A stretch of 64,000 bases of DNA from Paenibacillus urinalis (GTDB taxonomy: Bacteria; Bacillota; Bacilli; Paenibacillales; Paenibacillaceae), in the NCBI RefSeq assembly GCF_028747985.1, contig NZ_CP118108.1:811501-875500 (forward strand). Direction: 5' to 3'. Numbering within the stretch: the first letter of the stretch is position 1; every line of letters begins with the position of its first letter. Below the pieces are notes generated by a model. That model made no database searches, was not told where the DNA came from, and worked only from the letters and a program-made list of their open reading frames with translations. Position numbers and translations under genes: made by a program. Positions 1 through 64,000 of this stretch are shown here, in pieces.

Positions 1-99
1 TTCGAAAGAAGCATAATGCAGTGACAGAATTCGCCATAGTATCGCGGCTGTCAACAGGATGGAAATGGGCAAGCCTGCGATCAGTTTAAACTTCTTCAT
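1..99 (-). CDS. N-terminus of a membrane or secreted protein (partial)
   Basis: An open frame reads leftward off the window edge from an ATG at 99. The visible 33 residues begin MKKFKLIAGLPISIL and hold two lysines followed by a hydrophobic stretch of about 18 residues, which looks like a signal peptide or a first membrane helix. An AAGGAAAGGA ribosome binding site lies just upstream (on the minus strand), which supports the start. It is divergent from nupC. The function cannot be told from this fragment. Confidence 0.6.
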   Translation of the reverse strand, partial: MKKFKLIAGLPISILLTAAILWRILSLHYASFE

Positions 100-235
100 C
101 AGATGATCCTTTCCTTCATTGTGATTTGGGAGCAGTAGAAGCGCTTATTTTCCATTATATGAATAAACGCCGCAAATTGGGGTAAAGTTTAAGAAATTGC
201 TTTTTTTAAATAGAAATATAGAGGAAAAAGCTGAC

Positions 236-264
236 TTGCAATAGGTTGCGTAACTGTGTAATGT
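236..264 (+). promoter_or_regulatory. Possible sigma-A promoter for nupC
   Basis: TTGCAA at 236-241 and TAATGT at 259-264 are 17 bp apart, upstream of the nucleoside transporter gene. The -10 is a poor match, so this is tentative. Confidence 0.3.
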
Positions 265-329
265 AGACAAGGCGCGTAATTTTGAGTAAATGCGCTTTAA
301 TCATAAGTAAAAGGGAGTTTAGGTGCGTA

Positions 330-1511
330 ATGTCAATTGTAATTGGAATTCTTGGGCTTATACTGACACTAGGACTTGGATTCCTGCTCAGCAACGATAA
401 GAAGAATATCAACTTCAAAGCCATTGGAGTTCTGTTCGTTCTTCAAATATTACTTGCACTATTCATGTTCAAGACGAGTCTTGGTGTGAAAATCGTCGAG
501 AGAGTGTCGGATTTTGTAACTATGGTGCTGTCCTACGGATATCAAGGAATTGAATTTGTCGTTGGGGGATGGGCTCCGCCAGAAGCAAGCGTGTTCTTTA
601 TCAACGTGCTCCTGCTCATTATCTTTACGGCAACGCTGTTGTCGATACTGACACATATTCGAGTGCTGCCGCTGGCAATCAAGTATATCGGAGGGGCCCT
701 TGCGAAGATTACAGGACTGTCGAATGTACTTACCTTTAATGCAGTGAACTCGATCTTCTTCGGCCAATCCGAGTCACTGATTGCGATCAAGCATCATCTG
801 CAGAAGATGAATGATAACAAGCTGTTTGTTGTATGTGCCTCTGCTATGGGTTCGGTGTCTGCGTCCATCATGGGATCATATATGACAATGATTCCTCCGC
901 AGTATGTTCTAGTAGCCATGATCCTGAACGCCATGTCAGCGCTGATCATAGCAACGATGGTCGCTCCTTCGAAGCCAAGCGAGGATGAGAAGATTGATGT
1001 ACGGGAAGTCTCCCAGACCAAATCCATCTTCGAGGCAATTTCGGCTGGTGCACTGGATGGAGGTAGAGTTGCTCTGATCGTAGGTGCGATGCTGATTGCC
1101 TATGTTGGACTCATTGCGCTTCTAGATGGAGCTCTAACATCGATATTAGGTATTTCATTTACCGCAATTCTGGGATATATCTTCAGTCCGATAGCTTGGA
1201 TTATGGGAATTCCGGCAAGTGAAATGGTAACGGCGGGCTCCATTATGGGAATGAAGCTGGCGACGAATGAATTTGTAGCTATGCTGGAGTTCCAGCCGCT
1301 GATCGAGCAGCTTAGTCCCAAGACGGTTGCGATCGTCTCTACTTTCCTGGTGTCATTTGCGAATTTCAGCTCCATCGGAATTATCAGTGGATCGATTCAA
1401 GCGATCAGTGGTGAAAAAGCAGCCGTGGTTGCCAAATTTGGCCTCAAGGTACTGCTTGTTGCGACACTCGCATCCATCATTACAAGTATCATCGCCGGTT
1501 TGTTTGTGTAA
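330..1511 (+). CDS. nupC: Concentrative nucleoside transporter (CNT family, NupC-like)
   Basis: The product imports nucleosides across the cytoplasmic membrane with a coupled cation. The 393-residue length equals that usual for Bacillus NupC, and the frame holds the CNT layout: three N-terminal helices, the gate region around FNAVNSIFFGQSES, and a C-terminal half with VTAGSIMGMKLATNEF and FANFSSIGIISGS, which are the conserved nucleoside-binding segments. The frame is open from 282, but the ATG at 330 is preferred because AAAGGGAG precedes it at an acceptable distance and homologues begin here. The gene stands alone and ends in a strong terminator. Substrate range (pyrimidine or purine) cannot be read from the sequence. 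Confidence 0.9.
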   Translation: MSIVIGILGLILTLGLGFLLSNDKKNINFKAIGVLFVLQILLALFMFKTSLGVKIVERVSDFVTMVLSYGYQGIEFVVGGWAPPEASVFFINVLLLIIFTATLLSILTHIRVLPLAIKYIGGALAKITGLSNVLTFNAVNSIFFGQSESLIAIKHHLQKMNDNKLFVVCASAMGSVSASIMGSYMTMIPPQYVLVAMILNAMSALIIATMVAPSKPSEDEKIDVREVSQTKSIFEAISAGALDGGRVALIVGAMLIAYVGLIALLDGALTSILGISFTAILGYIFSPIAWIMGIPASEMVTAGSIMGMKLATNEFVAMLEFQPLIEQLSPKTVAIVSTFLVSFANFSSIGIISGSIQAISGEKAAVVAKFGLKVLLVATLASIITSIIAGLFV

Positions 1512-1565
1512 CAGGCTAATAGCTATTAGACTGGTAGCGTAAGGCTGGCTAGCATTTAAGCCCAA

Positions 1566-1610
1566 AAGAACCCCGATCCTTCTCAAATGAAGAATCGGGG
1601 TTCTTTTTTT
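1566..1610 (+). terminator. Rho-independent terminator after nupC
   Basis: The arms AAGAACCCCGAT and ATCGGGGTTCTT flank a short loop and are followed by a run of T. It lies 54 bp past the nupC stop. It sits between nupC and the convergent MMPL gene and could serve both. Confidence 0.85.
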
Positions 1611-1664
1611 AATACTTCAAGCTCTGATGCTCTAAATCGACCAATTGACGATAAACTGCAATCC

Positions 1665-4600
1665 TTATGCATCAAACGTTTGATGGGATGCTTGATCAGA
1701 AGCTGCCTTATTCTTCTTACCCCATTTCTGTGGCAGCACAATGAGTGCCGGTACAAGCATAGGCAGAAGAATGAAGCACAGCACGATCAGTCCGGCCATC
1801 ACGGCCGTTGCCAGCTCAATCAGCAGGACAAGTCCGGATGGGATCAGCGTGGCGAATGTTCCGCCGAGAATAATCATCGCCGAGATGATGACTCCGCCGA
1901 TATTTTTCGCGGACTTCACAAGTGCTGCAGTCGGATTAAGATCCCCATACTCCTTATAGCGCATCATGAAGAAGATGCTGTAATCGACACCGACGGCGAC
2001 GATGATGATGAAGGAGAAGAATGGAACGAAGGAGGATACCCCGTCAGCTCCCAAGATCTGATACGTTACAAAATTCGTTGCAGCCATGGCCGTGTAATAG
2101 GAAGCGATCAGCGCCAAAATAATGTAGATGGATGGCAGCAGTGACTTGATAACGAACAGCAGTACGATAAATACGCCGAGAATAACGAGAATGGCTGTAC
2201 TGTTGAAGGACTCAAGCTGTGCCTTGTTCGTGTCATAAGTGAAGGAGCTTGGTCCGGCAGCTCCGTAAGCAGCCCCGTCAAGCACCGTACCCTTCAGACT
2301 TGCAGCCAGTGTTTCGTTAATGTCCTCAATCGTATCCATTGCTCCCATGGAATAAGGATCTTCCTTCAGAATAACCATCATCTTCGTTACCTTGCGGTCA
2401 TCGGACATGAAGGTATCAAGCGATGTCTTAAATTCTTCTGCTTCCAAAGCTTCCTTCGGAATGAAGAAGGTCTTCGCCGATTCATATTGCGACAGGAAGT
2501 CACCTGTCTGATCAAGACCTTCGGATATGTCGTTAAGACCATTGCCGCTCTGACCAAGGCCGTCCTTCAGGCTGCCCATACCACTGGACAGCTGGGATAA
2601 TCCGCTGGTGAGCTCTTGTTGTCCCGCATTGACCTGAGCAAGTGCATCATTCAGCTGATTCATGTTCGATGTAATGACCGATGAGCCGTCTGCACCTTCG
2701 GATAGACCGGAAGAGAGCTGATTCGCTCCTTGTTCGAGCTCACTCAGGCCAGCCAGAATCTGCTCTTGGCCGCTGTTCACTTGTGCCAAACCGCCTGCAG
2801 CGGTATCGAAGCCGCTGTTCAGCTTGCCGTAATTCTCATTCAACTCATTCAAACCGCCTGTAATCTGGGCGAGTCCGCCTTCGAGTGCGGCACCTTGCGC
2901 CTTAAGCTGATTATATGTCTCGTCTTGCTGCAGTTCCGTGTGACTGTCACCAAGAGCCGAGACTAGAGTATTGATGCCTGCCATGCCGGTCTGAATTCCA
3001 GGAAGCTGCTCCGATAGTGCAGTATATCCACTGCGAAGGGCTTCGTACTGGCTGTGAATCTCAGTGAGTCCACTCGACAGCTCTCCAGTACTGGATACGA
3101 TGGCACCAAGTCCGTTCCTGATCTCCGAAATACCTGCAGCAAGACCGTCAGCACCAGCGGCGCCTTCATCAAGCCCGCTTCCAAGCTGTCCTACTGCATC
3201 GGTCAGCTGGCGGTAGCCGGATTCAATCTCGCTCGATCCGGATACGAGCTCATCAACCTGAGAGAAGTCAGGTGTAGATAAGCCTTCCTCCATCTGGGTC
3301 AGACCATCCCTGATCTGATCTACTCCGTCTTTGGAGGCTGAGATGCCGCCGGTAATCGTTTCGGCTTGACTCGAAACATAGAAGTCCTCGATTGGTTCGA
3401 ATTGAGGCTGTGTCACGCTGGATACCTGATCTACACCCGGTAGACTCTTCAATGTATTCGTGACCTGATCCAGCGCGGCGAGCGCTTCGTTGTTATCCAT
3501 CGGCTCATCCGATTCAATAACGACATTGGTTGGAAGCGCCTGACCTTTGCTGAAATTGTCGGCAACAAGGCTGAAGCCCTTGGTCGATGGATAGCCATTG
3601 CCAAGCTCCTTCAGCTGGTCAAATGACAAGGTCTGCTTGCTGAACATCAGCACAGGAATCATCACGAGGATGATGAGAACGGTCGTAAGGACCGGAAACC
3701 GCACGGAAATAGACGTCAGCTTGCCCCAGAACTTGCTGTCCTTGTGACCTGCATCCTGCTTCGAAGGCCAGAAGAGCTTCGGTCCGAGGGTCTTCATGAA
3801 GAACGGTGTTAAGGTATAGATTTGAGCGATCAGAATTACGGTACCTATCGCGACGACATTGGCAGATTGATAAATACCAAAGTTGGAGAAGCTGAGTGCC
3901 GCGAAGGCAATGAACACCGTAAGGGTACTGTACAAGATCGTCTTGCCCGCAGTACGGTACGTTGTCGATATCGCCTCATCGACGCCTGCTCCATGGGACA
4001 GCTCTTCCTTGAAACGATTAAACAGAAGAATGTTGTAGTCCGTTCCGATCCCAAACAGGATAAGAACAAGCAGCATCTGCGTTACACTGGTTACAGGGAA
4101 ATCGAGCTTGTCGATAATCTGCGCCGCGATCCCCATGGAGACGAGATAAGTAATCCCGACAGTCAGCAGAGAGATGAAAGGAATCAATGCAGACCGGAAC
4201 ATGATAATGAGGACGATTAGTATGAAGGCGACCGTCAGGGCAGCACTTTTTTCTACCCCAATGATGGTTGCTTCCAAGTAGTCGTTCTGAATGAAATCTT
4301 CACCACTTAAGTAAAAATCCGTATCCACACCGGACAGCTCGGATTCAAGCTCCTGCTTGATATCCTTCACTTCACGGTCGCCCTTATCAATGCTGAAGCT
4401 GACCATAAGTGTGGTTTCGTTCTCCGAGATGAGCGAGGACTTCGCTTCCGGTGTTCCGAACGGATCCAGGAGCTCGGTAATGCCAAGGCCAGACATGTGA
4501 TCACGGATATTATTAATGCCGGTTTCAATGTCTGCAAGCTCCGTGTCTGATAATTTGTCTTCGTTATGAAAAACAATAATATTGCTCGTTCCCTTATCGC

Positions 4601-4775
4601 CGTCAATCTTCTTCAGCATTTGGCTGGCGACCTTGGAAGGACTGTCCTCTGTCAGGGGATCCTGTCCTCTCTCATGCAGTATGGCATTCACATCGGGCTG
4701 AAATACGGTCAATAGACCTGCCAGTGCCAGCCACACGACTAGAATGAGCACCCGCCATTTGACGATTCTTTGCAT
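1665..4775 (-). CDS. MMPL/RND-family exporter with a long extracytoplasmic helical domain
   Basis: A 1036-residue inner-membrane protein of the MMPL superfamily, which uses proton flow to export lipids or drugs. Both transmembrane halves are present, each with the proton-relay Asp-Tyr pair: GIGTDYNILLFNRFKEE in the first half and AVGVDYSIFFMMRYKEYG in the second. Between them lies an unusually long extracellular insert rich in repeated L-SSGL/L-x-x-G heptads (about residues 480-760), predicted to be helical and coiled coil, as in YdgH/YdfJ-like Gram-positive members. The ATG at 4775 is chosen because AAAGGAG lies 8-10 bp upstream. It is 79 bp downstream of the tetR-like gene, with a copy of the same operator in the gap, so repression by that regulator is likely. 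The substrate is unknown. Confidence 0.87.
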   Translation of the reverse strand: MQRIVKWRVLILVVWLALAGLLTVFQPDVNAILHERGQDPLTEDSPSKVASQMLKKIDGDKGTSNIIVFHNEDKLSDTELADIETGINNIRDHMSGLGITELLDPFGTPEAKSSLISENETTLMVSFSIDKGDREVKDIKQELESELSGVDTDFYLSGEDFIQNDYLEATIIGVEKSAALTVAFILIVLIIMFRSALIPFISLLTVGITYLVSMGIAAQIIDKLDFPVTSVTQMLLVLILFGIGTDYNILLFNRFKEELSHGAGVDEAISTTYRTAGKTILYSTLTVFIAFAALSFSNFGIYQSANVVAIGTVILIAQIYTLTPFFMKTLGPKLFWPSKQDAGHKDSKFWGKLTSISVRFPVLTTVLIILVMIPVLMFSKQTLSFDQLKELGNGYPSTKGFSLVADNFSKGQALPTNVVIESDEPMDNNEALAALDQVTNTLKSLPGVDQVSSVTQPQFEPIEDFYVSSQAETITGGISASKDGVDQIRDGLTQMEEGLSTPDFSQVDELVSGSSEIESGYRQLTDAVGQLGSGLDEGAAGADGLAAGISEIRNGLGAIVSSTGELSSGLTEIHSQYEALRSGYTALSEQLPGIQTGMAGINTLVSALGDSHTELQQDETYNQLKAQGAALEGGLAQITGGLNELNENYGKLNSGFDTAAGGLAQVNSGQEQILAGLSELEQGANQLSSGLSEGADGSSVITSNMNQLNDALAQVNAGQQELTSGLSQLSSGMGSLKDGLGQSGNGLNDISEGLDQTGDFLSQYESAKTFFIPKEALEAEEFKTSLDTFMSDDRKVTKMMVILKEDPYSMGAMDTIEDINETLAASLKGTVLDGAAYGAAGPSSFTYDTNKAQLESFNSTAILVILGVFIVLLFVIKSLLPSIYIILALIASYYTAMAATNFVTYQILGADGVSSFVPFFSFIIIVAVGVDYSIFFMMRYKEYGDLNPTAALVKSAKNIGGVIISAMIILGGTFATLIPSGLVLLIELATAVMAGLIVLCFILLPMLVPALIVLPQKWGKKNKAASDQASHQTFDA

Positions 4776-4807
4776 TCTCTCTGACTCCTTTTTTTCTATA
4801 GATAGAT

Positions 4808-4826
4808 TAGTAAACACATGTTCATT
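4808..4826. promoter_or_regulatory. Predicted TetR operator, copy 2 (upstream of MMPL gene)
   Basis: This 19-bp site reads TAGTAAACAnnTGTTCATT and matches the site in front of the tetR-like gene (5470-5488, opposite orientation) at every position but the two central bases. It is an imperfect palindrome of the size bound by TetR dimers and lies just upstream of the MMPL gene. Confidence 0.6.
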
Positions 4827-4854
4827 TTACGAGCAAAAAAAACCAATGATGACA

Positions 4855-5469
4855 TCACCGGCTTAATTTTTTCGCGAATCCTTCTCCGAATACGTACAGC
4901 TGCTCATCTACCAGGTATTTGATGGTGCTGCCTTCCTCATGATCACGCAGAATGATGCATATACCTTCGATCATGGTGGTAGCGAACATTTGAACAGATA
5001 ATTGATCCTTCGGATCGTGTAACTCCGTAATGTTCTTCGCAATGAGCATGACCTTCTCCAGTATTTGTGCAACAATCTCGATCAAATCCTGCTTGGCCTG
5101 TTCGTAAGCAGATCCCTGACTTAATGTCAGCAGTATCTTGAACTCAATGCTCGATTCCTTCATCAGTTCCACGAGGGTATCGTCTACGAGCTGAATACAG
5201 TTGAGCGTTTCAAAGGCATCAATCGTATTGGTGCGGTCAACGGCATCCTTAATATCCATCGTATACTTGATGAACTTGACGAAGGTCGGTTCAAGTACAG
5301 CGTGGAATAGGTCGTCCTTATTCTTGAAATACCGATAGATATTACCTGTTGTGATGCCAGCCGTGCCGGCAATTCGCCGCATAGAGGATTGAGCATAGCC
5401 ATACTGCTCGAATTCAGAGAGGGCCGCGGCAAGAATGCGGTCTTTGATCTCTTCTTTTAATGTTTGCAT
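4855..5469 (-). CDS. TetR/AcrR-family transcriptional repressor
   Basis: This 204-residue protein has an N-terminal TetR helix-turn-helix (about residues 10-55) with the hallmark GITTGNIYRYFKNKDDLF, followed by an all-helical ligand-binding domain without recognisable specificity. The frame extends upstream to 5562, but the ATG at 5469 is chosen because AGGTG lies 8 bp upstream and homologues start just before the helix-turn-helix. It heads a two-gene unit with the MMPL exporter. The same 19-bp imperfect palindrome occurs at its own ribosome binding site and before the exporter, so it very probably represses itself and the exporter, and an exported compound or membrane stress would release it. 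Confidence 0.88.
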   Translation of the reverse strand: MQTLKEEIKDRILAAALSEFEQYGYAQSSMRRIAGTAGITTGNIYRYFKNKDDLFHAVLEPTFVKFIKYTMDIKDAVDRTNTIDAFETLNCIQLVDDTLVELMKESSIEFKILLTLSQGSAYEQAKQDLIEIVAQILEKVMLIAKNITELHDPKDQLSVQMFATTMIEGICIILRDHEEGSTIKYLVDEQLYVFGEGFAKKLSR

Positions 5470-5488
5470 TAATGAACACCTGTTTACT
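5470..5488. promoter_or_regulatory. Predicted TetR operator, copy 1 (upstream of tetR-like gene)
   Basis: On the minus strand this reads TAGTAAACAnnTGTTCATT, the same as at 4808-4826. It overlaps the ribosome binding site of the repressor gene, downstream of a likely -10 (TATACT on the minus strand near 5507-5512), which fits autorepression. Confidence 0.6.
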
Positions 5489-5628
5489 ATTAAGATGATG
5501 GTATTAGTATAGAGGAGTGGAAACCGATTTACAAGCATCATTTTCGAACTCATGTATACCATGTATTACGTCAAGCCGAAGGATTAAATGAGAAAAAGGA
5601 TGGTTATCACTATGCAAGAGCTGTGAAG

Positions 5629-5638
5629 GTGCTATAAT
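5629..5638 (+). promoter_or_regulatory. Extended -10 promoter for the MATE gene
   Basis: The sequence GTGCTATAAT gives a perfect -10 (TATAAT, 5633-5638) with the upstream TGn extension. No good -35 is seen. It lies about 45 bp before the MATE start. Confidence 0.5.
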
Positions 5639-5683
5639 AGTGTGGCAATTGATTCTAATACACTGAAAAAGAGATGATGAGCT

Positions 5684-7084
5684 TTGAATTCACCGGAACC
5701 CTATATACGACCCAAATCGACCTCAGCAGGCTTGCTGAATAAATATTTTACGGGTAACACGCTTGATTATAAGCAAATGATCGCGATTATTATCCCGATA
5801 TTTGTGGATCAAGCTTTTATTATTTTGATGAGTCTGTTAAATACGGCCATGATCAGCTCCTCTGGAGTTGCCGCTGTCAGTGCGGTGAGCATGGTCGACT
5901 CCCTGAATATTTTCCTCATTAACGTATTTGTCGCCGTTGCGACGGGAGGAACCGTCATTGTTGCCCAGTACAAGGGCAGCGGTAATCCCGAGATGGCAGC
6001 CAAATCCGCATCACAGGCTATATCCGCTGTCGCTATTCTTTCCATATTCCTATGTGTGCTCGTGATCGCTTTTCATACGCCCATTCTAAACCTGTTATTT
6101 GGCGGAGCAGAAGCCGCTGTATTTGATAATGCAAGGCTGTACCTGATCGGAAGCTGCTTGTCCTATCCTTTTATAGCTATATTTCAGGCAGTTACCGGCG
6201 TGCTGCGAGGTGTGGCGGAGACAAGACCGTGTCTTATTCTATCGCTCATCATGAACCTGACCTTTCTCGGGCTGAACATTTTGTTCATCACCGTGCTGGA
6301 TATGGGTGTAATGGGCCTCATTATATCCATGCTGACGGCAAGAGTGATCGGGGCAGCAGCGTCGCTGTATTATCTCGTGAAGATCAATCAGTCCTTGCTG
6401 TTCCGTATCAAAAATTTATTGAAGCTTAATTTCTCTATCCTTAAGAAAATTATGACCGTGGGCATACCGTTCGCCGCGGAGCAGATGTTCTTCAATGGAG
6501 GGAAGCTGCTAACGCAGACCTTTATTGTTCAGCTCGGGACGTTCGCCATTACAGCCAATGCCATTGCCGGCTCGATATCACTCGTGTTCCAGATCGGCGG
6601 CAGCGCGCTGAGCATCGCGATCGTCACGATCGTCGGGCAATGTATCGGTAACAAGAATACCGAGGATGCCCGCAAATTTATAAGATCTCTGCTCTGGCTG
6701 TCGAGCATCTTCTTCGTTGGCATTGCAGCCATCTTGCTGCCGCTGTTCCCGTGGGTGGTGCAGCTGTTCTCGCCGCCTGAGGAGATCGTGCCGATTATCT
6801 TCGGCCTGACGCTGCTGATTGCTATTGCGCAGCCATTTCTGTGGTCTACAAGCTTTATTCTACCTTCTGCGCTTCGTGCGGCAGGGGATTCCAATTTTAC
6901 GTCCATGACATCGCTTCTGTCGATGTGGCTTCTGCGCATTGGTCTTGGCTATGTGCTGGGCATTACGCTCGGTTACGGCATCATGGGTGTATGGATTGCA
7001 ATGGTCTTTGAATGGGGTGTCCGCGGCCTGATCTTCTGGCTAAGGTTCCGGGGCGAGAAGTGGTACAGTCGGAAGCTGATTTAA
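5684..7084 (+). CDS. MATE-family multidrug/sodium antiporter
   Basis: This 466-residue membrane protein has the twelve-helix two-lobed plan of MATE exporters, which extrude cationic drugs in exchange for sodium or protons. Diagnostic stretches include IPIFVDQAFIILMSLLNTAM at the N-terminus, GGTVIVAQYKG in the first lobe, and VGIPFAAEQMFFNGGKL with IVGQCIGNK in the second. The start is a TTG at 5684; the preceding ribosome binding site (AGAGATGATGAG) is weak, so translation may be modest. It is divergent from the tetR-MMPL unit but has no copy of that operator at its promoter, so co-regulation is not supported. A terminator follows directly. Confidence 0.88.
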   Translation: MNSPEPYIRPKSTSAGLLNKYFTGNTLDYKQMIAIIIPIFVDQAFIILMSLLNTAMISSSGVAAVSAVSMVDSLNIFLINVFVAVATGGTVIVAQYKGSGNPEMAAKSASQAISAVAILSIFLCVLVIAFHTPILNLLFGGAEAAVFDNARLYLIGSCLSYPFIAIFQAVTGVLRGVAETRPCLILSLIMNLTFLGLNILFITVLDMGVMGLIISMLTARVIGAAASLYYLVKINQSLLFRIKNLLKLNFSILKKIMTVGIPFAAEQMFFNGGKLLTQTFIVQLGTFAITANAIAGSISLVFQIGGSALSIAIVTIVGQCIGNKNTEDARKFIRSLLWLSSIFFVGIAAILLPLFPWVVQLFSPPEEIVPIIFGLTLLIAIAQPFLWSTSFILPSALRAAGDSNFTSMTSLLSMWLLRIGLGYVLGITLGYGIMGVWIAMVFEWGVRGLIFWLRFRGEKWYSRKLI

Positions 7085-7088
7085 GTGA

Positions 7089-7134
7089 AAATACTCTTTG
7101 TCCATCTATGCTGATGGGGAAGGAGTATTTTTTT
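7089..7134 (+). terminator. Terminator after the MATE gene
   Basis: AATACTC and GAGTATT arms, with further pairing inside (CCAT/ATGG), are followed by a run of seven T. It lies immediately after the MATE stop codon. Confidence 0.75.
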
Positions 7135-7210
7135 CATCCATTTATTGTAATTATTGTATCCTAATGATATAGATGTGCGTATTCAAAGTCTTGCGGATGG
7201 AGGTTGAGAC

Positions 7211-7588
7211 ATGAAATATATGGGTATCGCTGCTATGATTCTGCTGTTACTGCTAACGGGGTGTACACAGACAGAAGAGGTTACTTTTGTAGGGGAGAGT
7301 GATCACTGGACAGGTAGATACAAGGCAATCATTGGGGAGTCACAGGAAGAGGGTGACTTCATATTTGAGTATAAGGCGGAGGAACCGCAAGAGGTCCATT
7401 TTAATAAACTGGAGATCTATGCTGATGATAAGAGTCACATATTTAAGAGTAATGAATACAATTCCCGGAGAGTCACGATGTCGAGTAGCTGCTCCGGCTG
7501 TTCTGTAACTCGGAAGGAAGCTGAACTTCAGGTGAAGATTAAATGGGATGAACATGAAGAATCATTTGTTATGAAGCATCAGCCATAA
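7211..7588 (+). CDS. Small lipoprotein of unknown function
   Basis: This 125-residue protein starts with a short signal peptide ending in the lipobox LLTGC, so it should be lipidated on Cys18 and anchored to the outer face of the membrane. The rest is hydrophilic and beta-rich (FEYKAEEPQEVHFNKLEIY) with a small Cys cluster, CSGCS, near residue 95. GGAGGTTGAGAC precedes the ATG. It is a single gene with no functional partner nearby. No family is recognised. Confidence 0.75.
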   Translation: MKYMGIAAMILLLLLTGCTQTEEVTFVGESDHWTGRYKAIIGESQEEGDFIFEYKAEEPQEVHFNKLEIYADDKSHIFKSNEYNSRRVTMSSSCSGCSVTRKEAELQVKIKWDEHEESFVMKHQP

Positions 7589-7829
7589 AATTTATGGAAA
7601 TTGGGCAGGATCCTTATAAGGAAATGAGCTATTTAACGTAGAGGATCGGCTTGATTTGTTAATAAAAAGGGCGTCCTAGCCATGAAGTACGATGTTTTTG
7701 ACGACGAACCCGGCCCTTTTCATGTCGCAATATGTCAATAGTTAGATAGTTTATCTCCTCTCTGTAATGTGCTAAATTAATATAGTTCGTTTTTTGAAAT
7801 ATATAGCTCTTTAAGGGGGATCTGCACCA

Positions 7830-8225
7830 TTGGATTGGCAGGATATTTTGTTTAAATTTATCGGGGGATTAGGGATATTCCTGTTCGGTATTAAGTATAT
7901 GTCGGACGGGCTGCAGAAATCAGCCGGCGATAAGATGCGCAGCATACTGGAGAAGTACACATCTAACCCTATTCTGGGTGTTCTGTTCGGTATTGGGGTC
8001 ACTGTTCTGATTCAGTCGTCTTCAGGGACGACCGTCATGGCCATTGGTCTTGTAAATGCAGGGCTGATGACACTTCGTCAGGCTATCGGTATTGTAATGG
8101 GTGCGAATATCGGAACAACGATGACTGCATTCATCGTCGGAATCAAGATTGATGAATATGCTCTGCCCATTATTGCAGTGGGTGCCTTCTTCTTGTTCTT
8201 TATTAAGGGTCTTCGGAATATATAG
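7830..8225 (+). pseudogene. Na/Pi cotransporter (NptA/YqeW-type), 5' part, interrupted by transposon
   Basis: This is the N-terminal 126 residues of a type II sodium-dependent phosphate cotransporter. The QSSSGTTVMAIGLVNAG motif, which forms the first substrate-binding half, is intact, as is GANIGTTMTAFIVG. The start is TTG at 7830 behind AAGGGGGAT. After codon 126 the frame enters the inverted repeat of the ISL3-type element, adds a few foreign residues (GLRNI) and stops at 8225. The other half resumes at 10488, and joining across one copy of the 8-bp target duplication restores an uninterrupted frame (FFLFFINKKRYQYIGQVIFG). The gene is therefore inactivated by a clean, probably recent insertion. 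Confidence 0.88.
8199..8206 (+). repeat. Target-site duplication, left copy
   Basis: TTTATTAA abuts the left inverted repeat. The identical octamer abuts the right end at 10480-10487. Eight-base duplications are typical of ISL3-family insertions. Confidence 0.93.
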
Positions 8226-8230
8226 TGGAA
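8207..8230 (+). repeat. Left terminal inverted repeat of the ISL3-type element
   Basis: This 24-bp sequence pairs with the reverse complement of 10456-10479 at 20 of 24 positions, including both ends (GGGT and GTGGAA). Confidence 0.9.
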
Positions 8231-8449
8231 TTACTATTTTAATAATTTAAAAACAGTTAGTGTTAAATCGGATTATTTAGTGGAATACTAAGGAAAATAA
8301 TAGTTCCAATCAAACACAAACACAGGTGATTATAGGTTGAAAAAAATTTAAATAGTCAGTGCAAGGGAAATAAATTACTATATTGTAAAGGTGTCATAAC
8401 GTACTGATAAAAAAGATGCTTATATTATGAATTTCACTGTATAAACGTC

Positions 8450-8478
8450 TTGACACAAAAACTATTACACTATATAAT
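8450..8478 (+). promoter_or_regulatory. Sigma-A promoter of the arsR-metallothionein cargo
   Basis: A consensus TTGACA at 8450-8455 and a consensus TATAAT at 8473-8478 are separated by exactly 17 bp. It is one of the best promoters in the window and lies 27 bp before the regulator start. The -10 is embedded in a palindrome, so the repressor should block it. Confidence 0.85.
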
Positions 8479-8483
8479 GTAAT
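8464..8483. promoter_or_regulatory. Predicted ArsR/SmtB operator over the -10 box
   Basis: The 20-bp sequence ATTACACTATATAATGTAAT is a near-perfect palindrome (two symmetrical mismatched positions) centred on the -10 region. ArsR/SmtB dimers usually bind such sites over their own promoters and leave when metal binds. Confidence 0.65.
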
Positions 8484-8504
8484 TGTGAAATGGAGGAGGA
8501 AATA

Positions 8505-8849
8505 ATGGCTGAAAACTGGTGTACACCAAAACCAAAACTAACGGAACGCCCCTTGTTAGATACAGATAACGCTGAGGGTTTAAGTGAGACCTTTAAAATA
8601 CTTTCTAATGGGACTCGACTCAGAATATTGCACACTTTAATTCGAACACCAAATTTATCTGTTAGTGAGGTAGCAGAACAGCTTGAAATGAAACCTCAAG
8701 CCATTTCCAACCAACTTCAACGATTGGTCGATAAAGGCATCGTTCGCAATAATCGTGAAGGCAATTTTATTCGGTACCGAATTGTTGATAATTGTGTCGT
8801 TAGTCTTTTAGACCAAGGTTGGTGTTTAACCGAGGATTTACCAAAATAA
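8505..8849 (+). CDS. ArsR/SmtB-family metal-sensing repressor
   Basis: This 114-residue winged-helix protein has the ArsR core (LSVSEVAEQLEMKPQAISNQ as recognition helix region, then GIVRNNREGNFIRYRI as the wing). It lacks the alpha-3 ELCVCDL metal site of ArsR/CadC. Its cysteines are Cys6 in the N-terminal arm and Cys97 and Cys107 in the last helix, which suggests a sensing site joining the N-terminal arm to helix 5. The ATG at 8505 follows a GGAGGAGG site; an in-frame ATG at 8490 is less well placed. It is co-transcribed with the metallothionein 16 bp downstream, so it very likely controls it in response to zinc, cadmium or copper; which metal is not evident. Confidence 0.85.
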   Translation: MAENWCTPKPKLTERPLLDTDNAEGLSETFKILSNGTRLRILHTLIRTPNLSVSEVAEQLEMKPQAISNQLQRLVDKGIVRNNREGNFIRYRIVDNCVVSLLDQGWCLTEDLPK

Positions 8850-8865
8850 TAAGGAGGAGTTTGGT

Positions 8866-9015
8866 ATGGAAAAATGTGCGAGACCAAGCTGTAATTGTCT
8901 TCTTGGTGAAAACAAAGTAGAAGTAGAAGGAAAAGTTTATTGCAGTCAAGAATGTGTAGATAACTGTACTGATGAAGTCTGTGAGTGCAAAGATTGTAGC
9001 TGTGCTACTGCATAA
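8866..9015 (+). CDS. Bacterial metallothionein (SmtA/BmtA-like)
   Basis: This 49-residue protein has 10 cysteines (C4, 9, 11, 26, 30, 34, 39, 41, 44, 46). The order KCxxxxCxC, a linker, then a zinc-finger-like YCSQEC and a Cys-rich tail (CECKDCSC) is that of the SmtA/BmtA family, which binds zinc, cadmium or copper in a thiolate cluster. AAGGAGGAG lies 7 bp before the ATG. It sits between its presumed regulator and the transposase inside the mobile element, and a strong terminator closes the two-gene unit. The element thus carries metal tolerance or buffering. The short length explains why automatic annotation may miss it. Confidence 0.88.
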   Translation: MEKCARPSCNCLLGENKVEVEGKVYCSQECVDNCTDEVCECKDCSCATA

Positions 9016-9025
9016 ATGAATAATG

Positions 9026-9062
9026 AAAAGGTTATCCCTGCATCAATGGGATAACCTTTTTT
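9026..9062 (+). terminator. Terminator after the metallothionein gene
   Basis: A 13-bp perfect stem (AAAAGGTTATCCC with GGGATAACCTTTT) around a 9-base loop runs into T residues. It separates the cargo unit from the transposase gene. Confidence 0.88.
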
Positions 9063-9126
9063 ACGTAGGATATTCAATGAAAGATAATTAATATCGTAAC
9101 ACTACGAGTAGTAAAGGATGAACAGT

Positions 9127-10449
9127 ATGTCAGACTTATTATTACTACCAGATCTTAAAACAACAGAACCACCACAAGAAAATGAAAGCGATATGATGTT
9201 TAAAGTGGAAGCAATCGAACCGCCTGAACGTTGTCCTGAATGTGGTTTTGATAAGTTGTATAGGCATGACTCACGAAAGCAACTAATTATGGACTTGCCC
9301 ATTCGTTTGAAGCGAGTGGGCTTACAACTAAAGCGTAGACGTTATAAATGTCGTGAATGTGGTTCTACCTTTTGGGAACGTCTTATTTCTATTGACGAAA
9401 AACGTAGCATGACTAAAAGGTTGTTAAAGTCCATTGAAGAGCAGTCTATGTCCAAGACCTTTGTGGATGTCGCTGAAAGCGTCGGTGTAGACGAAAAGAC
9501 CGTAAGAAACGTCTTTAAGGACTATGTAGCATTTAAAGAACAAGAATACCAATTTGAGACTCCTAAATGGCTTGGAATAGATGAAATACATATTATCCGT
9601 AAACCTCGTCTTGTATCGACTAATGTTGAACGTAAAACCATCTTTGATATTAAGCCTAATCGTAATAAGAATACTGTTATACAAAGGCTTTCAGAGATTG
9701 GTGATAGGCATTACATTGAATACGTCACAATGGATATGTGGAAGCCTTACAAAGATGCAGTAAATACTGTTTTGCCACACGCTAAAGTAGTTGTAGATAA
9801 GTTTCATGTAGTCCGAATGGCTAATCAAGCATTAGATAATGTTAGGAAGTCTCTCAGAGCCAATATGACAGCCAAAGAAAGGCGTACCCTTATGCGTGAA
9901 AGGTATATCCTTCTTAAACGAAAGCATGACTTGAATGAAAGAGACTCATTTCTTTTAGATACTTGGTTAAGTAATAGCTCTGACCTAAAAGAAGCCTATG
10001 AAATTAAAGAAGAGTTCTACATGATATGGGATACAGATGATTCTGACGAGGGGATGGATCGTTATAGATATTGGAGACAACGTTGTTTATCCAGTAACTC
10101 TAAAGACGCATATAAAGACCTTGTTAGAGCTGTAGACAACTGGCAGGATGAAATCTTCAACTACTTCGATAAAAGGCTCACTAACGCTTATACAGAGTCC
10201 ATTAATAGTATTATTAGGCAAGTAGAACGAATGGGTAGAGGTTACTCCTTTGAAGCCTTACGAGCCAAAATACTTTTTAATGAAAAACTACATAAGAGAC
10301 GTAAGCCACGTTTTAATTCGAGTGCGTTCAGCAAAGCTATATTATACGAAACTCTCAATTGGTATGAAGTGACAGACCACAACATAACAGACAACTATGG
10401 TGTTGATTTTTCCACACTAATTAAGAAATTGGAGAAGGGTGGAATATAA
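9127..10449 (+). CDS. ISL3-family transposase
   Basis: A transposase of 440 residues. It begins with an N-terminal zinc ribbon (CPECGF about residue 35, CRECGS about residue 76), then a helix-turn-helix (VDEKTVRNVFKDY) and a DDE catalytic core with WLGIDEIHI, VVDKFHVVR and a late TNAYTESINSIIR segment that supplies the glutamate, all typical of ISL3 (DDE_Tnp_ISL3). The ATG at 9127 is chosen over that at 9118 because AAAGG lies 9 bp upstream. The frame is full length with no disabling change, so the element may still be active. Codon use is AT-rich relative to the flanks. Confidence 0.92.
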   Translation: MSDLLLLPDLKTTEPPQENESDMMFKVEAIEPPERCPECGFDKLYRHDSRKQLIMDLPIRLKRVGLQLKRRRYKCRECGSTFWERLISIDEKRSMTKRLLKSIEEQSMSKTFVDVAESVGVDEKTVRNVFKDYVAFKEQEYQFETPKWLGIDEIHIIRKPRLVSTNVERKTIFDIKPNRNKNTVIQRLSEIGDRHYIEYVTMDMWKPYKDAVNTVLPHAKVVVDKFHVVRMANQALDNVRKSLRANMTAKERRTLMRERYILLKRKHDLNERDSFLLDTWLSNSSDLKEAYEIKEEFYMIWDTDDSDEGMDRYRYWRQRCLSSNSKDAYKDLVRAVDNWQDEIFNYFDKRLTNAYTESINSIIRQVERMGRGYSFEALRAKILFNEKLHKRRKPRFNSSAFSKAILYETLNWYEVTDHNITDNYGVDFSTLIKKLEKGGI

Positions 10450-10455
10450 GCCCTT

Positions 10456-10479
10456 TTCCACCATAAAATCCGAATACCC
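10456..10479 (-). repeat. Right terminal inverted repeat of the ISL3-type element
   Basis: The reverse complement begins GGGTATTCGGA and matches the left end at 20 of 24 positions. It lies 6 bp past the transposase stop codon. Confidence 0.9.
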
Positions 10480-10487
10480 TTTATTAA
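10480..10487 (+). repeat. Target-site duplication, right copy
   Basis: TTTATTAA, identical to 8199-8206, lies directly after the right inverted repeat. Confidence 0.93.
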
Positions 10488-11733
10488 TAAGAAGCGCTAC
10501 CAGTATATAGGTCAGGTGATTTTCGGATTCGGTACCTTGTTCCTTGGTCTATCGACCATGAGCGGAGGGCTTAAGCCTCTTCGGGAAATGCCGGTATTCA
10601 CAGATTTCATGGTACAGCTGTCTGATCAGCCGATTCTCGGACTTATTGTCGGTACGGTCTTTACGATGATTGTTCAGAGTTCAAGCGCAACGATCGGGAT
10701 CTTGCAGACGATTGCGGATGAGGGCATGATCAGCCTTCAAGGAGCGCTGCCGATTCTGTTCGGGGACAACATCGGTACGACAATTACTGCGGTTCTCGCA
10801 TCGATCGGAGCTACAGTAGCGGCGAAGCGAACGGCGCTTGTCCATGTTATCTTTAACGTGGTGGGTTCGATCATCTTCCTTATTCTGCTTCCTGTGGTGC
10901 ATACCGTCGTGCTCTGGATCGGAGAAGGGGTTAACATCCGAATGCAAATTGCATATGCACACGGTATATTCAACGTAACAAATACCCTCATCTTCCTGCC
11001 GCTCATTCCGGTACTGGCCTGGATCGTAACGAAGGCCGTTCCTGGTAAGATGCAGGAGATCCAGTTCAAGGCAATTTATCTGGATGACCGTTTGCTGGCA
11101 ACTCCAGCCTTAGCGCTCGGACAAGCACAGCACGAAATTGTTCGTATGGGGCAATTTGCACGGGAGTCTTTGCAGGACGCAACAGGCTATTTCCTTAAGA
11201 AGGACAATAAGCTTGCCGAACTTGCGCTGCAAAAAGAAGAGCTCATTAATGAACTGAACCGTAAAATTACGGATTATATTATTAAGATTCATCAGAACAA
11301 CGATGGACTTGGTGCAGGCGAAACAGAGAAAGCGACAGGCTGGTTCCAGACCGTCAGCGACATTGAACGGATTGGAGATCATGCAGAAAATATGGTCGAG
11401 CTTGCTGAATTTAGTATTACGAACAAGCTGGAATTCTCTAAAGAGGCTACAACTGAGCTGACCGAAATGATCGAAATCGCAGATCAGGCTGTGGAACAAG
11501 CACTTATCGCACTGGAGCATCAGAATGAAGATGCGGCACGCGCTGTTCTGGAGCATGAGAGTAAGCTGGACGAGCTTGAAGTGAAATTCCGTAAGAACCA
11601 TATTCAGCGTTTGAATCGGAACCAGTGCTCTGGAGGTACAGGGGCAATCTATCTTGATATCCTGACCAACCTCGAGCGGATTGGAGATCACAGCAAGAAT
11701 ATCGCTCAATTTGTACTGCACGAACAGCACTAA
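10488..11733 (+). pseudogene. Na/Pi cotransporter (NptA/YqeW-type), 3' part
   Basis: This is the rest of the cotransporter split by the ISL3-type element. The frame resumes immediately after the right target duplication (NKKRYQYIGQVIFGFG), although the first in-frame ATG/GTG/TTG is only reached at or after 10516. It holds the second QSSSATIGILQ substrate motif and GDNIGTTITAVLA, which mirrors the first half, and then a cytoplasmic PhoU-like domain (about the last 200 residues) with two VSDIERIGDHAENM / LTNLERIGDHSKNI repeats. No separate ribosome binding site is obvious, so a stable product is doubtful. Precise excision of the element would restore a protein of about 540 residues. Confidence 0.87.
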
Positions 11734-11785
11734 TTGTGCTTGGGTGTAACCCTGTATTTTATTAAAAAATAGACTTTAAATAACG

Positions 11786-11836
11786 AAGTGTTCCTCTCAT
11801 TAACTAATTAGGTTCGTGAGGAGGAGCACTTTTTTT
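11786..11836 (+). terminator. Terminator after the Na/Pi cotransporter gene
   Basis: AAGTGttCCTCtCA pairs with TGaGGAGGagCACTT across a 20-base loop and is followed by a run of T. It is 52 bp past the stop. Confidence 0.65.
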
Positions 11837-11948
11837 GATGGGATTGCGAAGTGAATACAAACGTTATTATCAGAGGGAAGAAGGATTTCTGAGGAGCTGA
11901 ACCGAAGAGCTGAAATTAGAATGAACAATAGAAGTGGAGGCCCGCAAA

Positions 11949-12959
11949 TTGAATATCGAACGGTATCATCTCGAAGAAATCCTATCTGCATACGGAATAA
12001 AGAATCAGATCACAGATACACACGATTATATTAAGCAATATAGTGTCTCTGACACGCCTCGCGTAAAGGCGATTATCCGAACAGATTTTGTAGATCGTCC
12101 GTCTGTCGTATTTAAGATGATTAAGCAGAAGGAGCATCCAAGATGGAAGATGGAGCAGCAAAGCATATTTTCAGAGCATATGAGAAGGAATGGAATTCTT
12201 ACTCCAAAAAGATACATATCCGAGGGACAATACTGCATTTCTGTATGGATCGAAAATGTAGAGCTCGATGTAATCGTTGAAGATTACTTGGGAGAAGAAA
12301 TCAGAACAATTGATGTGGAGACTGCAGGCAGAATAGGACAGCTCATGGCAAGGATGCACATCATTTCGGAAAGAGACGATTGTCACATCGATGCTGATTC
12401 GATCTTCAAGGTTACGGGATATAACGAGGCCAGCGGCTACGAACGATTTAGAGAGCTCGGTGAAGCGGGATATCTTAATCAAGAGAAGTATGAACGAATT
12501 ATTCAGCTGTATGAGGACCGAATGAATCGAATTCAAGCCATGTGGCATGAACTTCCCAGGCATGCGACGCAGGGCGATTATTCTATAAACAATTTAGTAT
12601 TGAGAGACGGAGCTGTGGGTATTTTTGACTACAATATTGCGGGTGACGAAACACTTGTTGGGGACCTGATCGTTGAAGGTCTTCTGGTCACAAATGAAAT
12701 GGATCTGGCAGAAGGATTAAGCATGGATGACCGTCCACAACTGTTTAATGCTTTTTATGATGGATACAGCAAGGTTAGACCGCTCCAGGAGCTGGAACAG
12801 GCAGTGGTAAAGGATGTCTATGCTGTTGTGGCTTCAATGTGGTTTACAACAATCAGATATGAGGAGGATTCATTGGAGTTTTTGGTTGAAAGGCATGAGG
12901 TAGTGAAAATGGAAAGCATACTGGACCAAATGCTGGAGCTCCTATCGGAAGCAAAGTAA
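11949..12959 (+). CDS. APH-fold phosphotransferase (aminoglycoside phosphotransferase-like)
   Basis: A 336-residue protein of the APH/choline-kinase-like fold. The catalytic loop HATQGDYSINNLVL (about residue 205) and the metal-binding GIFDYNIAGDE (about residue 225) match the Brenner and DFG-like motifs, so ATP-dependent phosphotransfer to a small molecule is likely. The N-terminal lobe has the nucleotide-binding lysine region VVFKMIKQKEHPRW. The TTG at 11949 is preferred over the GTG at 11934 because GGAGG lies 8 bp upstream. It stands alone. It could be a homoserine kinase-like or antibiotic-modifying enzyme; nothing here picks a substrate, so no resistance function should be assumed. Confidence 0.75.
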   Translation: MNIERYHLEEILSAYGIKNQITDTHDYIKQYSVSDTPRVKAIIRTDFVDRPSVVFKMIKQKEHPRWKMEQQSIFSEHMRRNGILTPKRYISEGQYCISVWIENVELDVIVEDYLGEEIRTIDVETAGRIGQLMARMHIISERDDCHIDADSIFKVTGYNEASGYERFRELGEAGYLNQEKYERIIQLYEDRMNRIQAMWHELPRHATQGDYSINNLVLRDGAVGIFDYNIAGDETLVGDLIVEGLLVTNEMDLAEGLSMDDRPQLFNAFYDGYSKVRPLQELEQAVVKDVYAVVASMWFTTIRYEEDSLEFLVERHEVVKMESILDQMLELLSEAK

Positions 12960-13047
12960 CGATACATATTTAAATCATAGTAAGCCGCCCCTCCCCATAA
13001 ATGCCATGAAGAGAGAGGCGGAATGGACAACGACAGCGGATTAACAG

Positions 13048-13734
13048 TTAATATTTGATGTTCACCTTGAGAAGCGAGCTTCTTCTATGTGCAGCAGCAC
13101 CGATGCTGCATGCAATTAGAAACTGGGCAGCGTAGTACGTTGCCATAATAAGGACACCTGCGTAAGGTATCGCTTCTACGAACTTATTCCATGCCAGGAT
13201 GGAATCCGAAATGACAAAGAGCAGACTCCCGATGCTGGCCCACACATTCCCTGTCATAACCGCGGACCAGAGCATAAGTGAAATGACGGTAACATACGCA
13301 ATAACAGGAATGATTAGACCCTTCAAGTCGGCTGACATGGCAATATGTTGTGCAAGCTTACCACCCATAATCCAGGCGTAGATGCCGATGGGGATTATGC
13401 TTAACAGGCGAATCCAAGAGAAGCGCCATTGATTTAGAAAAGCGGTCAGATAGAATAGATGGCCGATCAAAAAGGCAAGCAGGCCATATACGAACCATAT
13501 CGGCAGCAGGCCGTCACCCAGCATACAGAAGAACAAGCCGGCCAGCAACAGAGCGTGCGCCGAACGCCGGCCAGTTCGCATGCGCAGGAGGGCGTACAAT
13601 ATAATAAGTGCCATCGGAATCAGCTTGAAGAGCAATTTAACTTCAAATGGCTCTTCCGGAATGAAGAAGATATATAGTATGCTCGTGATGAGAACAAGTA
13701 GAGGCAGCAAGAGATTCCTCCCGAAGTACATCAT
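13048..13734 (-). CDS. YhhN-family integral membrane protein (TMEM86/lysoplasmalogenase-like)
   Basis: A 228-residue protein with about eight membrane helices and the family's conserved polar positions: MLGDGLLP in the third helix, IGHLFYLTAF, and FVISDSILAWNKF near the end, followed by YYAAQFLI. Characterised relatives (TMEM86B and a Legionella protein) hydrolyse lysoplasmalogens, but Firmicutes that lack plasmalogens also carry the family, so the substrate here is open. AAGGAGTGTCC precedes the first of two adjacent ATG codons. It is a single gene, convergent with the phosphotransferase gene. Confidence 0.82.
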   Translation of the reverse strand: MMYFGRNLLLPLLVLITSILYIFFIPEEPFEVKLLFKLIPMALIILYALLRMRTGRRSAHALLLAGLFFCMLGDGLLPIWFVYGLLAFLIGHLFYLTAFLNQWRFSWIRLLSIIPIGIYAWIMGGKLAQHIAMSADLKGLIIPVIAYVTVISLMLWSAVMTGNVWASIGSLLFVISDSILAWNKFVEAIPYAGVLIMATYYAAQFLIACSIGAAAHRRSSLLKVNIKY

Positions 13735-13864
13735 GTCAGGACACTCCTTATGTAAGGGTTTTTATGAGTGAATTCTGTATTCATCATATAGCAGATGGCG
13801 AGGAAAGTCATGGAAAAAGAATGGAGCGAAAAGCACGGATTATAATACCTGAGGAGGATAAGAA

Positions 13865-14383
13865 ATGGAGAATGCTAAACTTCAAGTAACCGCACTATTT
13901 GAAGCTTTGATCGCAGGAGACAAGGAGCGTGTATCAGAACTGTTGACAGAGCAGCCTCAGCTCGCAAATACAGAGAATGAAGATGGATTAACCCCACTGG
14001 CTTATGCAGGACATCTGGGATTTGAAGACATTGTTCAGACATTACTAGATCATGGGGCAGAGGTCAACGCTGTGACCCATTCCAAAATTGCTTATATTCC
14101 GTCTAACACGGCTCTGCATGCGACGATTGCCGGTGAACGAAGTCTTAACGTCATTAAGCTTCTCCTGTCTCATGGGGCAGATCCGAACATAGTGGACTGC
14201 GATGGTCATACGGCACTGCATTCGGCTGCGTATCATACGGATCGCACAGAGATCCTTCAGCTGCTGCTTGATCAAGGTGCAGAGGTGAGCAGTCCTACCG
14301 GCGATGGAGAGACGGCTCTGCAGATCGCCGAGAAGCAAGGGAACGAGAAGGTGGCAGCGGTCCTGAAGCAGATGACAATCTAA
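13865..14383 (+). CDS. Ankyrin-repeat protein
   Basis: This 172-residue soluble protein is made of about four ankyrin repeats, each recognisable by a G-TPL or TALH turn and LLxHGA helix: DGLTPLAYAGHLG, NTALHATIAG, GHTALHSAAYH and GETALQIAEKQG. Such proteins serve as protein-binding scaffolds; the partner is unknown. GAGGAGGATAAGAA precedes the ATG, a strong ribosome binding site. The gene is monocistronic and followed by a strong terminator. Confidence 0.9.
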   Translation: MENAKLQVTALFEALIAGDKERVSELLTEQPQLANTENEDGLTPLAYAGHLGFEDIVQTLLDHGAEVNAVTHSKIAYIPSNTALHATIAGERSLNVIKLLLSHGADPNIVDCDGHTALHSAAYHTDRTEILQLLLDQGAEVSSPTGDGETALQIAEKQGNEKVAAVLKQMTI

Positions 14384-14402
14384 TTTGTATCAAATGATCA
14401 GA

Positions 14403-14435
14403 CAGTCCATGCGTGGTACGCATGGGCTGATTTTT
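14403..14435 (+). terminator. Terminator after the ankyrin gene
   Basis: A near-perfect 12-bp stem (CAGTCCATGCGT with ACGCATGGGCTG) with a three-base loop is followed by ATTTTT. Confidence 0.85.
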
Positions 14436-14515
14436 GTGCTCGGATCGCACCTTATTATATTCCAAAATATTACTTCAACAATTAGACACAAAATTAGCCC
14501 CTAAGTTCCAGTTAT

Positions 14516-14535
14516 TGATATTGATTATCATTGTC
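14516..14535. promoter_or_regulatory. Fur-like box 1
   Basis: TGATATTGATTATCA (14516-14530) matches the Bacillus 7-1-7 Fur consensus TGATAATnATTATCA at 13 of 14 specified positions, and the wider 19-bp stretch 14517-14535 matches the classical Fur box at 16 of 19. The related PerR and Zur boxes are similar, so the metal cannot be fixed from this alone. Confidence 0.75.
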
Positions 14536-14559
14536 ATTGTTGGTATTCTCATTAGAAGC

Positions 14560-14583
14560 GATTATCAATGATAATCATTCTCA
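14560..14583. promoter_or_regulatory. Fur-like box 2 (two overlapping half-sites)
   Basis: TGATAATCATTCTCA at 14569-14583 matches the 7-1-7 Fur consensus with one mismatch, and GATTATCAATGATAATC overlaps it upstream as another imperfect inverted repeat. Two boxes about 50 bp apart in front of one operon imply tight control by a Fur-family repressor. Confidence 0.75.
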
Positions 14584-14654
14584 ACTACATAACGAGAATG
14601 CCGGCTTTCTTTGTTTAACATATGAATAAAATCAAAAAGGGTGTGATGTGCTTT

Positions 14655-15179
14655 ATGTCAGTTATCAAAATAAAAGACCGTGGAGAATTGCTGTCCTTAC
14701 AGTTCTCTGAGCTCCGCAACTATCACGGCAATGTGGCACTAATGGCCATCGGAGTCGGCTTTCGGGTTGTTCAGGCGGCACTTGCAGAGCTGTACGGTGA
14801 TGAAGCACCGGAACGAGCAAGCCTGTCAATACGATCAGGACATGCAGGACCGGGGTTTCGTGATGCGTTTGAGTATACAACACGGGCGGTAACACGCGGA
14901 GAATATACGGTGGATGTCAATTATCCGGCAGCACAGTATGACCCGTATCGTCCACAGTCGTATGCTTTTGTCATTTCGGACAAGAGCGGCTCATCGGTTG
15001 AGGTCATGCTGAAGCAGGACTTTCTTCCTCCGGTATTTTACGAATATTTGTACAAGGGCCGAGAGGGATTAATGTCAGAAGAAGACGCAAGGGCAAATAC
15101 CCAGCTGAAAGCGGATTTATGTGAGAAGGCGCTGTCGCTGCCTCAGGATGAGCTGCTGAATGTGAGGAGGCTACTATGA
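14655..15179 (+). CDS. FmdE-like protein, first gene of the Fur-box operon
   Basis: This 174-residue soluble protein resembles the FmdE domain (named after a protein of the formylmethanofuran dehydrogenase operon): the N-terminal FSELRNYHGNVALMAIGVGF aligns with the family's FHGHxCPGLALGxR. The cysteine and second histidine that bind metal in classical FmdE are replaced by N-V-A, and only one other sequence landmark, SIRSGHAGPGFRDAFEYTT, is evident, so metal binding as in FmdE is doubtful. The frame is open from 14622; ATG at 14655 is preferred because AAGGGTG precedes it, but the ATG at 14646 or 14622 is possible. It overlaps the next gene by 4 bp (ATGA), so translation is coupled. Its role in uptake is unknown. 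Confidence 0.6.
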   Translation: MSVIKIKDRGELLSLQFSELRNYHGNVALMAIGVGFRVVQAALAELYGDEAPERASLSIRSGHAGPGFRDAFEYTTRAVTRGEYTVDVNYPAAQYDPYRPQSYAFVISDKSGSSVEVMLKQDFLPPVFYEYLYKGREGLMSEEDARANTQLKADLCEKALSLPQDELLNVRRLL

Positions 15180-15829
15180 AGAGTGCTGCAGACTTTCTCC
15201 TGCTGGATTCCGGAGCAAGCTTCAGCCAGCAGAATGTAAGAGACGGAGATCTTGATGTAAGAGTTATGGTGCTGGATCAGTACGATTTGGAAGATTATGA
15301 TTTACCACAAAAAGGCCATAAGTTTCTAATCATTGACGAATTTATCGATCAGGAATTGATGCTCCGGCACAAAGGGAAGATCAAGTCATTTCTTGATCAA
15401 GGGAACATCTTACTCTTCTGCGGTCATTTGTTCCGGCACTGGATACCGGGAGCCTCGATGTTCGTTCCCAAAACGATACATAATCATTTGGATTATACCG
15501 TAACCGTACTCCCTCATCCGATCTTTGAAGGGGTACTGTCTGATGATATTACGTATAACAAAGGTGTGGCAGGGTTCTTCGCTCGGGGACATCATCCCCT
15601 TCCAGAAGGAGCAGAGGTACTGCTCACACTGCCGGAGGGTGAGCCCATTACTTACATCGACCGGAATAGCAGCCAAGGCACTATTATTGTTCATGCCGGC
15701 CGTAACCTGTTCCGTTATCGACATATGGGACATAGCAGTGCGGGAAGAATCGGAGAGCAGCTGGAACGGTTCATCTATGAGGAACACGAAGCAATTCAGC
15801 ACAGGAGGGATCGTTCATGCGCAAAATAG
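15176..15829 (+). CDS. Class I amidotransferase-like fold protein, copy A
   Basis: This 217-residue protein has alternating beta strands and helices of the ThuA/class I amidotransferase-like fold. The core KFLIIDEFIDQ ... IKSFLDQGNILLFCGHLFRHW forms a central sheet, a helix and a turn where such folds bind ligands. It is a paralogue of the next gene (shared LIIxxxID/xLMLRH ... FLDQGxxxxxxG and YIDRNSSQGTIIV vs YVDKDSTSGTLIL). I see no complete Cys-His-Glu triad, so amidotransferase activity is not supported; a binding or structural role is as likely. The ATG overlaps the upstream stop (ATGA) and the end overlaps the next gene by 13 bp, so all three are translationally coupled. Confidence 0.6.
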   Translation: MKSAADFLLLDSGASFSQQNVRDGDLDVRVMVLDQYDLEDYDLPQKGHKFLIIDEFIDQELMLRHKGKIKSFLDQGNILLFCGHLFRHWIPGASMFVPKTIHNHLDYTVTVLPHPIFEGVLSDDITYNKGVAGFFARGHHPLPEGAEVLLTLPEGEPITYIDRNSSQGTIIVHAGRNLFRYRHMGHSSAGRIGEQLERFIYEEHEAIQHRRDRSCAK

Positions 15830-16422
15830 CCGTTCTCTACACGGGCAGCTCACATCAGCATCGGACTTTTACCGAGCCCAAATATAAGCAGTACATTGAA
15901 GAGCTCGTGTATCTGCCTAAGCTGGATGAAGTGGATCTCCATCCATATGATGTGCTCATCATTCCTTCACAGATTCATGAGAAGCTTATCACTCGGCATC
16001 TGGACCGTATCCATGCATTTCTCGACCAGGGCAAGGTTGTGGTGGCACTCGGTGCTCAGCACAATAACTGGTTCACAGGACATCATTGGGAGTTCCGTCC
16101 GACCAACTTCTGGTGGTGGCGTGAGCCTGGAGCAAAGAGCGGTCTAGTCCTGACCAAGCCGGAGCATGATCTGTTCCGTTATATTACACTTGCGGATGCC
16201 ACTTGGCATTATCATGGTGTGTTCTTTCCGAAGCATGAAGTAGAGTCTCTGATCGAAATTGAAAACGACGGTTCTATTTTTTATGTGGACAAAGACAGCA
16301 CGAGCGGGACACTGATCCTGACGACGCTGGACCCTGAATATCATTACGGCTCCTACTTCATGCCTGCTACAGAGCGCTTCCTGGACGGATTTCTTCCATG
16401 GCTGGCAGAAGGCAGGCTCTGA
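15817..16422 (+). CDS. Class I amidotransferase-like fold protein, copy B
   Basis: A 201-residue paralogue of the preceding protein: DVLIIPSQIHEKLITRHLDR then HAFLDQGKVVVALG and, late, FYVDKDSTSGTLIL. It is rich in aromatic and His residues (HNNWFTGHHWEF, TNFWWWREPG, ATWHYHGVF), an unusual composition that could form a ligand pocket. The start overlaps the end of copy A by 13 bp behind an AGGAGGGATC site. Two paralogues kept side by side suggest a heterodimer. The function is unknown; the operon links it to uptake of a metal-responsive substrate. Confidence 0.6.
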   Translation: MRKIAVLYTGSSHQHRTFTEPKYKQYIEELVYLPKLDEVDLHPYDVLIIPSQIHEKLITRHLDRIHAFLDQGKVVVALGAQHNNWFTGHHWEFRPTNFWWWREPGAKSGLVLTKPEHDLFRYITLADATWHYHGVFFPKHEVESLIEIENDGSIFYVDKDSTSGTLILTTLDPEYHYGSYFMPATERFLDGFLPWLAEGRL

Positions 16423-16474
16423 TACACCCGTTAATTCAACTACATCACAGTTTTAAAGGGGATAACGAAATCAA

Positions 16475-18100
16475 ATGAAAAAATCAATGCTTATGCTCCT
16501 GCTTACCCTCATCTTAGTCGTAACCGGATGCTCGACAGGCAGCGGAGGCGGAAGTACAACTTCTAACGAACCGGCTGCATCCGGCACACCTGCGGAAGGG
16601 GAGACCGCGAGCGGAACGATAGAATCTTTAAGAATTCCAGGCGGTAACGTCGGATATCCTTCTCCGTTTACCTTCAGCGCGTCCGGTCCATTTGGATATT
16701 TGCGAAGCTCGTATATTTTTGACACCCTGACTTGGAAGGATGATACGGGCGTTATTCCATGGCTGGCCAAGTCCTGGGAAATGTCTGAAGACGGCATGAC
16801 GTATACGTTTGAGCTTGAAGAGGATGTAAAATGGCATGACGGCGAAGCCTTTACGGCAGATGACGTGGTGTTCAGCTACAACTACTACAATACTTATCCG
16901 TACAACTGGACGGGTGATCTTACGCAAATTAAAAGTGTAGAAAAAGTGGACGATCACACGGTTGAATTCCACCTGAACAATAAATATGCACCGTTCCTGA
17001 GCGATCTCGTAGGAATTGTACCGATCATTCCGCAGCATGTATGGGAATCTGTTGACAATCCAGTGGAGTTCCAAGAGGATGCAGCTCTGATCGGAACAGG
17101 GCCTTACAAGCTGGCGGAATATGATGCGGCTTCCGGGCAATATCTATATGAAGCAAACGAAGAATATTTCAAGGGTGAGGTGATGGTCAAAGAAATTGCC
17201 TACGTGGATGTACCTGACAAACTGCTCGCTCTGCAAAATGGCGAAATCGACCAAACCTACACATTTAATTACACGGATGTTCAAACGGCTGAGCAATCGG
17301 GATTCAAGTCCATTAAGGTAGAACCGACAGGCAGTGTCGTGCGTCTTGCCTTCAATCTGGATCATCCTCAGCTGCAGGATAAACGTCTTCGCCAGGCGAT
17401 CGCTTATGCGCTCAACCGTGAAGATATGGCCAGCAAAATTACAGGCGGCGAACCGATGCCGGGCAGCGGCGGTGTCATTCCACCAGATTCACCTTGGTAC
17501 AACGAGAACGTGAAGCAATATGATTACAATGTTGAAAAAGCAAACGAGCTTCTTGATGAGCTTGGCTACACGAAGAATGCAGAAGGCATGCGAGAGGATC
17601 TGAAGCTGAGCGTCATGGTATCTTCAAGCATGCAGGAATCGACGATGATGAAGGAGATGCTGAAGGAGGTCGGCATTGAGCTGAACGTCGCACAAGTGGA
17701 CTCTGCAGCATTCTCTGATGCAATGGGCGAGAATCAATACGACATGGCTCTTACCGGTCATATTGGTGTAAGTGGTGATCCGGACTTCCTGCGTCTGTGG
17801 TTCTCTGGACAAGCCTCCAACACACTGGCTTCCCGCGGTACTGTATTTGATGCAGACGGCTTCCAGGAACTGGCCGAACAGCAAATGCAGGAGCTGGATG
17901 AGACGAAGCGTGGAGAGATCATTGATCAAATGCAGGACATTCTCGCTGAGAATCTTCCAACCCTCGTGCTGTATCACCGTCCGTTCTATGATATTCACAA
18001 TGCGAACGTCTTCGACGGCTGGAAGAACACTTACGGCGGAATCGCCGACGGTATGCCGCTGTGGGAGAACAAGGCATTCCTGATCCATGCGGAACAGTAA
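16475..18100 (+). CDS. ABC transporter substrate-binding lipoprotein, family 5 (Opp/Dpp/Nik type)
   Basis: A 541-residue extracellular lipoprotein: signal peptide ending at VVTGC (Cys19), a Gly/Ser-rich tether to about residue 45, then the SBP_bac_5 domain with WEMSEDGMTYTFELEEDVKW, VVFSYNYYN and LRQAIAYALNRED. Family members deliver oligopeptides, nickel or metal-chelate complexes to DppBC-type permeases. The AAAGGGGATAACG site precedes the ATG. It lies 52 bp after the paralogue pair, and its last codons overlap the permease gene. Given the Fur-type boxes upstream, a metal-metallophore complex is a reasonable guess for the ligand, by analogy with opine-type metallophore importers; this is inference. 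Confidence 0.87.
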   Translation: MKKSMLMLLLTLILVVTGCSTGSGGGSTTSNEPAASGTPAEGETASGTIESLRIPGGNVGYPSPFTFSASGPFGYLRSSYIFDTLTWKDDTGVIPWLAKSWEMSEDGMTYTFELEEDVKWHDGEAFTADDVVFSYNYYNTYPYNWTGDLTQIKSVEKVDDHTVEFHLNNKYAPFLSDLVGIVPIIPQHVWESVDNPVEFQEDAALIGTGPYKLAEYDAASGQYLYEANEEYFKGEVMVKEIAYVDVPDKLLALQNGEIDQTYTFNYTDVQTAEQSGFKSIKVEPTGSVVRLAFNLDHPQLQDKRLRQAIAYALNREDMASKITGGEPMPGSGGVIPPDSPWYNENVKQYDYNVEKANELLDELGYTKNAEGMREDLKLSVMVSSSMQESTMMKEMLKEVGIELNVAQVDSAAFSDAMGENQYDMALTGHIGVSGDPDFLRLWFSGQASNTLASRGTVFDADGFQELAEQQMQELDETKRGEIIDQMQDILAENLPTLVLYHRPFYDIHNANVFDGWKNTYGGIADGMPLWENKAFLIHAEQ

Positions 18101-19085
18101 AAAATACGCTTCTTATTTGCTCGTACTCCTATTCGTTATCCTCTTAAACTTCTGGCTTCCCCGGCTCCTTCCGGGGGGGCCAGTCGAATATATTACGGGC
18201 GGCGGCGAAGAGGGCGCCGTATTCTTAACCGAAGCACAGAAGTCAGCGATGCTGGAGTATTATCATCTGGATGAATCTACAGGGGAACAATTCATACGGT
18301 ATTTGAAGGGGCTTGTTACCTTTGACTTCGGCTTATCTATTATTCACAAAACACCGGTGTACGAAGTGATCATGGAGCGGCTTCCCTGGACTCTGCTCCT
18401 TGTTGGGATCGCGAGTCTCTTCTCTATTCTGATCGGACTTATTGGCGGGCTGTATTCCGCTTGGCGTCATCCGGGGCGAACGGACCGGGGCTTGTTTCTG
18501 ACCATGCTTGGGGTTAGCTCGATACCGGAATTTCTGATCGGCATGGTGCTTCTAATTGCGTTCGCAGCACAGCTCGGCTGGTTCCCGCTTGGGGGAGCGA
18601 AGACGGCGTTTCTTCGTGCCGATTCCTGGATGGCCGAGGCTGCGGATGTGATGCTTCATGCGGCTTTGCCTGCGGTGACACTCACCTTGGCGAGTCTGTC
18701 GGGTATCTATCTGCTCATGCGGAACGAGGCGATTCGTGTCCGCAACGAGACGTACGTGGAGTTTGCCTCTGCCAAAGGGCTTGGTTCACGCTCTATTCTG
18801 TTCCGGCATATCGGGCGTAACGCAGCACTGCCGCTTGTCACGCTGATCATGATTCGACTAGGGGCATTGATTGCCGGATCGGTACTCGTTGAGACGGTAT
18901 TCGCCTATCCGGGCATCGGGAAGCTGCTGCAGGAAGCGATTCTCGGGCGGGATTACCCGCTGCTGCACGGTTTATTCTTGCTGATGACACTATTTGTGCT
19001 GATTCTGAATCTGATTGGGGATCTGCTGTATCCTTATCTCGATCCCCGGATTCGCAAGGCGGAGACAAGTGAGGTGAGATCATGA
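18087..19085 (+). CDS. ABC permease, DppB/OppB type
   Basis: A 332-residue six-helix inner-membrane permease. An OppB-type N-terminus (YLLVLLFVILLNFWLPRLLPG) is followed by a periplasmic loop and the BPD_transp_1 domain, with the EAA loop near VEFASAKGLGSRSILFRHI, which docks the ATPase. It overlaps the binding-protein gene by 14 bp and the next permease by 4 bp (ATGA), so the genes form one translational unit. Together with the next gene it makes the membrane channel of the importer. Confidence 0.88.
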   Translation: MRNSKKYASYLLVLLFVILLNFWLPRLLPGGPVEYITGGGEEGAVFLTEAQKSAMLEYYHLDESTGEQFIRYLKGLVTFDFGLSIIHKTPVYEVIMERLPWTLLLVGIASLFSILIGLIGGLYSAWRHPGRTDRGLFLTMLGVSSIPEFLIGMVLLIAFAAQLGWFPLGGAKTAFLRADSWMAEAADVMLHAALPAVTLTLASLSGIYLLMRNEAIRVRNETYVEFASAKGLGSRSILFRHIGRNAALPLVTLIMIRLGALIAGSVLVETVFAYPGIGKLLQEAILGRDYPLLHGLFLLMTLFVLILNLIGDLLYPYLDPRIRKAETSEVRS

Positions 19086-20344
19086 AGCTGACTTGGTCTC
19101 AGAAGATAGGGACAGCACTGTTCGTTGTATATGTCATTATAGGGATATTCGGGCCTCTCGTGATTAACATATCACCTCATGCTATTGACGGAGAGCGGCT
19201 GATGCCGCCGTCTGGCGAATACTGGCTTGGGACGAATGCTATCGGGCAGAATTTATTCAGTCAGCTCATCTATGGAGCAAGAACAACGCTGATTATCGGG
19301 CTCACTGTAGCGCTGATCAGCACCTTCTTGAGCGCAGCGCTGGGTCTGATGGCCGGTTATTCCAAACGGCTTGATCCGTTCCTGAACGGTCTCGCCAACA
19401 TGCTGCTGGTGCTGCCATCGCTGCTGCTAATTCTGATTGTGGCTTCATTCACAGGCGGCGGCACCTGGCAGCTGATCTTAACGCTCAGTCTGCTGACCTG
19501 GCCTGGTTACATGAGACTGATCCGGGCTTCCGTGCTGTCACTGAAAGAGCGGGAGTTCGTCAAGGCAGCGCAGCTGTATAACGGAAGCAGCAGTTATATT
19601 CTGCGGCGTCACTTGCTGCCGTTCATCTGGCCGCTTGTGCGCACTAAGTTCATTATGTCATTCCAATCGGCCGTAGCGATGGAAGCGAGTCTGTCCTTTC
19701 TCGGCATTGGTGATCCCAGCACGGTATCCTGGGGTCGAATGCTCCAGGATGCATTCTCGCGAACGCAGACTTTCCTGACCGATGCGTGGCTGTGGATGGT
19801 GGTGCCCCCAGCGGGTGCCCTCCTGATCGTTATTATGGCCCTCGCCATGATGGGAGAGGGCAGACCAACGAGACAAGGATTTGCTGCGAAGCTGAACCGT
19901 CCGGAGAGCCGGGTTATCGCGGGTCAAGCTGCCAAGCGCGGAGGGGAAGGACAAGCTGCTGCAATCTCCGTCCAGGATCTGTCGGTAACTTATGGGGATA
20001 AGACGATTGTCCATCCCATTTCATTTGAAGTGAAGGAAGGCAGCATTACTTCCCTCGTAGGTGAGTCAGGCTCCGGCAAGACGACGCTGGCCCGCGCCGT
20101 GTACGGACTTGTGCCGGATGAGTCGATAACAGGCAGTGTACAGATTGGCGGCCATTCGATTTATGCGAAGGACAAGGCAAATGCCATGCAGCGCTGGGTA
20201 GATACTGCTTATATTTTTCAAGATCCGCGAAGCAGCTTCAATCCGATCATGAACATCGGGCAGCAATTCTATGAAACGATGAAGCTGCAGCATAACAGGG
20301 AGGAGAAACACTCAGCGGCAATTGCAGCCCTGAAGGAGGTGTAG
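19082..20344 (+). CDS. DppC-type permease fused to a DppD-type ATPase, truncated by an in-frame stop
   Basis: A 420-residue frame. Residues 1 to about 265 are a DppC-type permease (GTNAIGQNLFSQLIYGARTT, EAA loop LYNGSSSYILRRHLLP). After a linker, an ABC ATPase begins at about residue 300 (VQDLSVTYGDKTIVHP) with Walker A GESGSGKTT and Q-loop YIFQDPRSSFNP. The frame stops at a TAG (20342-20344) before the signature motif and Walker B. The continuing frame downstream (20345-20662) encodes exactly the missing ATPase half. Permease-ATPase fusion is unusual for Opp/Dpp systems. Without the second half, this ATPase could not hydrolyse ATP, so either the importer is broken, the stop is read through, or the base is a sequence error. 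Confidence 0.8.
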   Translation: MKLTWSQKIGTALFVVYVIIGIFGPLVINISPHAIDGERLMPPSGEYWLGTNAIGQNLFSQLIYGARTTLIIGLTVALISTFLSAALGLMAGYSKRLDPFLNGLANMLLVLPSLLLILIVASFTGGGTWQLILTLSLLTWPGYMRLIRASVLSLKEREFVKAAQLYNGSSSYILRRHLLPFIWPLVRTKFIMSFQSAVAMEASLSFLGIGDPSTVSWGRMLQDAFSRTQTFLTDAWLWMVVPPAGALLIVIMALAMMGEGRPTRQGFAAKLNRPESRVIAGQAAKRGGEGQAAAISVQDLSVTYGDKTIVHPISFEVKEGSITSLVGESGSGKTTLARAVYGLVPDESITGSVQIGGHSIYAKDKANAMQRWVDTAYIFQDPRSSFNPIMNIGQQFYETMKLQHNREEKHSAAIAALKEV

Positions 20345-20662
20345 CTTGGAGAGCATGTGCTGTCCCTCTATCCTCATCAGCTCAGTGGCGGAATGCCGGC
20401 GAGAGCTCTGATTGCCCTGGCTTTTGTTAACAAGCCGAAGGTACTGATTGCGGACGAGCCGACAGGGGCGCTGGACCCTCTTGTCAAAAGAGAGGTGTTC
20501 GATCTCCTGGTCACCAAGGTCCGGGAGAACCGCATGGCGCTTCTGCTCATTACGCACGATATTCCTGCAGCAGAGCATATTTCGGATCTTATTATCGTTC
20601 TTCATGGCGGCAGAGCAGTGGAGCCGCAGTATGAAGAGCAGTCGAGTGCGGGAGGTGATTGA
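20345..20662 (+). pseudogene. C-terminal half of the DppD-type ATPase, beyond the in-frame TAG
   Basis: The frame of the upstream fusion continues directly after the TAG: LGEHVLSLYPHQLSGGM then the signature region, Walker B PKVLIADEPTGALD and switch histidine LLLITHD. The residues after LSGGM read PARALIALA where Opp/Dpp ATPases have RQRALIA, so the signature helix is also altered. A first start-like codon (GTG) sits at 20357, without a ribosome binding site. This fragment overlaps the next ATPase gene region by a few bases. It is counted as the broken remainder of a 527-codon fusion gene. Confidence 0.75.
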
Positions 20663-20664
20663 GG

Positions 20665-21411
20665 TTGCTGCGTATAGATAAGGTGTCGAAGCATTTTGCC
20701 CGGAAGAGAAAAGGGGACGTTGTCAAAGCAGTCGATGACGTGTCCATCCGGCTGGGTGAGAATGAAATATTCGCACTCATTGGCGAGAGCGGCTCAGGCA
20801 AGTCCACCTTGGCGGAGATGGTCATCGGCTTGCAGGAGCCTACCTCCGGTTCGATTGGATGGGAAGAGCAGACTGTACAGAGTGAGCAGAGTTCCCGGAG
20901 TGCGCAGAGCATGCAGATCGTTTTTCAAAATCCGGACCGGTCCATGAATCCGTACTGGAGAGTGGGAGAGATTATCGCAGAGCCGCTCAGGCTGAGTGGA
21001 TATTCGAAGCAGCAGGCCCGCAAGCAGGCAGAAGCTCTGCTCGAGAAGGTCAAGCTGACATCCGATTTCATGCAGCGGTATCCTGCAGAATGCTCCGGTG
21101 GACAGAAGCAGCGGATTGCGATTGCGAGAGCCCTAACCATGTCCCCCCGGCTGCTCGTCGCTGATGAGATCACCTCAGCACTGGATCCTGCCATTGAGGA
21201 AGAAATTTTGCAGCTGCTCCTCACGCTGAAAAGATCCGAAGGAATGTCCATTCTGTACATCACCCACCGGATTGAGACGATCTCGGGCTTTGCCGACCGT
21301 GTCGCCGTTATGAAAAATGGAGTGATTATGGAGATTGGTCCTGCGGGGGCAGTATTTAACGATCCTCAATCGGATTACACGAAGGCTTTGCTGAGAGCCG
21401 CATTTTATTAA
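20665..21411 (+). CDS. ABC transporter ATPase, DppF/OppF type
   Basis: A complete 248-residue ATPase with Walker A GESGSGKST, Q-loop QIVFQNPDRSMNP, signature ECSGGQKQR, Walker B RLLVADEITSALD and switch THR (ITHRIETI; normally TH-D). It powers import together with the DppD-like partner. The start is taken as TTG at 20665, 9 bp after GGAGG; a TTG at 20659 is too close. Since its partner is interrupted, function depends on whether this protein can homodimerise. It is last in the Fur-box operon, followed by a terminator-like hairpin. Confidence 0.87.
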   Translation: MLRIDKVSKHFARKRKGDVVKAVDDVSIRLGENEIFALIGESGSGKSTLAEMVIGLQEPTSGSIGWEEQTVQSEQSSRSAQSMQIVFQNPDRSMNPYWRVGEIIAEPLRLSGYSKQQARKQAEALLEKVKLTSDFMQRYPAECSGGQKQRIAIARALTMSPRLLVADEITSALDPAIEEEILQLLLTLKRSEGMSILYITHRIETISGFADRVAVMKNGVIMEIGPAGAVFNDPQSDYTKALLRAAFY

Positions 21412-21839
21412 AGGTCTTACAAAGCAGCGCCCGATGCTGGAAAAGACATCAAAACGATTCAGTTTAGATTGCGCTTCTCAAAAAGTGGATGTTGTAGGAT
21501 ATCGAATTGAAGTAGATCGAATAGAAGTGGCCTAGGGTGAAAACCTGAAGGTCACTTTTTTTATATCACATAAGATGGAGATGGTCGTTTTGGGCATAAA
21601 AATATAAATTTCACTCGGTCCACTCCGATGCGAAGGTAAACCGCATTCCACTATGAGAAGATGAGCAAAACAAAGCATATCGGTCAATCATCTGCGCCTT
21701 CTGTATAAATTAGGCCTACATCTGCTGTAAATACCAAAATTAATGCAAATTTGCCGACTGTCTGATTTTACCCTGCTGCGGCGATCCCGTATGATTTGAT
21801 CAGAAACCAAGTTGCAGGAATAGAGCGGAGGGATGGCGC
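21412..21839. other. 428-bp intergenic stretch
   Basis: Apart from a terminator-like hairpin at 21524-21562, I see no convincing coding frame or promoter here. The arms of that hairpin (GAAGTGGCCT with AAGGTCACTT) resemble the terminators of the antisense RNAs at about 24.5 and 25.3 kb, but the rest of that locus is not present. Confidence 0.5.
21524..21562 (+). terminator. Terminator after the Fur-box operon
   Basis: GAAGTGGCCT pairs with AAGGTCACTT (one G-T pair) and is followed by seven T. It lies about 110 bp after the last ATPase gene. Confidence 0.6.
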
Positions 21840-22724
21840 ATGAATGCCGTGGAGATTGAGCATCTAACCAAGCAGTACGGCAAGGCAAGAGGGATTATTG
21901 ATGTGAGCTTCTCGATTGAGGAAGGTGAGATCTTTGGCTTTATCGGGCCGAACGGGGCAGGCAAATCAACAACGATCCGGACACTGCTTGCTCTCATCTA
22001 TCCCACGAGCGGCACGGCCTCCATCTTCGGTAAGGACTGCATTCGTCACAGCGCGGAGATTAAGAAGGAGATCGGATATCTGCCTGCGGAGGTTTTTTAT
22101 TACGATCATATGAGAGTTGTGGATCTGCTCAAATATTCAGCCAGCTTCTACAAGAAGGATTGTACGAAACGCATGAAGGAGCTCGCGGAGCGGATGGACC
22201 TGGACTTGAGCAAGAAGATCGAGAGCCTGTCACTGGGCAACAAGAAGAAGGTGGGCATCGTGCAAGGGCTTCTCCATAGTCCCCAGCTGCTTATTCTCGA
22301 TGAGCCGACGAGCGGACTCGATCCGCTGATGCAGCATACGTTTTTTGAATTGCTGAAGGAGGAGAATGAACGGGGGGCAGCGATCTTATTTTCCTCCCAT
22401 ATCTTGAGCGAAGTTCAGCGGCTGTGTAACCGGGTTGGGATTATTAAAGAAGGTAGAATTGTGACCGTAGAGAAGATCAGCGCACTGAAGGAGTCGAACT
22501 ATAAAAAGTTTGCGATTGAAACGGCCATTCCTCTGGACCCGCAGCAGCTGGATATCGACGGTGTTAGTCATATTACGGCGGAGGGGAGCATCACCCGGTT
22601 TTTGTTCAAGGGGAATTTGAATCAGATCCTGCAGAGACTGGCCCATATAGAGATGGATAATCTATGGATCGAGGAGCCGAATCTCGAAGAAATCTTCATG
22701 CATTACTATGACAGGGAGGCTTGA
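21840..22724 (+). CDS. ABC-2 exporter ATPase
   Basis: A 294-residue ATPase with Walker A GPNGAGKST, signature LSLGNKKKVGI (a serine-leucine-glycine-asparagine variant common in YhcH/BcrA-type exporters), Walker B LLILDEPTSGLDP, and switch SSHILSEV. The C-terminal 80 residues form the usual small accessory domain. It starts at ATG 21840 behind GGAGGG. It pairs with two ABC-2 membrane proteins immediately downstream (spacings 6 and about 20 bp) and so energises an exporter for a peptide, lipid or antibiotic; nothing shows which. No sensor kinase or regulator is adjacent. Confidence 0.88.
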   Translation: MNAVEIEHLTKQYGKARGIIDVSFSIEEGEIFGFIGPNGAGKSTTIRTLLALIYPTSGTASIFGKDCIRHSAEIKKEIGYLPAEVFYYDHMRVVDLLKYSASFYKKDCTKRMKELAERMDLDLSKKIESLSLGNKKKVGIVQGLLHSPQLLILDEPTSGLDPLMQHTFFELLKEENERGAAILFSSHILSEVQRLCNRVGIIKEGRIVTVEKISALKESNYKKFAIETAIPLDPQQLDIDGVSHITAEGSITRFLFKGNLNQILQRLAHIEMDNLWIEEPNLEEIFMHYYDREA

Positions 22725-22730
22725 TTCGGG

Positions 22731-23525
22731 GTGAACATGTTTCTTTTTGAACTGAAATCTTATCGAAAATCACTGCTGATCTGGTCCTTGTCCATCATTG
22801 GCATCATGGTATTTCTGCTCTCCTTATTCCCATCCATCTCAAGGGAGTTTGATGCCTTTGCGCGCATTCTTGAGGGATATCCGGAACCGTTCAGGCAGGC
22901 GTTTGGTATTCAGATTGAAAGTATGGGCACGTTTCTCGGATTCTACACTTATATATTGATGTACATTACGCTGTGCGGAGCCATCCAGGCGATGCTGCTG
23001 GGCATGTCGGTCGTATCACGGGAAACCCGGGAGAGAACCGCCGATTTCCTCCTGACCAAGCCCGTGACGCGAACCAAGGTACTTACCTCCAAGTTGCTGG
23101 CTGCGGTCGCATCTATTCTGCTGACCAATCTACTGTATCTTGCCGGGGCCTGGCTTATGGCGGAACAGCTTCAACCCAGTGCGTATGATGTCAAATTGTA
23201 CTTCATGCTCTCGATGACCCTTCTGTTCGTGCAGCTGATGTTTGTTGGGATCGGTCTCCTCGTTTCCGTGCTGCTGCCGAGAATCAAAGCCATTCTTCCT
23301 GTATCGCTGACGACCGTGCTTGTTTTTTATATGATCGGGATGCTTGTGGCTGGAGATGAGGGAGGAATGAAGCGATATTTGTCTCCGTTCAAGTATTTTG
23401 ACACGAAGAGAGTCCTGGAGACGGCAAGCTATGAAGTACCCTACATGACGGCCGCAGCCGGGATCATGATGGTATGTACCGCTGTCTGCTATTACATGTA
23501 TATAAGAAGAGATATATCTGCCTAG
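22731..23525 (+). CDS. ABC-2 exporter membrane subunit A
   Basis: A 264-residue membrane protein with about six helices. The layout is that of ABC-2 permeases: an N-terminal FELKSYRKSLLIWSLSIIG helix, a first cytoplasmic loop with VSRETRERTADFLLTKPVTR, which contacts the ATPase, and closing helices. GTG at 22731 and ATG at 22737 are both possible starts. The protein is homologous to subunit B, and the two probably form a heterodimeric channel with the ATPase. Confidence 0.85.
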   Translation: MNMFLFELKSYRKSLLIWSLSIIGIMVFLLSLFPSISREFDAFARILEGYPEPFRQAFGIQIESMGTFLGFYTYILMYITLCGAIQAMLLGMSVVSRETRERTADFLLTKPVTRTKVLTSKLLAAVASILLTNLLYLAGAWLMAEQLQPSAYDVKLYFMLSMTLLFVQLMFVGIGLLVSVLLPRIKAILPVSLTTVLVFYMIGMLVAGDEGGMKRYLSPFKYFDTKRVLETASYEVPYMTAAAGIMMVCTAVCYYMYIRRDISA

Positions 23526-23545
23526 CCTTGCGGGAGGGTGAGTTC

Positions 23546-24340
23546 ATGAACATATTTCGGAGAGAAATGAAGAGCTATCGGAAGTCCCTGCTGTTCTGGT
23601 GCATCGGCATTGTACTGCTAATAGCGGCGGGAATGAACAAATACGAAGCGACAGCTGCCGGAGGTGAGCTGAACCAGGTGATTGCAGATATGCCGGAATC
23701 CCTGCAGGCTATGATGGGGGCGGGAGCCTATGATCTGTCGAAGGCCAGCGGATATTACGGAATGTTCATGCTGTATTTGTTCTTCGCCGTCACCATTCAT
23801 GCCGTAACGCTCGGGGCCAGCATGATTGCCAAGGAAGAGCAGGACAGAACAGCAGAATTCCTATTCACCAAGCCCTTGACCAGAAACACAGTCATCACCG
23901 CCAAAATAACAGCTGCTCTGCTGCAGATCCTCATCCTTAACCTGGTCACTTGGGCATCGAGCGTTATGATCGTCAGCATGTACAATAACGGAGAGCAGGT
24001 AAATGATGATATTGCCGTTCTGATGATCGGGATGCTTATTCTACAGATCATCTTCCTCCTCGTCGGAACAGCACTTGCCTCCGTATCCAAGCGTGTGAAG
24101 CAGGCGGCTTCTATATCTTCCGGCATATTACTCGCTGCGTTCATCTTATCCATTGCCATTGATCTGAATGAGAGACTTGAAGGTCTGAAGTATTTCACGC
24201 CATTCAAGTATTTTGAGGCGAAGGAGATGATGTACGGGGGAGGATTCGATCTCATCTATGTCCTTCTGTCCGTGCTACTCATTGGAGTCCTGCTGGTCAT
24301 CACCTATACGGCCTTCCGTAAGCGGGATTTGATGGTGTAG
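23546..24340 (+). CDS. ABC-2 exporter membrane subunit B
   Basis: A 264-residue paralogue of subunit A: MNIFRREMKSYRKSLLFW at the N-terminus and AKEEQDRTAEFLFTKPLTR in the coupling loop. A longer frame begins at 23474, but the ATG at 23546, behind GGGAGGGTGAG, is the better start and fits the length of subunit A. It ends the operon. Confidence 0.85.
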   Translation: MNIFRREMKSYRKSLLFWCIGIVLLIAAGMNKYEATAAGGELNQVIADMPESLQAMMGAGAYDLSKASGYYGMFMLYLFFAVTIHAVTLGASMIAKEEQDRTAEFLFTKPLTRNTVITAKITAALLQILILNLVTWASSVMIVSMYNNGEQVNDDIAVLMIGMLILQIIFLLVGTALASVSKRVKQAASISSGILLAAFILSIAIDLNERLEGLKYFTPFKYFEAKEMMYGGGFDLIYVLLSVLLIGVLLVITYTAFRKRDLMV

Positions 24341-24366
24341 CCATGGAGATCCGAAGCATTAAGAAA

Positions 24367-24395
24367 TTGCCTGTATAATCCAGTTATGTTATCAT
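24367..24395 (+). promoter_or_regulatory. Promoter of the orphan antisense RNA (copy 1)
   Basis: TTGCCT (24367-24372) and TATCAT (24390-24395) with 17-bp spacing and a TGt extended -10 are conserved exactly in copy 2, where they are 25128-25133 and 25151-25156. Confidence 0.65.
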
Positions 24396-24401
24396 AACAA
24401 T

Positions 24402-24523
24402 AGAAATAAGGACGGTCCGCTAAACCGTCCTCAGCACAATAGCTTGGTGGGAACTCCTCCGAGTAAAGCTATAAGTGGAAGAAGTGACCCAGGTGCGGAA
24501 ACCTAGAGGGTCACTTCTTTTTT
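24402..24523 (+). ncRNA. Orphan RatA-like antisense RNA (copy 1 of type I toxin-antitoxin locus)
   Basis: About 120 nt from just after the TTGCCT/TATCAT promoter to a terminator (GAAGTGACCC ... GGGTCACTTC plus seven T) at 24481-24523. It shares with copy 2 the block CAGCACAATAGCTTGGTGGG, both hairpins (a GGACGG ... CCGTCC hairpin whose loop differs) and the promoter. The overlapping toxin gene on the minus strand has decayed (2-bp deletion and lost start), so this RNA would lack its original local target and could only act on the intact copy in trans. RNA ends are inferred. Confidence 0.6.
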
Positions 24524-24563
24524 GAGTCGATGTATGTCAGTAGCGCTGACAAACCCAGCGAAC
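24511..24563 (-). pseudogene. Decayed type I toxin gene (copy 1)
   Basis: The 3' end of the toxin frame of copy 2 is recognisable (matches over TTCGCTGG ... ACTGACATACATCGA ... AAAAAAGAAGTGA) but has a 2-bp deletion in the middle and no start codon or ribosome binding site, since the 5' half is replaced by unrelated sequence that now precedes the gene at 24617. Confidence 0.7.
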
Positions 24564-24616
24564 TAACTCGGTGTCTGAAATATGGGATATCTATACTACC
24601 AGTGAGGGGACATAAG

Positions 24617-25051
24617 ATGAGGAAAAGGAATGTAATTATTGCTGCGACAATTTTAGTCCTAGTAATAGGGGTAATTATCGTTTGGAATCTTGTGCCTACA
24701 GAAACGACATTTGAGGATGCAATGCAGGAAGGCTTTAGTGTTGAAGATGTGACTCACATCAGCACAAGAAATGCTAACAATGAGCAGGTGATTCTAGATG
24801 AACCGCAGATCCAAGCATTCATTAATGTATTAATGAGCTTGGAACTGAAGGAGAATAATTTCACTCCAGATTCAGACTCAGAACTCCATACATTCATACT
24901 AGAACTTAATAACAACCCCGAATATCAGATTGATCTTTATAGTGAGAATTATGTCTCAATTTATGACTCCAGTTTAAAGGGTAACAAAACTAAGAAATAT
25001 GAAATTACGAATGATATTGATCTAGAAGCAATTCAAAGTGCTATCCAGTGA
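24617..25051 (+). CDS. Membrane-anchored protein of unknown function
   Basis: A 144-residue protein: a basic N-terminus (MRKRN), a membrane anchor or uncleaved signal (VIIAATILVLVIGVIIVW) and an extracellular domain of about 110 residues rich in Asn, Asp and Glu with predicted alternating strands. A longer frame opens at 24530, inside the decayed toxin locus, but the ATG at 24617, behind GAGGGGACATAAG, is the sound start. It lies exactly between the two antisense-RNA copies, so it may have been carried there when the locus was duplicated. No family is recognised. Confidence 0.65.
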   Translation: MRKRNVIIAATILVLVIGVIIVWNLVPTETTFEDAMQEGFSVEDVTHISTRNANNEQVILDEPQIQAFINVLMSLELKENNFTPDSDSELHTFILELNNNPEYQIDLYSENYVSIYDSSLKGNKTKKYEITNDIDLEAIQSAIQ

Positions 25052-25127
25052 GGATACGATGATTAAAGTACGGATCATTTTAATGTATTTTTAAAATGTT
25101 GCTGGAATCACGATCTCTGATTCAAAA

Positions 25128-25156
25128 TTGCCTGTATAATCCAATTATGTTATCAT
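25128..25156 (+). promoter_or_regulatory. Promoter of the antisense RNA (copy 2)
   Basis: TTGCCT (25128-25133), 17-bp spacer, TATCAT (25151-25156) with a TGt extension. The same arrangement occurs in copy 1. Confidence 0.65.
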
Positions 25157-25162
25157 AACAAT

Positions 25163-25281
25163 AGAAATAAGGACGGATGGCGGTCCGTCCTCAGCACAAT
25201 AGCTTGGTGGGCACTCCTCCATGTGTGTTATATCGCGAAGAAGTGACCCGGTTGCCAAACCTAAGGGGTCACTTCTTTTTT
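25163..25281 (+). ncRNA. RatA-like antisense RNA of type I toxin-antitoxin locus (copy 2)
   Basis: About 119 nt inferred between the TTGCCT/TATCAT promoter and the terminator (AGAAGTGACC ... GGTCACTTCT plus T run). The RNA is transcribed towards the toxin gene and overlaps the 3' end of its message, as RatA does with txpA in Bacillus subtilis, so pairing would lead to degradation of the toxin mRNA. It contains CACTCCTCC and a hairpin GGACGG ... CCGTCC; on the other strand that hairpin is followed by a T-rich run and would terminate the toxin message. Confidence 0.7.
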
Positions 25282-25352
25282 GAATCGATGTATGTCAGTA
25301 GCGCTATGATAAAGCCAGCGAACAGTAACATATCGGCAAAAGAGAAGTGCAT
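25269..25352 (-). CDS. Type I toxin, small hydrophobic membrane peptide
   Basis: A 27-residue peptide: a few N-terminal residues (MHFSFADM), one membrane helix (LLFAGFIIALL) and the basic C-terminus TYIDSKKK. This plan, one helix ending in TYID-KKK, is that of the holin-like toxins of type I systems in Bacillales. A perfect anti-16S match, AAGGAGGTGA, lies 7 bp upstream, and CCTCC-ggaaa-GGAGG can fold to hide it, as known for several type I toxins. The stop overlaps the antisense RNA terminator. A TGGTATAAT extended -10 lies upstream at 25411-25419. Not found as a separate gene by length-limited annotation. High expression would be expected to depolarise the membrane. Confidence 0.75.
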   Translation of the reverse strand: MHFSFADMLLFAGFIIALLTYIDSKKK

Positions 25353-25360
25353 GAGCCTCA

Positions 25361-25375
25361 CCTCCTTTCCGGAGG
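25361..25375 (-). promoter_or_regulatory. Shine-Dalgarno-sequestering hairpin of the toxin mRNA
   Basis: CCTCC (25371-25375 as read on the minus strand) pairs with GGAGG (25361-25365) around GGAAA, which would cover the toxin's ribosome binding site. The stem is only 5 bp, so it may reduce rather than abolish translation. Confidence 0.5.
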
Positions 25376-25410
25376 AAGACCCGCCCACCTAGGCGTATCG
25401 TACAACCCAT

Positions 25411-25419
25411 ATTATACCA
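25411..25419 (-). promoter_or_regulatory. Extended -10 promoter of the toxin gene
   Basis: On the minus strand TGGTATAAT gives a consensus -10 (25411-25416) with a TGn extension. The leader from here to the toxin start is about 55 nt. Confidence 0.55.
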
Positions 25420-25426
25420 TGTGCCC

Positions 25427-25450
25427 TGAGAAATCAGGGCTTTTTTCTTG
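25427..25450 (+). terminator. Terminator, plus strand
   Basis: GCCCTGA-gaaa-TCAGGGC followed by six T. It would stop read-through from the left into the gene at 25539 and lies at the upstream edge of the toxin promoter. Confidence 0.8.
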
Positions 25451-25538
25451 CATTTTTCTTAAGGGTCAGGAATCTATCTGATTAAAAAAGCTGCGGCTCA
25501 AGATGCATAGAGATATCGGATAAAGGAGAGTAAATTAT

Positions 25539-26117
25539 ATGTTTAAAATCTATTATAGAATAGTTGATGATATGGATGAACTTAAGAAGGTTAGTAGCAA
25601 AGAGTTTGACGATGAATATGCGGATATATTTGGATTTTTTTCGATCCGAATTGGTATTGAAATAGAAGGATTTTATCATGATAGAGAACTAAGAGATGGT
25701 GAAATGGGACATGAGATGCTGACTGCTTGGTTTGAACTTTATTTAACTGCTTTAGAGGGGCTATATGAATTTGGCTATGCTGCCTTTAGAGAGGCAGGTA
25801 CATTAGACAGCTGGTTAGAATTCAGAATGAAAGATAACCAGGTTCAAATCAGTGCTGCGAAGGATACACTGCATAACAGCGAGTATATCCTTTTTATAGA
25901 TGAGAAAAGATTCGAATATCCTCGATGGAGGGACATAGAAATCCCTTTTGCTGACTTTAGAGGTGAGATTATAAACCAAACAAAATCTTTTGTGTATGAA
26001 GTAAAATCGTTAAATTCGGAATTAGGCGAGAGCCAATTAATTCAATCATTATTATCTAAAATAAATAGTAGGAATGATCCTACAGGACCATTCCCAACAT
26101 GTTTGCGAGATCACTGA
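25539..26117 (+). CDS. Hypothetical protein
   Basis: A 192-residue acidic soluble protein starting MFKIYYRIVDDMDELKKV, with regular alternation of helix and strand, an aromatic-rich mid-section (ELYLTALEGLYEFGYAAFREAG) and no membrane segment. AAAGGAGAG precedes the ATG. Its last 38 bp overlap the 3' end of the convergent exonuclease gene. Such stand-alone acidic proteins are often immunity-type or uncharacterised DUF proteins; no family is recognised with confidence. Confidence 0.65.
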   Translation: MFKIYYRIVDDMDELKKVSSKEFDDEYADIFGFFSIRIGIEIEGFYHDRELRDGEMGHEMLTAWFELYLTALEGLYEFGYAAFREAGTLDSWLEFRMKDNQVQISAAKDTLHNSEYILFIDEKRFEYPRWRDIEIPFADFRGEIINQTKSFVYEVKSLNSELGESQLIQSLLSKINSRNDPTGPFPTCLRDH

Positions 26118-26751
26118 AAGGCATATTCTTCTCTTCTCCGCTGCCAGATGAATAAACAAGTTCACTCGTATATAGAGGTTCCTCCGCTGCATTATTGTTT
26201 GTAAGAGTCAGCTTAGGATAGACATGAGCAAAGATTCTTCCCGTGTTAAGGGCATCATCTAATGCTTGGTGAGGACGTCCCATGAAGACTAGGTTCAAAT
26301 GCTCGAGCGCTCGCTTTAGTCCAAAACGGTTACCTGAGTTCTCCCCGTGCAGCATCGTAAACTGCAGCTGTAAGTCGTTATAGTTCATGAGCCAGGACAA
26401 GGAAAGGTCACGTTCACGACAGTGTCTTACCAGCTGATACTTATCATCAGGCCCCCATGCAATGAAATAATATGGCTCATCTCCTATCCAATTCGTGAAG
26501 GCAGACAGTATATCTTTAAATCCAGACGCTCCGTCAACATCCTCCTGTGTTATTCCGGTCAGTGCCGTGGTCATAGCGTTGACCTTTGGGTTGCGCTCAG
26601 GCTTAACGTACGAATGAAAGAGGTCCGTCATGATTATACCTTGGTTGGCTTCGTTTGTTGTCATCTTGATTGCACCGATTTCAATAATATCCCCTCCGCT
26701 TCGTCCCCTTAGGCACATGAACTCGAGATCCAATACGATGTAATTTACCAT
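26080..26751 (-). CDS. DEDDh-type 3'-5' exonuclease (KapD/DnaQ-like)
   Basis: A 223-residue protein with the three exonuclease motifs in order: YIVLDLEFMC (Asp-x-Glu, residues 8-10), IAWGPDDKYQL (the second Asp, about residue 100) and RPHQALDDALNTGRIF (His and last Asp, about residue 175). It removes nucleotides from 3' ends of DNA or RNA using two metal ions; Bacillus KapD-like proteins are stand-alone members. It is a single gene, convergent with, and overlapping by 38 bp, the hypothetical gene at 25539. The minus-strand start at 26751 is preceded by GGAGGCG. Confidence 0.85.
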   Translation of the reverse strand: MVNYIVLDLEFMCLRGRSGGDIIEIGAIKMTTNEANQGIIMTDLFHSYVKPERNPKVNAMTTALTGITQEDVDGASGFKDILSAFTNWIGDEPYYFIAWGPDDKYQLVRHCRERDLSLSWLMNYNDLQLQFTMLHGENSGNRFGLKRALEHLNLVFMGRPHQALDDALNTGRIFAHVYPKLTLTNNNAAEEPLYTSELVYSSGSGEEKNMPFSDLANMLGMVL

Positions 26752-26882
26752 GCTGGACTACGCCTCCTTCTATGATGTGCACGAGTATAGCAGAAGGAAA
26801 TGTCCGTATTCTGTCAGAGAATATATGTTCGCGCAAAACGGTTCAATATCAAACAAAGTTGAAAACCAGTTATAGAATGAAG

Positions 26883-26907
26883 CGGAGCCTCAAGCTCTGT
26901 TTTTTTA
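26883..26907 (+). terminator. Possible short terminator
   Basis: CGGAGC-ctcaa-GCTCTG is followed by eight T. The stem is only 6 bp with one G-T pair, and no plus-strand gene ends here, so it is tentative. Confidence 0.35.
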
Positions 26908-27004
26908 TTTTTATAAAAAGAACACTTGTTTGCTGACAGAACTATGCCACATGGTCATGCCATAATGGGCAGAAATTAATGGATTGAAGAGGAGAGAGAT
27001 GATT

Positions 27005-27319
27005 ATGCAAGAGGTACCATTTATTTCAGCCAATATAACGATTATCGTGTGTTTACTGATTAATATCTTATTATTTTTCAAGGAAGGGAGAGGACGAAGT
27101 GAGAGGTGGAATCAGATTATCGTAAATCCATTAAATATGGCTTTTTCTTTATTATTAGTCGGGTATACGGGTCTGAATTCCCTGTTTTTGATCCTGGATT
27201 TCAGCTTGGAGTACTATAAGCTGTTCATAGATATTCTTATGGCAGTCATTGTCCTTAGCTATCTGATCATGATGTTGAACGAAAGAAAAAGACATAACCA
27301 GGAACGAAATGGACGCTGA
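27005..27319 (+). CDS. Small integral membrane protein of unknown function
   Basis: A 104-residue protein with three predicted membrane helices (ITIIVCLLINILLFF, NMAFSLLLVGYTGLNSLFLIL, KLFIDILMAVIVLSYLIMML) and a basic tail (NERKRHNQERNGR). The ATG at 27005 is preferred, with GAGGAGAG 10 bp upstream; the ATG at 26999 and TTG at 26984 are alternatives. It is monocistronic and followed by a terminator. No family is recognised. Confidence 0.65.
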   Translation: MQEVPFISANITIIVCLLINILLFFKEGRGRSERWNQIIVNPLNMAFSLLLVGYTGLNSLFLILDFSLEYYKLFIDILMAVIVLSYLIMMLNERKRHNQERNGR

Positions 27320-27400
27320 CAAGAGATCAAGCCGACCATCCGGAGAAGAAAGTCGACAAGTTCAACCTCCTAGAGGGTAATCTTTTTCATAATAACGAAG

Positions 27401-27451
27401 GGATGAATGGAAGAAACTTAGGATATACACCAAAAATTCATCCTTTTTTTT
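27401..27451 (+). terminator. Terminator after the small membrane protein gene
   Basis: GGATGAAT and ATTCATCC arms are separated by a 27-base loop and followed by eight T. Confidence 0.6.
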
Positions 27452-27470
27452 CATTTAATTGCAAAAATAT

Positions 27471-27500
27471 ATGACATATTTCCATATTGTTCTATATAAT
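27471..27500 (+). promoter_or_regulatory. Sigma-A promoter of the WYL regulator gene
   Basis: ATGACA (27471-27476) and TATAAT (27495-27500) with 18-bp spacing, about 90 bp before the start codon. Confidence 0.6.
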
Positions 27501-27589
27501 AGTGAGTGTGGTTCTGAAGTATGAACTATAAATGAATCTTTTGGATTATGTGGTTTGAATAAATCTATAATGGCTGGGAGTATGGTTCT

Positions 27590-28543
27590 ATGTCTGACAA
27601 GTTTTTTCGCTGGTTTAAGATTATACATGCGATTCAGGCCAGGCCGGGTATTACGGCACCAGAGCTGGCTGAGAAATGCGAGTCGAACGAACGGACCATA
27701 TACCGGGATTTGCGGGCACTAGATACACTGGTCCCTATTACGAATATCGGGTATGGGAAGGGATATGCTTTTACGGGCAATTTCGCAATGTTTCCATTTA
27801 ATTGGACCGATGAAGAGGAGCTTGTATTCAGGATGCTTCCTTCGTTCGTAGATCAGACCAACCTGCCGCCGGGATTCGACAGTGCTTACGACAAAGTGAT
27901 GTCCTCCCATTATCGGAAGAAACGAAAAGATGCAGAGCTGCTCCAGAATGTCACGGATATCATCCAGATGGGGTCACCTGCGTATAGAGAGAATTCTCCG
28001 AATTATTTGCTGCAGGTCATTCAGGCGATTCTGGAGGAAAAAAGGATCAAGGTGCAATACCACACTCAGAGCCGAAACGAGCTGACAGAACGTGAGATTG
28101 CTCCGTATTATCTGGTCCCACGGGAACAGCGCTTTTATCTCATTGGATATTGTCATCAGGCGGAGGAGATCCGTACATTTCGGTTAAGCCGTTTTCGCTC
28201 CATGCAGATGACAGAGACACACTTCGACCGCAGGGATTTCAATCTAAAAAGTTATATGAAGAATACATGGTCCATCGAGCGCGGAGAGCAGCAGATTCAT
28301 TTCAAAGTGAAGTTCTCGGCCGATGTAGCTAGATACATAAAGGAAGAAGAGTTATTTGTCAGTCCGAAGATGAAAGACATGAAGGATGGAAGTCTCTTAT
28401 TTGAGGTGACGCTAAATCACGATCGAGAGTTCCTAAACTGGCTGAGCCAGTATGGTCCAGATGCCGAGATCCTGGAGCCGGTGAGCTACCGGGAAGTGAT
28501 GAGGGAGCGGCTGGAGAAGTGGAATCGGTTGTACACGAGCTGA
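27590..28543 (+). CDS. HTH-WYL transcriptional regulator (YafY-like)
   Basis: A 317-residue regulator. An N-terminal DeoR-type helix-turn-helix (IQARPGITAPELAEKCESNERTIYRDL; about residues 13-45) is followed by a WYL domain (about residues 145-225) with the conserved YYLVPREQRFYLIGY and FRLSRF segments, and a C-terminal WCX-like domain. WYL proteins bind ligands or nucleic acids and often control DNA-damage or defence genes. It directly precedes the NERD gene and the defence island, starting the same strand run; the next gene lies 13 bp downstream, so co-transcription with it is likely. Confidence 0.85.
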   Translation: MSDKFFRWFKIIHAIQARPGITAPELAEKCESNERTIYRDLRALDTLVPITNIGYGKGYAFTGNFAMFPFNWTDEEELVFRMLPSFVDQTNLPPGFDSAYDKVMSSHYRKKRKDAELLQNVTDIIQMGSPAYRENSPNYLLQVIQAILEEKRIKVQYHTQSRNELTEREIAPYYLVPREQRFYLIGYCHQAEEIRTFRLSRFRSMQMTETHFDRRDFNLKSYMKNTWSIERGEQQIHFKVKFSADVARYIKEEELFVSPKMKDMKDGSLLFEVTLNHDREFLNWLSQYGPDAEILEPVSYREVMRERLEKWNRLYTS

Positions 28544-28556
28544 GGAGGAGAAGAAG

Positions 28557-29270
28557 ATTCTCAAACAGATATTAGGCTGGTTTAAGAGCGAGAAGAAGCA
28601 AGAAGTTAAGAAGACAGTAAACAAGGAAGTTAAGAAGGAAAATAAGAGTACATCAGTAAAAACAAAGCCGAAAGTAGCTCCCACACGTATAGGTGAGCTT
28701 GGTGAGCACAAGATCAATATTCAGCTGGATCAGCTTCCAAAGGAATGTAGTTATATCAGCGACTTAATGCTCGTGAATCCCAAGTCACGCTCAGGATACT
28801 CTCAGATCGATCATGTTGTCGTGTCTCCGTATGCTATATTCGTGATTGAAACGAAGAATTATAACGGAGAGATCAAAGGAAAGAAGGAAGACAGGGAATG
28901 GGGCGTCAGCAATCGATACAAGCTTTACAACCCACTAAGACAGAACTATGGGCATATTAAAGCGATACAAGCACATATTCCAGACTTTAAGGTTCCCTAT
29001 GTTTCGATGATTTCATTTACGATGCGTTGCAGATTTAATGTCGATCCGGAGCTGAGGAAGATCCAGTCCAATGAACTGATTATATATGACGTAGAGCTTT
29101 CGGAGTTTATCCAGAGGAAGATTAATAGATTGAAAATGGAAGGAAAGAACCCATTGCTTTCTGAGACTGAGATTATAGAAATAGTAGGGAAACTGAGAGA
29201 TCTGAACATTACAGATCCATTTCTGCGAGAGCAGCATGTAAAAGGAGCAAAGACTGCTTCCCCTTCATAA
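28557..29270 (+). CDS. NERD-domain nuclease-related protein, probable ATT start
   Basis: A 237-residue protein. A short basic, Lys/Glu-rich N-terminal segment is followed by the NERD domain (about residues 45-165): TRIGELGEHKIN, then DHVVVSPYAIFVIETKNY, which contains the Asp and Glu-x-Lys of the restriction-endonuclease fold. The first ATG in frame (28767) would delete the beginning of the domain. The frame is open from 28503 and has no ATG, GTG or TTG before 28767; the ATT at 28557 lies 6 bp after GGAGGAG, and the following residues, LKQILGWFK, look like a genuine N-terminus. ATT starts are rare but real (infC). A mutated ATG is the alternative. Confidence 0.7.
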   Translation: MLKQILGWFKSEKKQEVKKTVNKEVKKENKSTSVKTKPKVAPTRIGELGEHKINIQLDQLPKECSYISDLMLVNPKSRSGYSQIDHVVVSPYAIFVIETKNYNGEIKGKKEDREWGVSNRYKLYNPLRQNYGHIKAIQAHIPDFKVPYVSMISFTMRCRFNVDPELRKIQSNELIIYDVELSEFIQRKINRLKMEGKNPLLSETEIIEIVGKLRDLNITDPFLREQHVKGAKTASPS

Positions 29271-29333
29271 ATATTTCTTGATACAAGAATCCTTACTAAC
29301 AAATTCAAATCAATTATTTAGGGGGATATTAGA

Positions 29334-30365
29334 TTGGCGTTGTGGCTATTTCGTGCCGGACGTTCTGGTGAGTACGAGTCCAAGTTTCTTAGTGATCAAA
29401 GAATCTATTTAACTTGGGATGAATTAAATATTGATCTAAGAGGTTTTGGAGAAAGATCTGATCTAATCGAATATCTAATGAATGATTATGAAGCAGAGAA
29501 GCTAGCCAGAGCTAGGAACTGGGCAAGTCAAATAATGCCGATTGTAAGCGAGATGAAAAAAGGGGACTGGGTTATTTTACCTAGCAAACTCAAATCTGCA
29601 ATCCATATCGGTGAGATTATGGGAGACTATGAGTTCCACCCGGATCATAGCAACCCTTATTATCACAGCCGAAAAGTGAATTGGTTTGCCACAGATATCC
29701 CAAGAACTAATTTTGACCAAGATCTGCTATATTCACTCGGAGCCTTTATGACAGTCTGCCGGATATCAAGAAACGATGCAGAAGAAAGAATTAAAGCGAT
29801 GCATAAGAATAACTGGATGACCAGCGGTTCAAAAGTTCAAATCAATATTCCTAGCCAAGATCCGCAAGAAGCTACCGAGAATATGTTTGATCTCGAAGAA
29901 TATGCGAATGATGCCATTGCTAAATATATTATTCGTAAATTTAAGGGACACGGTATGGCTAGAATTATTGATGCCGTTCTTAGGGCAAAAGGCTTCACCA
30001 CCTATATAAGTCCAGAAGGGCCGGACAAAGGTGTAGATATTTTAGCTGCTCCAGGAAATCTAGGCTTTGGTACTCCAAAAATTTGTGTGCAAGTGAAGAC
30101 ATCTGATACTCCAGTAGACAGACCAACCTTAGATCAATTGATTGGAACCATGCATAACCACAAAGCAAGTCATGGATTACTAGTATCTTGGGGCGGCTTC
30201 AAAAGCTCTGTTGATAAAGAAATTGCAGCACAGTTTTTTAATGTGAGATTGTGGGATCAGAAGGCGATTATCAATGAGCTACTAGAAACATACGACTCAT
30301 TGGATGCAGATATAAAGGCAGAAATTCCTTTAAAAAGAGCGTGGCTCCTAGCTGGTGAGGAATAG
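29334..30365 (+). CDS. Mrr-type restriction endonuclease, upstream partner of Zorya
   Basis: A 343-residue protein. The C-terminal half is an Mrr-cat endonuclease domain: GHGMARIIDAVLRAKGFTTY, then GPDKGVDILAA and ICVQVKTSDTPVD, which supply the Asp and Gln-x-Lys of the catalytic site, and a closing helix with SHGLLVSWGG. The N-terminal 180 residues (LWLFRAGRSGEYESKFL, KKGDWVILPSKLKSAIHIGEI) resemble PUA-like base-reading domains found on type IV enzymes. It starts at TTG 29334 behind GGGGGAT. It is the first of six same-strand genes running to zorD; the next starts 43 bp downstream. It could cut modified DNA alone or serve as the nuclease of the Zorya complex. Confidence 0.8.
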   Translation: MALWLFRAGRSGEYESKFLSDQRIYLTWDELNIDLRGFGERSDLIEYLMNDYEAEKLARARNWASQIMPIVSEMKKGDWVILPSKLKSAIHIGEIMGDYEFHPDHSNPYYHSRKVNWFATDIPRTNFDQDLLYSLGAFMTVCRISRNDAEERIKAMHKNNWMTSGSKVQINIPSQDPQEATENMFDLEEYANDAIAKYIIRKFKGHGMARIIDAVLRAKGFTTYISPEGPDKGVDILAAPGNLGFGTPKICVQVKTSDTPVDRPTLDQLIGTMHNHKASHGLLVSWGGFKSSVDKEIAAQFFNVRLWDQKAIINELLETYDSLDADIKAEIPLKRAWLLAGEE

Positions 30366-30408
30366 GGACTTATTATACAGGGAAGTGAATGGAGGAAGTT
30401 AAGGTAAC

Positions 30409-32370
30409 ATGTCGATTTTTAAATTCTTGGGTGAAGTGAATGAAGGCTTGTCTACTTTAGCTATTCAAGCTGAAGCAGATATATGGACGAATCCACGCAC
30501 AACCTTGACTCAAGGAAGGTTATTTAGCGAAGAACTCGCAACTATCGTTTCAAAAATGGAGAAAGTGGAGCCTGTGTATTCAATAAAACCAAGTGAACGA
30601 GTTCATCTTCTATCACGAAGAAATGTCATTTCGGATGAACTGAAGGACAGCTTTGACTGGCTGCGTAAGAACGGTAATATGGCTGCACATGATTTAAAAC
30701 CCATTCAGATAGATTTGGCTTTGTCAGCACACAGACATATTTTCACTTTAGCATTATGGTATGCGGAAGCTTATGGTCCGTTGGAAATTGAACTTCCGGA
30801 TTACCTGATGCCGAGGCCTATCAAAGATGAAGATATACCCAAAAAAGATCATTCGGTAGATATGGGGGAGCAAATCGAACAATTGCTTAGCGCTCAATTT
30901 GAATCTAAAATTCTCCCAACAATGAATAAGCAGTTTCAACAATTGCATGAATCCATTGCCCAAATAGCAGAGATGAATAATCGCAATAAGTTTGAACAAA
31001 CAGAAAGGGCTGAAAATCCTGCTGCTGATATTCAGCAGACTACTTCAATTGAGGTCTTAGAAACTGGCAATCAAGAAAAATCGGATATGGAAATTGGAGA
31101 GTACCTATCTTCCAAAGGACATAACATTTTAGACAAAAGGGCGAGTGGAGGAGCGCTATGGATTGTTGGCGGCTGGGAGCTCAAAGAAGAATTGTTTGGA
31201 CTTAAAGTGCTCGGAGCATTTTTTAAATTTGCGAAGAATGGGAGCCAGTCTACAAAGCGTTCCCCTGCCTGGTTTTTATTGAACAAAAAGCCAGTTAGCA
31301 TTCCTATAAATAACGAAGATATGAATGTTTCTAAGGAAGAGATAGCTGCTTCTATCGAGGAAACTATCATGCCAGAAGTGCGTATTTCTGAAGATGAGAC
31401 TAGAAAAGTAGACACTGTAGAGTCTACTGAGACTATGGAACAAGACAACACAACAATCAAAACCCAGAATGATGTAATCGATAGAATCGAAATCAGGAAA
31501 TCGTTTTTGAATAAAGAACTTGTTTTCCCTGCTTCTATGGCGGGAATGTCAATGTCCGAATTAAATCTTAAGGGTAACCAGGCCATTTTGGAGTATTTAT
31601 TTAATGAGCTGAAGGTTACTATGCTCCAAGAACTTCCTGAGAACCTTTCGCTTCTGCAAGATAATATTCCAGGAGTTGGACCCAAATCGATTGAACGCTT
31701 CGTTAAGCAGTTAGAAGAAGCGATAGCAGTTGAGAAGAAGTTAATTGGTTCCGGTAAACGTAAAGAGAATGCCGTGATAGCTTATCGAGAATTGAAAAAG
31801 AAACTAGGTAGACGACCTAATTATATTGAGCTTCATGAGCAAGGATCTATAGTCAGTCAGGAGTACCGGTCACTTTTTGATTCATATATCAACTTCTTAT
31901 TCTTAGCAAATGAACTAGACAAAGAAGAAGCCAGTGTGGCTAAACGATATTTAAAGTGGTTTCAAGAGGTGGATAATACGATTTTACGCAAAAGCTATAA
32001 AATGACGCTGCTGCTTGTGATGCTTGAACGTGGATCGGAGAATTGGATGGAGCCTATCACCGCGGACGAAGCGGTGCCGTTCTTCTATGATTTCTATATG
32101 GGTGACGAGACAAGAAAGTCTGTCGATTTCTCCGATTCAGAGACGCAAAAACTGTGGGATGCCCCACTTGATCGTACCGCTCAATTAATTAGCAGAATGC
32201 CAATGACCCACTGGTCAAAGTCATCTAATAAGCAAGTGATCTACTCGAATGATCAGTTCAGGGTAGGATTTCAGATTAAAGAAGCAGATCGAGAGTTGGT
32301 ATATAAGTGGACGAAAGAAATTTGCGAGTACAGACTGCTTCATTACTTCGAACGTAAATCGGACTCTTAG
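30409..32370 (+). CDS. DUF4145/HhH multidomain protein, upstream partner of Zorya
   Basis: A 653-residue protein without an evident enzyme core. Order of modules: an N-terminal DUF4145 (HEPN-like) domain with WLRKNGNMAAHDLKP (residues 83-97) and HRHIFTLALWYAEA; a helical linker; a small domain with GGALWIVGG (about 247-255) and KRSPAWFLL, as seen in several defence helicases; an acidic linker; a helix-hairpin-helix (DNIPGVGPKSIERFVKQL, about 422-439); and a C-terminal helical domain (YRELKKKLGRRPNYIELHEQ, TILRKSYKMTLLLVML) like the tail of DUF3427 helicases. GAGGAAG precedes the ATG. It lies 43 bp after the Mrr gene and 81 bp before zorA. It probably binds DNA and couples the nuclease to the Zorya machine; this is inference. 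Confidence 0.7.
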   Translation: MSIFKFLGEVNEGLSTLAIQAEADIWTNPRTTLTQGRLFSEELATIVSKMEKVEPVYSIKPSERVHLLSRRNVISDELKDSFDWLRKNGNMAAHDLKPIQIDLALSAHRHIFTLALWYAEAYGPLEIELPDYLMPRPIKDEDIPKKDHSVDMGEQIEQLLSAQFESKILPTMNKQFQQLHESIAQIAEMNNRNKFEQTERAENPAADIQQTTSIEVLETGNQEKSDMEIGEYLSSKGHNILDKRASGGALWIVGGWELKEELFGLKVLGAFFKFAKNGSQSTKRSPAWFLLNKKPVSIPINNEDMNVSKEEIAASIEETIMPEVRISEDETRKVDTVESTETMEQDNTTIKTQNDVIDRIEIRKSFLNKELVFPASMAGMSMSELNLKGNQAILEYLFNELKVTMLQELPENLSLLQDNIPGVGPKSIERFVKQLEEAIAVEKKLIGSGKRKENAVIAYRELKKKLGRRPNYIELHEQGSIVSQEYRSLFDSYINFLFLANELDKEEASVAKRYLKWFQEVDNTILRKSYKMTLLLVMLERGSENWMEPITADEAVPFFYDFYMGDETRKSVDFSDSETQKLWDAPLDRTAQLISRMPMTHWSKSSNKQVIYSNDQFRVGFQIKEADRELVYKWTKEICEYRLLHYFERKSDS

Positions 32371-32451
32371 ACCGCAAAATAGCTTCAAATCCGTTATAGC
32401 AGGACCCGATAGGGTTCTTTTTCAAATAATTATAAATTCGGGGGATTAACA

Positions 32452-34302
32452 GTGAGTGTATCTTCAATTTTCGTAATTATCGTCTGCGTTGGAGCAATTT
32501 TGATTCTTGGAATCTATCAACTTATCCGTAGGTTTAAGCAGAACAAAGAGGTTCTACACGAATCTGAAATGATTCAGCAAAAATTGATTGAAATACAAAA
32601 AGTAGATGATATAACGGAACGTTTTAACCAGATGAATGACTGGATCCTAAATCAGGAAAGTAAATATGTGAAGAATTATGTTGTACCTGCTTGGAAATCA
32701 TTCCATCAAAAGTATATGAGCCAAGGAGTAAGCTTAAAACTCGTTCCTGACGTTTACGATTTCTTCGTAGAGGAAGAACTAGTCCATAAATATGGAAATC
32801 GAAAGTTCGTTGAACTCATTCCTGGCATGTTCCTATCGATTGGTATTCTTGGGACATTTGCGAGTCTTGCCGTTGGAGTCGGATCGCTAGATCTCAATGC
32901 GAATTCTGAAAACATGAGAGCAGGGGTAAGTTCCCTTTTGAGTGGTATGCAATCAAAGTTTGCTTCGTCAATTTTCGGGATATTCGCTTCGATCACATGG
33001 CAATCCCTAGATAAGAAACTTTTCCTTCCAAGACTACAACATGCGTACTTCAGAATAAGGGATTCGTTTGATGAAGCGTTCCCAACTCAGGATCAAAATA
33101 CATTTCTAGTACAAATGCTAGAAAACCAAAAGAATCAAATGAATGACTTCCAAGTATTTATGTCAGAGCAGATGATTCCGCAAATGATAAATGGTTTTAA
33201 CCAAAGTCTGAACCAATCGTTGCTGCCTCCTATGGAAAAAACGCAAGAACTGATGAATGAGTTAATCACAAGTGCTTCTGTAAATCAGATGGATGGCGTA
33301 AAACAGCTCACCTCAGAGGTCATGAATTCATTAAATGATCTTACTGGAGAACATATGAAGCAGTTAGGAGAAGCATTGGAGGCAACGGTAGAGTGGCAGA
33401 AGAAAGTCCATGAAGAAATGACGGGCTTGGTAGATTCTATGCAGGAGGCTGCCAAGAACCAATCGGAAATGGTCGATAAAACGACAGTCCTTACCCAAGA
33501 GATACATAACTATACGGATAATATAACAAATTATCAGAAAGTACTTGAGGGAACGGTTGCTCAACTAAATGATACAACATCTACGAATAGTGAGCTGCAA
33601 TCTGCTACTAGTAGCTTATTAGGAAAAATAATTGAAGAAAGAAATGTGTTTAACGCACACTTTGACGAACATATATCAAAACTTCAAACCAATGTAGTAT
33701 CTATTGTGGATCAGACAGAGAAGCAAGTAGTCGTACAAGAGTTATTGGGTCAAAACTTGGAACGAATATCAGAAATGACATTGAGCCAGGAACAGTTAGC
33801 AGTTTCCTTATCAGAACAAGCAAGTCATACCCAAAGTTCTAGTGAAGAGCTTGGTAAGCTCCTGATTCATTTTGAGAACAATGCCGTTCAATATAATGAT
33901 CTGCAGGAAAAAATGGGAGATATGTTACAGCAAGCAGAGAAAGATCGTAGGGTCTTCGATCAACTCGTTGAACGTATCCAAACGAATTTAGCGGAGCAAG
34001 TGGAAGATATGGACGAGCGCGTAGAGTATTTAGGTTCGCTCTGGTCCGAAAATAAAGAGACTATGGACAAGTTAAGTAAGCAGCTGAGTACTTCAATGAG
34101 TCAATTTACAGATGACATGCATCGCGGAATTATGAGAACGTTCGAGAAGTTTGATGAAGAGCTTACTACGTCTGTGAATCTTCTAGCAAAAGGTGTGGAT
34201 TCCATGAGAGACGGATTAGTTGATATGCCAGATGTAATTCAAGAGCTCAAGCAGTCTGTAATAGAAATAAATAATCAAGCCAAGCGTGCTACAACCGTTT
34301 AA
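32452..34302 (+). CDS. zorA: ZorA, MotA-like channel subunit of type I Zorya
   Basis: A 616-residue membrane protein. A first helix (SIFVIIVCVGAILILGIYQL) is followed by a pair of helices of the MotA/TolQ/ExbB channel domain (PGMFLSIGILGTFASLAVGV about 124-143; SSIFGIFASITWQSLDKK about 172-189) and then a coiled-coil tail of more than 400 residues rich in Gln and Glu. A long cytoplasmic tail is the hallmark of ZorA, whose pentamer forms with ZorB a proton-driven motor in the membrane that senses phage invasion. The start is GTG 32452 behind GGGGGAT. Genes B, C and D follow with 16 bp, -11 bp and -4 bp spacing, so they form one operon. Confidence 0.88.
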   Translation: MSVSSIFVIIVCVGAILILGIYQLIRRFKQNKEVLHESEMIQQKLIEIQKVDDITERFNQMNDWILNQESKYVKNYVVPAWKSFHQKYMSQGVSLKLVPDVYDFFVEEELVHKYGNRKFVELIPGMFLSIGILGTFASLAVGVGSLDLNANSENMRAGVSSLLSGMQSKFASSIFGIFASITWQSLDKKLFLPRLQHAYFRIRDSFDEAFPTQDQNTFLVQMLENQKNQMNDFQVFMSEQMIPQMINGFNQSLNQSLLPPMEKTQELMNELITSASVNQMDGVKQLTSEVMNSLNDLTGEHMKQLGEALEATVEWQKKVHEEMTGLVDSMQEAAKNQSEMVDKTTVLTQEIHNYTDNITNYQKVLEGTVAQLNDTTSTNSELQSATSSLLGKIIEERNVFNAHFDEHISKLQTNVVSIVDQTEKQVVVQELLGQNLERISEMTLSQEQLAVSLSEQASHTQSSSEELGKLLIHFENNAVQYNDLQEKMGDMLQQAEKDRRVFDQLVERIQTNLAEQVEDMDERVEYLGSLWSENKETMDKLSKQLSTSMSQFTDDMHRGIMRTFEKFDEELTTSVNLLAKGVDSMRDGLVDMPDVIQELKQSVIEINNQAKRATTV

Positions 34303-34318
34303 GTGAGGGGGATATCAA

Positions 34319-35095
34319 GTGGCACGAGGAATACGGGGAGCAAAGGGTAGTAACGGTGTAGGAGAAGAAAAGGAAAGTTCCTGGATCTCCTACACAGACT
34401 TAATGTCGGCATTATTAATCATTTTTGCACTTGTGATTATGATTACAATGTATGACACGCAAAATGCCTATGAGCAGCAACAACAAGCCATGGATGAAGC
34501 TGCGGAAGCACTTAAGCAGAAGGAAGAAGTCATTGCCCAGAATAACCAGTTGATTGAAGAGGTAGTTGGAGTTAAGTCGAAAATTATCGAAGAATTGATG
34601 CTTGCTTTTCAGGATTCTAATTTAGATTTGCAAATTGATCAGCAGACAGGAGCTATTCGCTTCTCTGGAGGCGTATTTTTTAATAAAGACAGCAGTACTG
34701 TTTCTGTTAAAGGAACAGAATACCTTGAAATGTTTATACCCAAATACATTGAAATTTTATTATCTGACCAATTCCGGGATGAGATTGCTCAAATTATAGT
34801 AGAAGGACATACCGATAGTGACGGGGGATATCTATATAATTTGAAGCTTTCTCAAGATCGGGCTTTGTCCGTTGTAGAAGAAGTTTTTGCACCGACCTTT
34901 CCTAAGTTCCCATATCAAGAGGATCTCAAGGCTGTCATTACGGCGAATGGGCGTTCCTTCAGTGTGCCTATCCTAGATAAGAACGGGAAGATGGATCAAG
35001 ATAAATCACGTCGTGTTGAGTTCAAATTCCGATTAAAAGACGAACAGTTACTTGAAAAACTACAAGGATTAATGGTGGAAGAAGATGGAGGATAA
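34319..35095 (+). CDS. zorB: ZorB, MotB/OmpA-like stator subunit
   Basis: A 258-residue protein. A short basic cytoplasmic N-terminus, one membrane helix (ISYTDLMSALLIIFALVIMI) with the proton-binding Asp27 (YTD) near its cytoplasmic end, a linker helix, and a C-terminal OmpA/MotB peptidoglycan-binding domain with IIVEGHTDSDG and LSQDRALSVV plus a closing DKSRRVEFKF. This equals the MotB plan, so it anchors the Zorya motor to the cell wall. GTG 34319 follows GAGGGGGAT. The end overlaps zorC by 11 bp. Confidence 0.9.
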   Translation: MARGIRGAKGSNGVGEEKESSWISYTDLMSALLIIFALVIMITMYDTQNAYEQQQQAMDEAAEALKQKEEVIAQNNQLIEEVVGVKSKIIEELMLAFQDSNLDLQIDQQTGAIRFSGGVFFNKDSSTVSVKGTEYLEMFIPKYIEILLSDQFRDEIAQIIVEGHTDSDGGYLYNLKLSQDRALSVVEEVFAPTFPKFPYQEDLKAVITANGRSFSVPILDKNGKMDQDKSRRVEFKFRLKDEQLLEKLQGLMVEEDGG

Positions 35096-36359
35096 ATCAT
35101 ATATTTTTCATTTTGCATTTACACCGAGCAAATTGTCTGCGGTAAGAAAAAAGGTGGAAGAGAAATATCGTGACGTGGATATGCTGACTGCTTCACAGAT
35201 TAGCTATCTACGGCTTCCAAAAATTCTGGAACTGATTCGGAGTACATCTGAGGATCGTCTGGAACAAATGGCATCAGAGTTTTTTAGAGGGAGAGACTAT
35301 TCGGTTCTGACCTATAGTTATCCGTATACCAATGAATCAAGTGATGTAGAGAAAAAGATTAATATGGTATTGGCCTACGGTTATACTCCTGGCAATGCAA
35401 ATATGATTTGGGAGAAGTTCCAGAGAGATTACAAACATATTTATACCGAGGACTTACTAAGAAGGTTTCTACTTAAAGATGAGGGTATTTCATTTATATA
35501 CTCGGATTATACAGATGCTGAACTAAAGGAATTGCTTATCCCGGCTTTTATGCATAAGGCAGGAATTGCTCAAGGGCTATTACAGGTTATGATTCATAAA
35601 GATCCTAAGATAGCTGAGTTTTTGAAGAAGATGAAGATCAAACCAGAGACACCTTTAGAAGATTTTTTGGTCTATGAGAGATTAAAAGAGGGTCTCAGTC
35701 GAGAGGATTTCTTAGAACAAAATACTATTGAATATATTACCCGCATGTTTGAAAAGTACCCAATTGAACAATATCAAGAACTCATGAAGATTTATCTGGA
35801 AGGTCGAACTTTTGAACAGTTTCATTTTCAGATCATGGATCAGGCGATTAAGCGACTTCATGATCCTAGAGAACGGGATGAAGATTGGCGGTTTTTATCG
35901 GAACAAGCACGTGAAGAGGTAAATAAATGGCTAGTGGAAGCTGAGCTTGAAGACTATTTCGATACTGAGAGATTTGAATATTGGAAACGTTATTTACGAG
36001 TAATGGATAATGTGAAAACTCTAAAAAGAACCAATGATCCGAAAGTGATTTTTCTATATTTTGAGAACTTCGTAGTTGTGGAATTTGGCGAAAATGGAAA
36101 GGCGGTTTATTTCTATTATAAGACAGGGTTTGAGCGTTTCATTCTACCACGAACTACTAGTTATGAATATATGAGAAAAGGTACATCAGATAGGGAGTCA
36201 TTATTGAAAGAAAGATATGAGACTTTTAATGGAGAACCTTTATTTATAATTAAGCTTCATCATACTCCAAAGGGAATGTGGATGGATAGATTTACCAGAT
36301 ATATGCAAAACTATCTGAGTGGGAATTACAGCTACACAGAAAGGAATAAAGGACCATGA
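35085..36359 (+). CDS. zorC: ZorC, EH-signature domain protein
   Basis: A 424-residue, mainly helical soluble protein. The EH-signature type region near residues 285-330 (EDYFDTERFEYWKRYL followed by VIFLYFENFVVVEFGENGKA) is the feature that defines ZorC proteins. It binds DNA in studied type I systems and is thought to detect foreign DNA or recruit ZorD. No membrane helix is seen. The start overlaps the last codons of zorB by 11 bp and its stop overlaps the zorD start (ATGA), which forces coordinate translation. The assignment leans on gene order; sequence similarity alone would be weak. Confidence 0.78.
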   Translation: MEDKSYIFHFAFTPSKLSAVRKKVEEKYRDVDMLTASQISYLRLPKILELIRSTSEDRLEQMASEFFRGRDYSVLTYSYPYTNESSDVEKKINMVLAYGYTPGNANMIWEKFQRDYKHIYTEDLLRRFLLKDEGISFIYSDYTDAELKELLIPAFMHKAGIAQGLLQVMIHKDPKIAEFLKKMKIKPETPLEDFLVYERLKEGLSREDFLEQNTIEYITRMFEKYPIEQYQELMKIYLEGRTFEQFHFQIMDQAIKRLHDPRERDEDWRFLSEQAREEVNKWLVEAELEDYFDTERFEYWKRYLRVMDNVKTLKRTNDPKVIFLYFENFVVVEFGENGKAVYFYYKTGFERFILPRTTSYEYMRKGTSDRESLLKERYETFNGEPLFIIKLHHTPKGMWMDRFTRYMQNYLSGNYSYTERNKGP

Positions 36360-39109
36360 GTTTTTGGAGTAAACTTAAAAAGAGAACCAAAGAACCTGAA
36401 TATAATGCAATTACGTGGCAATTGGGTAAAGTGCCGCAGGGACTTAGTATTCAACTTTTCCGTGATGGGGGGCAGACGATAGTCTCTCCCCCACTTCGTA
36501 TGTCAGTAGCCGAAATAAGACAACAGCCGAATGTAGAGCTTCTGGAGCTCATTGAGTCCATGTGGTACGAAGAATTACTGCAGGAGTCAGACAATAGATA
36601 TTTACTTCCTTATGAATTGCTTGTCGAGGCCCCTTCAGAAATCAGAGAAACACTTGGTGTACCGGAGCCTGTTCAGCTTGAGCTGTTTCTCGGTCACGAA
36701 GGATTCGTAGGCAGTCCCCGTTTTCAGTTTAAGCTTGAAAAACATCTGCCAGCTTGGAGGCATATAGAGAAATCATCTCGTCAGATTGGACCGTGGATAC
36801 AGCTTCCCGATCGCTCATATATTCTAATGGCATTGGAACAATATCAACTTCATAGATTAATCTCCGAGGAAACACCTGATGTCATGGATAAGGAGCAGGT
36901 CTTTGCATACGTAGCCAAAGTCCAGTCTCAGGCTAGACAGCTTGGTATTCCTGTAGATGATTATTTACAGAAACAAAATTACAAATTTGCCGATGGGCTA
37001 GATCTTGATGTTAGCTACGATGGAAGCGAAATAGAGATTATTCCTAAATATCTATCCAGTGATGAAGTGCCTGATAAGCTGCTTGATGAGATGGCTGGAA
37101 ATAACTCTACCTATTATAGCGATTCAGAAACAGGGAAGATTTTTGTCTCGACGGATGTAGTTCAGCAAGCTAAGGTAGTAAAAAATAGGGCACCTATCCG
37201 AGGACAGGATATCCCTCGTTTTGCCGAGAACCCGGAAGCCTTTCTACCAGAGCTCGGAGAGCTGGATTTATCCCTGTTTGGGGAGCGAGTTAGATCTCTA
37301 GGTATAAGAGTGTATAAGGCACAACCTTATGTTCATGCAGAAGAAAAAGGACGAGGATGGTTTGAACTGAATGCTGGTGTCTCATTAGTTGATTCCGAGG
37401 GAGAAACCAATAGCAATTTTTCTACAGAGCAGTTTAAGGATTTAATTAATAACGCTAGAGAAGCTGGTGCCGAATTCATTGAGCTGGATGGAAATTGGAT
37501 TAAGGTCCCACATGATGTGGAAAAGTTTGAGGAAGCAGTGGGTCGTTTCCATCAGGCGCTGGGTGATAAACCTGAAGTGGATGTTACCAAACTTCCTTAC
37601 GTACTAGAGATTTTTGAAAATATAACACAACTCGAATATAATCAGCCGATTTTGGCTGCACACCAGGAAATGATGGATCAAGGGATTTTAGATCCTGCTC
37701 CTCCTACTTACTTTAACGCGCAATTAAAACCATTCCAACAAGACGGATTTGTGTGGATGAAATCTCTCCACTATCGTAAATTGGGCGGACTCTTAGCTGA
37801 CGATATGGGGCTTGGAAAAACGATTCAAGTTGTGTCATTCCTAAGTTATTTACATGAGCAAAATAAACTTACACCTACGCTCATCGTGGTGCCCAAGTCT
37901 CTTATAGATAACTGGGTCGCTGAAGTACATAAATTTGCTAGTCCACTGGCTAGTATGATTTATATACATACTGGAGTTCAACGCTTGAAGGATCCAGAGA
38001 GATTACAACAGCAACCGATTACTCTAACTACCTACCAGACACTGGTGAGAGACCAGCTTGTCTTCGGACAAGTAGCATGGCAGGCATTAGTTTGTGACGA
38101 AGCACAAGCCATTAAAAATCCAACGACAGCTGCAAGCAAAGTCATCAAAGCAATGAACGTAAAGTTTAGACTGGCCATGACAGGAACACCTGTAGAGAAC
38201 GGATTGAGCGAACTTTGGTCTATTATGGATTATGTGCAACCCGGGCTGCTTGGGAGTCTGAGCGAGTTCAAGAAGGAATTCATGGATAAATTAGAAGCTG
38301 AGGAAAGAGACCGGGAGACGGAGCAAAGACTGCTGGCTCGAATTAATATGGTGTACAAACGTAGAACAAAGTCAGAAGAACTTAGTGGTCAATTGCCGTC
38401 CAAGAGCTTAATTGAACTACCCGTATCACTTGGTACGGAACAAAAACAGCTGTATTCATCTATTATTTCTCAAGTTCAGTCCAAATCATTATCTGGTTTG
38501 CAAGCCATTCAACAATTGAGAGAGCTTTGTTCTCATCCGGCTCTTCTGGTTCCAACTTTGAAGTCATTACCCGTAGGTGCTGTACCTAAGCTCGCACAAA
38601 CGATGAAATTACTTAGAGAAATACAAAGTAAAGGTGAAAAAGCACTTATTTTTACCGAGCTTCGTCTTATGCAAGAGATTATCCGAGATGCAGTACGTGA
38701 AGAGTTTCAGATTGATCCTTTTATTATTAATGGGGTAACTAATCGTAGACAAGAAGTAGTAAATCAGTTTAATGAGAAAGCTGGATTTGATGTGATGATC
38801 TTGTCACCAAAGGCAGCGGGTACAGGGCTAACAATTACTGCGGCAAACCATGTCATTCACTATACACGGTGGTGGAATCCTGCGGTTGAGAATCAGGCAA
38901 CAGATCGCGTGTATCGTATTGGTCAGAATAAGCCAGTCCAGGTTTACTATCCAATCGTAACAGCTGAGCAAAATTTTCTTTCTTCGGGGACAGTGGAAGA
39001 GATTGTTCATCGGATTCTATCGGAGAAGCAGGAGCTTGCTTCTTCGATTATTGTATCCTCTCGGAAGCTGGAGATAGAGAATGAAGTGCTGGAGAGTGCA
39101 TTTCAATAG
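36356..39109 (+). CDS. zorD: ZorD, SNF2-family helicase/ATPase of type I Zorya
   Basis: A 917-residue protein. The first 450 residues are a Zorya-type N-terminal domain of mixed structure. The SNF2 ATPase follows: motif I ADDMGLGKT (about 480-488), motif II VCDEAQ (about 578), motif III LAMTGTP, motif V GTGLTITAANHVIHYTRWW and motif VI NQATDRVYRIGQ. It ends at LESAFQ soon after motif VI with no recognisable C-terminal nuclease domain, while ZorD of characterised type I systems is reported to include an Mrr-like nuclease; here an Mrr gene is found upstream instead. The protein probably translocates on invading DNA and is recruited by the motor. Start ATG 36356 behind AAAGGA. It closes the six-gene run; 221 bp separate it from hsdM. 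Confidence 0.88.
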   Translation: MSFWSKLKKRTKEPEYNAITWQLGKVPQGLSIQLFRDGGQTIVSPPLRMSVAEIRQQPNVELLELIESMWYEELLQESDNRYLLPYELLVEAPSEIRETLGVPEPVQLELFLGHEGFVGSPRFQFKLEKHLPAWRHIEKSSRQIGPWIQLPDRSYILMALEQYQLHRLISEETPDVMDKEQVFAYVAKVQSQARQLGIPVDDYLQKQNYKFADGLDLDVSYDGSEIEIIPKYLSSDEVPDKLLDEMAGNNSTYYSDSETGKIFVSTDVVQQAKVVKNRAPIRGQDIPRFAENPEAFLPELGELDLSLFGERVRSLGIRVYKAQPYVHAEEKGRGWFELNAGVSLVDSEGETNSNFSTEQFKDLINNAREAGAEFIELDGNWIKVPHDVEKFEEAVGRFHQALGDKPEVDVTKLPYVLEIFENITQLEYNQPILAAHQEMMDQGILDPAPPTYFNAQLKPFQQDGFVWMKSLHYRKLGGLLADDMGLGKTIQVVSFLSYLHEQNKLTPTLIVVPKSLIDNWVAEVHKFASPLASMIYIHTGVQRLKDPERLQQQPITLTTYQTLVRDQLVFGQVAWQALVCDEAQAIKNPTTAASKVIKAMNVKFRLAMTGTPVENGLSELWSIMDYVQPGLLGSLSEFKKEFMDKLEAEERDRETEQRLLARINMVYKRRTKSEELSGQLPSKSLIELPVSLGTEQKQLYSSIISQVQSKSLSGLQAIQQLRELCSHPALLVPTLKSLPVGAVPKLAQTMKLLREIQSKGEKALIFTELRLMQEIIRDAVREEFQIDPFIINGVTNRRQEVVNQFNEKAGFDVMILSPKAAGTGLTITAANHVIHYTRWWNPAVENQATDRVYRIGQNKPVQVYYPIVTAEQNFLSSGTVEEIVHRILSEKQELASSIIVSSRKLEIENEVLESAFQ

Positions 39110-39330
39110 ATATTTTCTGATACCAGGTAAAGTAGCTGGAACTTATAAATAGTATAAAAATGTCTAATATGGATGCTTGAATGAGTGAGATTTCTGTCGA
39201 ATTATTAGTTTTTTCATGCTACGATTGCACTAGGCTATGTAATTAGATTTAATAAAATTAAAGTAATAAATATGATTATTAAAAGTCAGAACAGCCTTTT
39301 ATAGGATAACACAGGGGGAAAGACATAATA

Positions 39331-40824
39331 ATGAGTCAGTTAACTTTACAAGAATTAGAACCTCACTTATGGAAATCTGCAGACATTTTGCGTGGGTCTG
39401 TGGACTCAAGCGATTATAAGAATTATATTTTTGGATTGTTATTCTTAAAGCGTTTGAGTGATGTATTTGAAGAGCAGAAGCAAGAGTTGGTACAAGAACA
39501 TGGGGAAGAGATTGGGCAACTCTTGTCAGATGATCCGGATCAATACCAATTCTTCGTGCCTGCTGCTGCGCGTTGGGAAGAGATTCGTAAGCATGCTAAC
39601 GATATTGGATCAGCAATCAACGTAGCATTTGAAGCACTTGAAAATGAAAACCAAACACTTGAAGGTGTCCTAACACCAATTGACTTTAACCGTAAAGAAG
39701 TGCTGACAGATAGTGTATTACTGCGATTGCTTCAGCATTTTTCCTTATTAGATCTAAGAAATGCAAATTTATCTGAACCCGATATGCTCGGTCGAGCATA
39801 CGAATACTTGATTAAGATGTTCGCTGATGATGCAGGGAAGAAAGGCGGAGAGTTCTATACGCCATCCAAAGTTGTTGAGTTAATCGTTAAGCTTATTAAG
39901 CCTGAGGAAGGCATGCGTGTATATGATCCGACTTGTGGTTCGGGTGGTATGCTAATTCAATCGGTTGATTATGTAAGGGAGCATGACGGTAATCCGCAAT
40001 CTTTATCTTTGTTCGGTCAAGAAAAGAACTTGGGTACATGGGCGATCGGCAAGATGAATTTGCTACTGCATAATTTACCGGATCATCGCATTGAGAAAGG
40101 CGACACCATTCGTAAGCCTAAGCTCGTAGAAGATGGAGAAATTATGTTGTTCGATCGTGTTATTGCCAATCCTCCATTTTCCCTAAAAGAGTGGGGACGT
40201 GAGGAAGCCGAGCATGATCCATATGGTCGCTTCCAGTATGGTATACCACCAAAAAATGCGGGAGACTATGCCTTCATCCAGCATATGGTGGCTTCTCTTA
40301 AAGCCGATGGAAAGTGCGGGGTTGTTATGCCGCATGGTGTACTATTCCGTGGAGGGGCAGAAGGTAAGATTCGTCAAGGATTGGTTGAGGCTGACCTCTT
40401 AGAAGCGGTTGTTGGATTACCTTCTAATCTGTTCTATGGGACAGGAATCCCTGCTTGTGTTCTTATCTTCAATCGCAATAAGTCTGTTGATCGTAAAGGC
40501 AATGTATTGTTCATTGCGGCGGAAGGTGAATATCAAGAAGGTAAGAACCAGAACACACTTCGAGAAGATGACATTAAGAACATCGTGGCAGCTTTTGATG
40601 CTTATGAAGATGTTGAAAAGTATGCTCGCGTAGTTTCATTGGATGAGATTAAGAACAATGACTATAACCTAAATATTACTCGATACATTGATAAGTCTGA
40701 AGAAGAAGAGAAAGTGGATCTGGAATCGGTAATTATGGACATTTCTGAGCTGGAAAGTAAACGAGCGGATATAAAAATGAAATTAAATGGTTATCTTCGT
40801 GAACTAGGGTTGGGTGAAGTGTGA
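39331..40824 (+). CDS. hsdM: Type I restriction-modification methyltransferase subunit HsdM
   Basis: A 497-residue N6-adenine methyltransferase. An HsdM N-terminal helical domain (LWKSADILRGSVDSSDYKNY) is followed by AdoMet motif I YDPTCGSGGMLIQ (about 200-212), catalytic motif IV VIANPPFSLKEWG (about 276-288) and a C-terminal coiled coil (LESVIMDISELESKRADI) that contacts HsdS. It methylates the host recognition site with HsdS and completes the endonuclease with HsdR. GGGGGAAAGACATAATA precedes the ATG. Its stop overlaps the hsdS start (TGATG). The system appears intact. Confidence 0.92.
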   Translation: MSQLTLQELEPHLWKSADILRGSVDSSDYKNYIFGLLFLKRLSDVFEEQKQELVQEHGEEIGQLLSDDPDQYQFFVPAAARWEEIRKHANDIGSAINVAFEALENENQTLEGVLTPIDFNRKEVLTDSVLLRLLQHFSLLDLRNANLSEPDMLGRAYEYLIKMFADDAGKKGGEFYTPSKVVELIVKLIKPEEGMRVYDPTCGSGGMLIQSVDYVREHDGNPQSLSLFGQEKNLGTWAIGKMNLLLHNLPDHRIEKGDTIRKPKLVEDGEIMLFDRVIANPPFSLKEWGREEAEHDPYGRFQYGIPPKNAGDYAFIQHMVASLKADGKCGVVMPHGVLFRGGAEGKIRQGLVEADLLEAVVGLPSNLFYGTGIPACVLIFNRNKSVDRKGNVLFIAAEGEYQEGKNQNTLREDDIKNIVAAFDAYEDVEKYARVVSLDEIKNNDYNLNITRYIDKSEEEEKVDLESVIMDISELESKRADIKMKLNGYLRELGLGEV

Positions 40825-42128
40825 TGAAGCAGGCTCGTGATGGATATAAAATGACGGAGCTTGGGGAGATACCGGTCGAGTGGGAATTAAGGGAGTTACA
40901 AGATGTTATGCAAAAAGGTGGATCTGGGGTTAAACGAGGTCCATTTGGTGGAGCATTGAAGAAAGAATTTTTTGTTGCAGATGGATTTGCAGTGTACGAA
41001 CAGCAACACGTTATATACAATCGATTTAATAATATTAGATACTTTATTACAAGTGAGAAATTTGATGAACTTAGTGGCTTTGAAGTTTTACCAGAAGACA
41101 TCCTTATAAGTTGTTCAGGGACAGTAGGGAAAGTATCAATTGTACCTAAAAGAATAAAACGTGGTGTAATGAATCAAGCGCTTTTAAGATTTCGACCAGA
41201 GAAAAACCTAGCTGACCATACTTTTTTATATTTTTTATTGATGTCAGAGGATGTTCAATCAAGAATGTTGGATATGACACATGGATCAACGATAAAAAAT
41301 ATGGTAGCAGTATCTGAAATTAAAGGATTAAAGATTGGATTACCTTCATTAAAAGAACAACAAAAAATCGCCGAGATTCTTTCGACAGTTGATGAGCAGA
41401 TTGAGAACACAGAACAACTGATAGAAAAAACAAAAGAGCTTAAAAAAGGTTTAATGCAGCAACTCCTGACAAAAGGCATTGGACATACCGAATTTAAGCA
41501 GACGAAGCTTGGGGAGATACCAGTTGAGTGGGAAGTTAAGGCAATAAATGAGGTTAGTGTCTTTTGTTCAAATGGATTTGTAGGTACCGCAACTCCGTTC
41601 TACACTGAGAAATCCGACGGTGTTTTATATCTACAAAGTAACAATATACGGAAGAATAGATTGGATTTAACTAAAACCGTATACATTAATTCGGAATTTA
41701 CAGAAAAATATACTAGAGCCAAAGTAAAATCAAACGATTTGTTAACGGTTCAATCCGGTCATATTGGTTCAACTGCTGTAGTAACAGAACAATTTGATGG
41801 AGTTTATTGTCATGCACTGATTATAACTAGACTTAATGAATCAATTGTTGACCCAAATTATTTAGCATATTATTTAAATTCTGATATAGGAATGAAGTGG
41901 CTTTCTAATATATTTGTAGGTTCGACAATAAAACATATCAACGTGAAGGATTTTGTGAAGTTTTCAGTCCCTATCCCAAACCTGAGCGAACAACAAAAAA
42001 TCGCCTCTATCCTTTTATCCGTTGATAAACAGATAGAAAGCTACGAGCAAGAGAAAGAAAAATACCTCGAACTCAAAAAAGGTTTAATGCAGCAGTTACT
42101 AACAGGACAAATACGAGTGACGGTGTAA
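40824..42128 (+). CDS. hsdS: Type I specificity subunit HsdS
   Basis: A 434-residue protein with two target recognition domains (about residues 15-170 and 225-385). Each ends in a conserved helical repeat: LPSLKEQQKIAEILSTVD then KELKKGLMQQLL, and IPNLSEQQKIASILLSVD then LELKKGLMQQLL. These form the coiled spacer that sets the gap in the bipartite DNA site. Each domain begins with the same LGEIPVEWE segment, encoded by nearly identical DNA (40857-40886 and 41504-41533), which would permit swapping of recognition domains. ATG 40824 overlaps the hsdM stop by one base; GTG 40821 is an alternative. The recognised sequence cannot be predicted from this. Confidence 0.9.
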   Translation: MKQARDGYKMTELGEIPVEWELRELQDVMQKGGSGVKRGPFGGALKKEFFVADGFAVYEQQHVIYNRFNNIRYFITSEKFDELSGFEVLPEDILISCSGTVGKVSIVPKRIKRGVMNQALLRFRPEKNLADHTFLYFLLMSEDVQSRMLDMTHGSTIKNMVAVSEIKGLKIGLPSLKEQQKIAEILSTVDEQIENTEQLIEKTKELKKGLMQQLLTKGIGHTEFKQTKLGEIPVEWEVKAINEVSVFCSNGFVGTATPFYTEKSDGVLYLQSNNIRKNRLDLTKTVYINSEFTEKYTRAKVKSNDLLTVQSGHIGSTAVVTEQFDGVYCHALIITRLNESIVDPNYLAYYLNSDIGMKWLSNIFVGSTIKHINVKDFVKFSVPIPNLSEQQKIASILLSVDKQIESYEQEKEKYLELKKGLMQQLLTGQIRVTV

Positions 42129-42159
42129 GCCGTTGCTCGCAACCGGGAGGTGAACGAAA

Positions 42160-45087
42160 ATGAACCCTTTGGAATATACCGAGGTAGAACAACCCTTTAC
42201 TGAACAGTTAGTAAATTACGGCTATACCTATATGGAAGGTTCTAAATTGGAGAACGATCGCTCTTCAAGAGCAAGCGTCGTCTTGGAACAAAGATTTGCA
42301 GATGCAATTCGCAAGCTCAATCCTTGGATTGACGAATACAATGTAGATCGGGTAGTAAAGCAGTTTACTTCCTTGCAGGCGGAAGATGTATGGCATGCAA
42401 ATAATACGATATTCGATTGGCTATTCGGACAAGGAATATCCGTAATGCAGGATGTTGGGGCAGGTAAGAAGAATCAGACGGTTCAGCTCTTTGATTATGA
42501 GAATGTCGAGAACAACGATTACCTCGTGGTCAATCAGATTGTCTTTGAAAATGCAGCTGGAACCATCCGTCCTGATCTTATCCTATACGTTAATGGGTTA
42601 CCACTTGTACTTATTGAGTGTAAAAGTCCAAAGCTTCAGGTAGACAAGCAGCTTCCTGAAGGTGTACGGCAATTCGAACGTTATATGGACACAAATGAGA
42701 AGTTGTTCTGGTATAACCAGATGCTGATCGTGACGAGCCGGGATCGTGCGCGTGTAGGTACGATCTTTGCTAAGCCACAGCACTACGGTCTATGGAAAGA
42801 TCCTTATCCTTATACTTTTGAGGAGATTGGAAGTCACCGGGCGCAGGATGTACTTGTATCCGGGATGCTGCGTAAGGATACCGTTCTGGATCTTATGCGT
42901 AACTTCATCGTCTTTGATGGAAAGGTAAAGAAACTAGCTCGTTATCAGCAGTATCGTGCAGTCAATAAAACGATAGAGCGAATCATGAAGGAAAAGAATC
43001 CTTCTTGTCGCGGCGGCGTGGTGTGGCATACGCAAGGTTCTGGTAAATCATTAACGATGGTGTATCTAGCGATGAAGCTGCGTCGGCAGACAGCGTTAGA
43101 GAATCCGATGCTTGTCATCGTAACAGATCGTCAGGATTTGGACGATCAAATTACGAAGACATTCCAGCAGTCAGGATTTCCGAATCCTACGCAAGCAAGT
43201 TCAGTTGCCGATCTGAAACACCAGCTTACCAAAGGTCCAGGTACAACCGTGATGACGCTGATTCAAAAGTTCCAAGGTGATGAGGAGAAGGCCTTTCCTA
43301 TCATCTCGGAATCTGAGCAAATTATCGTCATGACAGATGAATCCCACCGTTCACAGTATAAAGGACTAGCCCTCAACATGCGTAAGGCATTGCCCAATGC
43401 AACCTTTATTGGATTTACCGGTACGCCGATAGATAAGAAAACTCGCTCGACGACAGGAAAGTTTGGCTCTTACATCGATAAATATACGATTGAGCAGGCA
43501 GTTGAAGATGGGGCTACGGTTCCGATTCATTATGAATCCAGGCTTCCGAACCTACATATGAAGGGAGATACATTGGACGAGTTATTTGCCCGCACCTTCT
43601 TCGAGTATGACGATGATGCCAGAGAGAAGATACAGAAGAAATACGTGAATGATCAGCTCCTCTTAACTGCACCAGAGCGAATGAAAGAAATTGCTCTTGA
43701 TATCGTTCGCCACTTTGAATCTCGTATATTAATCAATGGCTATAAAGGTCAGGTGGTAGCTGTCTCCCGCGCGGCTGCAGTTGAATATAAGAAACTGATC
43801 GATCAATATGCGATGGGAAAGTTTGAAACAGCAGTAATTTTCTCAGCTGGACAGAATGATGAGGAAGAATTACGAAACTATCACATCTCGAAAGACGAAG
43901 AAAAACTGCTGATTGAGCGTTTTAAGAAGCCATTTTCCGAGGATAAGTTAGCGTTGTTAATCGTCTGTGATAAGTTATTGACTGGCTTCGATGCACCAAT
44001 TGAGCAAGTGATGTATTTGGATAAACCTCTCAAAGAACATAACTTACTGCAGGCGATTGCTAGAACAAACCGGAAATATGATGCGAATAAATCGTATGGA
44101 CTTATTGTAGATTATTTTGGAGTGTCCCGTTTCTTAGATCAAGCTCTTGAGATCTTCAGCGCGAATGATGTTCAGGGAGCATTACAATCGATTGATAATG
44201 AATTACCAAGACTTGAGCAGCGTCATCGCTCTACAATGCGTTTCTTTGATGGACTGAAACCGGATCAGCTGGAAGAAAGTATTCTAAGACTCGTAGATGA
44301 AGATGTACGCGCGGACTTTGATATTGCTTATAAACGATTTGCGGAGAGTATGGATAAGGTGATGCCAAGTCCTAAAGGTGAAAGGTTCCTACCAGCCTTA
44401 AAGCGTCTTGGTGTCATCCGTCAGTTAGCTAAATCCCGGTTTTCCATTGATGATGGCATGGACATCTCTGATTGCGGAGAGAAGGTTAGGCAGATTGTAC
44501 ATGACTTTTTGCGTTCTGCTGGTATTGATGCTAGAGATCCGGTATCGATTTTGGATGTATCTTTCAAAGAAGAGCTGGATAAGAATACGCTCCCAGAAAC
44601 GAAAGCAGCTCAGATGGAGCATGCGATCAAGAAAGAAATCTCAGTTCGTCTTGGCGAGGATGAAGTCTATTATACTTCTTTGAAGCAGAAGGTTGAGGAA
44701 TTGCTGGCACGTTATAAAGAGCGTCAGATGACCATCTTCGAGCTGTTAGAGAAGCTGGATGCGGTCCGTGATGAGATGATAGAGAAAGCAAACGGTAATA
44801 CAAACAGCGGTCTGACTTATATGCAGGAGCCTTACTACAACAAACTCTATGAAGTATGTGAGCAGCGGGCGGATTATGAATTGAAAGAAATTGCCGTTGA
44901 TGTACAGCAGTTTATTGAGGAGCGCGTTACACCAATTAGTGACTGGACGACGAAGACGGATTTTAAGCGTCAATTGACTGGAGATCTGAAGGTAAAGCTG
45001 CTCAAACAGAAGATGAATATGAGTGATGCTTCGATGCTGACAGGATATTTTACAGCACTCGCAGAAACCCAATATGGCAAAAAATAA
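42160..45087 (+). CDS. hsdR: Type I restriction endonuclease subunit HsdR
   Basis: A 975-residue motor-nuclease. The N-terminal nuclease domain has RPDLILYVNGLPLVLIECKS (about 134-153), which supplies the Asp and Glu-x-Lys. A helicase core follows with Walker A QGSGKSLTMVY (about 290), motif II MTDESHR (about 392), motif III FTGTPI and motif VI AIARTNR. The C-terminal helical domain binds HsdM and HsdS. It pumps DNA and cuts at stalled collisions when both strands of the site lack methylation. It follows hsdS by 31 bp behind GGGAGG. Nothing suggests loss of function. Confidence 0.92.
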   Translation: MNPLEYTEVEQPFTEQLVNYGYTYMEGSKLENDRSSRASVVLEQRFADAIRKLNPWIDEYNVDRVVKQFTSLQAEDVWHANNTIFDWLFGQGISVMQDVGAGKKNQTVQLFDYENVENNDYLVVNQIVFENAAGTIRPDLILYVNGLPLVLIECKSPKLQVDKQLPEGVRQFERYMDTNEKLFWYNQMLIVTSRDRARVGTIFAKPQHYGLWKDPYPYTFEEIGSHRAQDVLVSGMLRKDTVLDLMRNFIVFDGKVKKLARYQQYRAVNKTIERIMKEKNPSCRGGVVWHTQGSGKSLTMVYLAMKLRRQTALENPMLVIVTDRQDLDDQITKTFQQSGFPNPTQASSVADLKHQLTKGPGTTVMTLIQKFQGDEEKAFPIISESEQIIVMTDESHRSQYKGLALNMRKALPNATFIGFTGTPIDKKTRSTTGKFGSYIDKYTIEQAVEDGATVPIHYESRLPNLHMKGDTLDELFARTFFEYDDDAREKIQKKYVNDQLLLTAPERMKEIALDIVRHFESRILINGYKGQVVAVSRAAAVEYKKLIDQYAMGKFETAVIFSAGQNDEEELRNYHISKDEEKLLIERFKKPFSEDKLALLIVCDKLLTGFDAPIEQVMYLDKPLKEHNLLQAIARTNRKYDANKSYGLIVDYFGVSRFLDQALEIFSANDVQGALQSIDNELPRLEQRHRSTMRFFDGLKPDQLEESILRLVDEDVRADFDIAYKRFAESMDKVMPSPKGERFLPALKRLGVIRQLAKSRFSIDDGMDISDCGEKVRQIVHDFLRSAGIDARDPVSILDVSFKEELDKNTLPETKAAQMEHAIKKEISVRLGEDEVYYTSLKQKVEELLARYKERQMTIFELLEKLDAVRDEMIEKANGNTNSGLTYMQEPYYNKLYEVCEQRADYELKEIAVDVQQFIEERVTPISDWTTKTDFKRQLTGDLKVKLLKQKMNMSDASMLTGYFTALAETQYGKK

Positions 45088-45089
45088 TA

Positions 45090-45122
45090 AAAATGACCAG
45101 CAACCTGTTTGCTGGTCATTTT
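45090..45122. terminator. Bidirectional terminator between hsdR and the YgjP-like gene
   Basis: A 14-bp perfect stem (AAAATGACCAGCAA with TTGCTGGTCATTTT) around a 5-base loop with A/T flanks can stop transcription from both sides of this convergent pair. Confidence 0.85.
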
Positions 45123-45847
45123 CATATATTTAGTGTTGATCCGTTTACACGCAGCCAATCCTTCTTTTGTTCATAATCAGGGAGCAGCATTCGTACGGTT
45201 TCCCAATATTCCTTGGAATGATTCATATACTTCAAATGTACCAGTTCGTGCACAAGTACATAATCAACAATTGAGGCAGGTGCTAAGAAGATCCGCCAGT
45301 TTAATAGCATATTGCCGGCAGTAGTACAGCTTCCCCAACGTTGTTCTTGATCCTTGATAATGATTTTATTGGGATATTGTTGAAATTTATCTGTGAATTT
45401 ACTTACTCGATCTTTGGTAAAGATCATTCCTCGATGTTTAACCCACTCTACATAGAGTGGCATGAGGATTTCTCTATATTGGTGTTCTGGTATATCAGTA
45501 TGAATGTATGCTCGAAATTGACCTTGATAGAAGTTAATTTCTGGTGCTGTAAAATCATTGGTTCTAATCACCTTTAATCGATATTGTCTTCCTAGATACG
45601 GCAGCTTCTCACCAGAAACAAACCTCCGTTGGAGAGAGCTCTGCTTCATCTCTTCAAAATTTAACAATTGAGTGCGTAGCCAGGTCCCTTTACGATGTAA
45701 GATATTTTCAATGACATGTTCTTCAGCGGTATTAGGAGCGACCACTTGTACACCTTCTTGATTAACAGAGATGGACACTGTCTTACGACGGTCGCTTCTC
45801 TTTAATTTGTATTCAATGGTCTGAGTTCCATATTGAAATAATGGCAT
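45122..45847 (-). CDS. YgjP-like (M48/WLM) metal-dependent hydrolase
   Basis: A 241-residue zinc-dependent protease-like protein. The catalytic VLVHELVHLKYMNHSKEYW contains HELVH (HExxH) and the third ligand further on, as in the YgjP/SprT-like group, which act as soluble peptidases. The N-terminal half (YKLKRSDRRKTVSISVNQEG, YLGRQYRLKV) is a beta-rich domain typical of these proteins. Homologues sit next to hsdR genes in many bacteria, as here, on the opposite strand; their role in restriction is not established. Minus-strand start 45847, with AGGAGGAATCATC upstream. Confidence 0.85.
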   Translation of the reverse strand: MPLFQYGTQTIEYKLKRSDRRKTVSISVNQEGVQVVAPNTAEEHVIENILHRKGTWLRTQLLNFEEMKQSSLQRRFVSGEKLPYLGRQYRLKVIRTNDFTAPEINFYQGQFRAYIHTDIPEHQYREILMPLYVEWVKHRGMIFTKDRVSKFTDKFQQYPNKIIIKDQEQRWGSCTTAGNMLLNWRIFLAPASIVDYVLVHELVHLKYMNHSKEYWETVRMLLPDYEQKKDWLRVNGSTLNI

Positions 45848-46055
45848 GATGATTCCTCCTGTTCATGTATTATAACAAGAATTTGTTGTTTATGTGCAAG
45901 CAGTCTGTATGAAAATAAAGGCGAATAAATAGTTCTCCATCTCTATTTAAGAAGTCTTATCTATAATAGTCTGATAAGGAAATTTGCCGTAGAACCATGC
46001 CTGAGTTTTAATTTGATCTGTTCTGGACAGGATGAAGTCAAAAGGAGTGGTAAAT

Positions 46056-46208
46056 ATGATCGTCGTCAGCGTATTAATCGTGCTGATTCTAATTCTCTTT
46101 TACATGTATTCCAACCAAAAAAAGACCATTGAAAATTATCGAGATAATGCACTTGAAGCAATTACTACACATGCAGATATGAAAGAAACGTATTGGTTTG
46201 TACCATAG
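46056..46208 (+). pseudogene. Membrane-anchored Mrr-type nuclease, N-terminal fragment (frameshifted)
   Basis: A 50-residue frame: a membrane helix (MIVVSVLIVLILILFYMY) then a basic juxtamembrane helix ending DMKETYWFVP at TAG 46206-46208. AAAGGAGTGG precedes the ATG. The next frame (+1) starts at about 46198 and encodes an Mrr domain without its own good start. In many Firmicutes one gene encodes both parts, so the two pieces look like a single gene with a frameshift near 46180-46200. Two separate, coupled genes remain possible. Confidence 0.55.
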
Positions 46209-46638
46209 ATATAAAAGAGATCCTGAAGAAGAGAAAGCAGAGAACCCACTTTTGTTTGAACAATTTGCTGCTGAGATAATGGCCTCTGTACGGGGAGGGA
46301 GTACTTATGTAACAAAGGGTTCTGGTGATTATGGTGTTGATATAGAAGAGGAGACAGATGAAGGATTATACCTAGGACAAGTCAAGTGTTACAACGATCA
46401 GAATCCAGTTAGTTTCGATCCTATTGCCATTATTCACTCACAAATGGTCAAACAAGGAGCCATTGGAGGGTACGTTGTAACAACAGGGAAATTCACCTCG
46501 AATGCATATAATTATGCAAGTGGACTTAATATAGAGTTAATTGATGGAAATCAACTTGTTGAGTTATGGCTTCAGCATTTGGATTCGAAACGCGAGAGGA
46601 TATCACGCTTTGAAGAAGTTGTTGTTCCCGGGACATAA
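46198..46638 (+). pseudogene. Mrr-type nuclease domain, C-terminal fragment (frameshifted)
   Basis: A 146-residue endonuclease domain: NPLLFEQFAAEIMASVRGGS, then GSGDYGVDIEEET with the catalytic Asp and YLGQVKCYND with Gln-x-Lys, and GGYVVTTGKFTSNAYNYA, all hallmarks of Mrr_cat. The first possible start is TTG 46198 with no ribosome binding site, inside the end of the preceding small frame. Joining by a one-base shift would yield a 190-residue membrane-tethered nuclease. The catalytic residues are intact. It sits in the island between the type I system and the McrBC pair, followed by a strong terminator. Confidence 0.6.
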
Positions 46639-46717
46639 CCTACACTATATAGATGATGAGATAATTCAGAGCTTGTTGAAGATAATGAACTCGACTTGTT
46701 CCTGAAAAATAGAGCTG

Positions 46718-46766
46718 ATAAAAGCAGTTTCCGTAGATTCATTGTGGAAACTGCTTTTATTTCTTT
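46718..46766 (+). terminator. Terminator before mcrB
   Basis: A 15-bp perfect stem (ATAAAAGCAGTTTCC with GGAAACTGCTTTTAT) is followed by TTCTTT. It separates the Mrr fragments from the McrBC unit. Confidence 0.85.
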
Positions 46767-46802
46767 ATACTATAAGTACCTAGTCATTTCACGGAGGTTA
46801 TC

Positions 46803-49016
46803 ATGCTACCAGAATCACTTTCAACTATATTCCGCTCCAAACAAAAATCATACAAGATGGTCCTTATCCTATCCATCATTGAATTCTATGAAGAAACTCA
46901 ATCCTTCCAAGCTCCATTGGATCAACTAGCTCAAAAGTTCCTGAAATACTTCCAAGACGAAAGCGAGCTAGGAAACATAGTAGATTCACCACCAGAGCAA
47001 CGAGCTTCGGGATGGAATGAATTCACCTTAAGCCAAACCAAATCTCTACTAAAAACACCAATCGATGCCCTATCCTCTGTTCTCACATTCGACCCTGCAA
47101 ATCAAACCATTACCTTCTCCAATCCAGATTGGTTCAACGAAAACACACTTAAGGAGCTTAAAGAATACGCCATGCAAGAGCTAGACAATTACAATAGGAA
47201 GCTAGAACTGAATAGAACTACGCAGTCTTCTTTTTCCTTACACGATGCCTTATCTCAGATCCTGAACACGTATCTTCAAGCGAAAACGGAGCCGTTCGCG
47301 CAGCACCCGCTAGGTAGCTTAGTTAGAAACTCTATACCGAGCCAGTTGAAGAACCTACTATCTTTAAATGAGCAATACAAGGTTCAAGGTTCCGTTGGGC
47401 AGGGGAACTGGGCCACGATCCCTTGGATCGCACTCATGGACAAGCGAATTACGCAGACAACTCAGCAGGGTGAGTACATCGTATACCTGTTTTCCGAGGA
47501 GATGCAGTCTGTATATCTTACGTTCATCCAAGGTGTCACCGAACCCTTGAAGCAAGGCAAGCTCAGAGGATACGAGTACCTCAAGCAAAATACTCAAGAA
47601 ATTCGTAGCCTTATCCCACTAGACGGACTACATAAGGACGAGAATATTTATCTCATGGAAAAAAGCGGCCTGGGACAAGATTACCAAGTCTCAACGGTAG
47701 CTTATATCAAATACGACAGAGACTCGCTTCCGGACGACGACGTACTCCTAAAAGACCTCGAGAACCTCGTGTCTAACTACAAGCAGTATGTAGATATGGT
47801 ACTGCAAAATAGGGAAGATGAACCTACTCCAGAGGAGGAGCTAACTCCAGTGACTATTAATGTGCGAGAGCAACTGGAACAAGTCAAACAATATATTCAC
47901 CACAAAGGCTTTCTCTACCCAGAGGGTCTGATGGAGAACTTCTATTTGTCCCTCAAGACCAAGCCTTTCGTCATTCTAGCCGGGGTATCAGGAACAGGGA
48001 AGACGAAGCTGGTGAAGCTCTTTGCAGAAGCGTTGGGAGCAACGATGACGAACGGACAATTCACTTTGATCCCGGTAAGACCAGACTGGAGTGATCCATC
48101 GGATCTGTTAGGGTATAAGGATCTTTCGGGTGTGTTTAGACCTGGGCGTCTAACGGAAGTGTTAGTAGAGGCATCTAAACCAGAGAATAAGAACAAGCCG
48201 TATTTTATCTGTCTGGATGAGATGAACCTAGCTCGCGTGGAGTATTATTTCAGTGATCTGCTGAGTGTGATGGAAACCCAGGAATGGCAAGGGAAGCGAA
48301 TCGTGACGTCTGCGCTCATTGGCCCGGAGTCATTAAGAGAGGAAGACCAATCGATATATGGTGGCTTGACTCTGCCGGACAATGTGTATGTGATTGGAAC
48401 AGTTAACATGGACGAGACAACACATCCTTTTAGTAAAAAAGTGCTGGATCGTGCGAACACGATTGAGTTCAACTATATTAATCTAGAGCAATTTCCATCT
48501 GATGGAGTAAACATAGATAATCTTGAATCTTCAAGTACAAATAATGCTTTCTTGCGGAGCGAATATTTGCAGCTAACCGATATGTATAGCACCTATCCAG
48601 AGCTTGTGCGTTCGACGACAGATAAACTGGTGAAGATCAACAACATTTTAGAGGAGATTCATTCACATGTCGGCTTCCGGATTCGGGACTCCATCTGCTT
48701 TTACATGGCGTATAATCAGCGATTTGAGCTATTACCAGAGGACAATGCATTCGATGGACAGCTACTCCAGAAGATCCTACCTCGTATTCAAGGAAGCAGC
48801 TTATCTATCAAAAAGGTATTGCTCCTCTTAATGCAGGAGGCCATTGGCAAGTCCATTCCTGTTAAGGATCTCTTGGATGATGCATCAGATCTATATATAA
48901 AATATGGCAGTAAGCAGCAGGCCGAGGAAGTGAAGTATCCACAGTCTGCACGGAAGCTTGCCTTTATGATACGGAGGTTAGAGGAAGATGGATTCACCTC
49001 CTATTGGCTTTCTTAA
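46803..49016 (+). CDS. mcrB: McrB-type AAA+ GTPase with MrcB-type N-terminal domain
   Basis: A 737-residue protein. The first 350 residues contain an MrcB_N/DUF3578-type DNA-recognition domain (YKVQGSVGQGNWATIPWIAL, then YIVYLFSEEM). The AAA+ motor follows: Walker A AGVSGTGKTKL (about 391-401), GYKDLSGVFRPG insert, Walker B ICLDEMNLARVEYYFSDLL (about 467-485) and MNxD-like TVNMDETTHPFSKKVLDR, the guanine-specific motif of McrB. The ring translocates DNA and triggers the McrC nuclease on modified DNA. CGGAGG lies 7 bp before the ATG. It overlaps mcrC by 29 bp. Confidence 0.88.
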   Translation: MLPESLSTIFRSKQKSYKMVLILSIIEFYEETQSFQAPLDQLAQKFLKYFQDESELGNIVDSPPEQRASGWNEFTLSQTKSLLKTPIDALSSVLTFDPANQTITFSNPDWFNENTLKELKEYAMQELDNYNRKLELNRTTQSSFSLHDALSQILNTYLQAKTEPFAQHPLGSLVRNSIPSQLKNLLSLNEQYKVQGSVGQGNWATIPWIALMDKRITQTTQQGEYIVYLFSEEMQSVYLTFIQGVTEPLKQGKLRGYEYLKQNTQEIRSLIPLDGLHKDENIYLMEKSGLGQDYQVSTVAYIKYDRDSLPDDDVLLKDLENLVSNYKQYVDMVLQNREDEPTPEEELTPVTINVREQLEQVKQYIHHKGFLYPEGLMENFYLSLKTKPFVILAGVSGTGKTKLVKLFAEALGATMTNGQFTLIPVRPDWSDPSDLLGYKDLSGVFRPGRLTEVLVEASKPENKNKPYFICLDEMNLARVEYYFSDLLSVMETQEWQGKRIVTSALIGPESLREEDQSIYGGLTLPDNVYVIGTVNMDETTHPFSKKVLDRANTIEFNYINLEQFPSDGVNIDNLESSSTNNAFLRSEYLQLTDMYSTYPELVRSTTDKLVKINNILEEIHSHVGFRIRDSICFYMAYNQRFELLPEDNAFDGQLLQKILPRIQGSSLSIKKVLLLLMQEAIGKSIPVKDLLDDASDLYIKYGSKQQAEEVKYPQSARKLAFMIRRLEEDGFTSYWLS

Positions 49017-51402
49017 TCAGAGTGTAGAGCTGATCCGGATTGAGACGAATCTTTTTAACCTCTATATTCAGGGCAAGCCCTATCATTCGACGGTAGAATC
49101 CTTACAGCTTCATCGGGATGATGCTGGAGCTTGGATGGATTCAAACACGCTACAGGTGAGTATCTCTTCTAGTGAACTTGTGCTGGAGAACCTATTTGTT
49201 TTTTCGCCTGAGCAGGGACAGTTGGTTCCATGGCAGACGGGGGAGAAGAGCTATCCATTATTCTATGAGACACAAGCTTACGAGCTTGTTGTGGAGAAGA
49301 AACAAGAAACAGATCTAACGTTCTACCATGACAACTTATATATACGGCAGGCGGTTAAACCTCTCGGGCAGTCGATCCTTTCAGGTATTTTGAATTTTCA
49401 GAACGAGGTAGGGTTAACCGAGCTTGAGCTTCGTCAGCAAGGGCAGCCTGTATTCCAGTTGCAAATCGAGATCTATCCTTCCAAGATGGATTACAAAAGA
49501 GATTACCAAATGATTCTGAGTGACATTAATCGGCAGATATATAATTTATCCTTTGATTTTTTAAGAAAGACCTATCATCTGACAGGGTTAAAGGAGACAC
49601 GCAATCAGAGTCTAACGGAGTTCTTTGCGATATTGCAGCATGTGTTTGATCAGCTAAGACAAGCCGTAGAACGAATTCACGCGAGCCCTCATTACAGCCT
49701 AGTTAAAGAGCAGAGAATCGTGGATGCAGCCAAGGTCAGGAAGGCGGGAAAAGAAAACATCGCGTTTCTCGCCAAACGTCCGTATCTGTTGACGCATCAT
49801 GAAACGCATGGATTTATTCCACATCAGGGGCAGCGCCTGAATCCATCCCATGCACTTGAAACGAAACGCGAGGTTCAGTTCGATACAATGGAGAATCGAT
49901 TTGTGAGATGGGTGCTGATCCGGGTATCGAAGAAGCTGCAGGAGATGAAGAGAAAGCTGAGCGGATCAGGTAAATTGCAGGATCCCGTACTGGATAAGAA
50001 GATTACCTCGATTCAAAATCAACTGCAGCGTTTATTACAGCTTGATTTTATGAAGGTTGGTGAGATGAAGCAGTTATCGGTCTCATTAGTGCTACAGATG
50101 GCGCCGGGATATCGCGAGGTATATCGGAGTTATTTAATGCTAATGAAGGGTCTGAGCGTGCAAAGTGATCTATTCCGTTTGTCGATGAAGGATTTAGCCC
50201 AGCTGTATGAGTATTGGTGCTTCCTGAAGATTAACGAGCTCCTTGGTCAGAAGTATGAGTTATTGAAGCAGGACATGATTAAGGTGAATCGGACGGGCGT
50301 GTTTTTTACACTCGACAAATCACAGTCCGCAAGGATGGTGTACCGCAACCCAAGGAATGGCGAAATCTTCACGCTCTATTATAATAGGCTGCCAAGTGGG
50401 GACCGGAGTGCGACGTTAGGCCAAAGACCGGATAATGTACTTACGTTGAAGAAGAATGATTCCGCGATGGAGTATAAATATATTTTTGATGCCAAGTACC
50501 GGATCGATCCTGCCTATGAAGGCTCCTATTATTATGAGAAGTATAAGCAGCCCGGGCCGGTGGAAGAAGATATTAATACGATGCATCGCTATCGGGACGC
50601 GATTGTCTACAGTGAGGGTGGGCAGGAGCTAGAGCGTAGTATGTTTGGTGCTTATGTGCTTTTTCCATATCATGATGAGCAGAATTATCAAGAGCATAAA
50701 TTCTATAAGAGCATAGAAATGGTCAACGTCGGGGCCTTTCCCTTCTTGCCGAATGCGACGGAGCTGATGGATAAGTTCTTGGAAGAGATTATTATGGATA
50801 GCCCGGAAAAAGCATATGAGAGGTCTACGAGACCACGTGGTACACAGGGATACTATAAAAACAAGCTTGCGGGCAAGAATGTACTCGTTGGATCGTTAAG
50901 AGAAGTGGCTCAATTAGAGAGTTCACTTCAATACAAGTACTACCATTTGCCGCTGAGTAATATCGCAGATCACCAAATACTTACGCAAATTGAATATATA
51001 GCAGTATATCAATCCATTGGAAAATTCGCGGATACAACGGGAGAGACAGGAATCCATTATGTCGGCAAGGTGAAGGACTGGAAGGTAATGAGAAGAGGGG
51101 AGATCAAGGAACGTCCTGCACGACCTGGGACCGAGGATCAGCTCTATGTGAAGTTCCGTATCGAGGAATGGACGAAGCGAACACAGCCCATTGTATCCGG
51201 TGGACTTGGAATCTACAGGCTATTGTATACCTCCAAGTACATCTTTGACCGGGCGACCGAGATTGCTGAACTGAGACTGGAAACAGAAGAACAGTTAAGA
51301 GAATGGCGGGAGAAGAGGCGTCTGGGTACCGTGAAGGTGGAACTGGATCATACACAGGTGGACTTGGCTCAGCAGGTTAGAGACATTCGGGTGGATAAAT
51401 AG
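48988..51402 (+). CDS. mcrC: McrC-type endonuclease (DUF2357 plus PD-(D/E)xK), long form
   Basis: An 804-residue protein. A DUF2357 N-terminal region that docks to the AAA+ ring is followed by a PD-(D/E)xK nuclease core: MEYKYIFDAKYRIDP (about 492-506, catalytic Asp and Lys). A C-terminal domain of about 200 residues is not part of classical McrC: YIAVYQSIGKFADTTGETGI ... HYVGKVKDW reads like a PUA/EVE-type fold that inspects modified bases, with a final amphipathic helix (TEEQLREWREKRRLG). ATG 48988 follows GGAGGTTAGAGGAAG. The 29-bp overlap with mcrB shows coupling. It forms a type IV (modification-dependent) restriction system. Confidence 0.82.
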   Translation: MDSPPIGFLNQSVELIRIETNLFNLYIQGKPYHSTVESLQLHRDDAGAWMDSNTLQVSISSSELVLENLFVFSPEQGQLVPWQTGEKSYPLFYETQAYELVVEKKQETDLTFYHDNLYIRQAVKPLGQSILSGILNFQNEVGLTELELRQQGQPVFQLQIEIYPSKMDYKRDYQMILSDINRQIYNLSFDFLRKTYHLTGLKETRNQSLTEFFAILQHVFDQLRQAVERIHASPHYSLVKEQRIVDAAKVRKAGKENIAFLAKRPYLLTHHETHGFIPHQGQRLNPSHALETKREVQFDTMENRFVRWVLIRVSKKLQEMKRKLSGSGKLQDPVLDKKITSIQNQLQRLLQLDFMKVGEMKQLSVSLVLQMAPGYREVYRSYLMLMKGLSVQSDLFRLSMKDLAQLYEYWCFLKINELLGQKYELLKQDMIKVNRTGVFFTLDKSQSARMVYRNPRNGEIFTLYYNRLPSGDRSATLGQRPDNVLTLKKNDSAMEYKYIFDAKYRIDPAYEGSYYYEKYKQPGPVEEDINTMHRYRDAIVYSEGGQELERSMFGAYVLFPYHDEQNYQEHKFYKSIEMVNVGAFPFLPNATELMDKFLEEIIMDSPEKAYERSTRPRGTQGYYKNKLAGKNVLVGSLREVAQLESSLQYKYYHLPLSNIADHQILTQIEYIAVYQSIGKFADTTGETGIHYVGKVKDWKVMRRGEIKERPARPGTEDQLYVKFRIEEWTKRTQPIVSGGLGIYRLLYTSKYIFDRATEIAELRLETEEQLREWREKRRLGTVKVELDHTQVDLAQQVRDIRVDK

Positions 51403-51455
51403 GCAGGGGAAGCAATGTTAGCTTCCATGGTAAGGACTTGATCTTTATTATTCAT

Positions 51456-51494
51456 AACACCTTGATAGGCATCGTGCCTTTCAAGGTGTTTTTT
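51456..51494 (+). terminator. Terminator after the McrBC unit
   Basis: AACACCTTGA pairs with TCAAGGTGTT around a 15-base loop and is followed by T residues. Confidence 0.8.
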
Positions 51495-51633
51495 ACTGGG
51501 CGGGCCATTATAAGTTGGCAAAGAATTTATTAAATGCTAATGGAGATGTAGTATCGGAAGGTAGAGGATTTGGCGAAGAATATTAATGTAACGTAGAATA
51601 TCAGTAGTACTATAATTTAGGACGGTGATCAAC

Positions 51634-52017
51634 ATGATCGAAGTAGCAGCAGCCATAATTGAAGACACGGATGGTCGTATCCTCATCGCACGAAGAAGAG
51701 AAGGGAAATCTCAAGCAGGCTTATGGGAGTTCCCGGGAGGAAAGATCGAAGCGGGTGAATCGCCCGAGGATTGTTTAAGAAGAGAACTGTTGGAAGAGAT
51801 GAACATCGAAATTGAGCCGTATGCTTTTTTTGCTGTGAATGAGCATGCTTATGATACGGTGACGATACGACTTGTTGCATATAAGGCAAACATGCGAGGA
51901 GGGACGATTGAGTTATCAGATCATGATGAATATAGATGGATCCAAGTAGGAGAGATGGCGGGATATTCATTTGCACCAGCAGATATCCCTTTTGTCGAAC
52001 AATTATCTGCTCATTAA
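51634..52017 (+). CDS. Nudix hydrolase (MutT-like nucleoside triphosphate pyrophosphohydrolase)
   Basis: A 127-residue Nudix protein with the full box GGKIEAGESPEDCLRREL then LEEMNI, the Mg-binding helix that hydrolyses nucleoside diphosphate-X bonds. WEFPGG precedes it, as in the 8-oxo-dGTP/CTP-type branch, so sanitation of oxidised nucleotides is likely. The ATG at 51634 is chosen over GTG 51625 because AGGACGG lies upstream at a proper distance. Its last codons (CTCATTAA...) form the left edge of an 857-bp duplication that ends in the toxin gene downstream. Confidence 0.88.
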   Translation: MIEVAAAIIEDTDGRILIARRREGKSQAGLWEFPGGKIEAGESPEDCLRRELLEEMNIEIEPYAFFAVNEHAYDTVTIRLVAYKANMRGGTIELSDHDEYRWIQVGEMAGYSFAPADIPFVEQLSAH

Positions 52018-52865
52018 TGAAGGTCTTCCGTATGAATCGACGTGTTCATTGAAAGGACATGGGTACCTTTTCCATAGGGTGATATATAAGTAAAATTATA
52101 CCTATCTATTAAATGGAGAGGTAGCTTATGACAAGAATCAAAGTTCCTATCGATGTGCTGCTATCGGTATCTGATCAATTCGACAATGCATCTAACCAGC
52201 TTAAGATGATCAATGAGAACCTTCTCCGGCAAATTTTTATGCTGATGTCCCATTGGTATGGTCAGAGAGGGACGGCTTTTCAAACGGATTTCAAGACTGC
52301 TTATGAACAGATGAATGTAACTATAGAGCGTATGCATGTGATCAGTCAGGAACTCAAAGGAATTGCCGTACGCTTCATGGACGCGGATCAGCTGCAGGAT
52401 TTTATGGGTGATCAGCGGATGGAGCTATTCACTAAACTAAGTACGACAAATCACATTAGCGAGCCGCCTAAATCATTCATAGATCAAGTGGGAGACACCG
52501 CAAAGGATCTGGCAGGAGGACTCAAAAAAGGTCTAGGAAGCGTAGTCGAATCATTAAAGGATACGGGAACAGCCATAGTTAAGAATCCCATCGGGACTTT
52601 AGGGGACATGGCTTACAATGCAACTGTAGGGACCGCCGAAGATGTAATTGGTTTCGCTGCATGGGGCAAAAACATGGTTATGGATGAAGGAGAACGTGAA
52701 GCCTTTATAAAAGAAATACAAGTGAAGGCAGATGAGTCCGGAAAAGCTAACTTCGTAGGAGAACAGGCAGGTGTGATGTTAGGCTCCTTCCTAGTAAGTC
52801 GGCTTGGGATTAAGGCGGGGCCGAATCATAATCCTGATACGGGTGGAGATGGAGGAAATTCTAAG
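52009..52865 (+). repeat. Toxin-module direct repeat, copy 1 (857 bp)
   Basis: From the last codons of the Nudix gene through the conserved toxin N-terminus. Copy 2 lies 1708 bp downstream (53717-54573) with no indels between the copies and only scattered base differences, most near the 5' end; the stretch from about 52460 is almost identical. After 52865 the sequences diverge completely at the toxin domain. Confidence 0.93.
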
Positions 52866-53222
52866 CAGAATGTTGGGGGGGCGGTTCAACATCCTTCTAA
52901 CTTTGCTGACCGTGTTAAGCTTGAAAGTCACTACGATAAGCATGGTGGAGAATTTGGCGGAATTTACAAAAGTGCAAATGAGTATCTTGACGGTGCTAAA
53001 GATGTAATCAACAATGGAGTTAAGGTGCAATATGAATACAAAGATGAAATACGAACAGGATATGTACGATTTATGGGTAATAACAAGGACGGTAACGCTA
53101 AGTTTGAATTTGTAGGAACAAACAATAACAATGAAATTACCACATATCACACTCAGAGTGGTAAAAAATTCTGGAAGACTATAAATGGTGAGAATATTTC
53201 AGTAATTAACCCTTCGGAATAA
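52128..53222 (+). CDS. WXG100-fronted polymorphic toxin 1 with BECR-type nuclease-like C-terminus
   Basis: A 364-residue secreted-toxin candidate. Residues 1-90 are a WXG100-like helical hairpin (SHWYGQRGTAFQTDF, Trp43-x-Gly45) of the kind exported by type VII secretion; residues 110-225 form a glycine-rich pre-toxin region; a GDGGNSKQ linker leads to the toxin domain (about 250-364). SHYDKHGGEFGGIYKSANEY, VRFMGNNKDGNAKFEF and YHTQSGKKFWK recall the barnase/EndoU/RelE-like RNase group, with His-x-x-His as likely catalytic residues. The 5' 737 bases of this gene are duplicated in the gene at 53836. The next gene, 17 bp downstream, is its probable immunity protein. No type VII apparatus gene is in the window. 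Confidence 0.72.
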   Translation: MTRIKVPIDVLLSVSDQFDNASNQLKMINENLLRQIFMLMSHWYGQRGTAFQTDFKTAYEQMNVTIERMHVISQELKGIAVRFMDADQLQDFMGDQRMELFTKLSTTNHISEPPKSFIDQVGDTAKDLAGGLKKGLGSVVESLKDTGTAIVKNPIGTLGDMAYNATVGTAEDVIGFAAWGKNMVMDEGEREAFIKEIQVKADESGKANFVGEQAGVMLGSFLVSRLGIKAGPNHNPDTGGDGGNSKQNVGGAVQHPSNFADRVKLESHYDKHGGEFGGIYKSANEYLDGAKDVINNGVKVQYEYKDEIRTGYVRFMGNNKDGNAKFEFVGTNNNNEITTYHTQSGKKFWKTINGENISVINPSE

Positions 53223-53239
53223 GAAATGAGGTAATAAAA

Positions 53240-53620
53240 ATGAGGTATTTAGCTCTGGTTAAAGGGTTAGACCCGCACATTGAAGAGGAAGTTACACTCG
53301 ATATACAAGGAATAGAGTTTACGGGTTTTGCGTTTATCTGCCCTTATGAAGTTGAAGGGGGAAAAAAATACCCTGTTTCCATAGGGTTTACGATTTTAGA
53401 TGGTTTAGAAATTCGTGAATTATGTGATAGTAAAAAAGAACTTGAACGAATCGGTACAAGCTATAATTATTATATTCGTGGTGTTCTTAATGAAGATTCA
53501 ATTGATGCAGGGATCGTTATTTCTGACGATGACGAATATTTTGCTAACTATCCTGATTTAATTGGCAAAGCTGTAGAGTTCCAGGTTGACCGAATTAATG
53601 TGGAATTTCTGATGGACTAA
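53240..53620 (+). CDS. Probable immunity protein for toxin 1
   Basis: A 126-residue acidic soluble protein (ALVKGLDPHIEEEVTLDI, DDDEYFANYPDLIGKAVEF) placed 17 bp after toxin gene 1 behind GAGGT. Gene position, small size, acidity and the absence of other domains suggest it binds and blocks the C-terminal toxin. No named immunity family is recognised; the pairing is inferred from order. A terminator follows. Confidence 0.65.
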   Translation: MRYLALVKGLDPHIEEEVTLDIQGIEFTGFAFICPYEVEGGKKYPVSIGFTILDGLEIRELCDSKKELERIGTSYNYYIRGVLNEDSIDAGIVISDDDEYFANYPDLIGKAVEFQVDRINVEFLMD

Positions 53621-53629
53621 AATTGTTTG

Positions 53630-53668
53630 AACCTTGACTGGCTGCGGGCTTTTCAAGGTTTCTTTTTT
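53630..53668 (+). terminator. Terminator after immunity gene 1
   Basis: AACCTTGA and TCAAGGTT arms flank a 15-base loop and are followed by TTTCTTTTTT-type T run. Confidence 0.7.
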
Positions 53669-53716
53669 GTATTACTGACTGACTCCGTCCGCCGTGCACC
53701 ACGCATTGTCATTCAT

Positions 53717-54573
53717 GCTCATTAATGAAGGTCTTCCGTATGAATCGACGTGTTCATTGAAGGGACATGGGTACCTTTTCCACAGGGTGATATATAAGTA
53801 AAATTATACCTATCTATCAAATGGAGAGGTAGCTTATGACAAGAATCAAAGTTCCCATCGATGTGCTGTTATCGGTATCTGATCAATTCGACAATGCATC
53901 GAACCAGCTTAAGATGATCAATGAGAACCTTCTCCGGCAGATTTTTATGCTGATGTCCAATTGGTATGGTCAGAGAGGAACGGCTTTTCAAACGGATTTT
54001 AAGACAGCGTATGAACAGATGAATGTAACCATAGAGCGTATGCATGTGATCAGTCAGCAACTCAAAGGAATTGCCGTTCGATTCATGGATGCGGATCAGC
54101 TGCAGGATTTTATGGGAGAACAGCGGATGGAGCTCTTCGCTAAACTAAGTACGACAAATTACATTAGCGCGCCGCCTAAATCATTCATAGATCAAGTGGG
54201 AGACACCGCAAAGGATCTGGCAGGAGGACTCAAAAAAGGTCTAGGAAGCGTAGTCGAATCATTAAAGGATACGGGAACAGCCATAGTTAAGAATCCCATC
54301 GGGACTTTAGGGGACATGGCTTACAATGCAACTGTAGGGACCGCCGAAGATGTAATTGGTTTCGCTGCATGGGGCAAAAACATGGTTATGGATGAAGGAG
54401 AACGTGAAGCCTTTATAAAAGAAATACAAGTGAAGGCAGATGAGTCCGGAAAAGCTAACTTCGTAGGAGAACAGGCAGGTGTGATGTTAGGCTCCTTCCT
54501 AGTTAGTCGGCTTGGGATTAAGGCGGGGCCGAATCATAAACCTGATACGGGTGGAGATGGAGGAAGTTCTAAG
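53717..54573 (+). repeat. Toxin-module direct repeat, copy 2 (857 bp)
   Basis: It begins with GCTCATTAATGAAG, which is the last codons and stop of the Nudix gene copied without the rest of it, so this is the duplicate and 52009-52865 the source (or a gene conversion partner). The constant 1708-bp offset shows no insertions or deletions. It ends at the start of the variable toxin domain. Confidence 0.93.
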
Positions 54574-54984
54574 AATAGTGCTGTAGGGAAGGGTGACACT
54601 GCTTCTAACTTCATTAGCGGTAAAGGTATCTATACCCAGTATTCAGGTGGACTAAAACAAGCGAATAAGGAAGATGTAAATGCAGATTTGCTTGCAAAAA
54701 AAATTGGTGGACAGTCTCGAATGATATTCAATAATGATCCAAAAGGTCGAGAGTTTGATGTGATTTCTGAACAGTATATTGGTCAGACCAAAACTTCAAT
54801 GAATAGTTTGAGTTCACAATTTAGGGAACAGGCAAAGGCTACCATTGAAGCTTCTATTGAAACAGGTGGGAAGGCATATTTTCATTTTGAGACTGCACCT
54901 GCAGATAAAGTAATTAGACAATTAAAGGAATATGAAAAGAGGTATAATGTTGAAATTGTTATCGATATCTCTTCATTAAAATAA
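53836..54984 (+). CDS. WXG100-fronted polymorphic toxin 2 with REase-fold C-terminus
   Basis: A 382-residue protein whose first 245 residues nearly equal toxin 1 (WXG100 hairpin, pre-toxin region). After GGDGGSSKNSAVGK the C-terminus is unrelated: GREFDVISEQYIGQTKTSM ... SQFREQAKATIEASIETGGK ... YFHFETAPADKVI, which matches restriction-endonuclease-fold toxins (Glu-Phe-Asp plus Gln-x-Lys-type active site) found on WapA/CdiA and LXG proteins. It probably cuts DNA or RNA of neighbouring cells. The ATG follows AGAGG. The gene just downstream, 21 bp away, is an Imm7-like immunity gene. It stands in a tandem with toxin 1. Confidence 0.75.
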   Translation: MTRIKVPIDVLLSVSDQFDNASNQLKMINENLLRQIFMLMSNWYGQRGTAFQTDFKTAYEQMNVTIERMHVISQQLKGIAVRFMDADQLQDFMGEQRMELFAKLSTTNYISAPPKSFIDQVGDTAKDLAGGLKKGLGSVVESLKDTGTAIVKNPIGTLGDMAYNATVGTAEDVIGFAAWGKNMVMDEGEREAFIKEIQVKADESGKANFVGEQAGVMLGSFLVSRLGIKAGPNHKPDTGGDGGSSKNSAVGKGDTASNFISGKGIYTQYSGGLKQANKEDVNADLLAKKIGGQSRMIFNNDPKGREFDVISEQYIGQTKTSMNSLSSQFREQAKATIEASIETGGKAYFHFETAPADKVIRQLKEYEKRYNVEIVIDISSLK

Positions 54985-55005
54985 AGGACTAGAGAGGAGC
55001 TAAAC

Positions 55006-55410
55006 ATGTATCAATATCATGGATGGGCAGTTGTATTAGAAAATACTAACGATGAGACGAATAAGGAAAAAGAAATAAACATTTTGGAATCAATTGAAGT
55101 GTATATTGAGGGTTTACAACCTAATGTAGATGTTATAGAAATGAAGGCAATAAATGGACAATATCATCTTTGGATGACGGGGTTGTGGAATCGAGAGCCT
55201 TCTTCAAATTATAATCCAGTGGAAATAATGCGGAACATAGGGGATCTTGCACCTGGCTCATATGGAATGCTCTATGTTTTTAATGATGAGCACCCTAAAC
55301 ATTTTAATGAATTTAAAGTTTACGTTCTTGCGAGGGGAAGCATTCAAGAAAAAGACGATCCATTTTTGTCTCCATTAATCCCTGTTGTAGCCGACGATTC
55401 TGAATTTTAG
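55006..55410 (+). CDS. Imm7-like immunity protein for toxin 2
   Basis: A 134-residue protein beginning MYQYHGWAVVLENTND, with later HLWMTGLWN and GDLAPGSYGMLYVFNDE, as in the Imm7 family that protects against REase-fold and related toxins. AGAGAGGAG precedes the ATG by 8 bp. It lies 21 bp after toxin gene 2, which indicates the cognate pair. Soluble, with no signal peptide, so it acts in the cytoplasm. Confidence 0.75.
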   Translation: MYQYHGWAVVLENTNDETNKEKEINILESIEVYIEGLQPNVDVIEMKAINGQYHLWMTGLWNREPSSNYNPVEIMRNIGDLAPGSYGMLYVFNDEHPKHFNEFKVYVLARGSIQEKDDPFLSPLIPVVADDSEF

Positions 55411-55485
55411 AATTTGGTAAGCTATGACCGTATAAAAATTTCGGCATTCTGAGTATACGGATAATTGCGAATGGAGGTAGGAAGG

Positions 55486-55945
55486 ATGGAAGATAATTAT
55501 TTAAAGGAACCTATATTTACACTTAGATTAAGTGGGGAGTACTTTGAAAATGAAATAGGTTGTTTAGGAAAACAACTTGCTCAAATATTAACCTGTATTC
55601 AGCATGAAACTTCCAATCTTACTTGGTTTGCTTTTGATGTGTTTGGTAGCAGTACTCAGCCCTCAGAGGTGTTGTTTCCGAAGCCTTACTCTGAAATCCT
55701 GAGTACAGATGAACTCATCAAAAAAGTGGAAAAAATAGTGCAATTCCATTCCGGAGTGTTCATTGGAATTGAAAAAGGTAAAAAAAATAGACTGGGACAC
55801 TCATTTATTACCGGAAACAGAAGAAAGTGAAGGATTACAAAACCACGAAGCAGAATTGGAAATTCGTCCATTTGATACTTCATACTTTGAAGTTTACGGA
55901 ATGAACAAAGATATTGAAGCCAAAATTAAATCTTGCTTTATATGA
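55486..55945 (+). pseudogene. Third immunity-like gene, frameshifted at an A8 tract
   Basis: From ATG 55486 (behind GGTAGGAAGG) the frame runs to TGA at 55828-55830 (ending FITGNRRK). The +1 frame continues sensibly with KKIDWDTHLLPETEESEGLQ ... YFEVYGMNKDIEAKIKSCFI to 55945. The switch point is a run of eight A at 55780-55787; deleting one A gives a 152-residue protein with a smooth reading. The shape (acidic, single domain, after an immunity gene) suggests an orphan immunity protein. The frame could be restored by slippage at the A tract. No family is recognised. Confidence 0.65.
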
Positions 55946-56024
55946 TCTATGAGTTTATTGATCCAGTGTGCCTACATAAAGACTGCTGCATTATCTGTGT
56001 CTATTTAATAGGAGGACTGAGCTC

Positions 56025-56891
56025 ATGTACACATACGAAACACTAGATAACATAGATACTCAAACCTTGCACCACGTGTTTCTAGAGGCTTTTTCAGATT
56101 ATCAGGTGAATATTAATCTATCACTTGAAGCGTTTCAAAAGATGCTTGTAAGAAGAGGATATTCTCCGGAGATTTCGATCGGTGCGTTCAAAGAGCCTGG
56201 ACATGAGCTTGTTGGGTTTATCCTAAACGGATTGAGAAATTGGAATGGGACACGAACCGCATACGATCTTGGCACTGGCGTCACTCCTCTACATAGACAG
56301 CAAGGGATTTCGAGCCGCATGTTCCAATCGGTACGGGAAGAGCTGAAGCGGAATCAGGTGGAGCAGTATTTGCTGGAGGTTCTTCAGAACAATGAAGCTG
56401 CCTTTGAGCTATACAAAAAGCAAGGGCTTTCGATTACAAGAAACTTCTCGTTCCATAAGCTGGAGCAGAGCCGTTACCATGCAAAAGAGCTGACTTATGC
56501 CATCGAGTACCTGACAGAAATTGATTCGGATACATGGGAGCAACTGCAAATGTTGTGGGATTTCAGCCCCTCCTGGCAAAATTCGATCGATTCCATTCGC
56601 GCTGTGCAGAAGAAGTTTGTCTATGCAGTCGTAAGGCTGGAGAAGAAGATTATCGGTTACGGCATCGTAGACCCAGCAACAGGCGATGTTCCGCAAATTG
56701 CGGTGCTTCCTGAGTACAGGCGCAAAGGGATCGCGACGAGTATAGTAGGCACATTGATGAATCATTCGAACGGCAAGCAACTGCGAGTGATTAATGTAGA
56801 TGATGCGTGTGAGGGTATGAAACTGTTTTTGGATAAAGTAGGATTTGAAACGATTGGACATCAATATGAAATGATGCTTATTCTTGATTAA
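56025..56891 (+). CDS. GNAT-family acetyltransferase, two-domain
   Basis: A 288-residue protein with two GNAT-like segments. The N-terminal domain has the acetyl-CoA site TGVTPLHRQQGISSRMFQ and VEQYLLEVLQNNEAAFELYK; the C-terminal domain has IAVLPEYRRKGIATSIV followed by LRVINVDDACEGMKLFLDK. The acceptor amine is not predictable. AGGAGG precedes the ATG. It is a single gene at the edge of the toxin region. Confidence 0.87.
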   Translation: MYTYETLDNIDTQTLHHVFLEAFSDYQVNINLSLEAFQKMLVRRGYSPEISIGAFKEPGHELVGFILNGLRNWNGTRTAYDLGTGVTPLHRQQGISSRMFQSVREELKRNQVEQYLLEVLQNNEAAFELYKKQGLSITRNFSFHKLEQSRYHAKELTYAIEYLTEIDSDTWEQLQMLWDFSPSWQNSIDSIRAVQKKFVYAVVRLEKKIIGYGIVDPATGDVPQIAVLPEYRRKGIATSIVGTLMNHSNGKQLRVINVDDACEGMKLFLDKVGFETIGHQYEMMLILD

Positions 56892-56995
56892 GATGGAAAG
56901 AAATAAGAAGATAGAGTATAGAACATGCAATAAAGATCCTCGAGGACGGTAAGTGATAGCCATCATCTAAAACAAGCACTGGAGGTTATATTTAT

Positions 56996-57565
56996 ATGGA
57001 AAATAAACAGAGGACATTAACACCGGAGCAACAGGAAGAAATCCTGTCTATATTAAAAAAGCGTTTTGAGAAACATATGGATCGCCATGAGGGAATCGAA
57101 TGGAGCGCAGTACAAGATAGACTGCTCACCCAGCCGGAAAAACTGTGGTCGCTATCTGAGATGGAGAGAACTGCCGGAGAGCCGGACGTAATTGGTTATG
57201 ACGCAGAGCTTGGGGAATACACATTCTGTGATTGTTCCGCAGAGAGCCCAAAAGGCCGTAGAAGTATCTGTTACGATCATGAAGCGCTGGAGTCTAGGAA
57301 GCAGCATAAGCCAGAGAACAGTGCGGTGAACATGGCAGCTGAGATGGGCGTTGAAATGCTGACAGAAGAACAATTCCGGGAGCTTCAGCAGAAGCTTGGA
57401 AAGATTGATAACAAAACATCAAGCTGGGTCCTTACGCCACCAAATATTCGTAAATTGGGTGGGGCGATATTTTGCGACTACCGGTATGATACGGTGTTTG
57501 TATACCACAATGGAGCAGATTCCTATTATGGAGCCAGAGGCTTCCGCGGTTTGCTGAAAGTTTAG
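56996..57565 (+). CDS. DUF4256-family protein
   Basis: A 189-residue soluble protein with the DUF4256 pattern: LKKRFEKHMDRHEGIEW, LWSLSEMERTAGEPDVIGYD, FCDCSAESPKGRRSICYD (three Cys) and the C-terminal YDTVFVYHNGADSYYGARGF. The family is widespread in bacteria and its activity is unknown. GGAGG lies 10 bp before the ATG. It is monocistronic and followed by a terminator. Confidence 0.85.
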   Translation: MENKQRTLTPEQQEEILSILKKRFEKHMDRHEGIEWSAVQDRLLTQPEKLWSLSEMERTAGEPDVIGYDAELGEYTFCDCSAESPKGRRSICYDHEALESRKQHKPENSAVNMAAEMGVEMLTEEQFRELQQKLGKIDNKTSSWVLTPPNIRKLGGAIFCDYRYDTVFVYHNGADSYYGARGFRGLLKV

Positions 57566-57636
57566 TGGTGGATTGAGCAGCATCATTAAACGGCATTTTT
57601 AATGTATAAACATCAGATAATCCCAGAGAAACAAAT

Positions 57637-57675
57637 AACCTTGAATGGCATGCTGCCGTCAAGGTTTCTTTTTTT
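57637..57675 (+). terminator. Terminator after the DUF4256 gene
   Basis: AACCTTGA pairs with TCAAGGTT around a 14-base loop, followed by a T run (TTTTTTT). Confidence 0.75.
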
Positions 57676-57772
57676 AGCGGACGCTGTTGGTCCAAGGATA
57701 CCTTCACACAAGACAAAGAAATATAAATTAGGGAAATTATTTAATAATACTCAAATTTCATACATTTAGGGC

Positions 57773-57801
57773 ATGACAATTACACTATTATGTGATATAT
57801 T
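57773..57801 (+). promoter_or_regulatory. Sigma-A promoter of the symporter gene
   Basis: ATGACA (57773-57778) and TATATT (57796-57801) are 17 bp apart, about 80 bp before the ATG of the symporter. Confidence 0.55.
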
Positions 57802-57879
57802 TTTGAGAATTCCGCGTTAAGAGGACTAGTGTCCTTGTGCAGTGGACATTAAAATATAACATTAATAGGTGATGACATC

Positions 57880-59052
57880 ATGAATAAGAAGAAGCTCGGC
57901 CTGCTGCCGAAGATATTGATTGCCATTCTGCTCGGGATTGCCGTAGGTTCGTTCTCCCCCGAATGGCTTGTTGCTGGACTTGCCACTTTTAGCGGATTGT
58001 TTGGTAATTTTTTAGGCTTTGCCATACCTTTAATCATTATCGGATTCATAGCGCCGGGAATCGGCGAACTGGGGAGAGGAGCAGGACGCCTGCTTGGAAT
58101 GACGACAGGTATTGCCTATGTTTCTTCCATTATAGGAGGCATGCTGGCCTTTCTTGCTGCAACCTTGCTATACCCGTATATACTGGAGGCGGGAAGCCTT
58201 ACCCAGTCATTCAGCAATCCGGAAGAGGCACTGCTTGCGCCTTACTTCACCGTAGATATGCCGCCTGTATTCGGGGTCATGACTGCCTTGCTGCTGGCCT
58301 TCACATTGGGGCTTGGGGCTGCGGTCATTAAGGGACAAGCTCTGCAAAATGTCATGGTTGACTTTAGAGCCATTGTCGAGAAGTTAATCGCTTCGGTGAT
58401 CATTCCGCTGCTTCCTTACCATATCTTCTGTGTGTTTGCCAATTTGACGTATGGTGGACAAGTGACGATGATTCTGTCTGTATTTATTAAAGTGTTCGTT
58501 ATGATTATCGTTCTGCACATTCTATATTTGGTCATACAGTATGTGGTGGCAGGACAGATTGGGCGTAAGAATCCATTCACTCTGCTTAAAAATATGATTC
58601 CTGCTTACTTTACAGCGATAGGGACACAGTCCTCGGCTGCAACGATTCCGGTGACGCTTCGTCAGACGAAGCTGAATGGAGTCAAGGGGAAAGTGGCTGA
58701 TTTCGTTATTCCGCTGTGCGCGACGATCCACTTATCCGGCAGTACGATTACGCTCGTTAGCTGCTCGATGGCCGTTATGGTGCTGACAGGAATGCCGATT
58801 ACCTTCGGCTCCATGTTCCCCTTCATCTTAATGCTGGGTGTGACGATGGTGGCTGCACCCGGCGTTCCCGGTGGTGCGGTGATGGCTGCACTCGGTCTCT
58901 TGGAGTCCATGCTCGGCTTCGATACGACGCTTACTTCTCTGATGATTGCACTATATATTGCCCAGGACAGCTTCGGGACAGCAACGAATGTTACGGGTGA
59001 CGGTGCAATTGCGATCATCACGGATCGAATGAGCAAGTCGGAGCCTGCATAA
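57880..59052 (+). CDS. Dicarboxylate/amino acid:cation symporter (DAACS family)
   Basis: A 390-residue GltP/DctA-type transporter. The family signatures are clear: FTAIGTQSSAATIPVTL (hairpin-1 serine-rich loop), IPLCATIHLSGSTITL (NMDGT-like position, here variant) and the hairpin-2 motif APGVPGGAVMAAL. It imports glutamate, aspartate or C4-dicarboxylates with sodium or protons. Substituted residues in the usual NMDG(T) region make substrate prediction uncertain. GGTGATGAC precedes the ATG. It is a single gene with its own promoter and two downstream hairpins. Confidence 0.87.
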   Translation: MNKKKLGLLPKILIAILLGIAVGSFSPEWLVAGLATFSGLFGNFLGFAIPLIIIGFIAPGIGELGRGAGRLLGMTTGIAYVSSIIGGMLAFLAATLLYPYILEAGSLTQSFSNPEEALLAPYFTVDMPPVFGVMTALLLAFTLGLGAAVIKGQALQNVMVDFRAIVEKLIASVIIPLLPYHIFCVFANLTYGGQVTMILSVFIKVFVMIIVLHILYLVIQYVVAGQIGRKNPFTLLKNMIPAYFTAIGTQSSAATIPVTLRQTKLNGVKGKVADFVIPLCATIHLSGSTITLVSCSMAVMVLTGMPITFGSMFPFILMLGVTMVAAPGVPGGAVMAALGLLESMLGFDTTLTSLMIALYIAQDSFGTATNVTGDGAIAIITDRMSKSEPA

Positions 59053-59069
59053 GCTATATATAGTGAAGC

Positions 59070-59109
59070 AAAACAGCTCAGCTCCTGTTACAGGAAACTG
59101 GGCTGTTTT
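59070..59109 (+). terminator. Terminator after the symporter gene
   Basis: AAAACAGC(t)CAG and CTG(g)GCTGTTTT arms with an inner CCTGTTACAGG hairpin end in T residues, 17 bp after the stop codon. Confidence 0.7.
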
Positions 59110-59182
59110 GATGTTTCTCCTTCATCCCTGATGCGCTTGATCCGAAGAACAACAGGTGATAGAAATTCATCTTAACAAGACA

Positions 59183-59225
59183 AAGAACCTTAGTGGAGCA
59201 TTGGCTTCCTAAGGTTCTTATTTTT
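59183..59225 (+). terminator. Second terminator hairpin
   Basis: AAGAACCTTAG with CTAAGGTTCTTA and a T run, about 130 bp past the symporter stop. It could also serve the minus-strand gene that ends at 59278, which has A/T on both flanks. Confidence 0.65.
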
Positions 59226-59277
59226 ATGCAGCGATCTTGGATGAATCCTCAAGAGGGAACTGATATGATATTAATGA

Positions 59278-59817
59278 TTAGTATTTGCTGATTAACTTGC
59301 CATTCATATCGTATAACTCAGCTGGATCATTCTCATCATTGTTATGCACATTCGCGGTCGTCCATTTCAGATAGCCGGCAGCTGCCTTGGCAGTCTTACC
59401 GCTGGTCACAGTCTTACCAGGTGCCAGATCTCTTTCTCCTGCATCCAGCTCGAGCATAACCATCTTATTGAGAAGCTGTTTCTTTGTATATTCAGAAACG
59501 ACGACACCCTCACTTGTATTGCGATCTGCATCAGGGTGGACAGATTCAGGAGTGTCTACTCCGATGAATCTAACCTTCTCCTCGGTACAGTCGTTCAATT
59601 TTACCGTTATAGTATCTCCGTCCGTCACTTTCGTAACTTTTGCCTTCAGCATGGATGCGGAGCTGATCGTAACGGTTTTGCTCTTGTTAAACCAACCTAC
59701 ACTGTTTCCCAAGGATTCACTTACAAATCGCAATGGAACCAACGTAGAGCCTTTGAGGATTTCTCCGGGGGTATTTAAGGTGAAAGTACTACCATTTACT
59801 GTAGCCTTTATGTACAC
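59278..59817 (-). pseudogene. Decayed stalk-domain/SNase-like gene
   Basis: A 179-residue frame made of incomplete domains. Its N-terminus carries the second half of a copper-amine-oxidase-like stalk domain (STLVPLRFVSESLGN) without a signal peptide. Then the front half of a staphylococcal-nuclease domain appears (VTKVTDGDTITVKLND, VRFIGVDTPESVHPD, the catalytic Asp region), but the frame leaves the family after LELDAGERD, before the second catalytic part, and ends in unrelated sequence. The GTG start at 59817 overlaps its only AGGAG. It seems a truncated, inactive relic of an exported nuclease. Confidence 0.55.
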
Positions 59818-60050
59818 TCCTTAGATGTTAATATTTATATTACATTGTTTATATTAACCAATCATAGTATGTAAATTATGGAACGTGAAAGGGTTTTATT
59901 GTATCTTTCAGAAATTCGTGAGGAATACGAAATATGCATGGAGTGCATTGATATGAGGGTGGTATTAGTGGTTAGGGAGTGCTGGAGGTATGATTAATTT
60001 CAATCTAATAATCAAACTAATTATTATTAATAATGATAAGGGTGATTAAA

Positions 60051-60230
60051 ATGAAAATTTATAGAAAAGCTCAAATTTTAGGTCTAATAGTCATGTGTGG
60101 CGGAGTCTTGTACCCGATGGGTCTTGCTTCACAACATATCTATCTCTTCACTTTGTACCCCGGTCTGCTGATCCTTTGCATTGGTTATGTACTGGAGCAG
60201 CGCTCTATTCAGTCAAAAAGAAAGAAATAA
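60051..60230 (+). CDS. Small two-helix membrane protein
   Basis: A 59-residue protein: basic start (MKIYRKAQ), two hydrophobic segments (ILGLIVMCGGVLYPMGLA; LYPGLLILCIGYVL) separated by a short turn, and a basic tail (QRSIQSKRKK). AAGGGTGATT precedes the ATG. Longer frames in this region begin at 60033. Function unknown; the size and shape are common among Bacillales membrane microproteins. Confidence 0.55.
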   Translation: MKIYRKAQILGLIVMCGGVLYPMGLASQHIYLFTLYPGLLILCIGYVLEQRSIQSKRKK

Positions 60231-60296
60231 ACTGGCATTCTTATCTGAAAATAAAAAACAGTTGCCATAAAATCACACGTATAGTATATTCAGTTC

Positions 60297-60312
60297 ATAA
60301 AAACGTTTTTAT
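60297..60312. promoter_or_regulatory. LacI-type operator upstream of the lacI-like gene
   Basis: ATAAAAACGTTTTTAT is a perfect 16-bp palindrome with the CG centre usual for LacI-family sites. It lies 18 bp before the repressor start and the same core recurs upstream of the transporter genes (61526-61549). Confidence 0.75.
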
Positions 60313-60329
60313 AAAAAGGAAGACAGCAG

Positions 60330-61340
60330 ATGAGAAAGGTAACGATCAAGGATGTGGCAAGGGAGGCGGGGGTGTCGATCTCGACGGTCTCCAATGCGCT
60401 GAACGACGTGGATGTGCTGAATCCGGAGACGAAGTCGCATATTCTGGACGTCGCGAAACGCCTGAACTATGTCCCGAACATCAACGGCAAGCTGCTGAAA
60501 TCGGGCAAATCGAAGATGCTGGGCTTCTTCACCACAAGCGTGTCAGGACCGTACTTCTATACGCTGGTCGAGACGATGTCACGGGAATGTGACCGCCACG
60601 GCTACGGTCTGAACATCTTCGTAACCAAGGATAAGCAGGTCATTATGAGCAACATTCTTGGCGGAAGGGTCGATGGGGTCATTGTCTATGAAGAGCTGCG
60701 AATTGACGAGAATGACATCGCCATTATGGAGCAGAACAACATCAAGGCCGTATTTCTGGACCGCGAGATACAGAACGAAAACATGGGCAGCATTATCTTC
60801 GATTCCTATGTGGATGCGTACGAAGCAACGAAATACCTGATCAGTCTGGGCCACAAGAACATCGCCTATATCGCCGGTGTGGAGACGATGTTCGACAGCG
60901 AGCAGCGGAAGGCCGGGTATCTGGCGGCATTGAGGGATTACGGGCTGAAGGCGGACGAGGACTATATTCTGCAAGGTTATTTTGAAGAGGAAGGCTCGTA
61001 CGGCGCGGTCAAATCATTCGTTAATGTGCATGGCAGTAAGCTGCCGGATGCTTTTCTTGCAGGGAATGACCTCAGTGCGATCGGGGCCATGCGGGCACTC
61101 AAATCCCTCGGATACGAGATTCCACAGGATACAAGTGTCGTTGGCTTTGACGATATCGACATTGCGCAGTATTTCTCACCTTCGCTGACTACTGTGCGCA
61201 ACCAAATTGCTAGGCAGGGAATCCTGGTTGTGAACCATTTGATTCGCATGATTCAGGAGAAGGAAGAAGGCAGGCATGAGAAGCTGCCGGGAGAGCTTAT
61301 CGTTAGAGGCTCTACGCAGATCAAAATGGTGCGGGACTAA
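60330..61340 (+). CDS. LacI-family transcriptional repressor
   Basis: A 336-residue LacI-family regulator. The N-terminal helix-turn-helix and hinge helix are clear (VTIKDVAREAGVSISTVSNA, then ILDVAKRLNYVPN), followed by a periplasmic-binding-protein-like sensor domain ending in VGFDDIDIAQYFSPSLTTV. AAAGGAAGACAGC precedes the ATG. The perfect palindrome just upstream, repeated before the ABC permease genes, indicates autorepression and repression of the sugar transporter by this protein. The inducer is presumably the transported sugar or a product. Confidence 0.9.
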   Translation: MRKVTIKDVAREAGVSISTVSNALNDVDVLNPETKSHILDVAKRLNYVPNINGKLLKSGKSKMLGFFTTSVSGPYFYTLVETMSRECDRHGYGLNIFVTKDKQVIMSNILGGRVDGVIVYEELRIDENDIAIMEQNNIKAVFLDREIQNENMGSIIFDSYVDAYEATKYLISLGHKNIAYIAGVETMFDSEQRKAGYLAALRDYGLKADEDYILQGYFEEEGSYGAVKSFVNVHGSKLPDAFLAGNDLSAIGAMRALKSLGYEIPQDTSVVGFDDIDIAQYFSPSLTTVRNQIARQGILVVNHLIRMIQEKEEGRHEKLPGELIVRGSTQIKMVRD

Positions 61341-61386
61341 CCTTTTACGCTTTACTATAAAAGGGGAAGTTCCCGTCCAGCTTAGT

Positions 61387-61400
61387 AGTAAACGCTTACA
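61387..61400. promoter_or_regulatory. cre-like CcpA site
   Basis: AGTAAACGCTTACA differs from the cre consensus (TGnAAnCGnTnnCA) only at the first base. It lies between the lacI-like gene and the sugar transporter, where catabolite repression would be expected. Confidence 0.5.
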
Positions 61401-61519
61401 AATTAGGTTTCTGTTAAATTTGGTTGCACTCTGTTCAATCTGTTCATTAGATCGTAAGCCTAGCTGAGGCAGACATCCGGAATTTCAGCAGTCATTCTCT
61501 AAAAAAGAACCATATTTTT

Positions 61520-61549
61520 TTGACCAAAAATAAAAACGTTTTTATTTTT
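61520..61549. promoter_or_regulatory. Promoter with embedded LacI operator for the sugar ABC operon
   Basis: TTGACC (61520-61525) is followed directly by a 24-bp perfect palindrome (61526-61549, core TAAAAACGTTTTTA) that fills the spacer and covers the weak -10 (TATTTT, 61543-61548). The core is the same as in front of the lacI-like gene. Repressor binding would exclude RNA polymerase. Confidence 0.7.
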
Positions 61550-61647
61550 CGGTGAAAATATCAAATTTCTGCATTGACTGAATCCATTTCATGAACACTA
61601 TTTTGTTGCTCTGATCCAGAGTATAGGAGCAAAAAGGAGAGAAGCAC

Positions 61648-62643
61648 ATGAGCAAACCAGCTCTGATCCAGCCTGCGGATGCCTCGTCCCGTATGAGGAA
61701 GCCGCCAGCCAAGAAGCCTATGGGGCAGCGGATCAAGGAATTCTGCGTGGATTACGTGAAGCAGTGGGAGCTTCAGTCCATGATTCTTCCGGGCGTACTA
61801 TTTATGATTATCTTCAACTTCATTCCAATCTATGGACTCACGATCGCCTTCAAGAGCTACACGGTCATTGACACGATTGACAGCGCACCATGGGTAGGGC
61901 TCGACAACTTCAAGATTATTATGACGGATCAGTATTTCTGGGAATCGGTCATCAATACACTTGGCATCAGCTTCCTGAAGCTGGCCATCGGGTTTGTTGT
62001 ACCTATCATTCTAGCGATCATGATCTATGAACTAAGCGGGAGTCGATTCAAAAAATTTGTCCAGACCGTATCCTATCTCCCTCACTTTCTCTCCTGGATC
62101 GTGCTGGGCGGTATGCTCATCACCTGGGTGTCGACGACAGGTCTGTTTAATCAGATTCTGCTATCTCTCGGTCTGATCTCACAGCCGCAGAATATCCTGC
62201 TTGACCCAAGCAAGTACTGGTGGATCGCTGTTCTGTCTGACATCTGGAAGGAAGCGGGCTGGGGTACGATTCTGTATCTGGCGGTCATGTCCAAGATCGA
62301 TCCTACCTATTACGAGGCTGCCAAGATCGACGGAGCCAACCGGCTTCGCCAAATATGGAACATTACGATTCCGAACATGAAGATGATCATCAGCTTGAAC
62401 CTGATTCTAACCGTGAGCGGACTGCTCGGCTCGAACCTGGATCAGACACTCGTGCTCATGAACTCACAGAACCGGGAGAGTGCAGAGGTTATCAATTCCT
62501 ATGTTTACCGGATGGGGATGACGCAGGGGGACTTCTCCTACGCGACAGCAGTGGGTCTTGGCGTATCGATCGTTTCGGTTATTTTGCTGCTGACGGCGAA
62601 CAAGATCACGAGCAGGCTGAACGATAATCAATCCGTGCTTTAA
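61648..62643 (+). CDS. Sugar ABC permease, LplB/MalF type
   Basis: A 331-residue membrane protein with six helices after a cytoplasmic N-terminus (VKQWELQSMILPGVLFMII). The BPD_transp_1 domain includes the EAA loop YEAAKIDGANRLRQIWNITI, which contacts the ATPase. This LplB type of permease is very common in Paenibacillus, where an unlinked general ATPase (MsmX-like) energises several such importers; none is present here. It follows the LacI operator and an AAAAAGGAGAG site. Confidence 0.88.
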   Translation: MSKPALIQPADASSRMRKPPAKKPMGQRIKEFCVDYVKQWELQSMILPGVLFMIIFNFIPIYGLTIAFKSYTVIDTIDSAPWVGLDNFKIIMTDQYFWESVINTLGISFLKLAIGFVVPIILAIMIYELSGSRFKKFVQTVSYLPHFLSWIVLGGMLITWVSTTGLFNQILLSLGLISQPQNILLDPSKYWWIAVLSDIWKEAGWGTILYLAVMSKIDPTYYEAAKIDGANRLRQIWNITIPNMKMIISLNLILTVSGLLGSNLDQTLVLMNSQNRESAEVINSYVYRMGMTQGDFSYATAVGLGVSIVSVILLLTANKITSRLNDNQSVL

Positions 62644-62669
62644 GGTTTTATATAAGGGGGGCAATACTT

Positions 62670-63557
62670 GTGAACTCAAAAGCAATTAAAGGAGACATCG
62701 ACAGCCGGATCTTTAACGCGGTGAATACCACGCTGCTCGTCATTACGATGATAGTGATCATTGTTCCGCTCTGGAATGTCCTTGTTTCATCGTTTGCTTC
62801 CAGTAGAGCGTTGGCAGAGGGTGGGTTCGTCTTCTGGCCGTCGGAGCTCTCACTGGAGAATTATCAGGCGGTGTTCCGGGATTCGTCGATTTGGCAGGCA
62901 TTTTTCATATCGATCTCCAAGACCGTCATTGGGGTGGTCACTCATGTATTCTTCTGTGCGATGGTCGCTTATGGTCTTAGTAAAAAATATGTACGCGGCC
63001 GCAAGCTTTACGTCTCCATGGGCGTCATTACGATGTTCTTCTCCGGCGGCATGATCCCTACATACCTGCTCATTAAGGACCTCGGCCTGCTCGACAGCTT
63101 CTGGGTGTACATCATTCCGGCGCTGCTCAGCTATTATGATGTCGTCATTCTGATGAACTTCTTCCGGGGTGTGCCGGAAGCGCTGGAGGAATCGGCCAAG
63201 ATTGACGGAGCCGGTGACTGGAAGGTGTTTCTCAAAATCTTTATCCCGCTGTCCATGCCGGCCATGGCAACGATTGCGCTGTTTAACGGTGTCGGGCAGT
63301 GGAATGATTTTATGACAACCAAGCTGTATGTCACGAATGAAGCGCTGTATCCCTTACAGATGAAGCTGTATGAGATTATTGTGCAGTCGCAGACACAGTC
63401 CATGCAAAATATCGGGGGATCGGTGGTCATTGAGACGGCGACCAAAGGCGTTCAGCTGGCGACGATCGTTATCACCACGCTGCCGATTGTCATTATCTAT
63501 CCGCTCTTGCAGCGCTATTTTATCTCCGGCATGATGCTCGGAGCGGTCAAGGAATAA
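62670..63557 (+). CDS. Sugar ABC permease, LplC/YtcP (MalG) type
   Basis: A 295-residue six-helix permease partner of the previous gene, beginning FNAVNTTLLVITMIVIIVPL. The EAA loop is LEESAKIDGAGDWKVFLKIF, and the extended C-terminus LQRYFISGMMLGAVKE is typical of the YtcP group. The start at TTG or GTG (62670) follows AAGGGGGGC. It is 26 bp behind lplB and forms the heterodimeric channel. Confidence 0.88.
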   Translation: MNSKAIKGDIDSRIFNAVNTTLLVITMIVIIVPLWNVLVSSFASSRALAEGGFVFWPSELSLENYQAVFRDSSIWQAFFISISKTVIGVVTHVFFCAMVAYGLSKKYVRGRKLYVSMGVITMFFSGGMIPTYLLIKDLGLLDSFWVYIIPALLSYYDVVILMNFFRGVPEALEESAKIDGAGDWKVFLKIFIPLSMPAMATIALFNGVGQWNDFMTTKLYVTNEALYPLQMKLYEIIVQSQTQSMQNIGGSVVIETATKGVQLATIVITTLPIVIIYPLLQRYFISGMMLGAVKE

Positions 63558-63765
63558 GGAATAACCGCTCAGTTATAAGACATTTTCCAGCTAAGACATC
63601 TTGAAAAGCTTAAGGTATACGGCAGCGCAAGTCATCTGCCATCACTACAGCAACCTGGACCACAAAACAACGGCATCACAAGTAGCACAACATAGATCTG
63701 AATATTTTAGTGGGTTATGAAGTCATTTTAGTAAGCGCTTCAATATCAAGAGGAGGGTATGAAAT

Positions 63766-64000
63766 ATGTCAAAGAGAACGTTGGGTTATGGCAAAAAAGG
63801 TTTTACGCTGACAGCGCTGCTGCTGTCGGTCATGCTTCTGGTCAGTGCTCGCGGCGGGGGAGGCTCCGGCTCCAAGGAAGCCAACTGGATCTCCATCGAG
63901 GATCGTTACACACCGGATGCAGCTACGCCGGCCTGGCAGCTTGATACGAAGGAAGAGACTACAGAGCTGACTTGGTATGTAAATGCGGATTGGTGGAACA
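63766..64000 (+). CDS. Sugar ABC substrate-binding protein (partial, runs off the window)
   Basis: The first 78 residues of the extracellular binding protein. The signal-like start (MSKRTLGYGKKGFTLTALLL) ends in VMLLVSARGGGGSGS, where lipoproteins of this family have LVSAC. The base change TGC to CGC would explain the Arg. The mature part (WISIEDRYTPDAATPAWQL) then continues to the window edge. AGGAGGGTATG precedes the ATG. Position and spacing tie it to the LplB/LplC permeases. With no lipid anchor the protein might be released. Confidence 0.8.
   Translation, partial: MSKRTLGYGKKGFTLTALLLSVMLLVSARGGGGSGSKEANWISIEDRYTPDAATPAWQLDTKEETTELTWYVNADWWN

Follow-up and report, generated by a model that had tools for sequence, protein, structure and literature searches.

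The window, a stretch of 64,000 nucleotides of Paenibacillus urinalis DNA, carries a dense series of defense genes between 29 and 51 kb (Table 1). The six ORFs from the Mrr-type gene to zorD have the order, strand and spacings given for them in an earlier note on this DNA. The same-strand run continues after zorD with hsdM, hsdS and hsdR and is followed by a YgjP-like gene on the opposite strand. A YgjP-like gene also adjoins hsdMSR in Brevibacillus porteri (L006). An orphan ORF with an Mrr_cat domain lies between the YgjP-like gene and the McrB-McrC pair, in which the AAA partner McrB adjoins a McrC nuclease of the DUF2357-PDDEXK type. The protein encoded at 29334 contains the Mrr_cat domain as well (79.6 bits against a cut-off of 21).

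Table 1. Genes and sequence elements of the island in the window (. = no strand assigned).
Feature	Position	Strand	Evidence
NERD-domain gene	28767..29270	+	PF08378 73.8 bits
Mrr-type endonuclease (PADLOC candidate PDC-S02)	29334..30365	+	PF04471 79.6 bits; PDLC04815 499 bits
16.4-kb block, missing from the Mrr-McrBC junction of two same-genus genomes	30366..46723	.	blastn, junction sequences
DUF4145/HEPN gene, 653 aa	30409..32370	+	AlphaFold2 model, PDB comparison, hhalign and BLASTP to EcoKI HsdR
Terminator-like hairpin with T run, gap between DUF4145 gene and zorA	32401..32418	+	-10.5 kcal/mol, picked piece
zorA	32452..34302	+	PADLOC ZorA1 112 bits
zorB	34319..35095	+	PADLOC ZorB1 284 bits; OmpA 35.3 bits; MotB_plug 17.6 bits (under cut-off 24)
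zorC, 424 aa	35085..36359	+	PF15611 EH_Signature 50.3 bits
zorD, 917 aa, SNF2 helicase without C-terminal Mrr domain	36356..39109	+	PDLC00633 1262 bits; 14-member alignment
hsdM	39331..40824	+	N6_Mtase, HsdM_N
hsdS	40821..42128	+	Methylase_S
hsdR	42160..45087	+	HSDR_N, SWI2_SNF2, T1RH-like_C
YgjP-like metallopeptidase gene	45122..45847	-	PF01863 182.5 bits
Stem-loop with T-rich tail, just upstream of mcrB	46717..46761	+	-21.6 kcal/mol, z -7.0
mcrB (MrcB_N, AAA_5)	46803..49016	+	PF12102 191.7 bits
mcrC (DUF2357, PDDEXK_7)	48988..51402	+	PF09823 219 bits; PF04411 168.6 bits

The genes zorA, zorB, zorC and zorD stand in this order on one strand, which is the gene content of a type I Zorya system. 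Like type I Zorya, they comprise a MotA/MotB-like pair, an EH_Signature ZorC and an SNF2 helicase ZorD, but the clade of the window is divergent and its ZorC is shorter than that of Klebsiella (424 vs 560 aa). ZorB and ZorD score high against the PADLOC profiles, the NCBIfam equivalog cut-offs are missed (ZorA1 57 vs 750, ZorB1 80 vs 400, ZorD 396 vs 1500), and no NCBIfam match for ZorC is among the matches listed. On gene content, ZorABCD was filed as a putative divergent Zorya member. Short-type ZorD was found in 13 of the 392 genomes of the order panel, counting those above 1000 bits (next best 495 bits); at E = 1e-100 the ZorD profile matches 389 of the 392 through related helicases. Together with the Zorya locus of Paenibacillus sp. 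An7, whose left half is L193, these make up the 14 Zorya loci analysed. ZorB is present in 14/14, with the An7 left half counted, and HsdR lies near seven, "nearby" meaning within the stretch analysed, usually some 20 kb (contig ends cut L127 and L173 short). The panel locus L127 is divergent, its ZorD scoring 490 bits to that of the window and its ZorC not being detected. A scan of viral contigs with ZorD gave 16 loci with 31-40% identity in the best segment. Among plasmids, ZorD has matches in 287 records at E = 1e-60, and no place in any of them covers 80% of the protein. Relatives of Mrr or of the short ZorC were not found in the PDB sequence search.

The island was compared with related genomes. 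Mrr and McrBC are contiguous in G172 and G192, both of which share their genus with the nearest genome, G001. In G172 the Mrr gene is 90% identical to that of the window and is followed by 31 unaligned bases, a stem-loop between Mrr and mcrB (-15.1 kcal/mol, z -4.6) and McrBC (84.6%). By blastn, window 29292-30364 corresponds to 9404-10478 of locus L170 (90%) and window 46724-51401 to 10510-15189 (84.6%), and in L169 the matching parts are window 29316-30364 and 46721-51389. The outer DNA of G172 aligns on both sides as well, window 30366-46723 is missing, and no NERD gene is present there between the WYL gene and Mrr. The block fills the space from the end of the Mrr stop codon to the stem-loop that precedes mcrB, and this position makes Mrr look coupled to the gene that follows. 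Homology restarts at window 46721-46724 against G192, G172 and An7 alike. An7 also has a stem-loop just upstream of mcrB, and the right edge there, base 26698 of the joined piece, falls on window 46724 as it does for G172. On these alignments, the stem-loop at 46717..46761 marks the right edge of a swappable cargo.

An7 and G192 have common flanks, one of 6.9 kb with 93.0% DNA identity and one of 9.3 kb with 91.5%. Between these, G192 holds a 570-aa gene and Mrr, and An7, at this McrBC-flanked site, holds DUF4145-ZorABCD-hsdM-hsdS-hsdR without Mrr. Since the flanks are common to both, Zorya without Mrr and Mrr without Zorya are found at one place. In the window, Mrr and Zorya occur together at a McrBC-flanked place with the same right edge as the An7/G192 site. 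As two same-genus genomes are without the block and parts of it recur elsewhere with other neighbours, we infer an insertion in the window rather than a deletion elsewhere. The Mrr gene at 29334 is part of an Mrr-McrBC restriction locus and not of Zorya.

The protein encoded at 30409 matches the DUF4145 profile just under its cut-off. Based on the AlphaFold2 model and comparison with the PDB, residues 8-128 have the helical HEPN fold, residues 152-197 form a long helix, probably a coiled coil, residues 226-299 a small alpha/beta domain and residues 358-440 an HhH-like part, while residues 448-652 are SauUSI-coupler-like and match SauUSI 616-799 by fold, a segment that falls in the coupler domain by the limits given in an excerpt of PMC7913695. 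The Foldseek search of the model against the PDB gave no match at E = 0.001 or better, and other folds are possible; the DUF4145 profile found no relative among PDB sequences, where the single sequence gave one weak match (E = 0.19), and the viral contig scan with the protein found no relative either. By hhalign and BLASTP, a homologous HEPN domain is fused at the N-terminus of EcoKI HsdR. At the N-terminus of the window HsdR no DUF4145 match was found, and HSDR_N begins there at residue 8. R86 and H94 are invariant in 14 sequences, while position 87 varies, and their Rx7H spacing, shared by EcoKI HsdR in the alignment, is one residue longer than the published Rx4-6H HEPN motif; the pair fits a predicted HEPN active site. 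SauUSI, a type IV, 5mC-dependent enzyme, has the coupler domain in common with the window protein; its PLD nuclease, SF2 ATPase and SRA domain are absent among the Pfam matches of the DUF4145 protein at E up to 1. A reading of the SauUSI-like part as a modified-DNA sensor was rejected, as the matched region is the coupler and not the SRA domain. The separate HEPN-coupler protein is the least familiar part of the island.

Concerning its distribution, the DUF4145 family is present in 11 of the 392 genomes of the order panel (five short and six long forms). Type I restriction genes accompany it in all 14 non-window loci, drawn from the order and family panels plus Brevibacillus porteri, and HsdM is found in 15/15 with the window included, compared with 3/74 controls. 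The controls are weaker loci with the C-terminal portion of the DUF4145 protein in common, picked by availability and not at random, 19 kb on average and some much shorter; two of them (L012 and L013) were typed as SauUSI-like, and besides HsdM they have McrC nearby in two, Mrr in one and ZorB in none, with a HEPN match in two. In the Fisher comparison (HsdM in 13/13 vs 3/74) the set was made up of G088 and those 12 DUF4145 loci that have no Zorya adjacent. ZorABCD is directly adjacent in two of the 14 non-window loci (An7 and G088) and not in the other 12, although in G199 and G343 the contig also carries it, at distances of about 8 and 12 kb and separated by hsd genes. We read the DUF4145 gene as an accessory of the hsd locus, carried along with an embedded Zorya.

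It is nevertheless possible that DUF4145-ZorABCD is a functional five-gene module. An7 has the block at window 30387-39114 in conserved form (two aligned pieces of 72 and 77%, 32334-32744 being unaligned), followed there by hsd genes of another family. A fully supported clade of six distinct proteins contains the DUF4145 proteins of both the window and An7, the ZorDs of the two are sisters in the tree (support 93/100, below the mark of 95), and in G088 a long form of DUF4145 also lies directly upstream of zorA. In the 392-genome panel, Zorya and DUF4145 share four genomes (p = 2e-4), or three without G001 (p = 0.0024). The evidence for placing the DUF4145 gene in Zorya, as in the earlier note, is mixed. 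The link does not extend to Zorya loci in general, 11/14 of which have no DUF4145 gene directly upstream of zorA (the window, An7 and G088 are the three that do), nor to DUF4145 loci, with their constant type I genes and usually no adjacent ZorABCD. Moreover, the gap between the DUF4145 gene and zorA measures 81-85 bp and contains a terminator-like hairpin in the window; none was seen by eye in the An7 sequence. Considering both sides, it is improbable that DUF4145/HEPN is a true Zorya component here (such as a partner of ZorCD that cuts RNA or binds DNA) with Mrr as a bystander. Slightly better placed, if still doubtful, is a working module in which a HEPN RNase, encoded in trans, related to the N-terminal HEPN domain of EcoKI-type HsdR and fused to a SauUSI-type coupler, would be an abortive-infection fallback wired both to Zorya and to whichever type I hsd genes follow.

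The main proposal of the earlier note, a Zorya subtype of six genes in which Mrr and DUF4145 are core parts, draws on the common strand and short gaps, and in G298 zorD is followed after 15 bp by an Mrr gene, which belongs to another subfamily. However, neither gene is regularly found beside ZorABCD, DUF4145 standing there in 3/14 Zorya loci and Mrr being nearby in 2/14, window included, and missing from the other 12. Mrr of the PDC-S02 type was detected in 19 of the 392 genomes, and in the 18 other panel loci, all of them non-window contexts, McrBC is nearby in eight, NERD in eight and ZorB in none. At the genome level, Zorya and Mrr occur together in two genomes (p = 0.13), or one without G001 (p = 0.44), which is not significant. 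With Mrr and Zorya each found without the other at McrBC-flanked sites, the six-gene Zorya is already refuted as a conserved arrangement and is a very unlikely reading. A relocation of domains, by which Mrr and DUF4145 would carry in trans the C-terminal domains fused in other ZorD and ZorC, is less likely still and was set aside: Mrr matches positions 922-1062 of 1071 of PDLC00631 (ZorD, E = 9e-4), and DUF4145 residues 157-256 and the long form match 443-544 of 570 (E = 5e-5) and 429-562 (E = 1.2e-6) of PDLC00613 (ZorC), but the 14 ZorDs compared, from loci that have an Mrr gene nearby and loci that do not, all lack a C-terminal Mrr domain, as does the Klebsiella ZorD, annotated as type I, and no similarity to the DUF4145 profile was seen in the Klebsiella ZorC. 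For Mrr, the ZorD comparison also gives no support to the suggestion that the added genes supply functions of ZorC and ZorD. The other option of the earlier note, adjacent systems, proved right, with three of them (type IV, type I and Zorya) instead of two.

We consider it quite likely that the genes described here make up a composite restriction island of the immigration-control type, with the DUF4145 protein as the HEPN fallback of the type I system. In the best reading, ZorABCD is embedded between the HEPN accessory gene and hsdMSR, and the cargo between the Mrr stop codon and the mcrB stem-loop comprises these genes and ygjP. The immigration control region of Escherichia coli K-12 has the order mcrC-mcrB-symE-hsdS-hsdM-hsdR-mrr; its content varies by strain and the site is empty in E. 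coli C, according to passages of PMC12707154 and PMC3874165. In the window, too, mrr, hsd and mcrBC share one locus of variable content for which an empty site exists, with Mrr at one end, the type I genes in the middle and McrBC at the other end. Unlike K-12, its flanking genes are different, ZorABCD and a separate HEPN gene lie inside, and the HEPN domain is not fused to HsdR. The resemblance is one of content, and common descent is not claimed. As in the window, the RptR island outlined in part of PMC12255303 has a second defense system, DarTG2, inside an hsd locus and a metallopeptidase gene next to it; there, a toxin-antitoxin pair stands between hsdS and hsdR, whereas ZorABCD lies upstream of hsdM here. 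McrBC of the K-12 branch is associated with type I systems (excerpt of PMC11090510). With these parallels known, the island belongs to a known kind. For the DUF4145 gene, the parallel is PrrC of the EcoprrI type Ic locus, a nuclease likewise encoded with hsd genes. Sections of PMC3874165 present it as a latent nuclease in the type I complex, freed when a phage resists restriction, and its RNase domain is a HEPN domain (section of PMC3710099). The window protein, a putative RNase, differs in its DUF4145-type HEPN and its SauUSI-like coupler.

The action of Hsd, Mrr and McrBC on DNA is set by methylation state. Four defense layers may stand side by side in the island. Mrr and McrBC would cut modified DNA and HsdMSR unmethylated DNA, while ZorAB would sense envelope damage and recruit ZorC and the ZorD helicase-nuclease, a sequence of events consistent with parts of PMC11890865 and with general knowledge of Zorya; host DNA breaks are reported there for Zorya I. 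The DUF4145 protein would most likely act in trans as an RNase-type fallback for type I restriction; by analogy with PrrC it may be held inactive and released on blocked restriction or DNA damage. It might also be linked to Zorya.

These results remove a tempting but wrong Zorya subtype and locate the source of the error, namely that cargo placed directly behind a stop codon mimics an operon. They also describe a Paenibacillus island that corresponds to the immigration control region of K-12 and in which cargo has been swapped naturally at one edge. If the five-gene module were true, it would represent a Zorya-linked RNase effector together with a trans-acting HEPN subunit of type I restriction. 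A HEPN protein acting in trans as an RNase fallback, for restriction or for Zorya, would be the more novel point. Since hsd loci of this family are regularly accompanied by the HEPN gene, it becomes possible to test the HEPN domain at the N-terminus of EcoKI-type HsdR in the form of a separate protein.

Concerning the sequences around the defence genes, two stretches to the right of McrBC (51,625-52,855 and 53,716-54,573) match one and the same part of the G172 site (L170, within 15,251-16,493) with 77% identity and represent a duplication. G172 is a genome of the same genus, in which Mrr and McrBC are contiguous. On the other side, the 10 kb of the window between 14,374 and 24,363 had no match within the 20 kb retrieved for the site in G172. 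There, the flanks matching those of this segment lie ~1.4 kb apart; judging from this comparison, the segment is possibly a second insertion.

An orphan Mrr_cat ORF was also located beside McrBC, with the McrBC stem-loop directly downstream of it. Compared with the longer Mrr, it is truncated at the N-terminal side, and it presents a 25% identity (106 columns) with the Mrr at 29,334. It may be a remnant or else a small gene.

Features located in the window and in the fetched loci
Feature	Locus	Coordinates	Strand	Remarks
Orphan Mrr_cat ORF, 146 aa	window	46198-46638	+	Mrr_cat match, 66.9 bits
Long DUF4145 form	L009	10001-14305		relatives in other genomes
~530-aa gene upstream of hsdM	L009	18910-20499		relatives: L158, L159, L162, L163, L165, L166, L167, L195
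304-aa gene	L007 (same locus as L158)	12148-13062		relatives: L006, L159, L195
Klebsiella ZorD	L199	7738-10986		annotated as type I; ZorD alignment
Mrr gene of G298	L117	7765-8751	-	read at Zorya locus

The long DUF4145 form is located in hsd loci and has 1433-1471 aa in the seven genomes seen; the DUF4145 protein of the window has only about the first 350 residues in common with it. Both long forms scanned (L009, L121) contain a sigma-70 region-4-like stretch. In the type I locus L009 and those of the tabulated relatives, hsdM is preceded by the ~530-aa gene, whose L009 copy, the sole one scanned, has weak matches with both N6_Mtase and Methylase_S. Additionally, DUF4145 is directly followed by the 304-aa gene in four distinct loci (L007/L158, L006, L159, L195); the L007 copy harbors NucS_C and DUF5655 and matches PDC-S18 of PADLOC with 495 bits.

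PADLOC describes its ZorD models as an Mrr-like nuclease; however, no C-terminal Mrr domain was detected in the alignment of the Klebsiella ZorD (annotated as type I), which stops at the helicase core. In the panel genome G298, zorD is followed after 15 bp by the start of an Mrr gene belonging to another subfamily than that of the window, and McrBC was not found in the stretches read. The pairing of Mrr with Zorya in G298 is an independent neighbourhood of the two kinds of genes.
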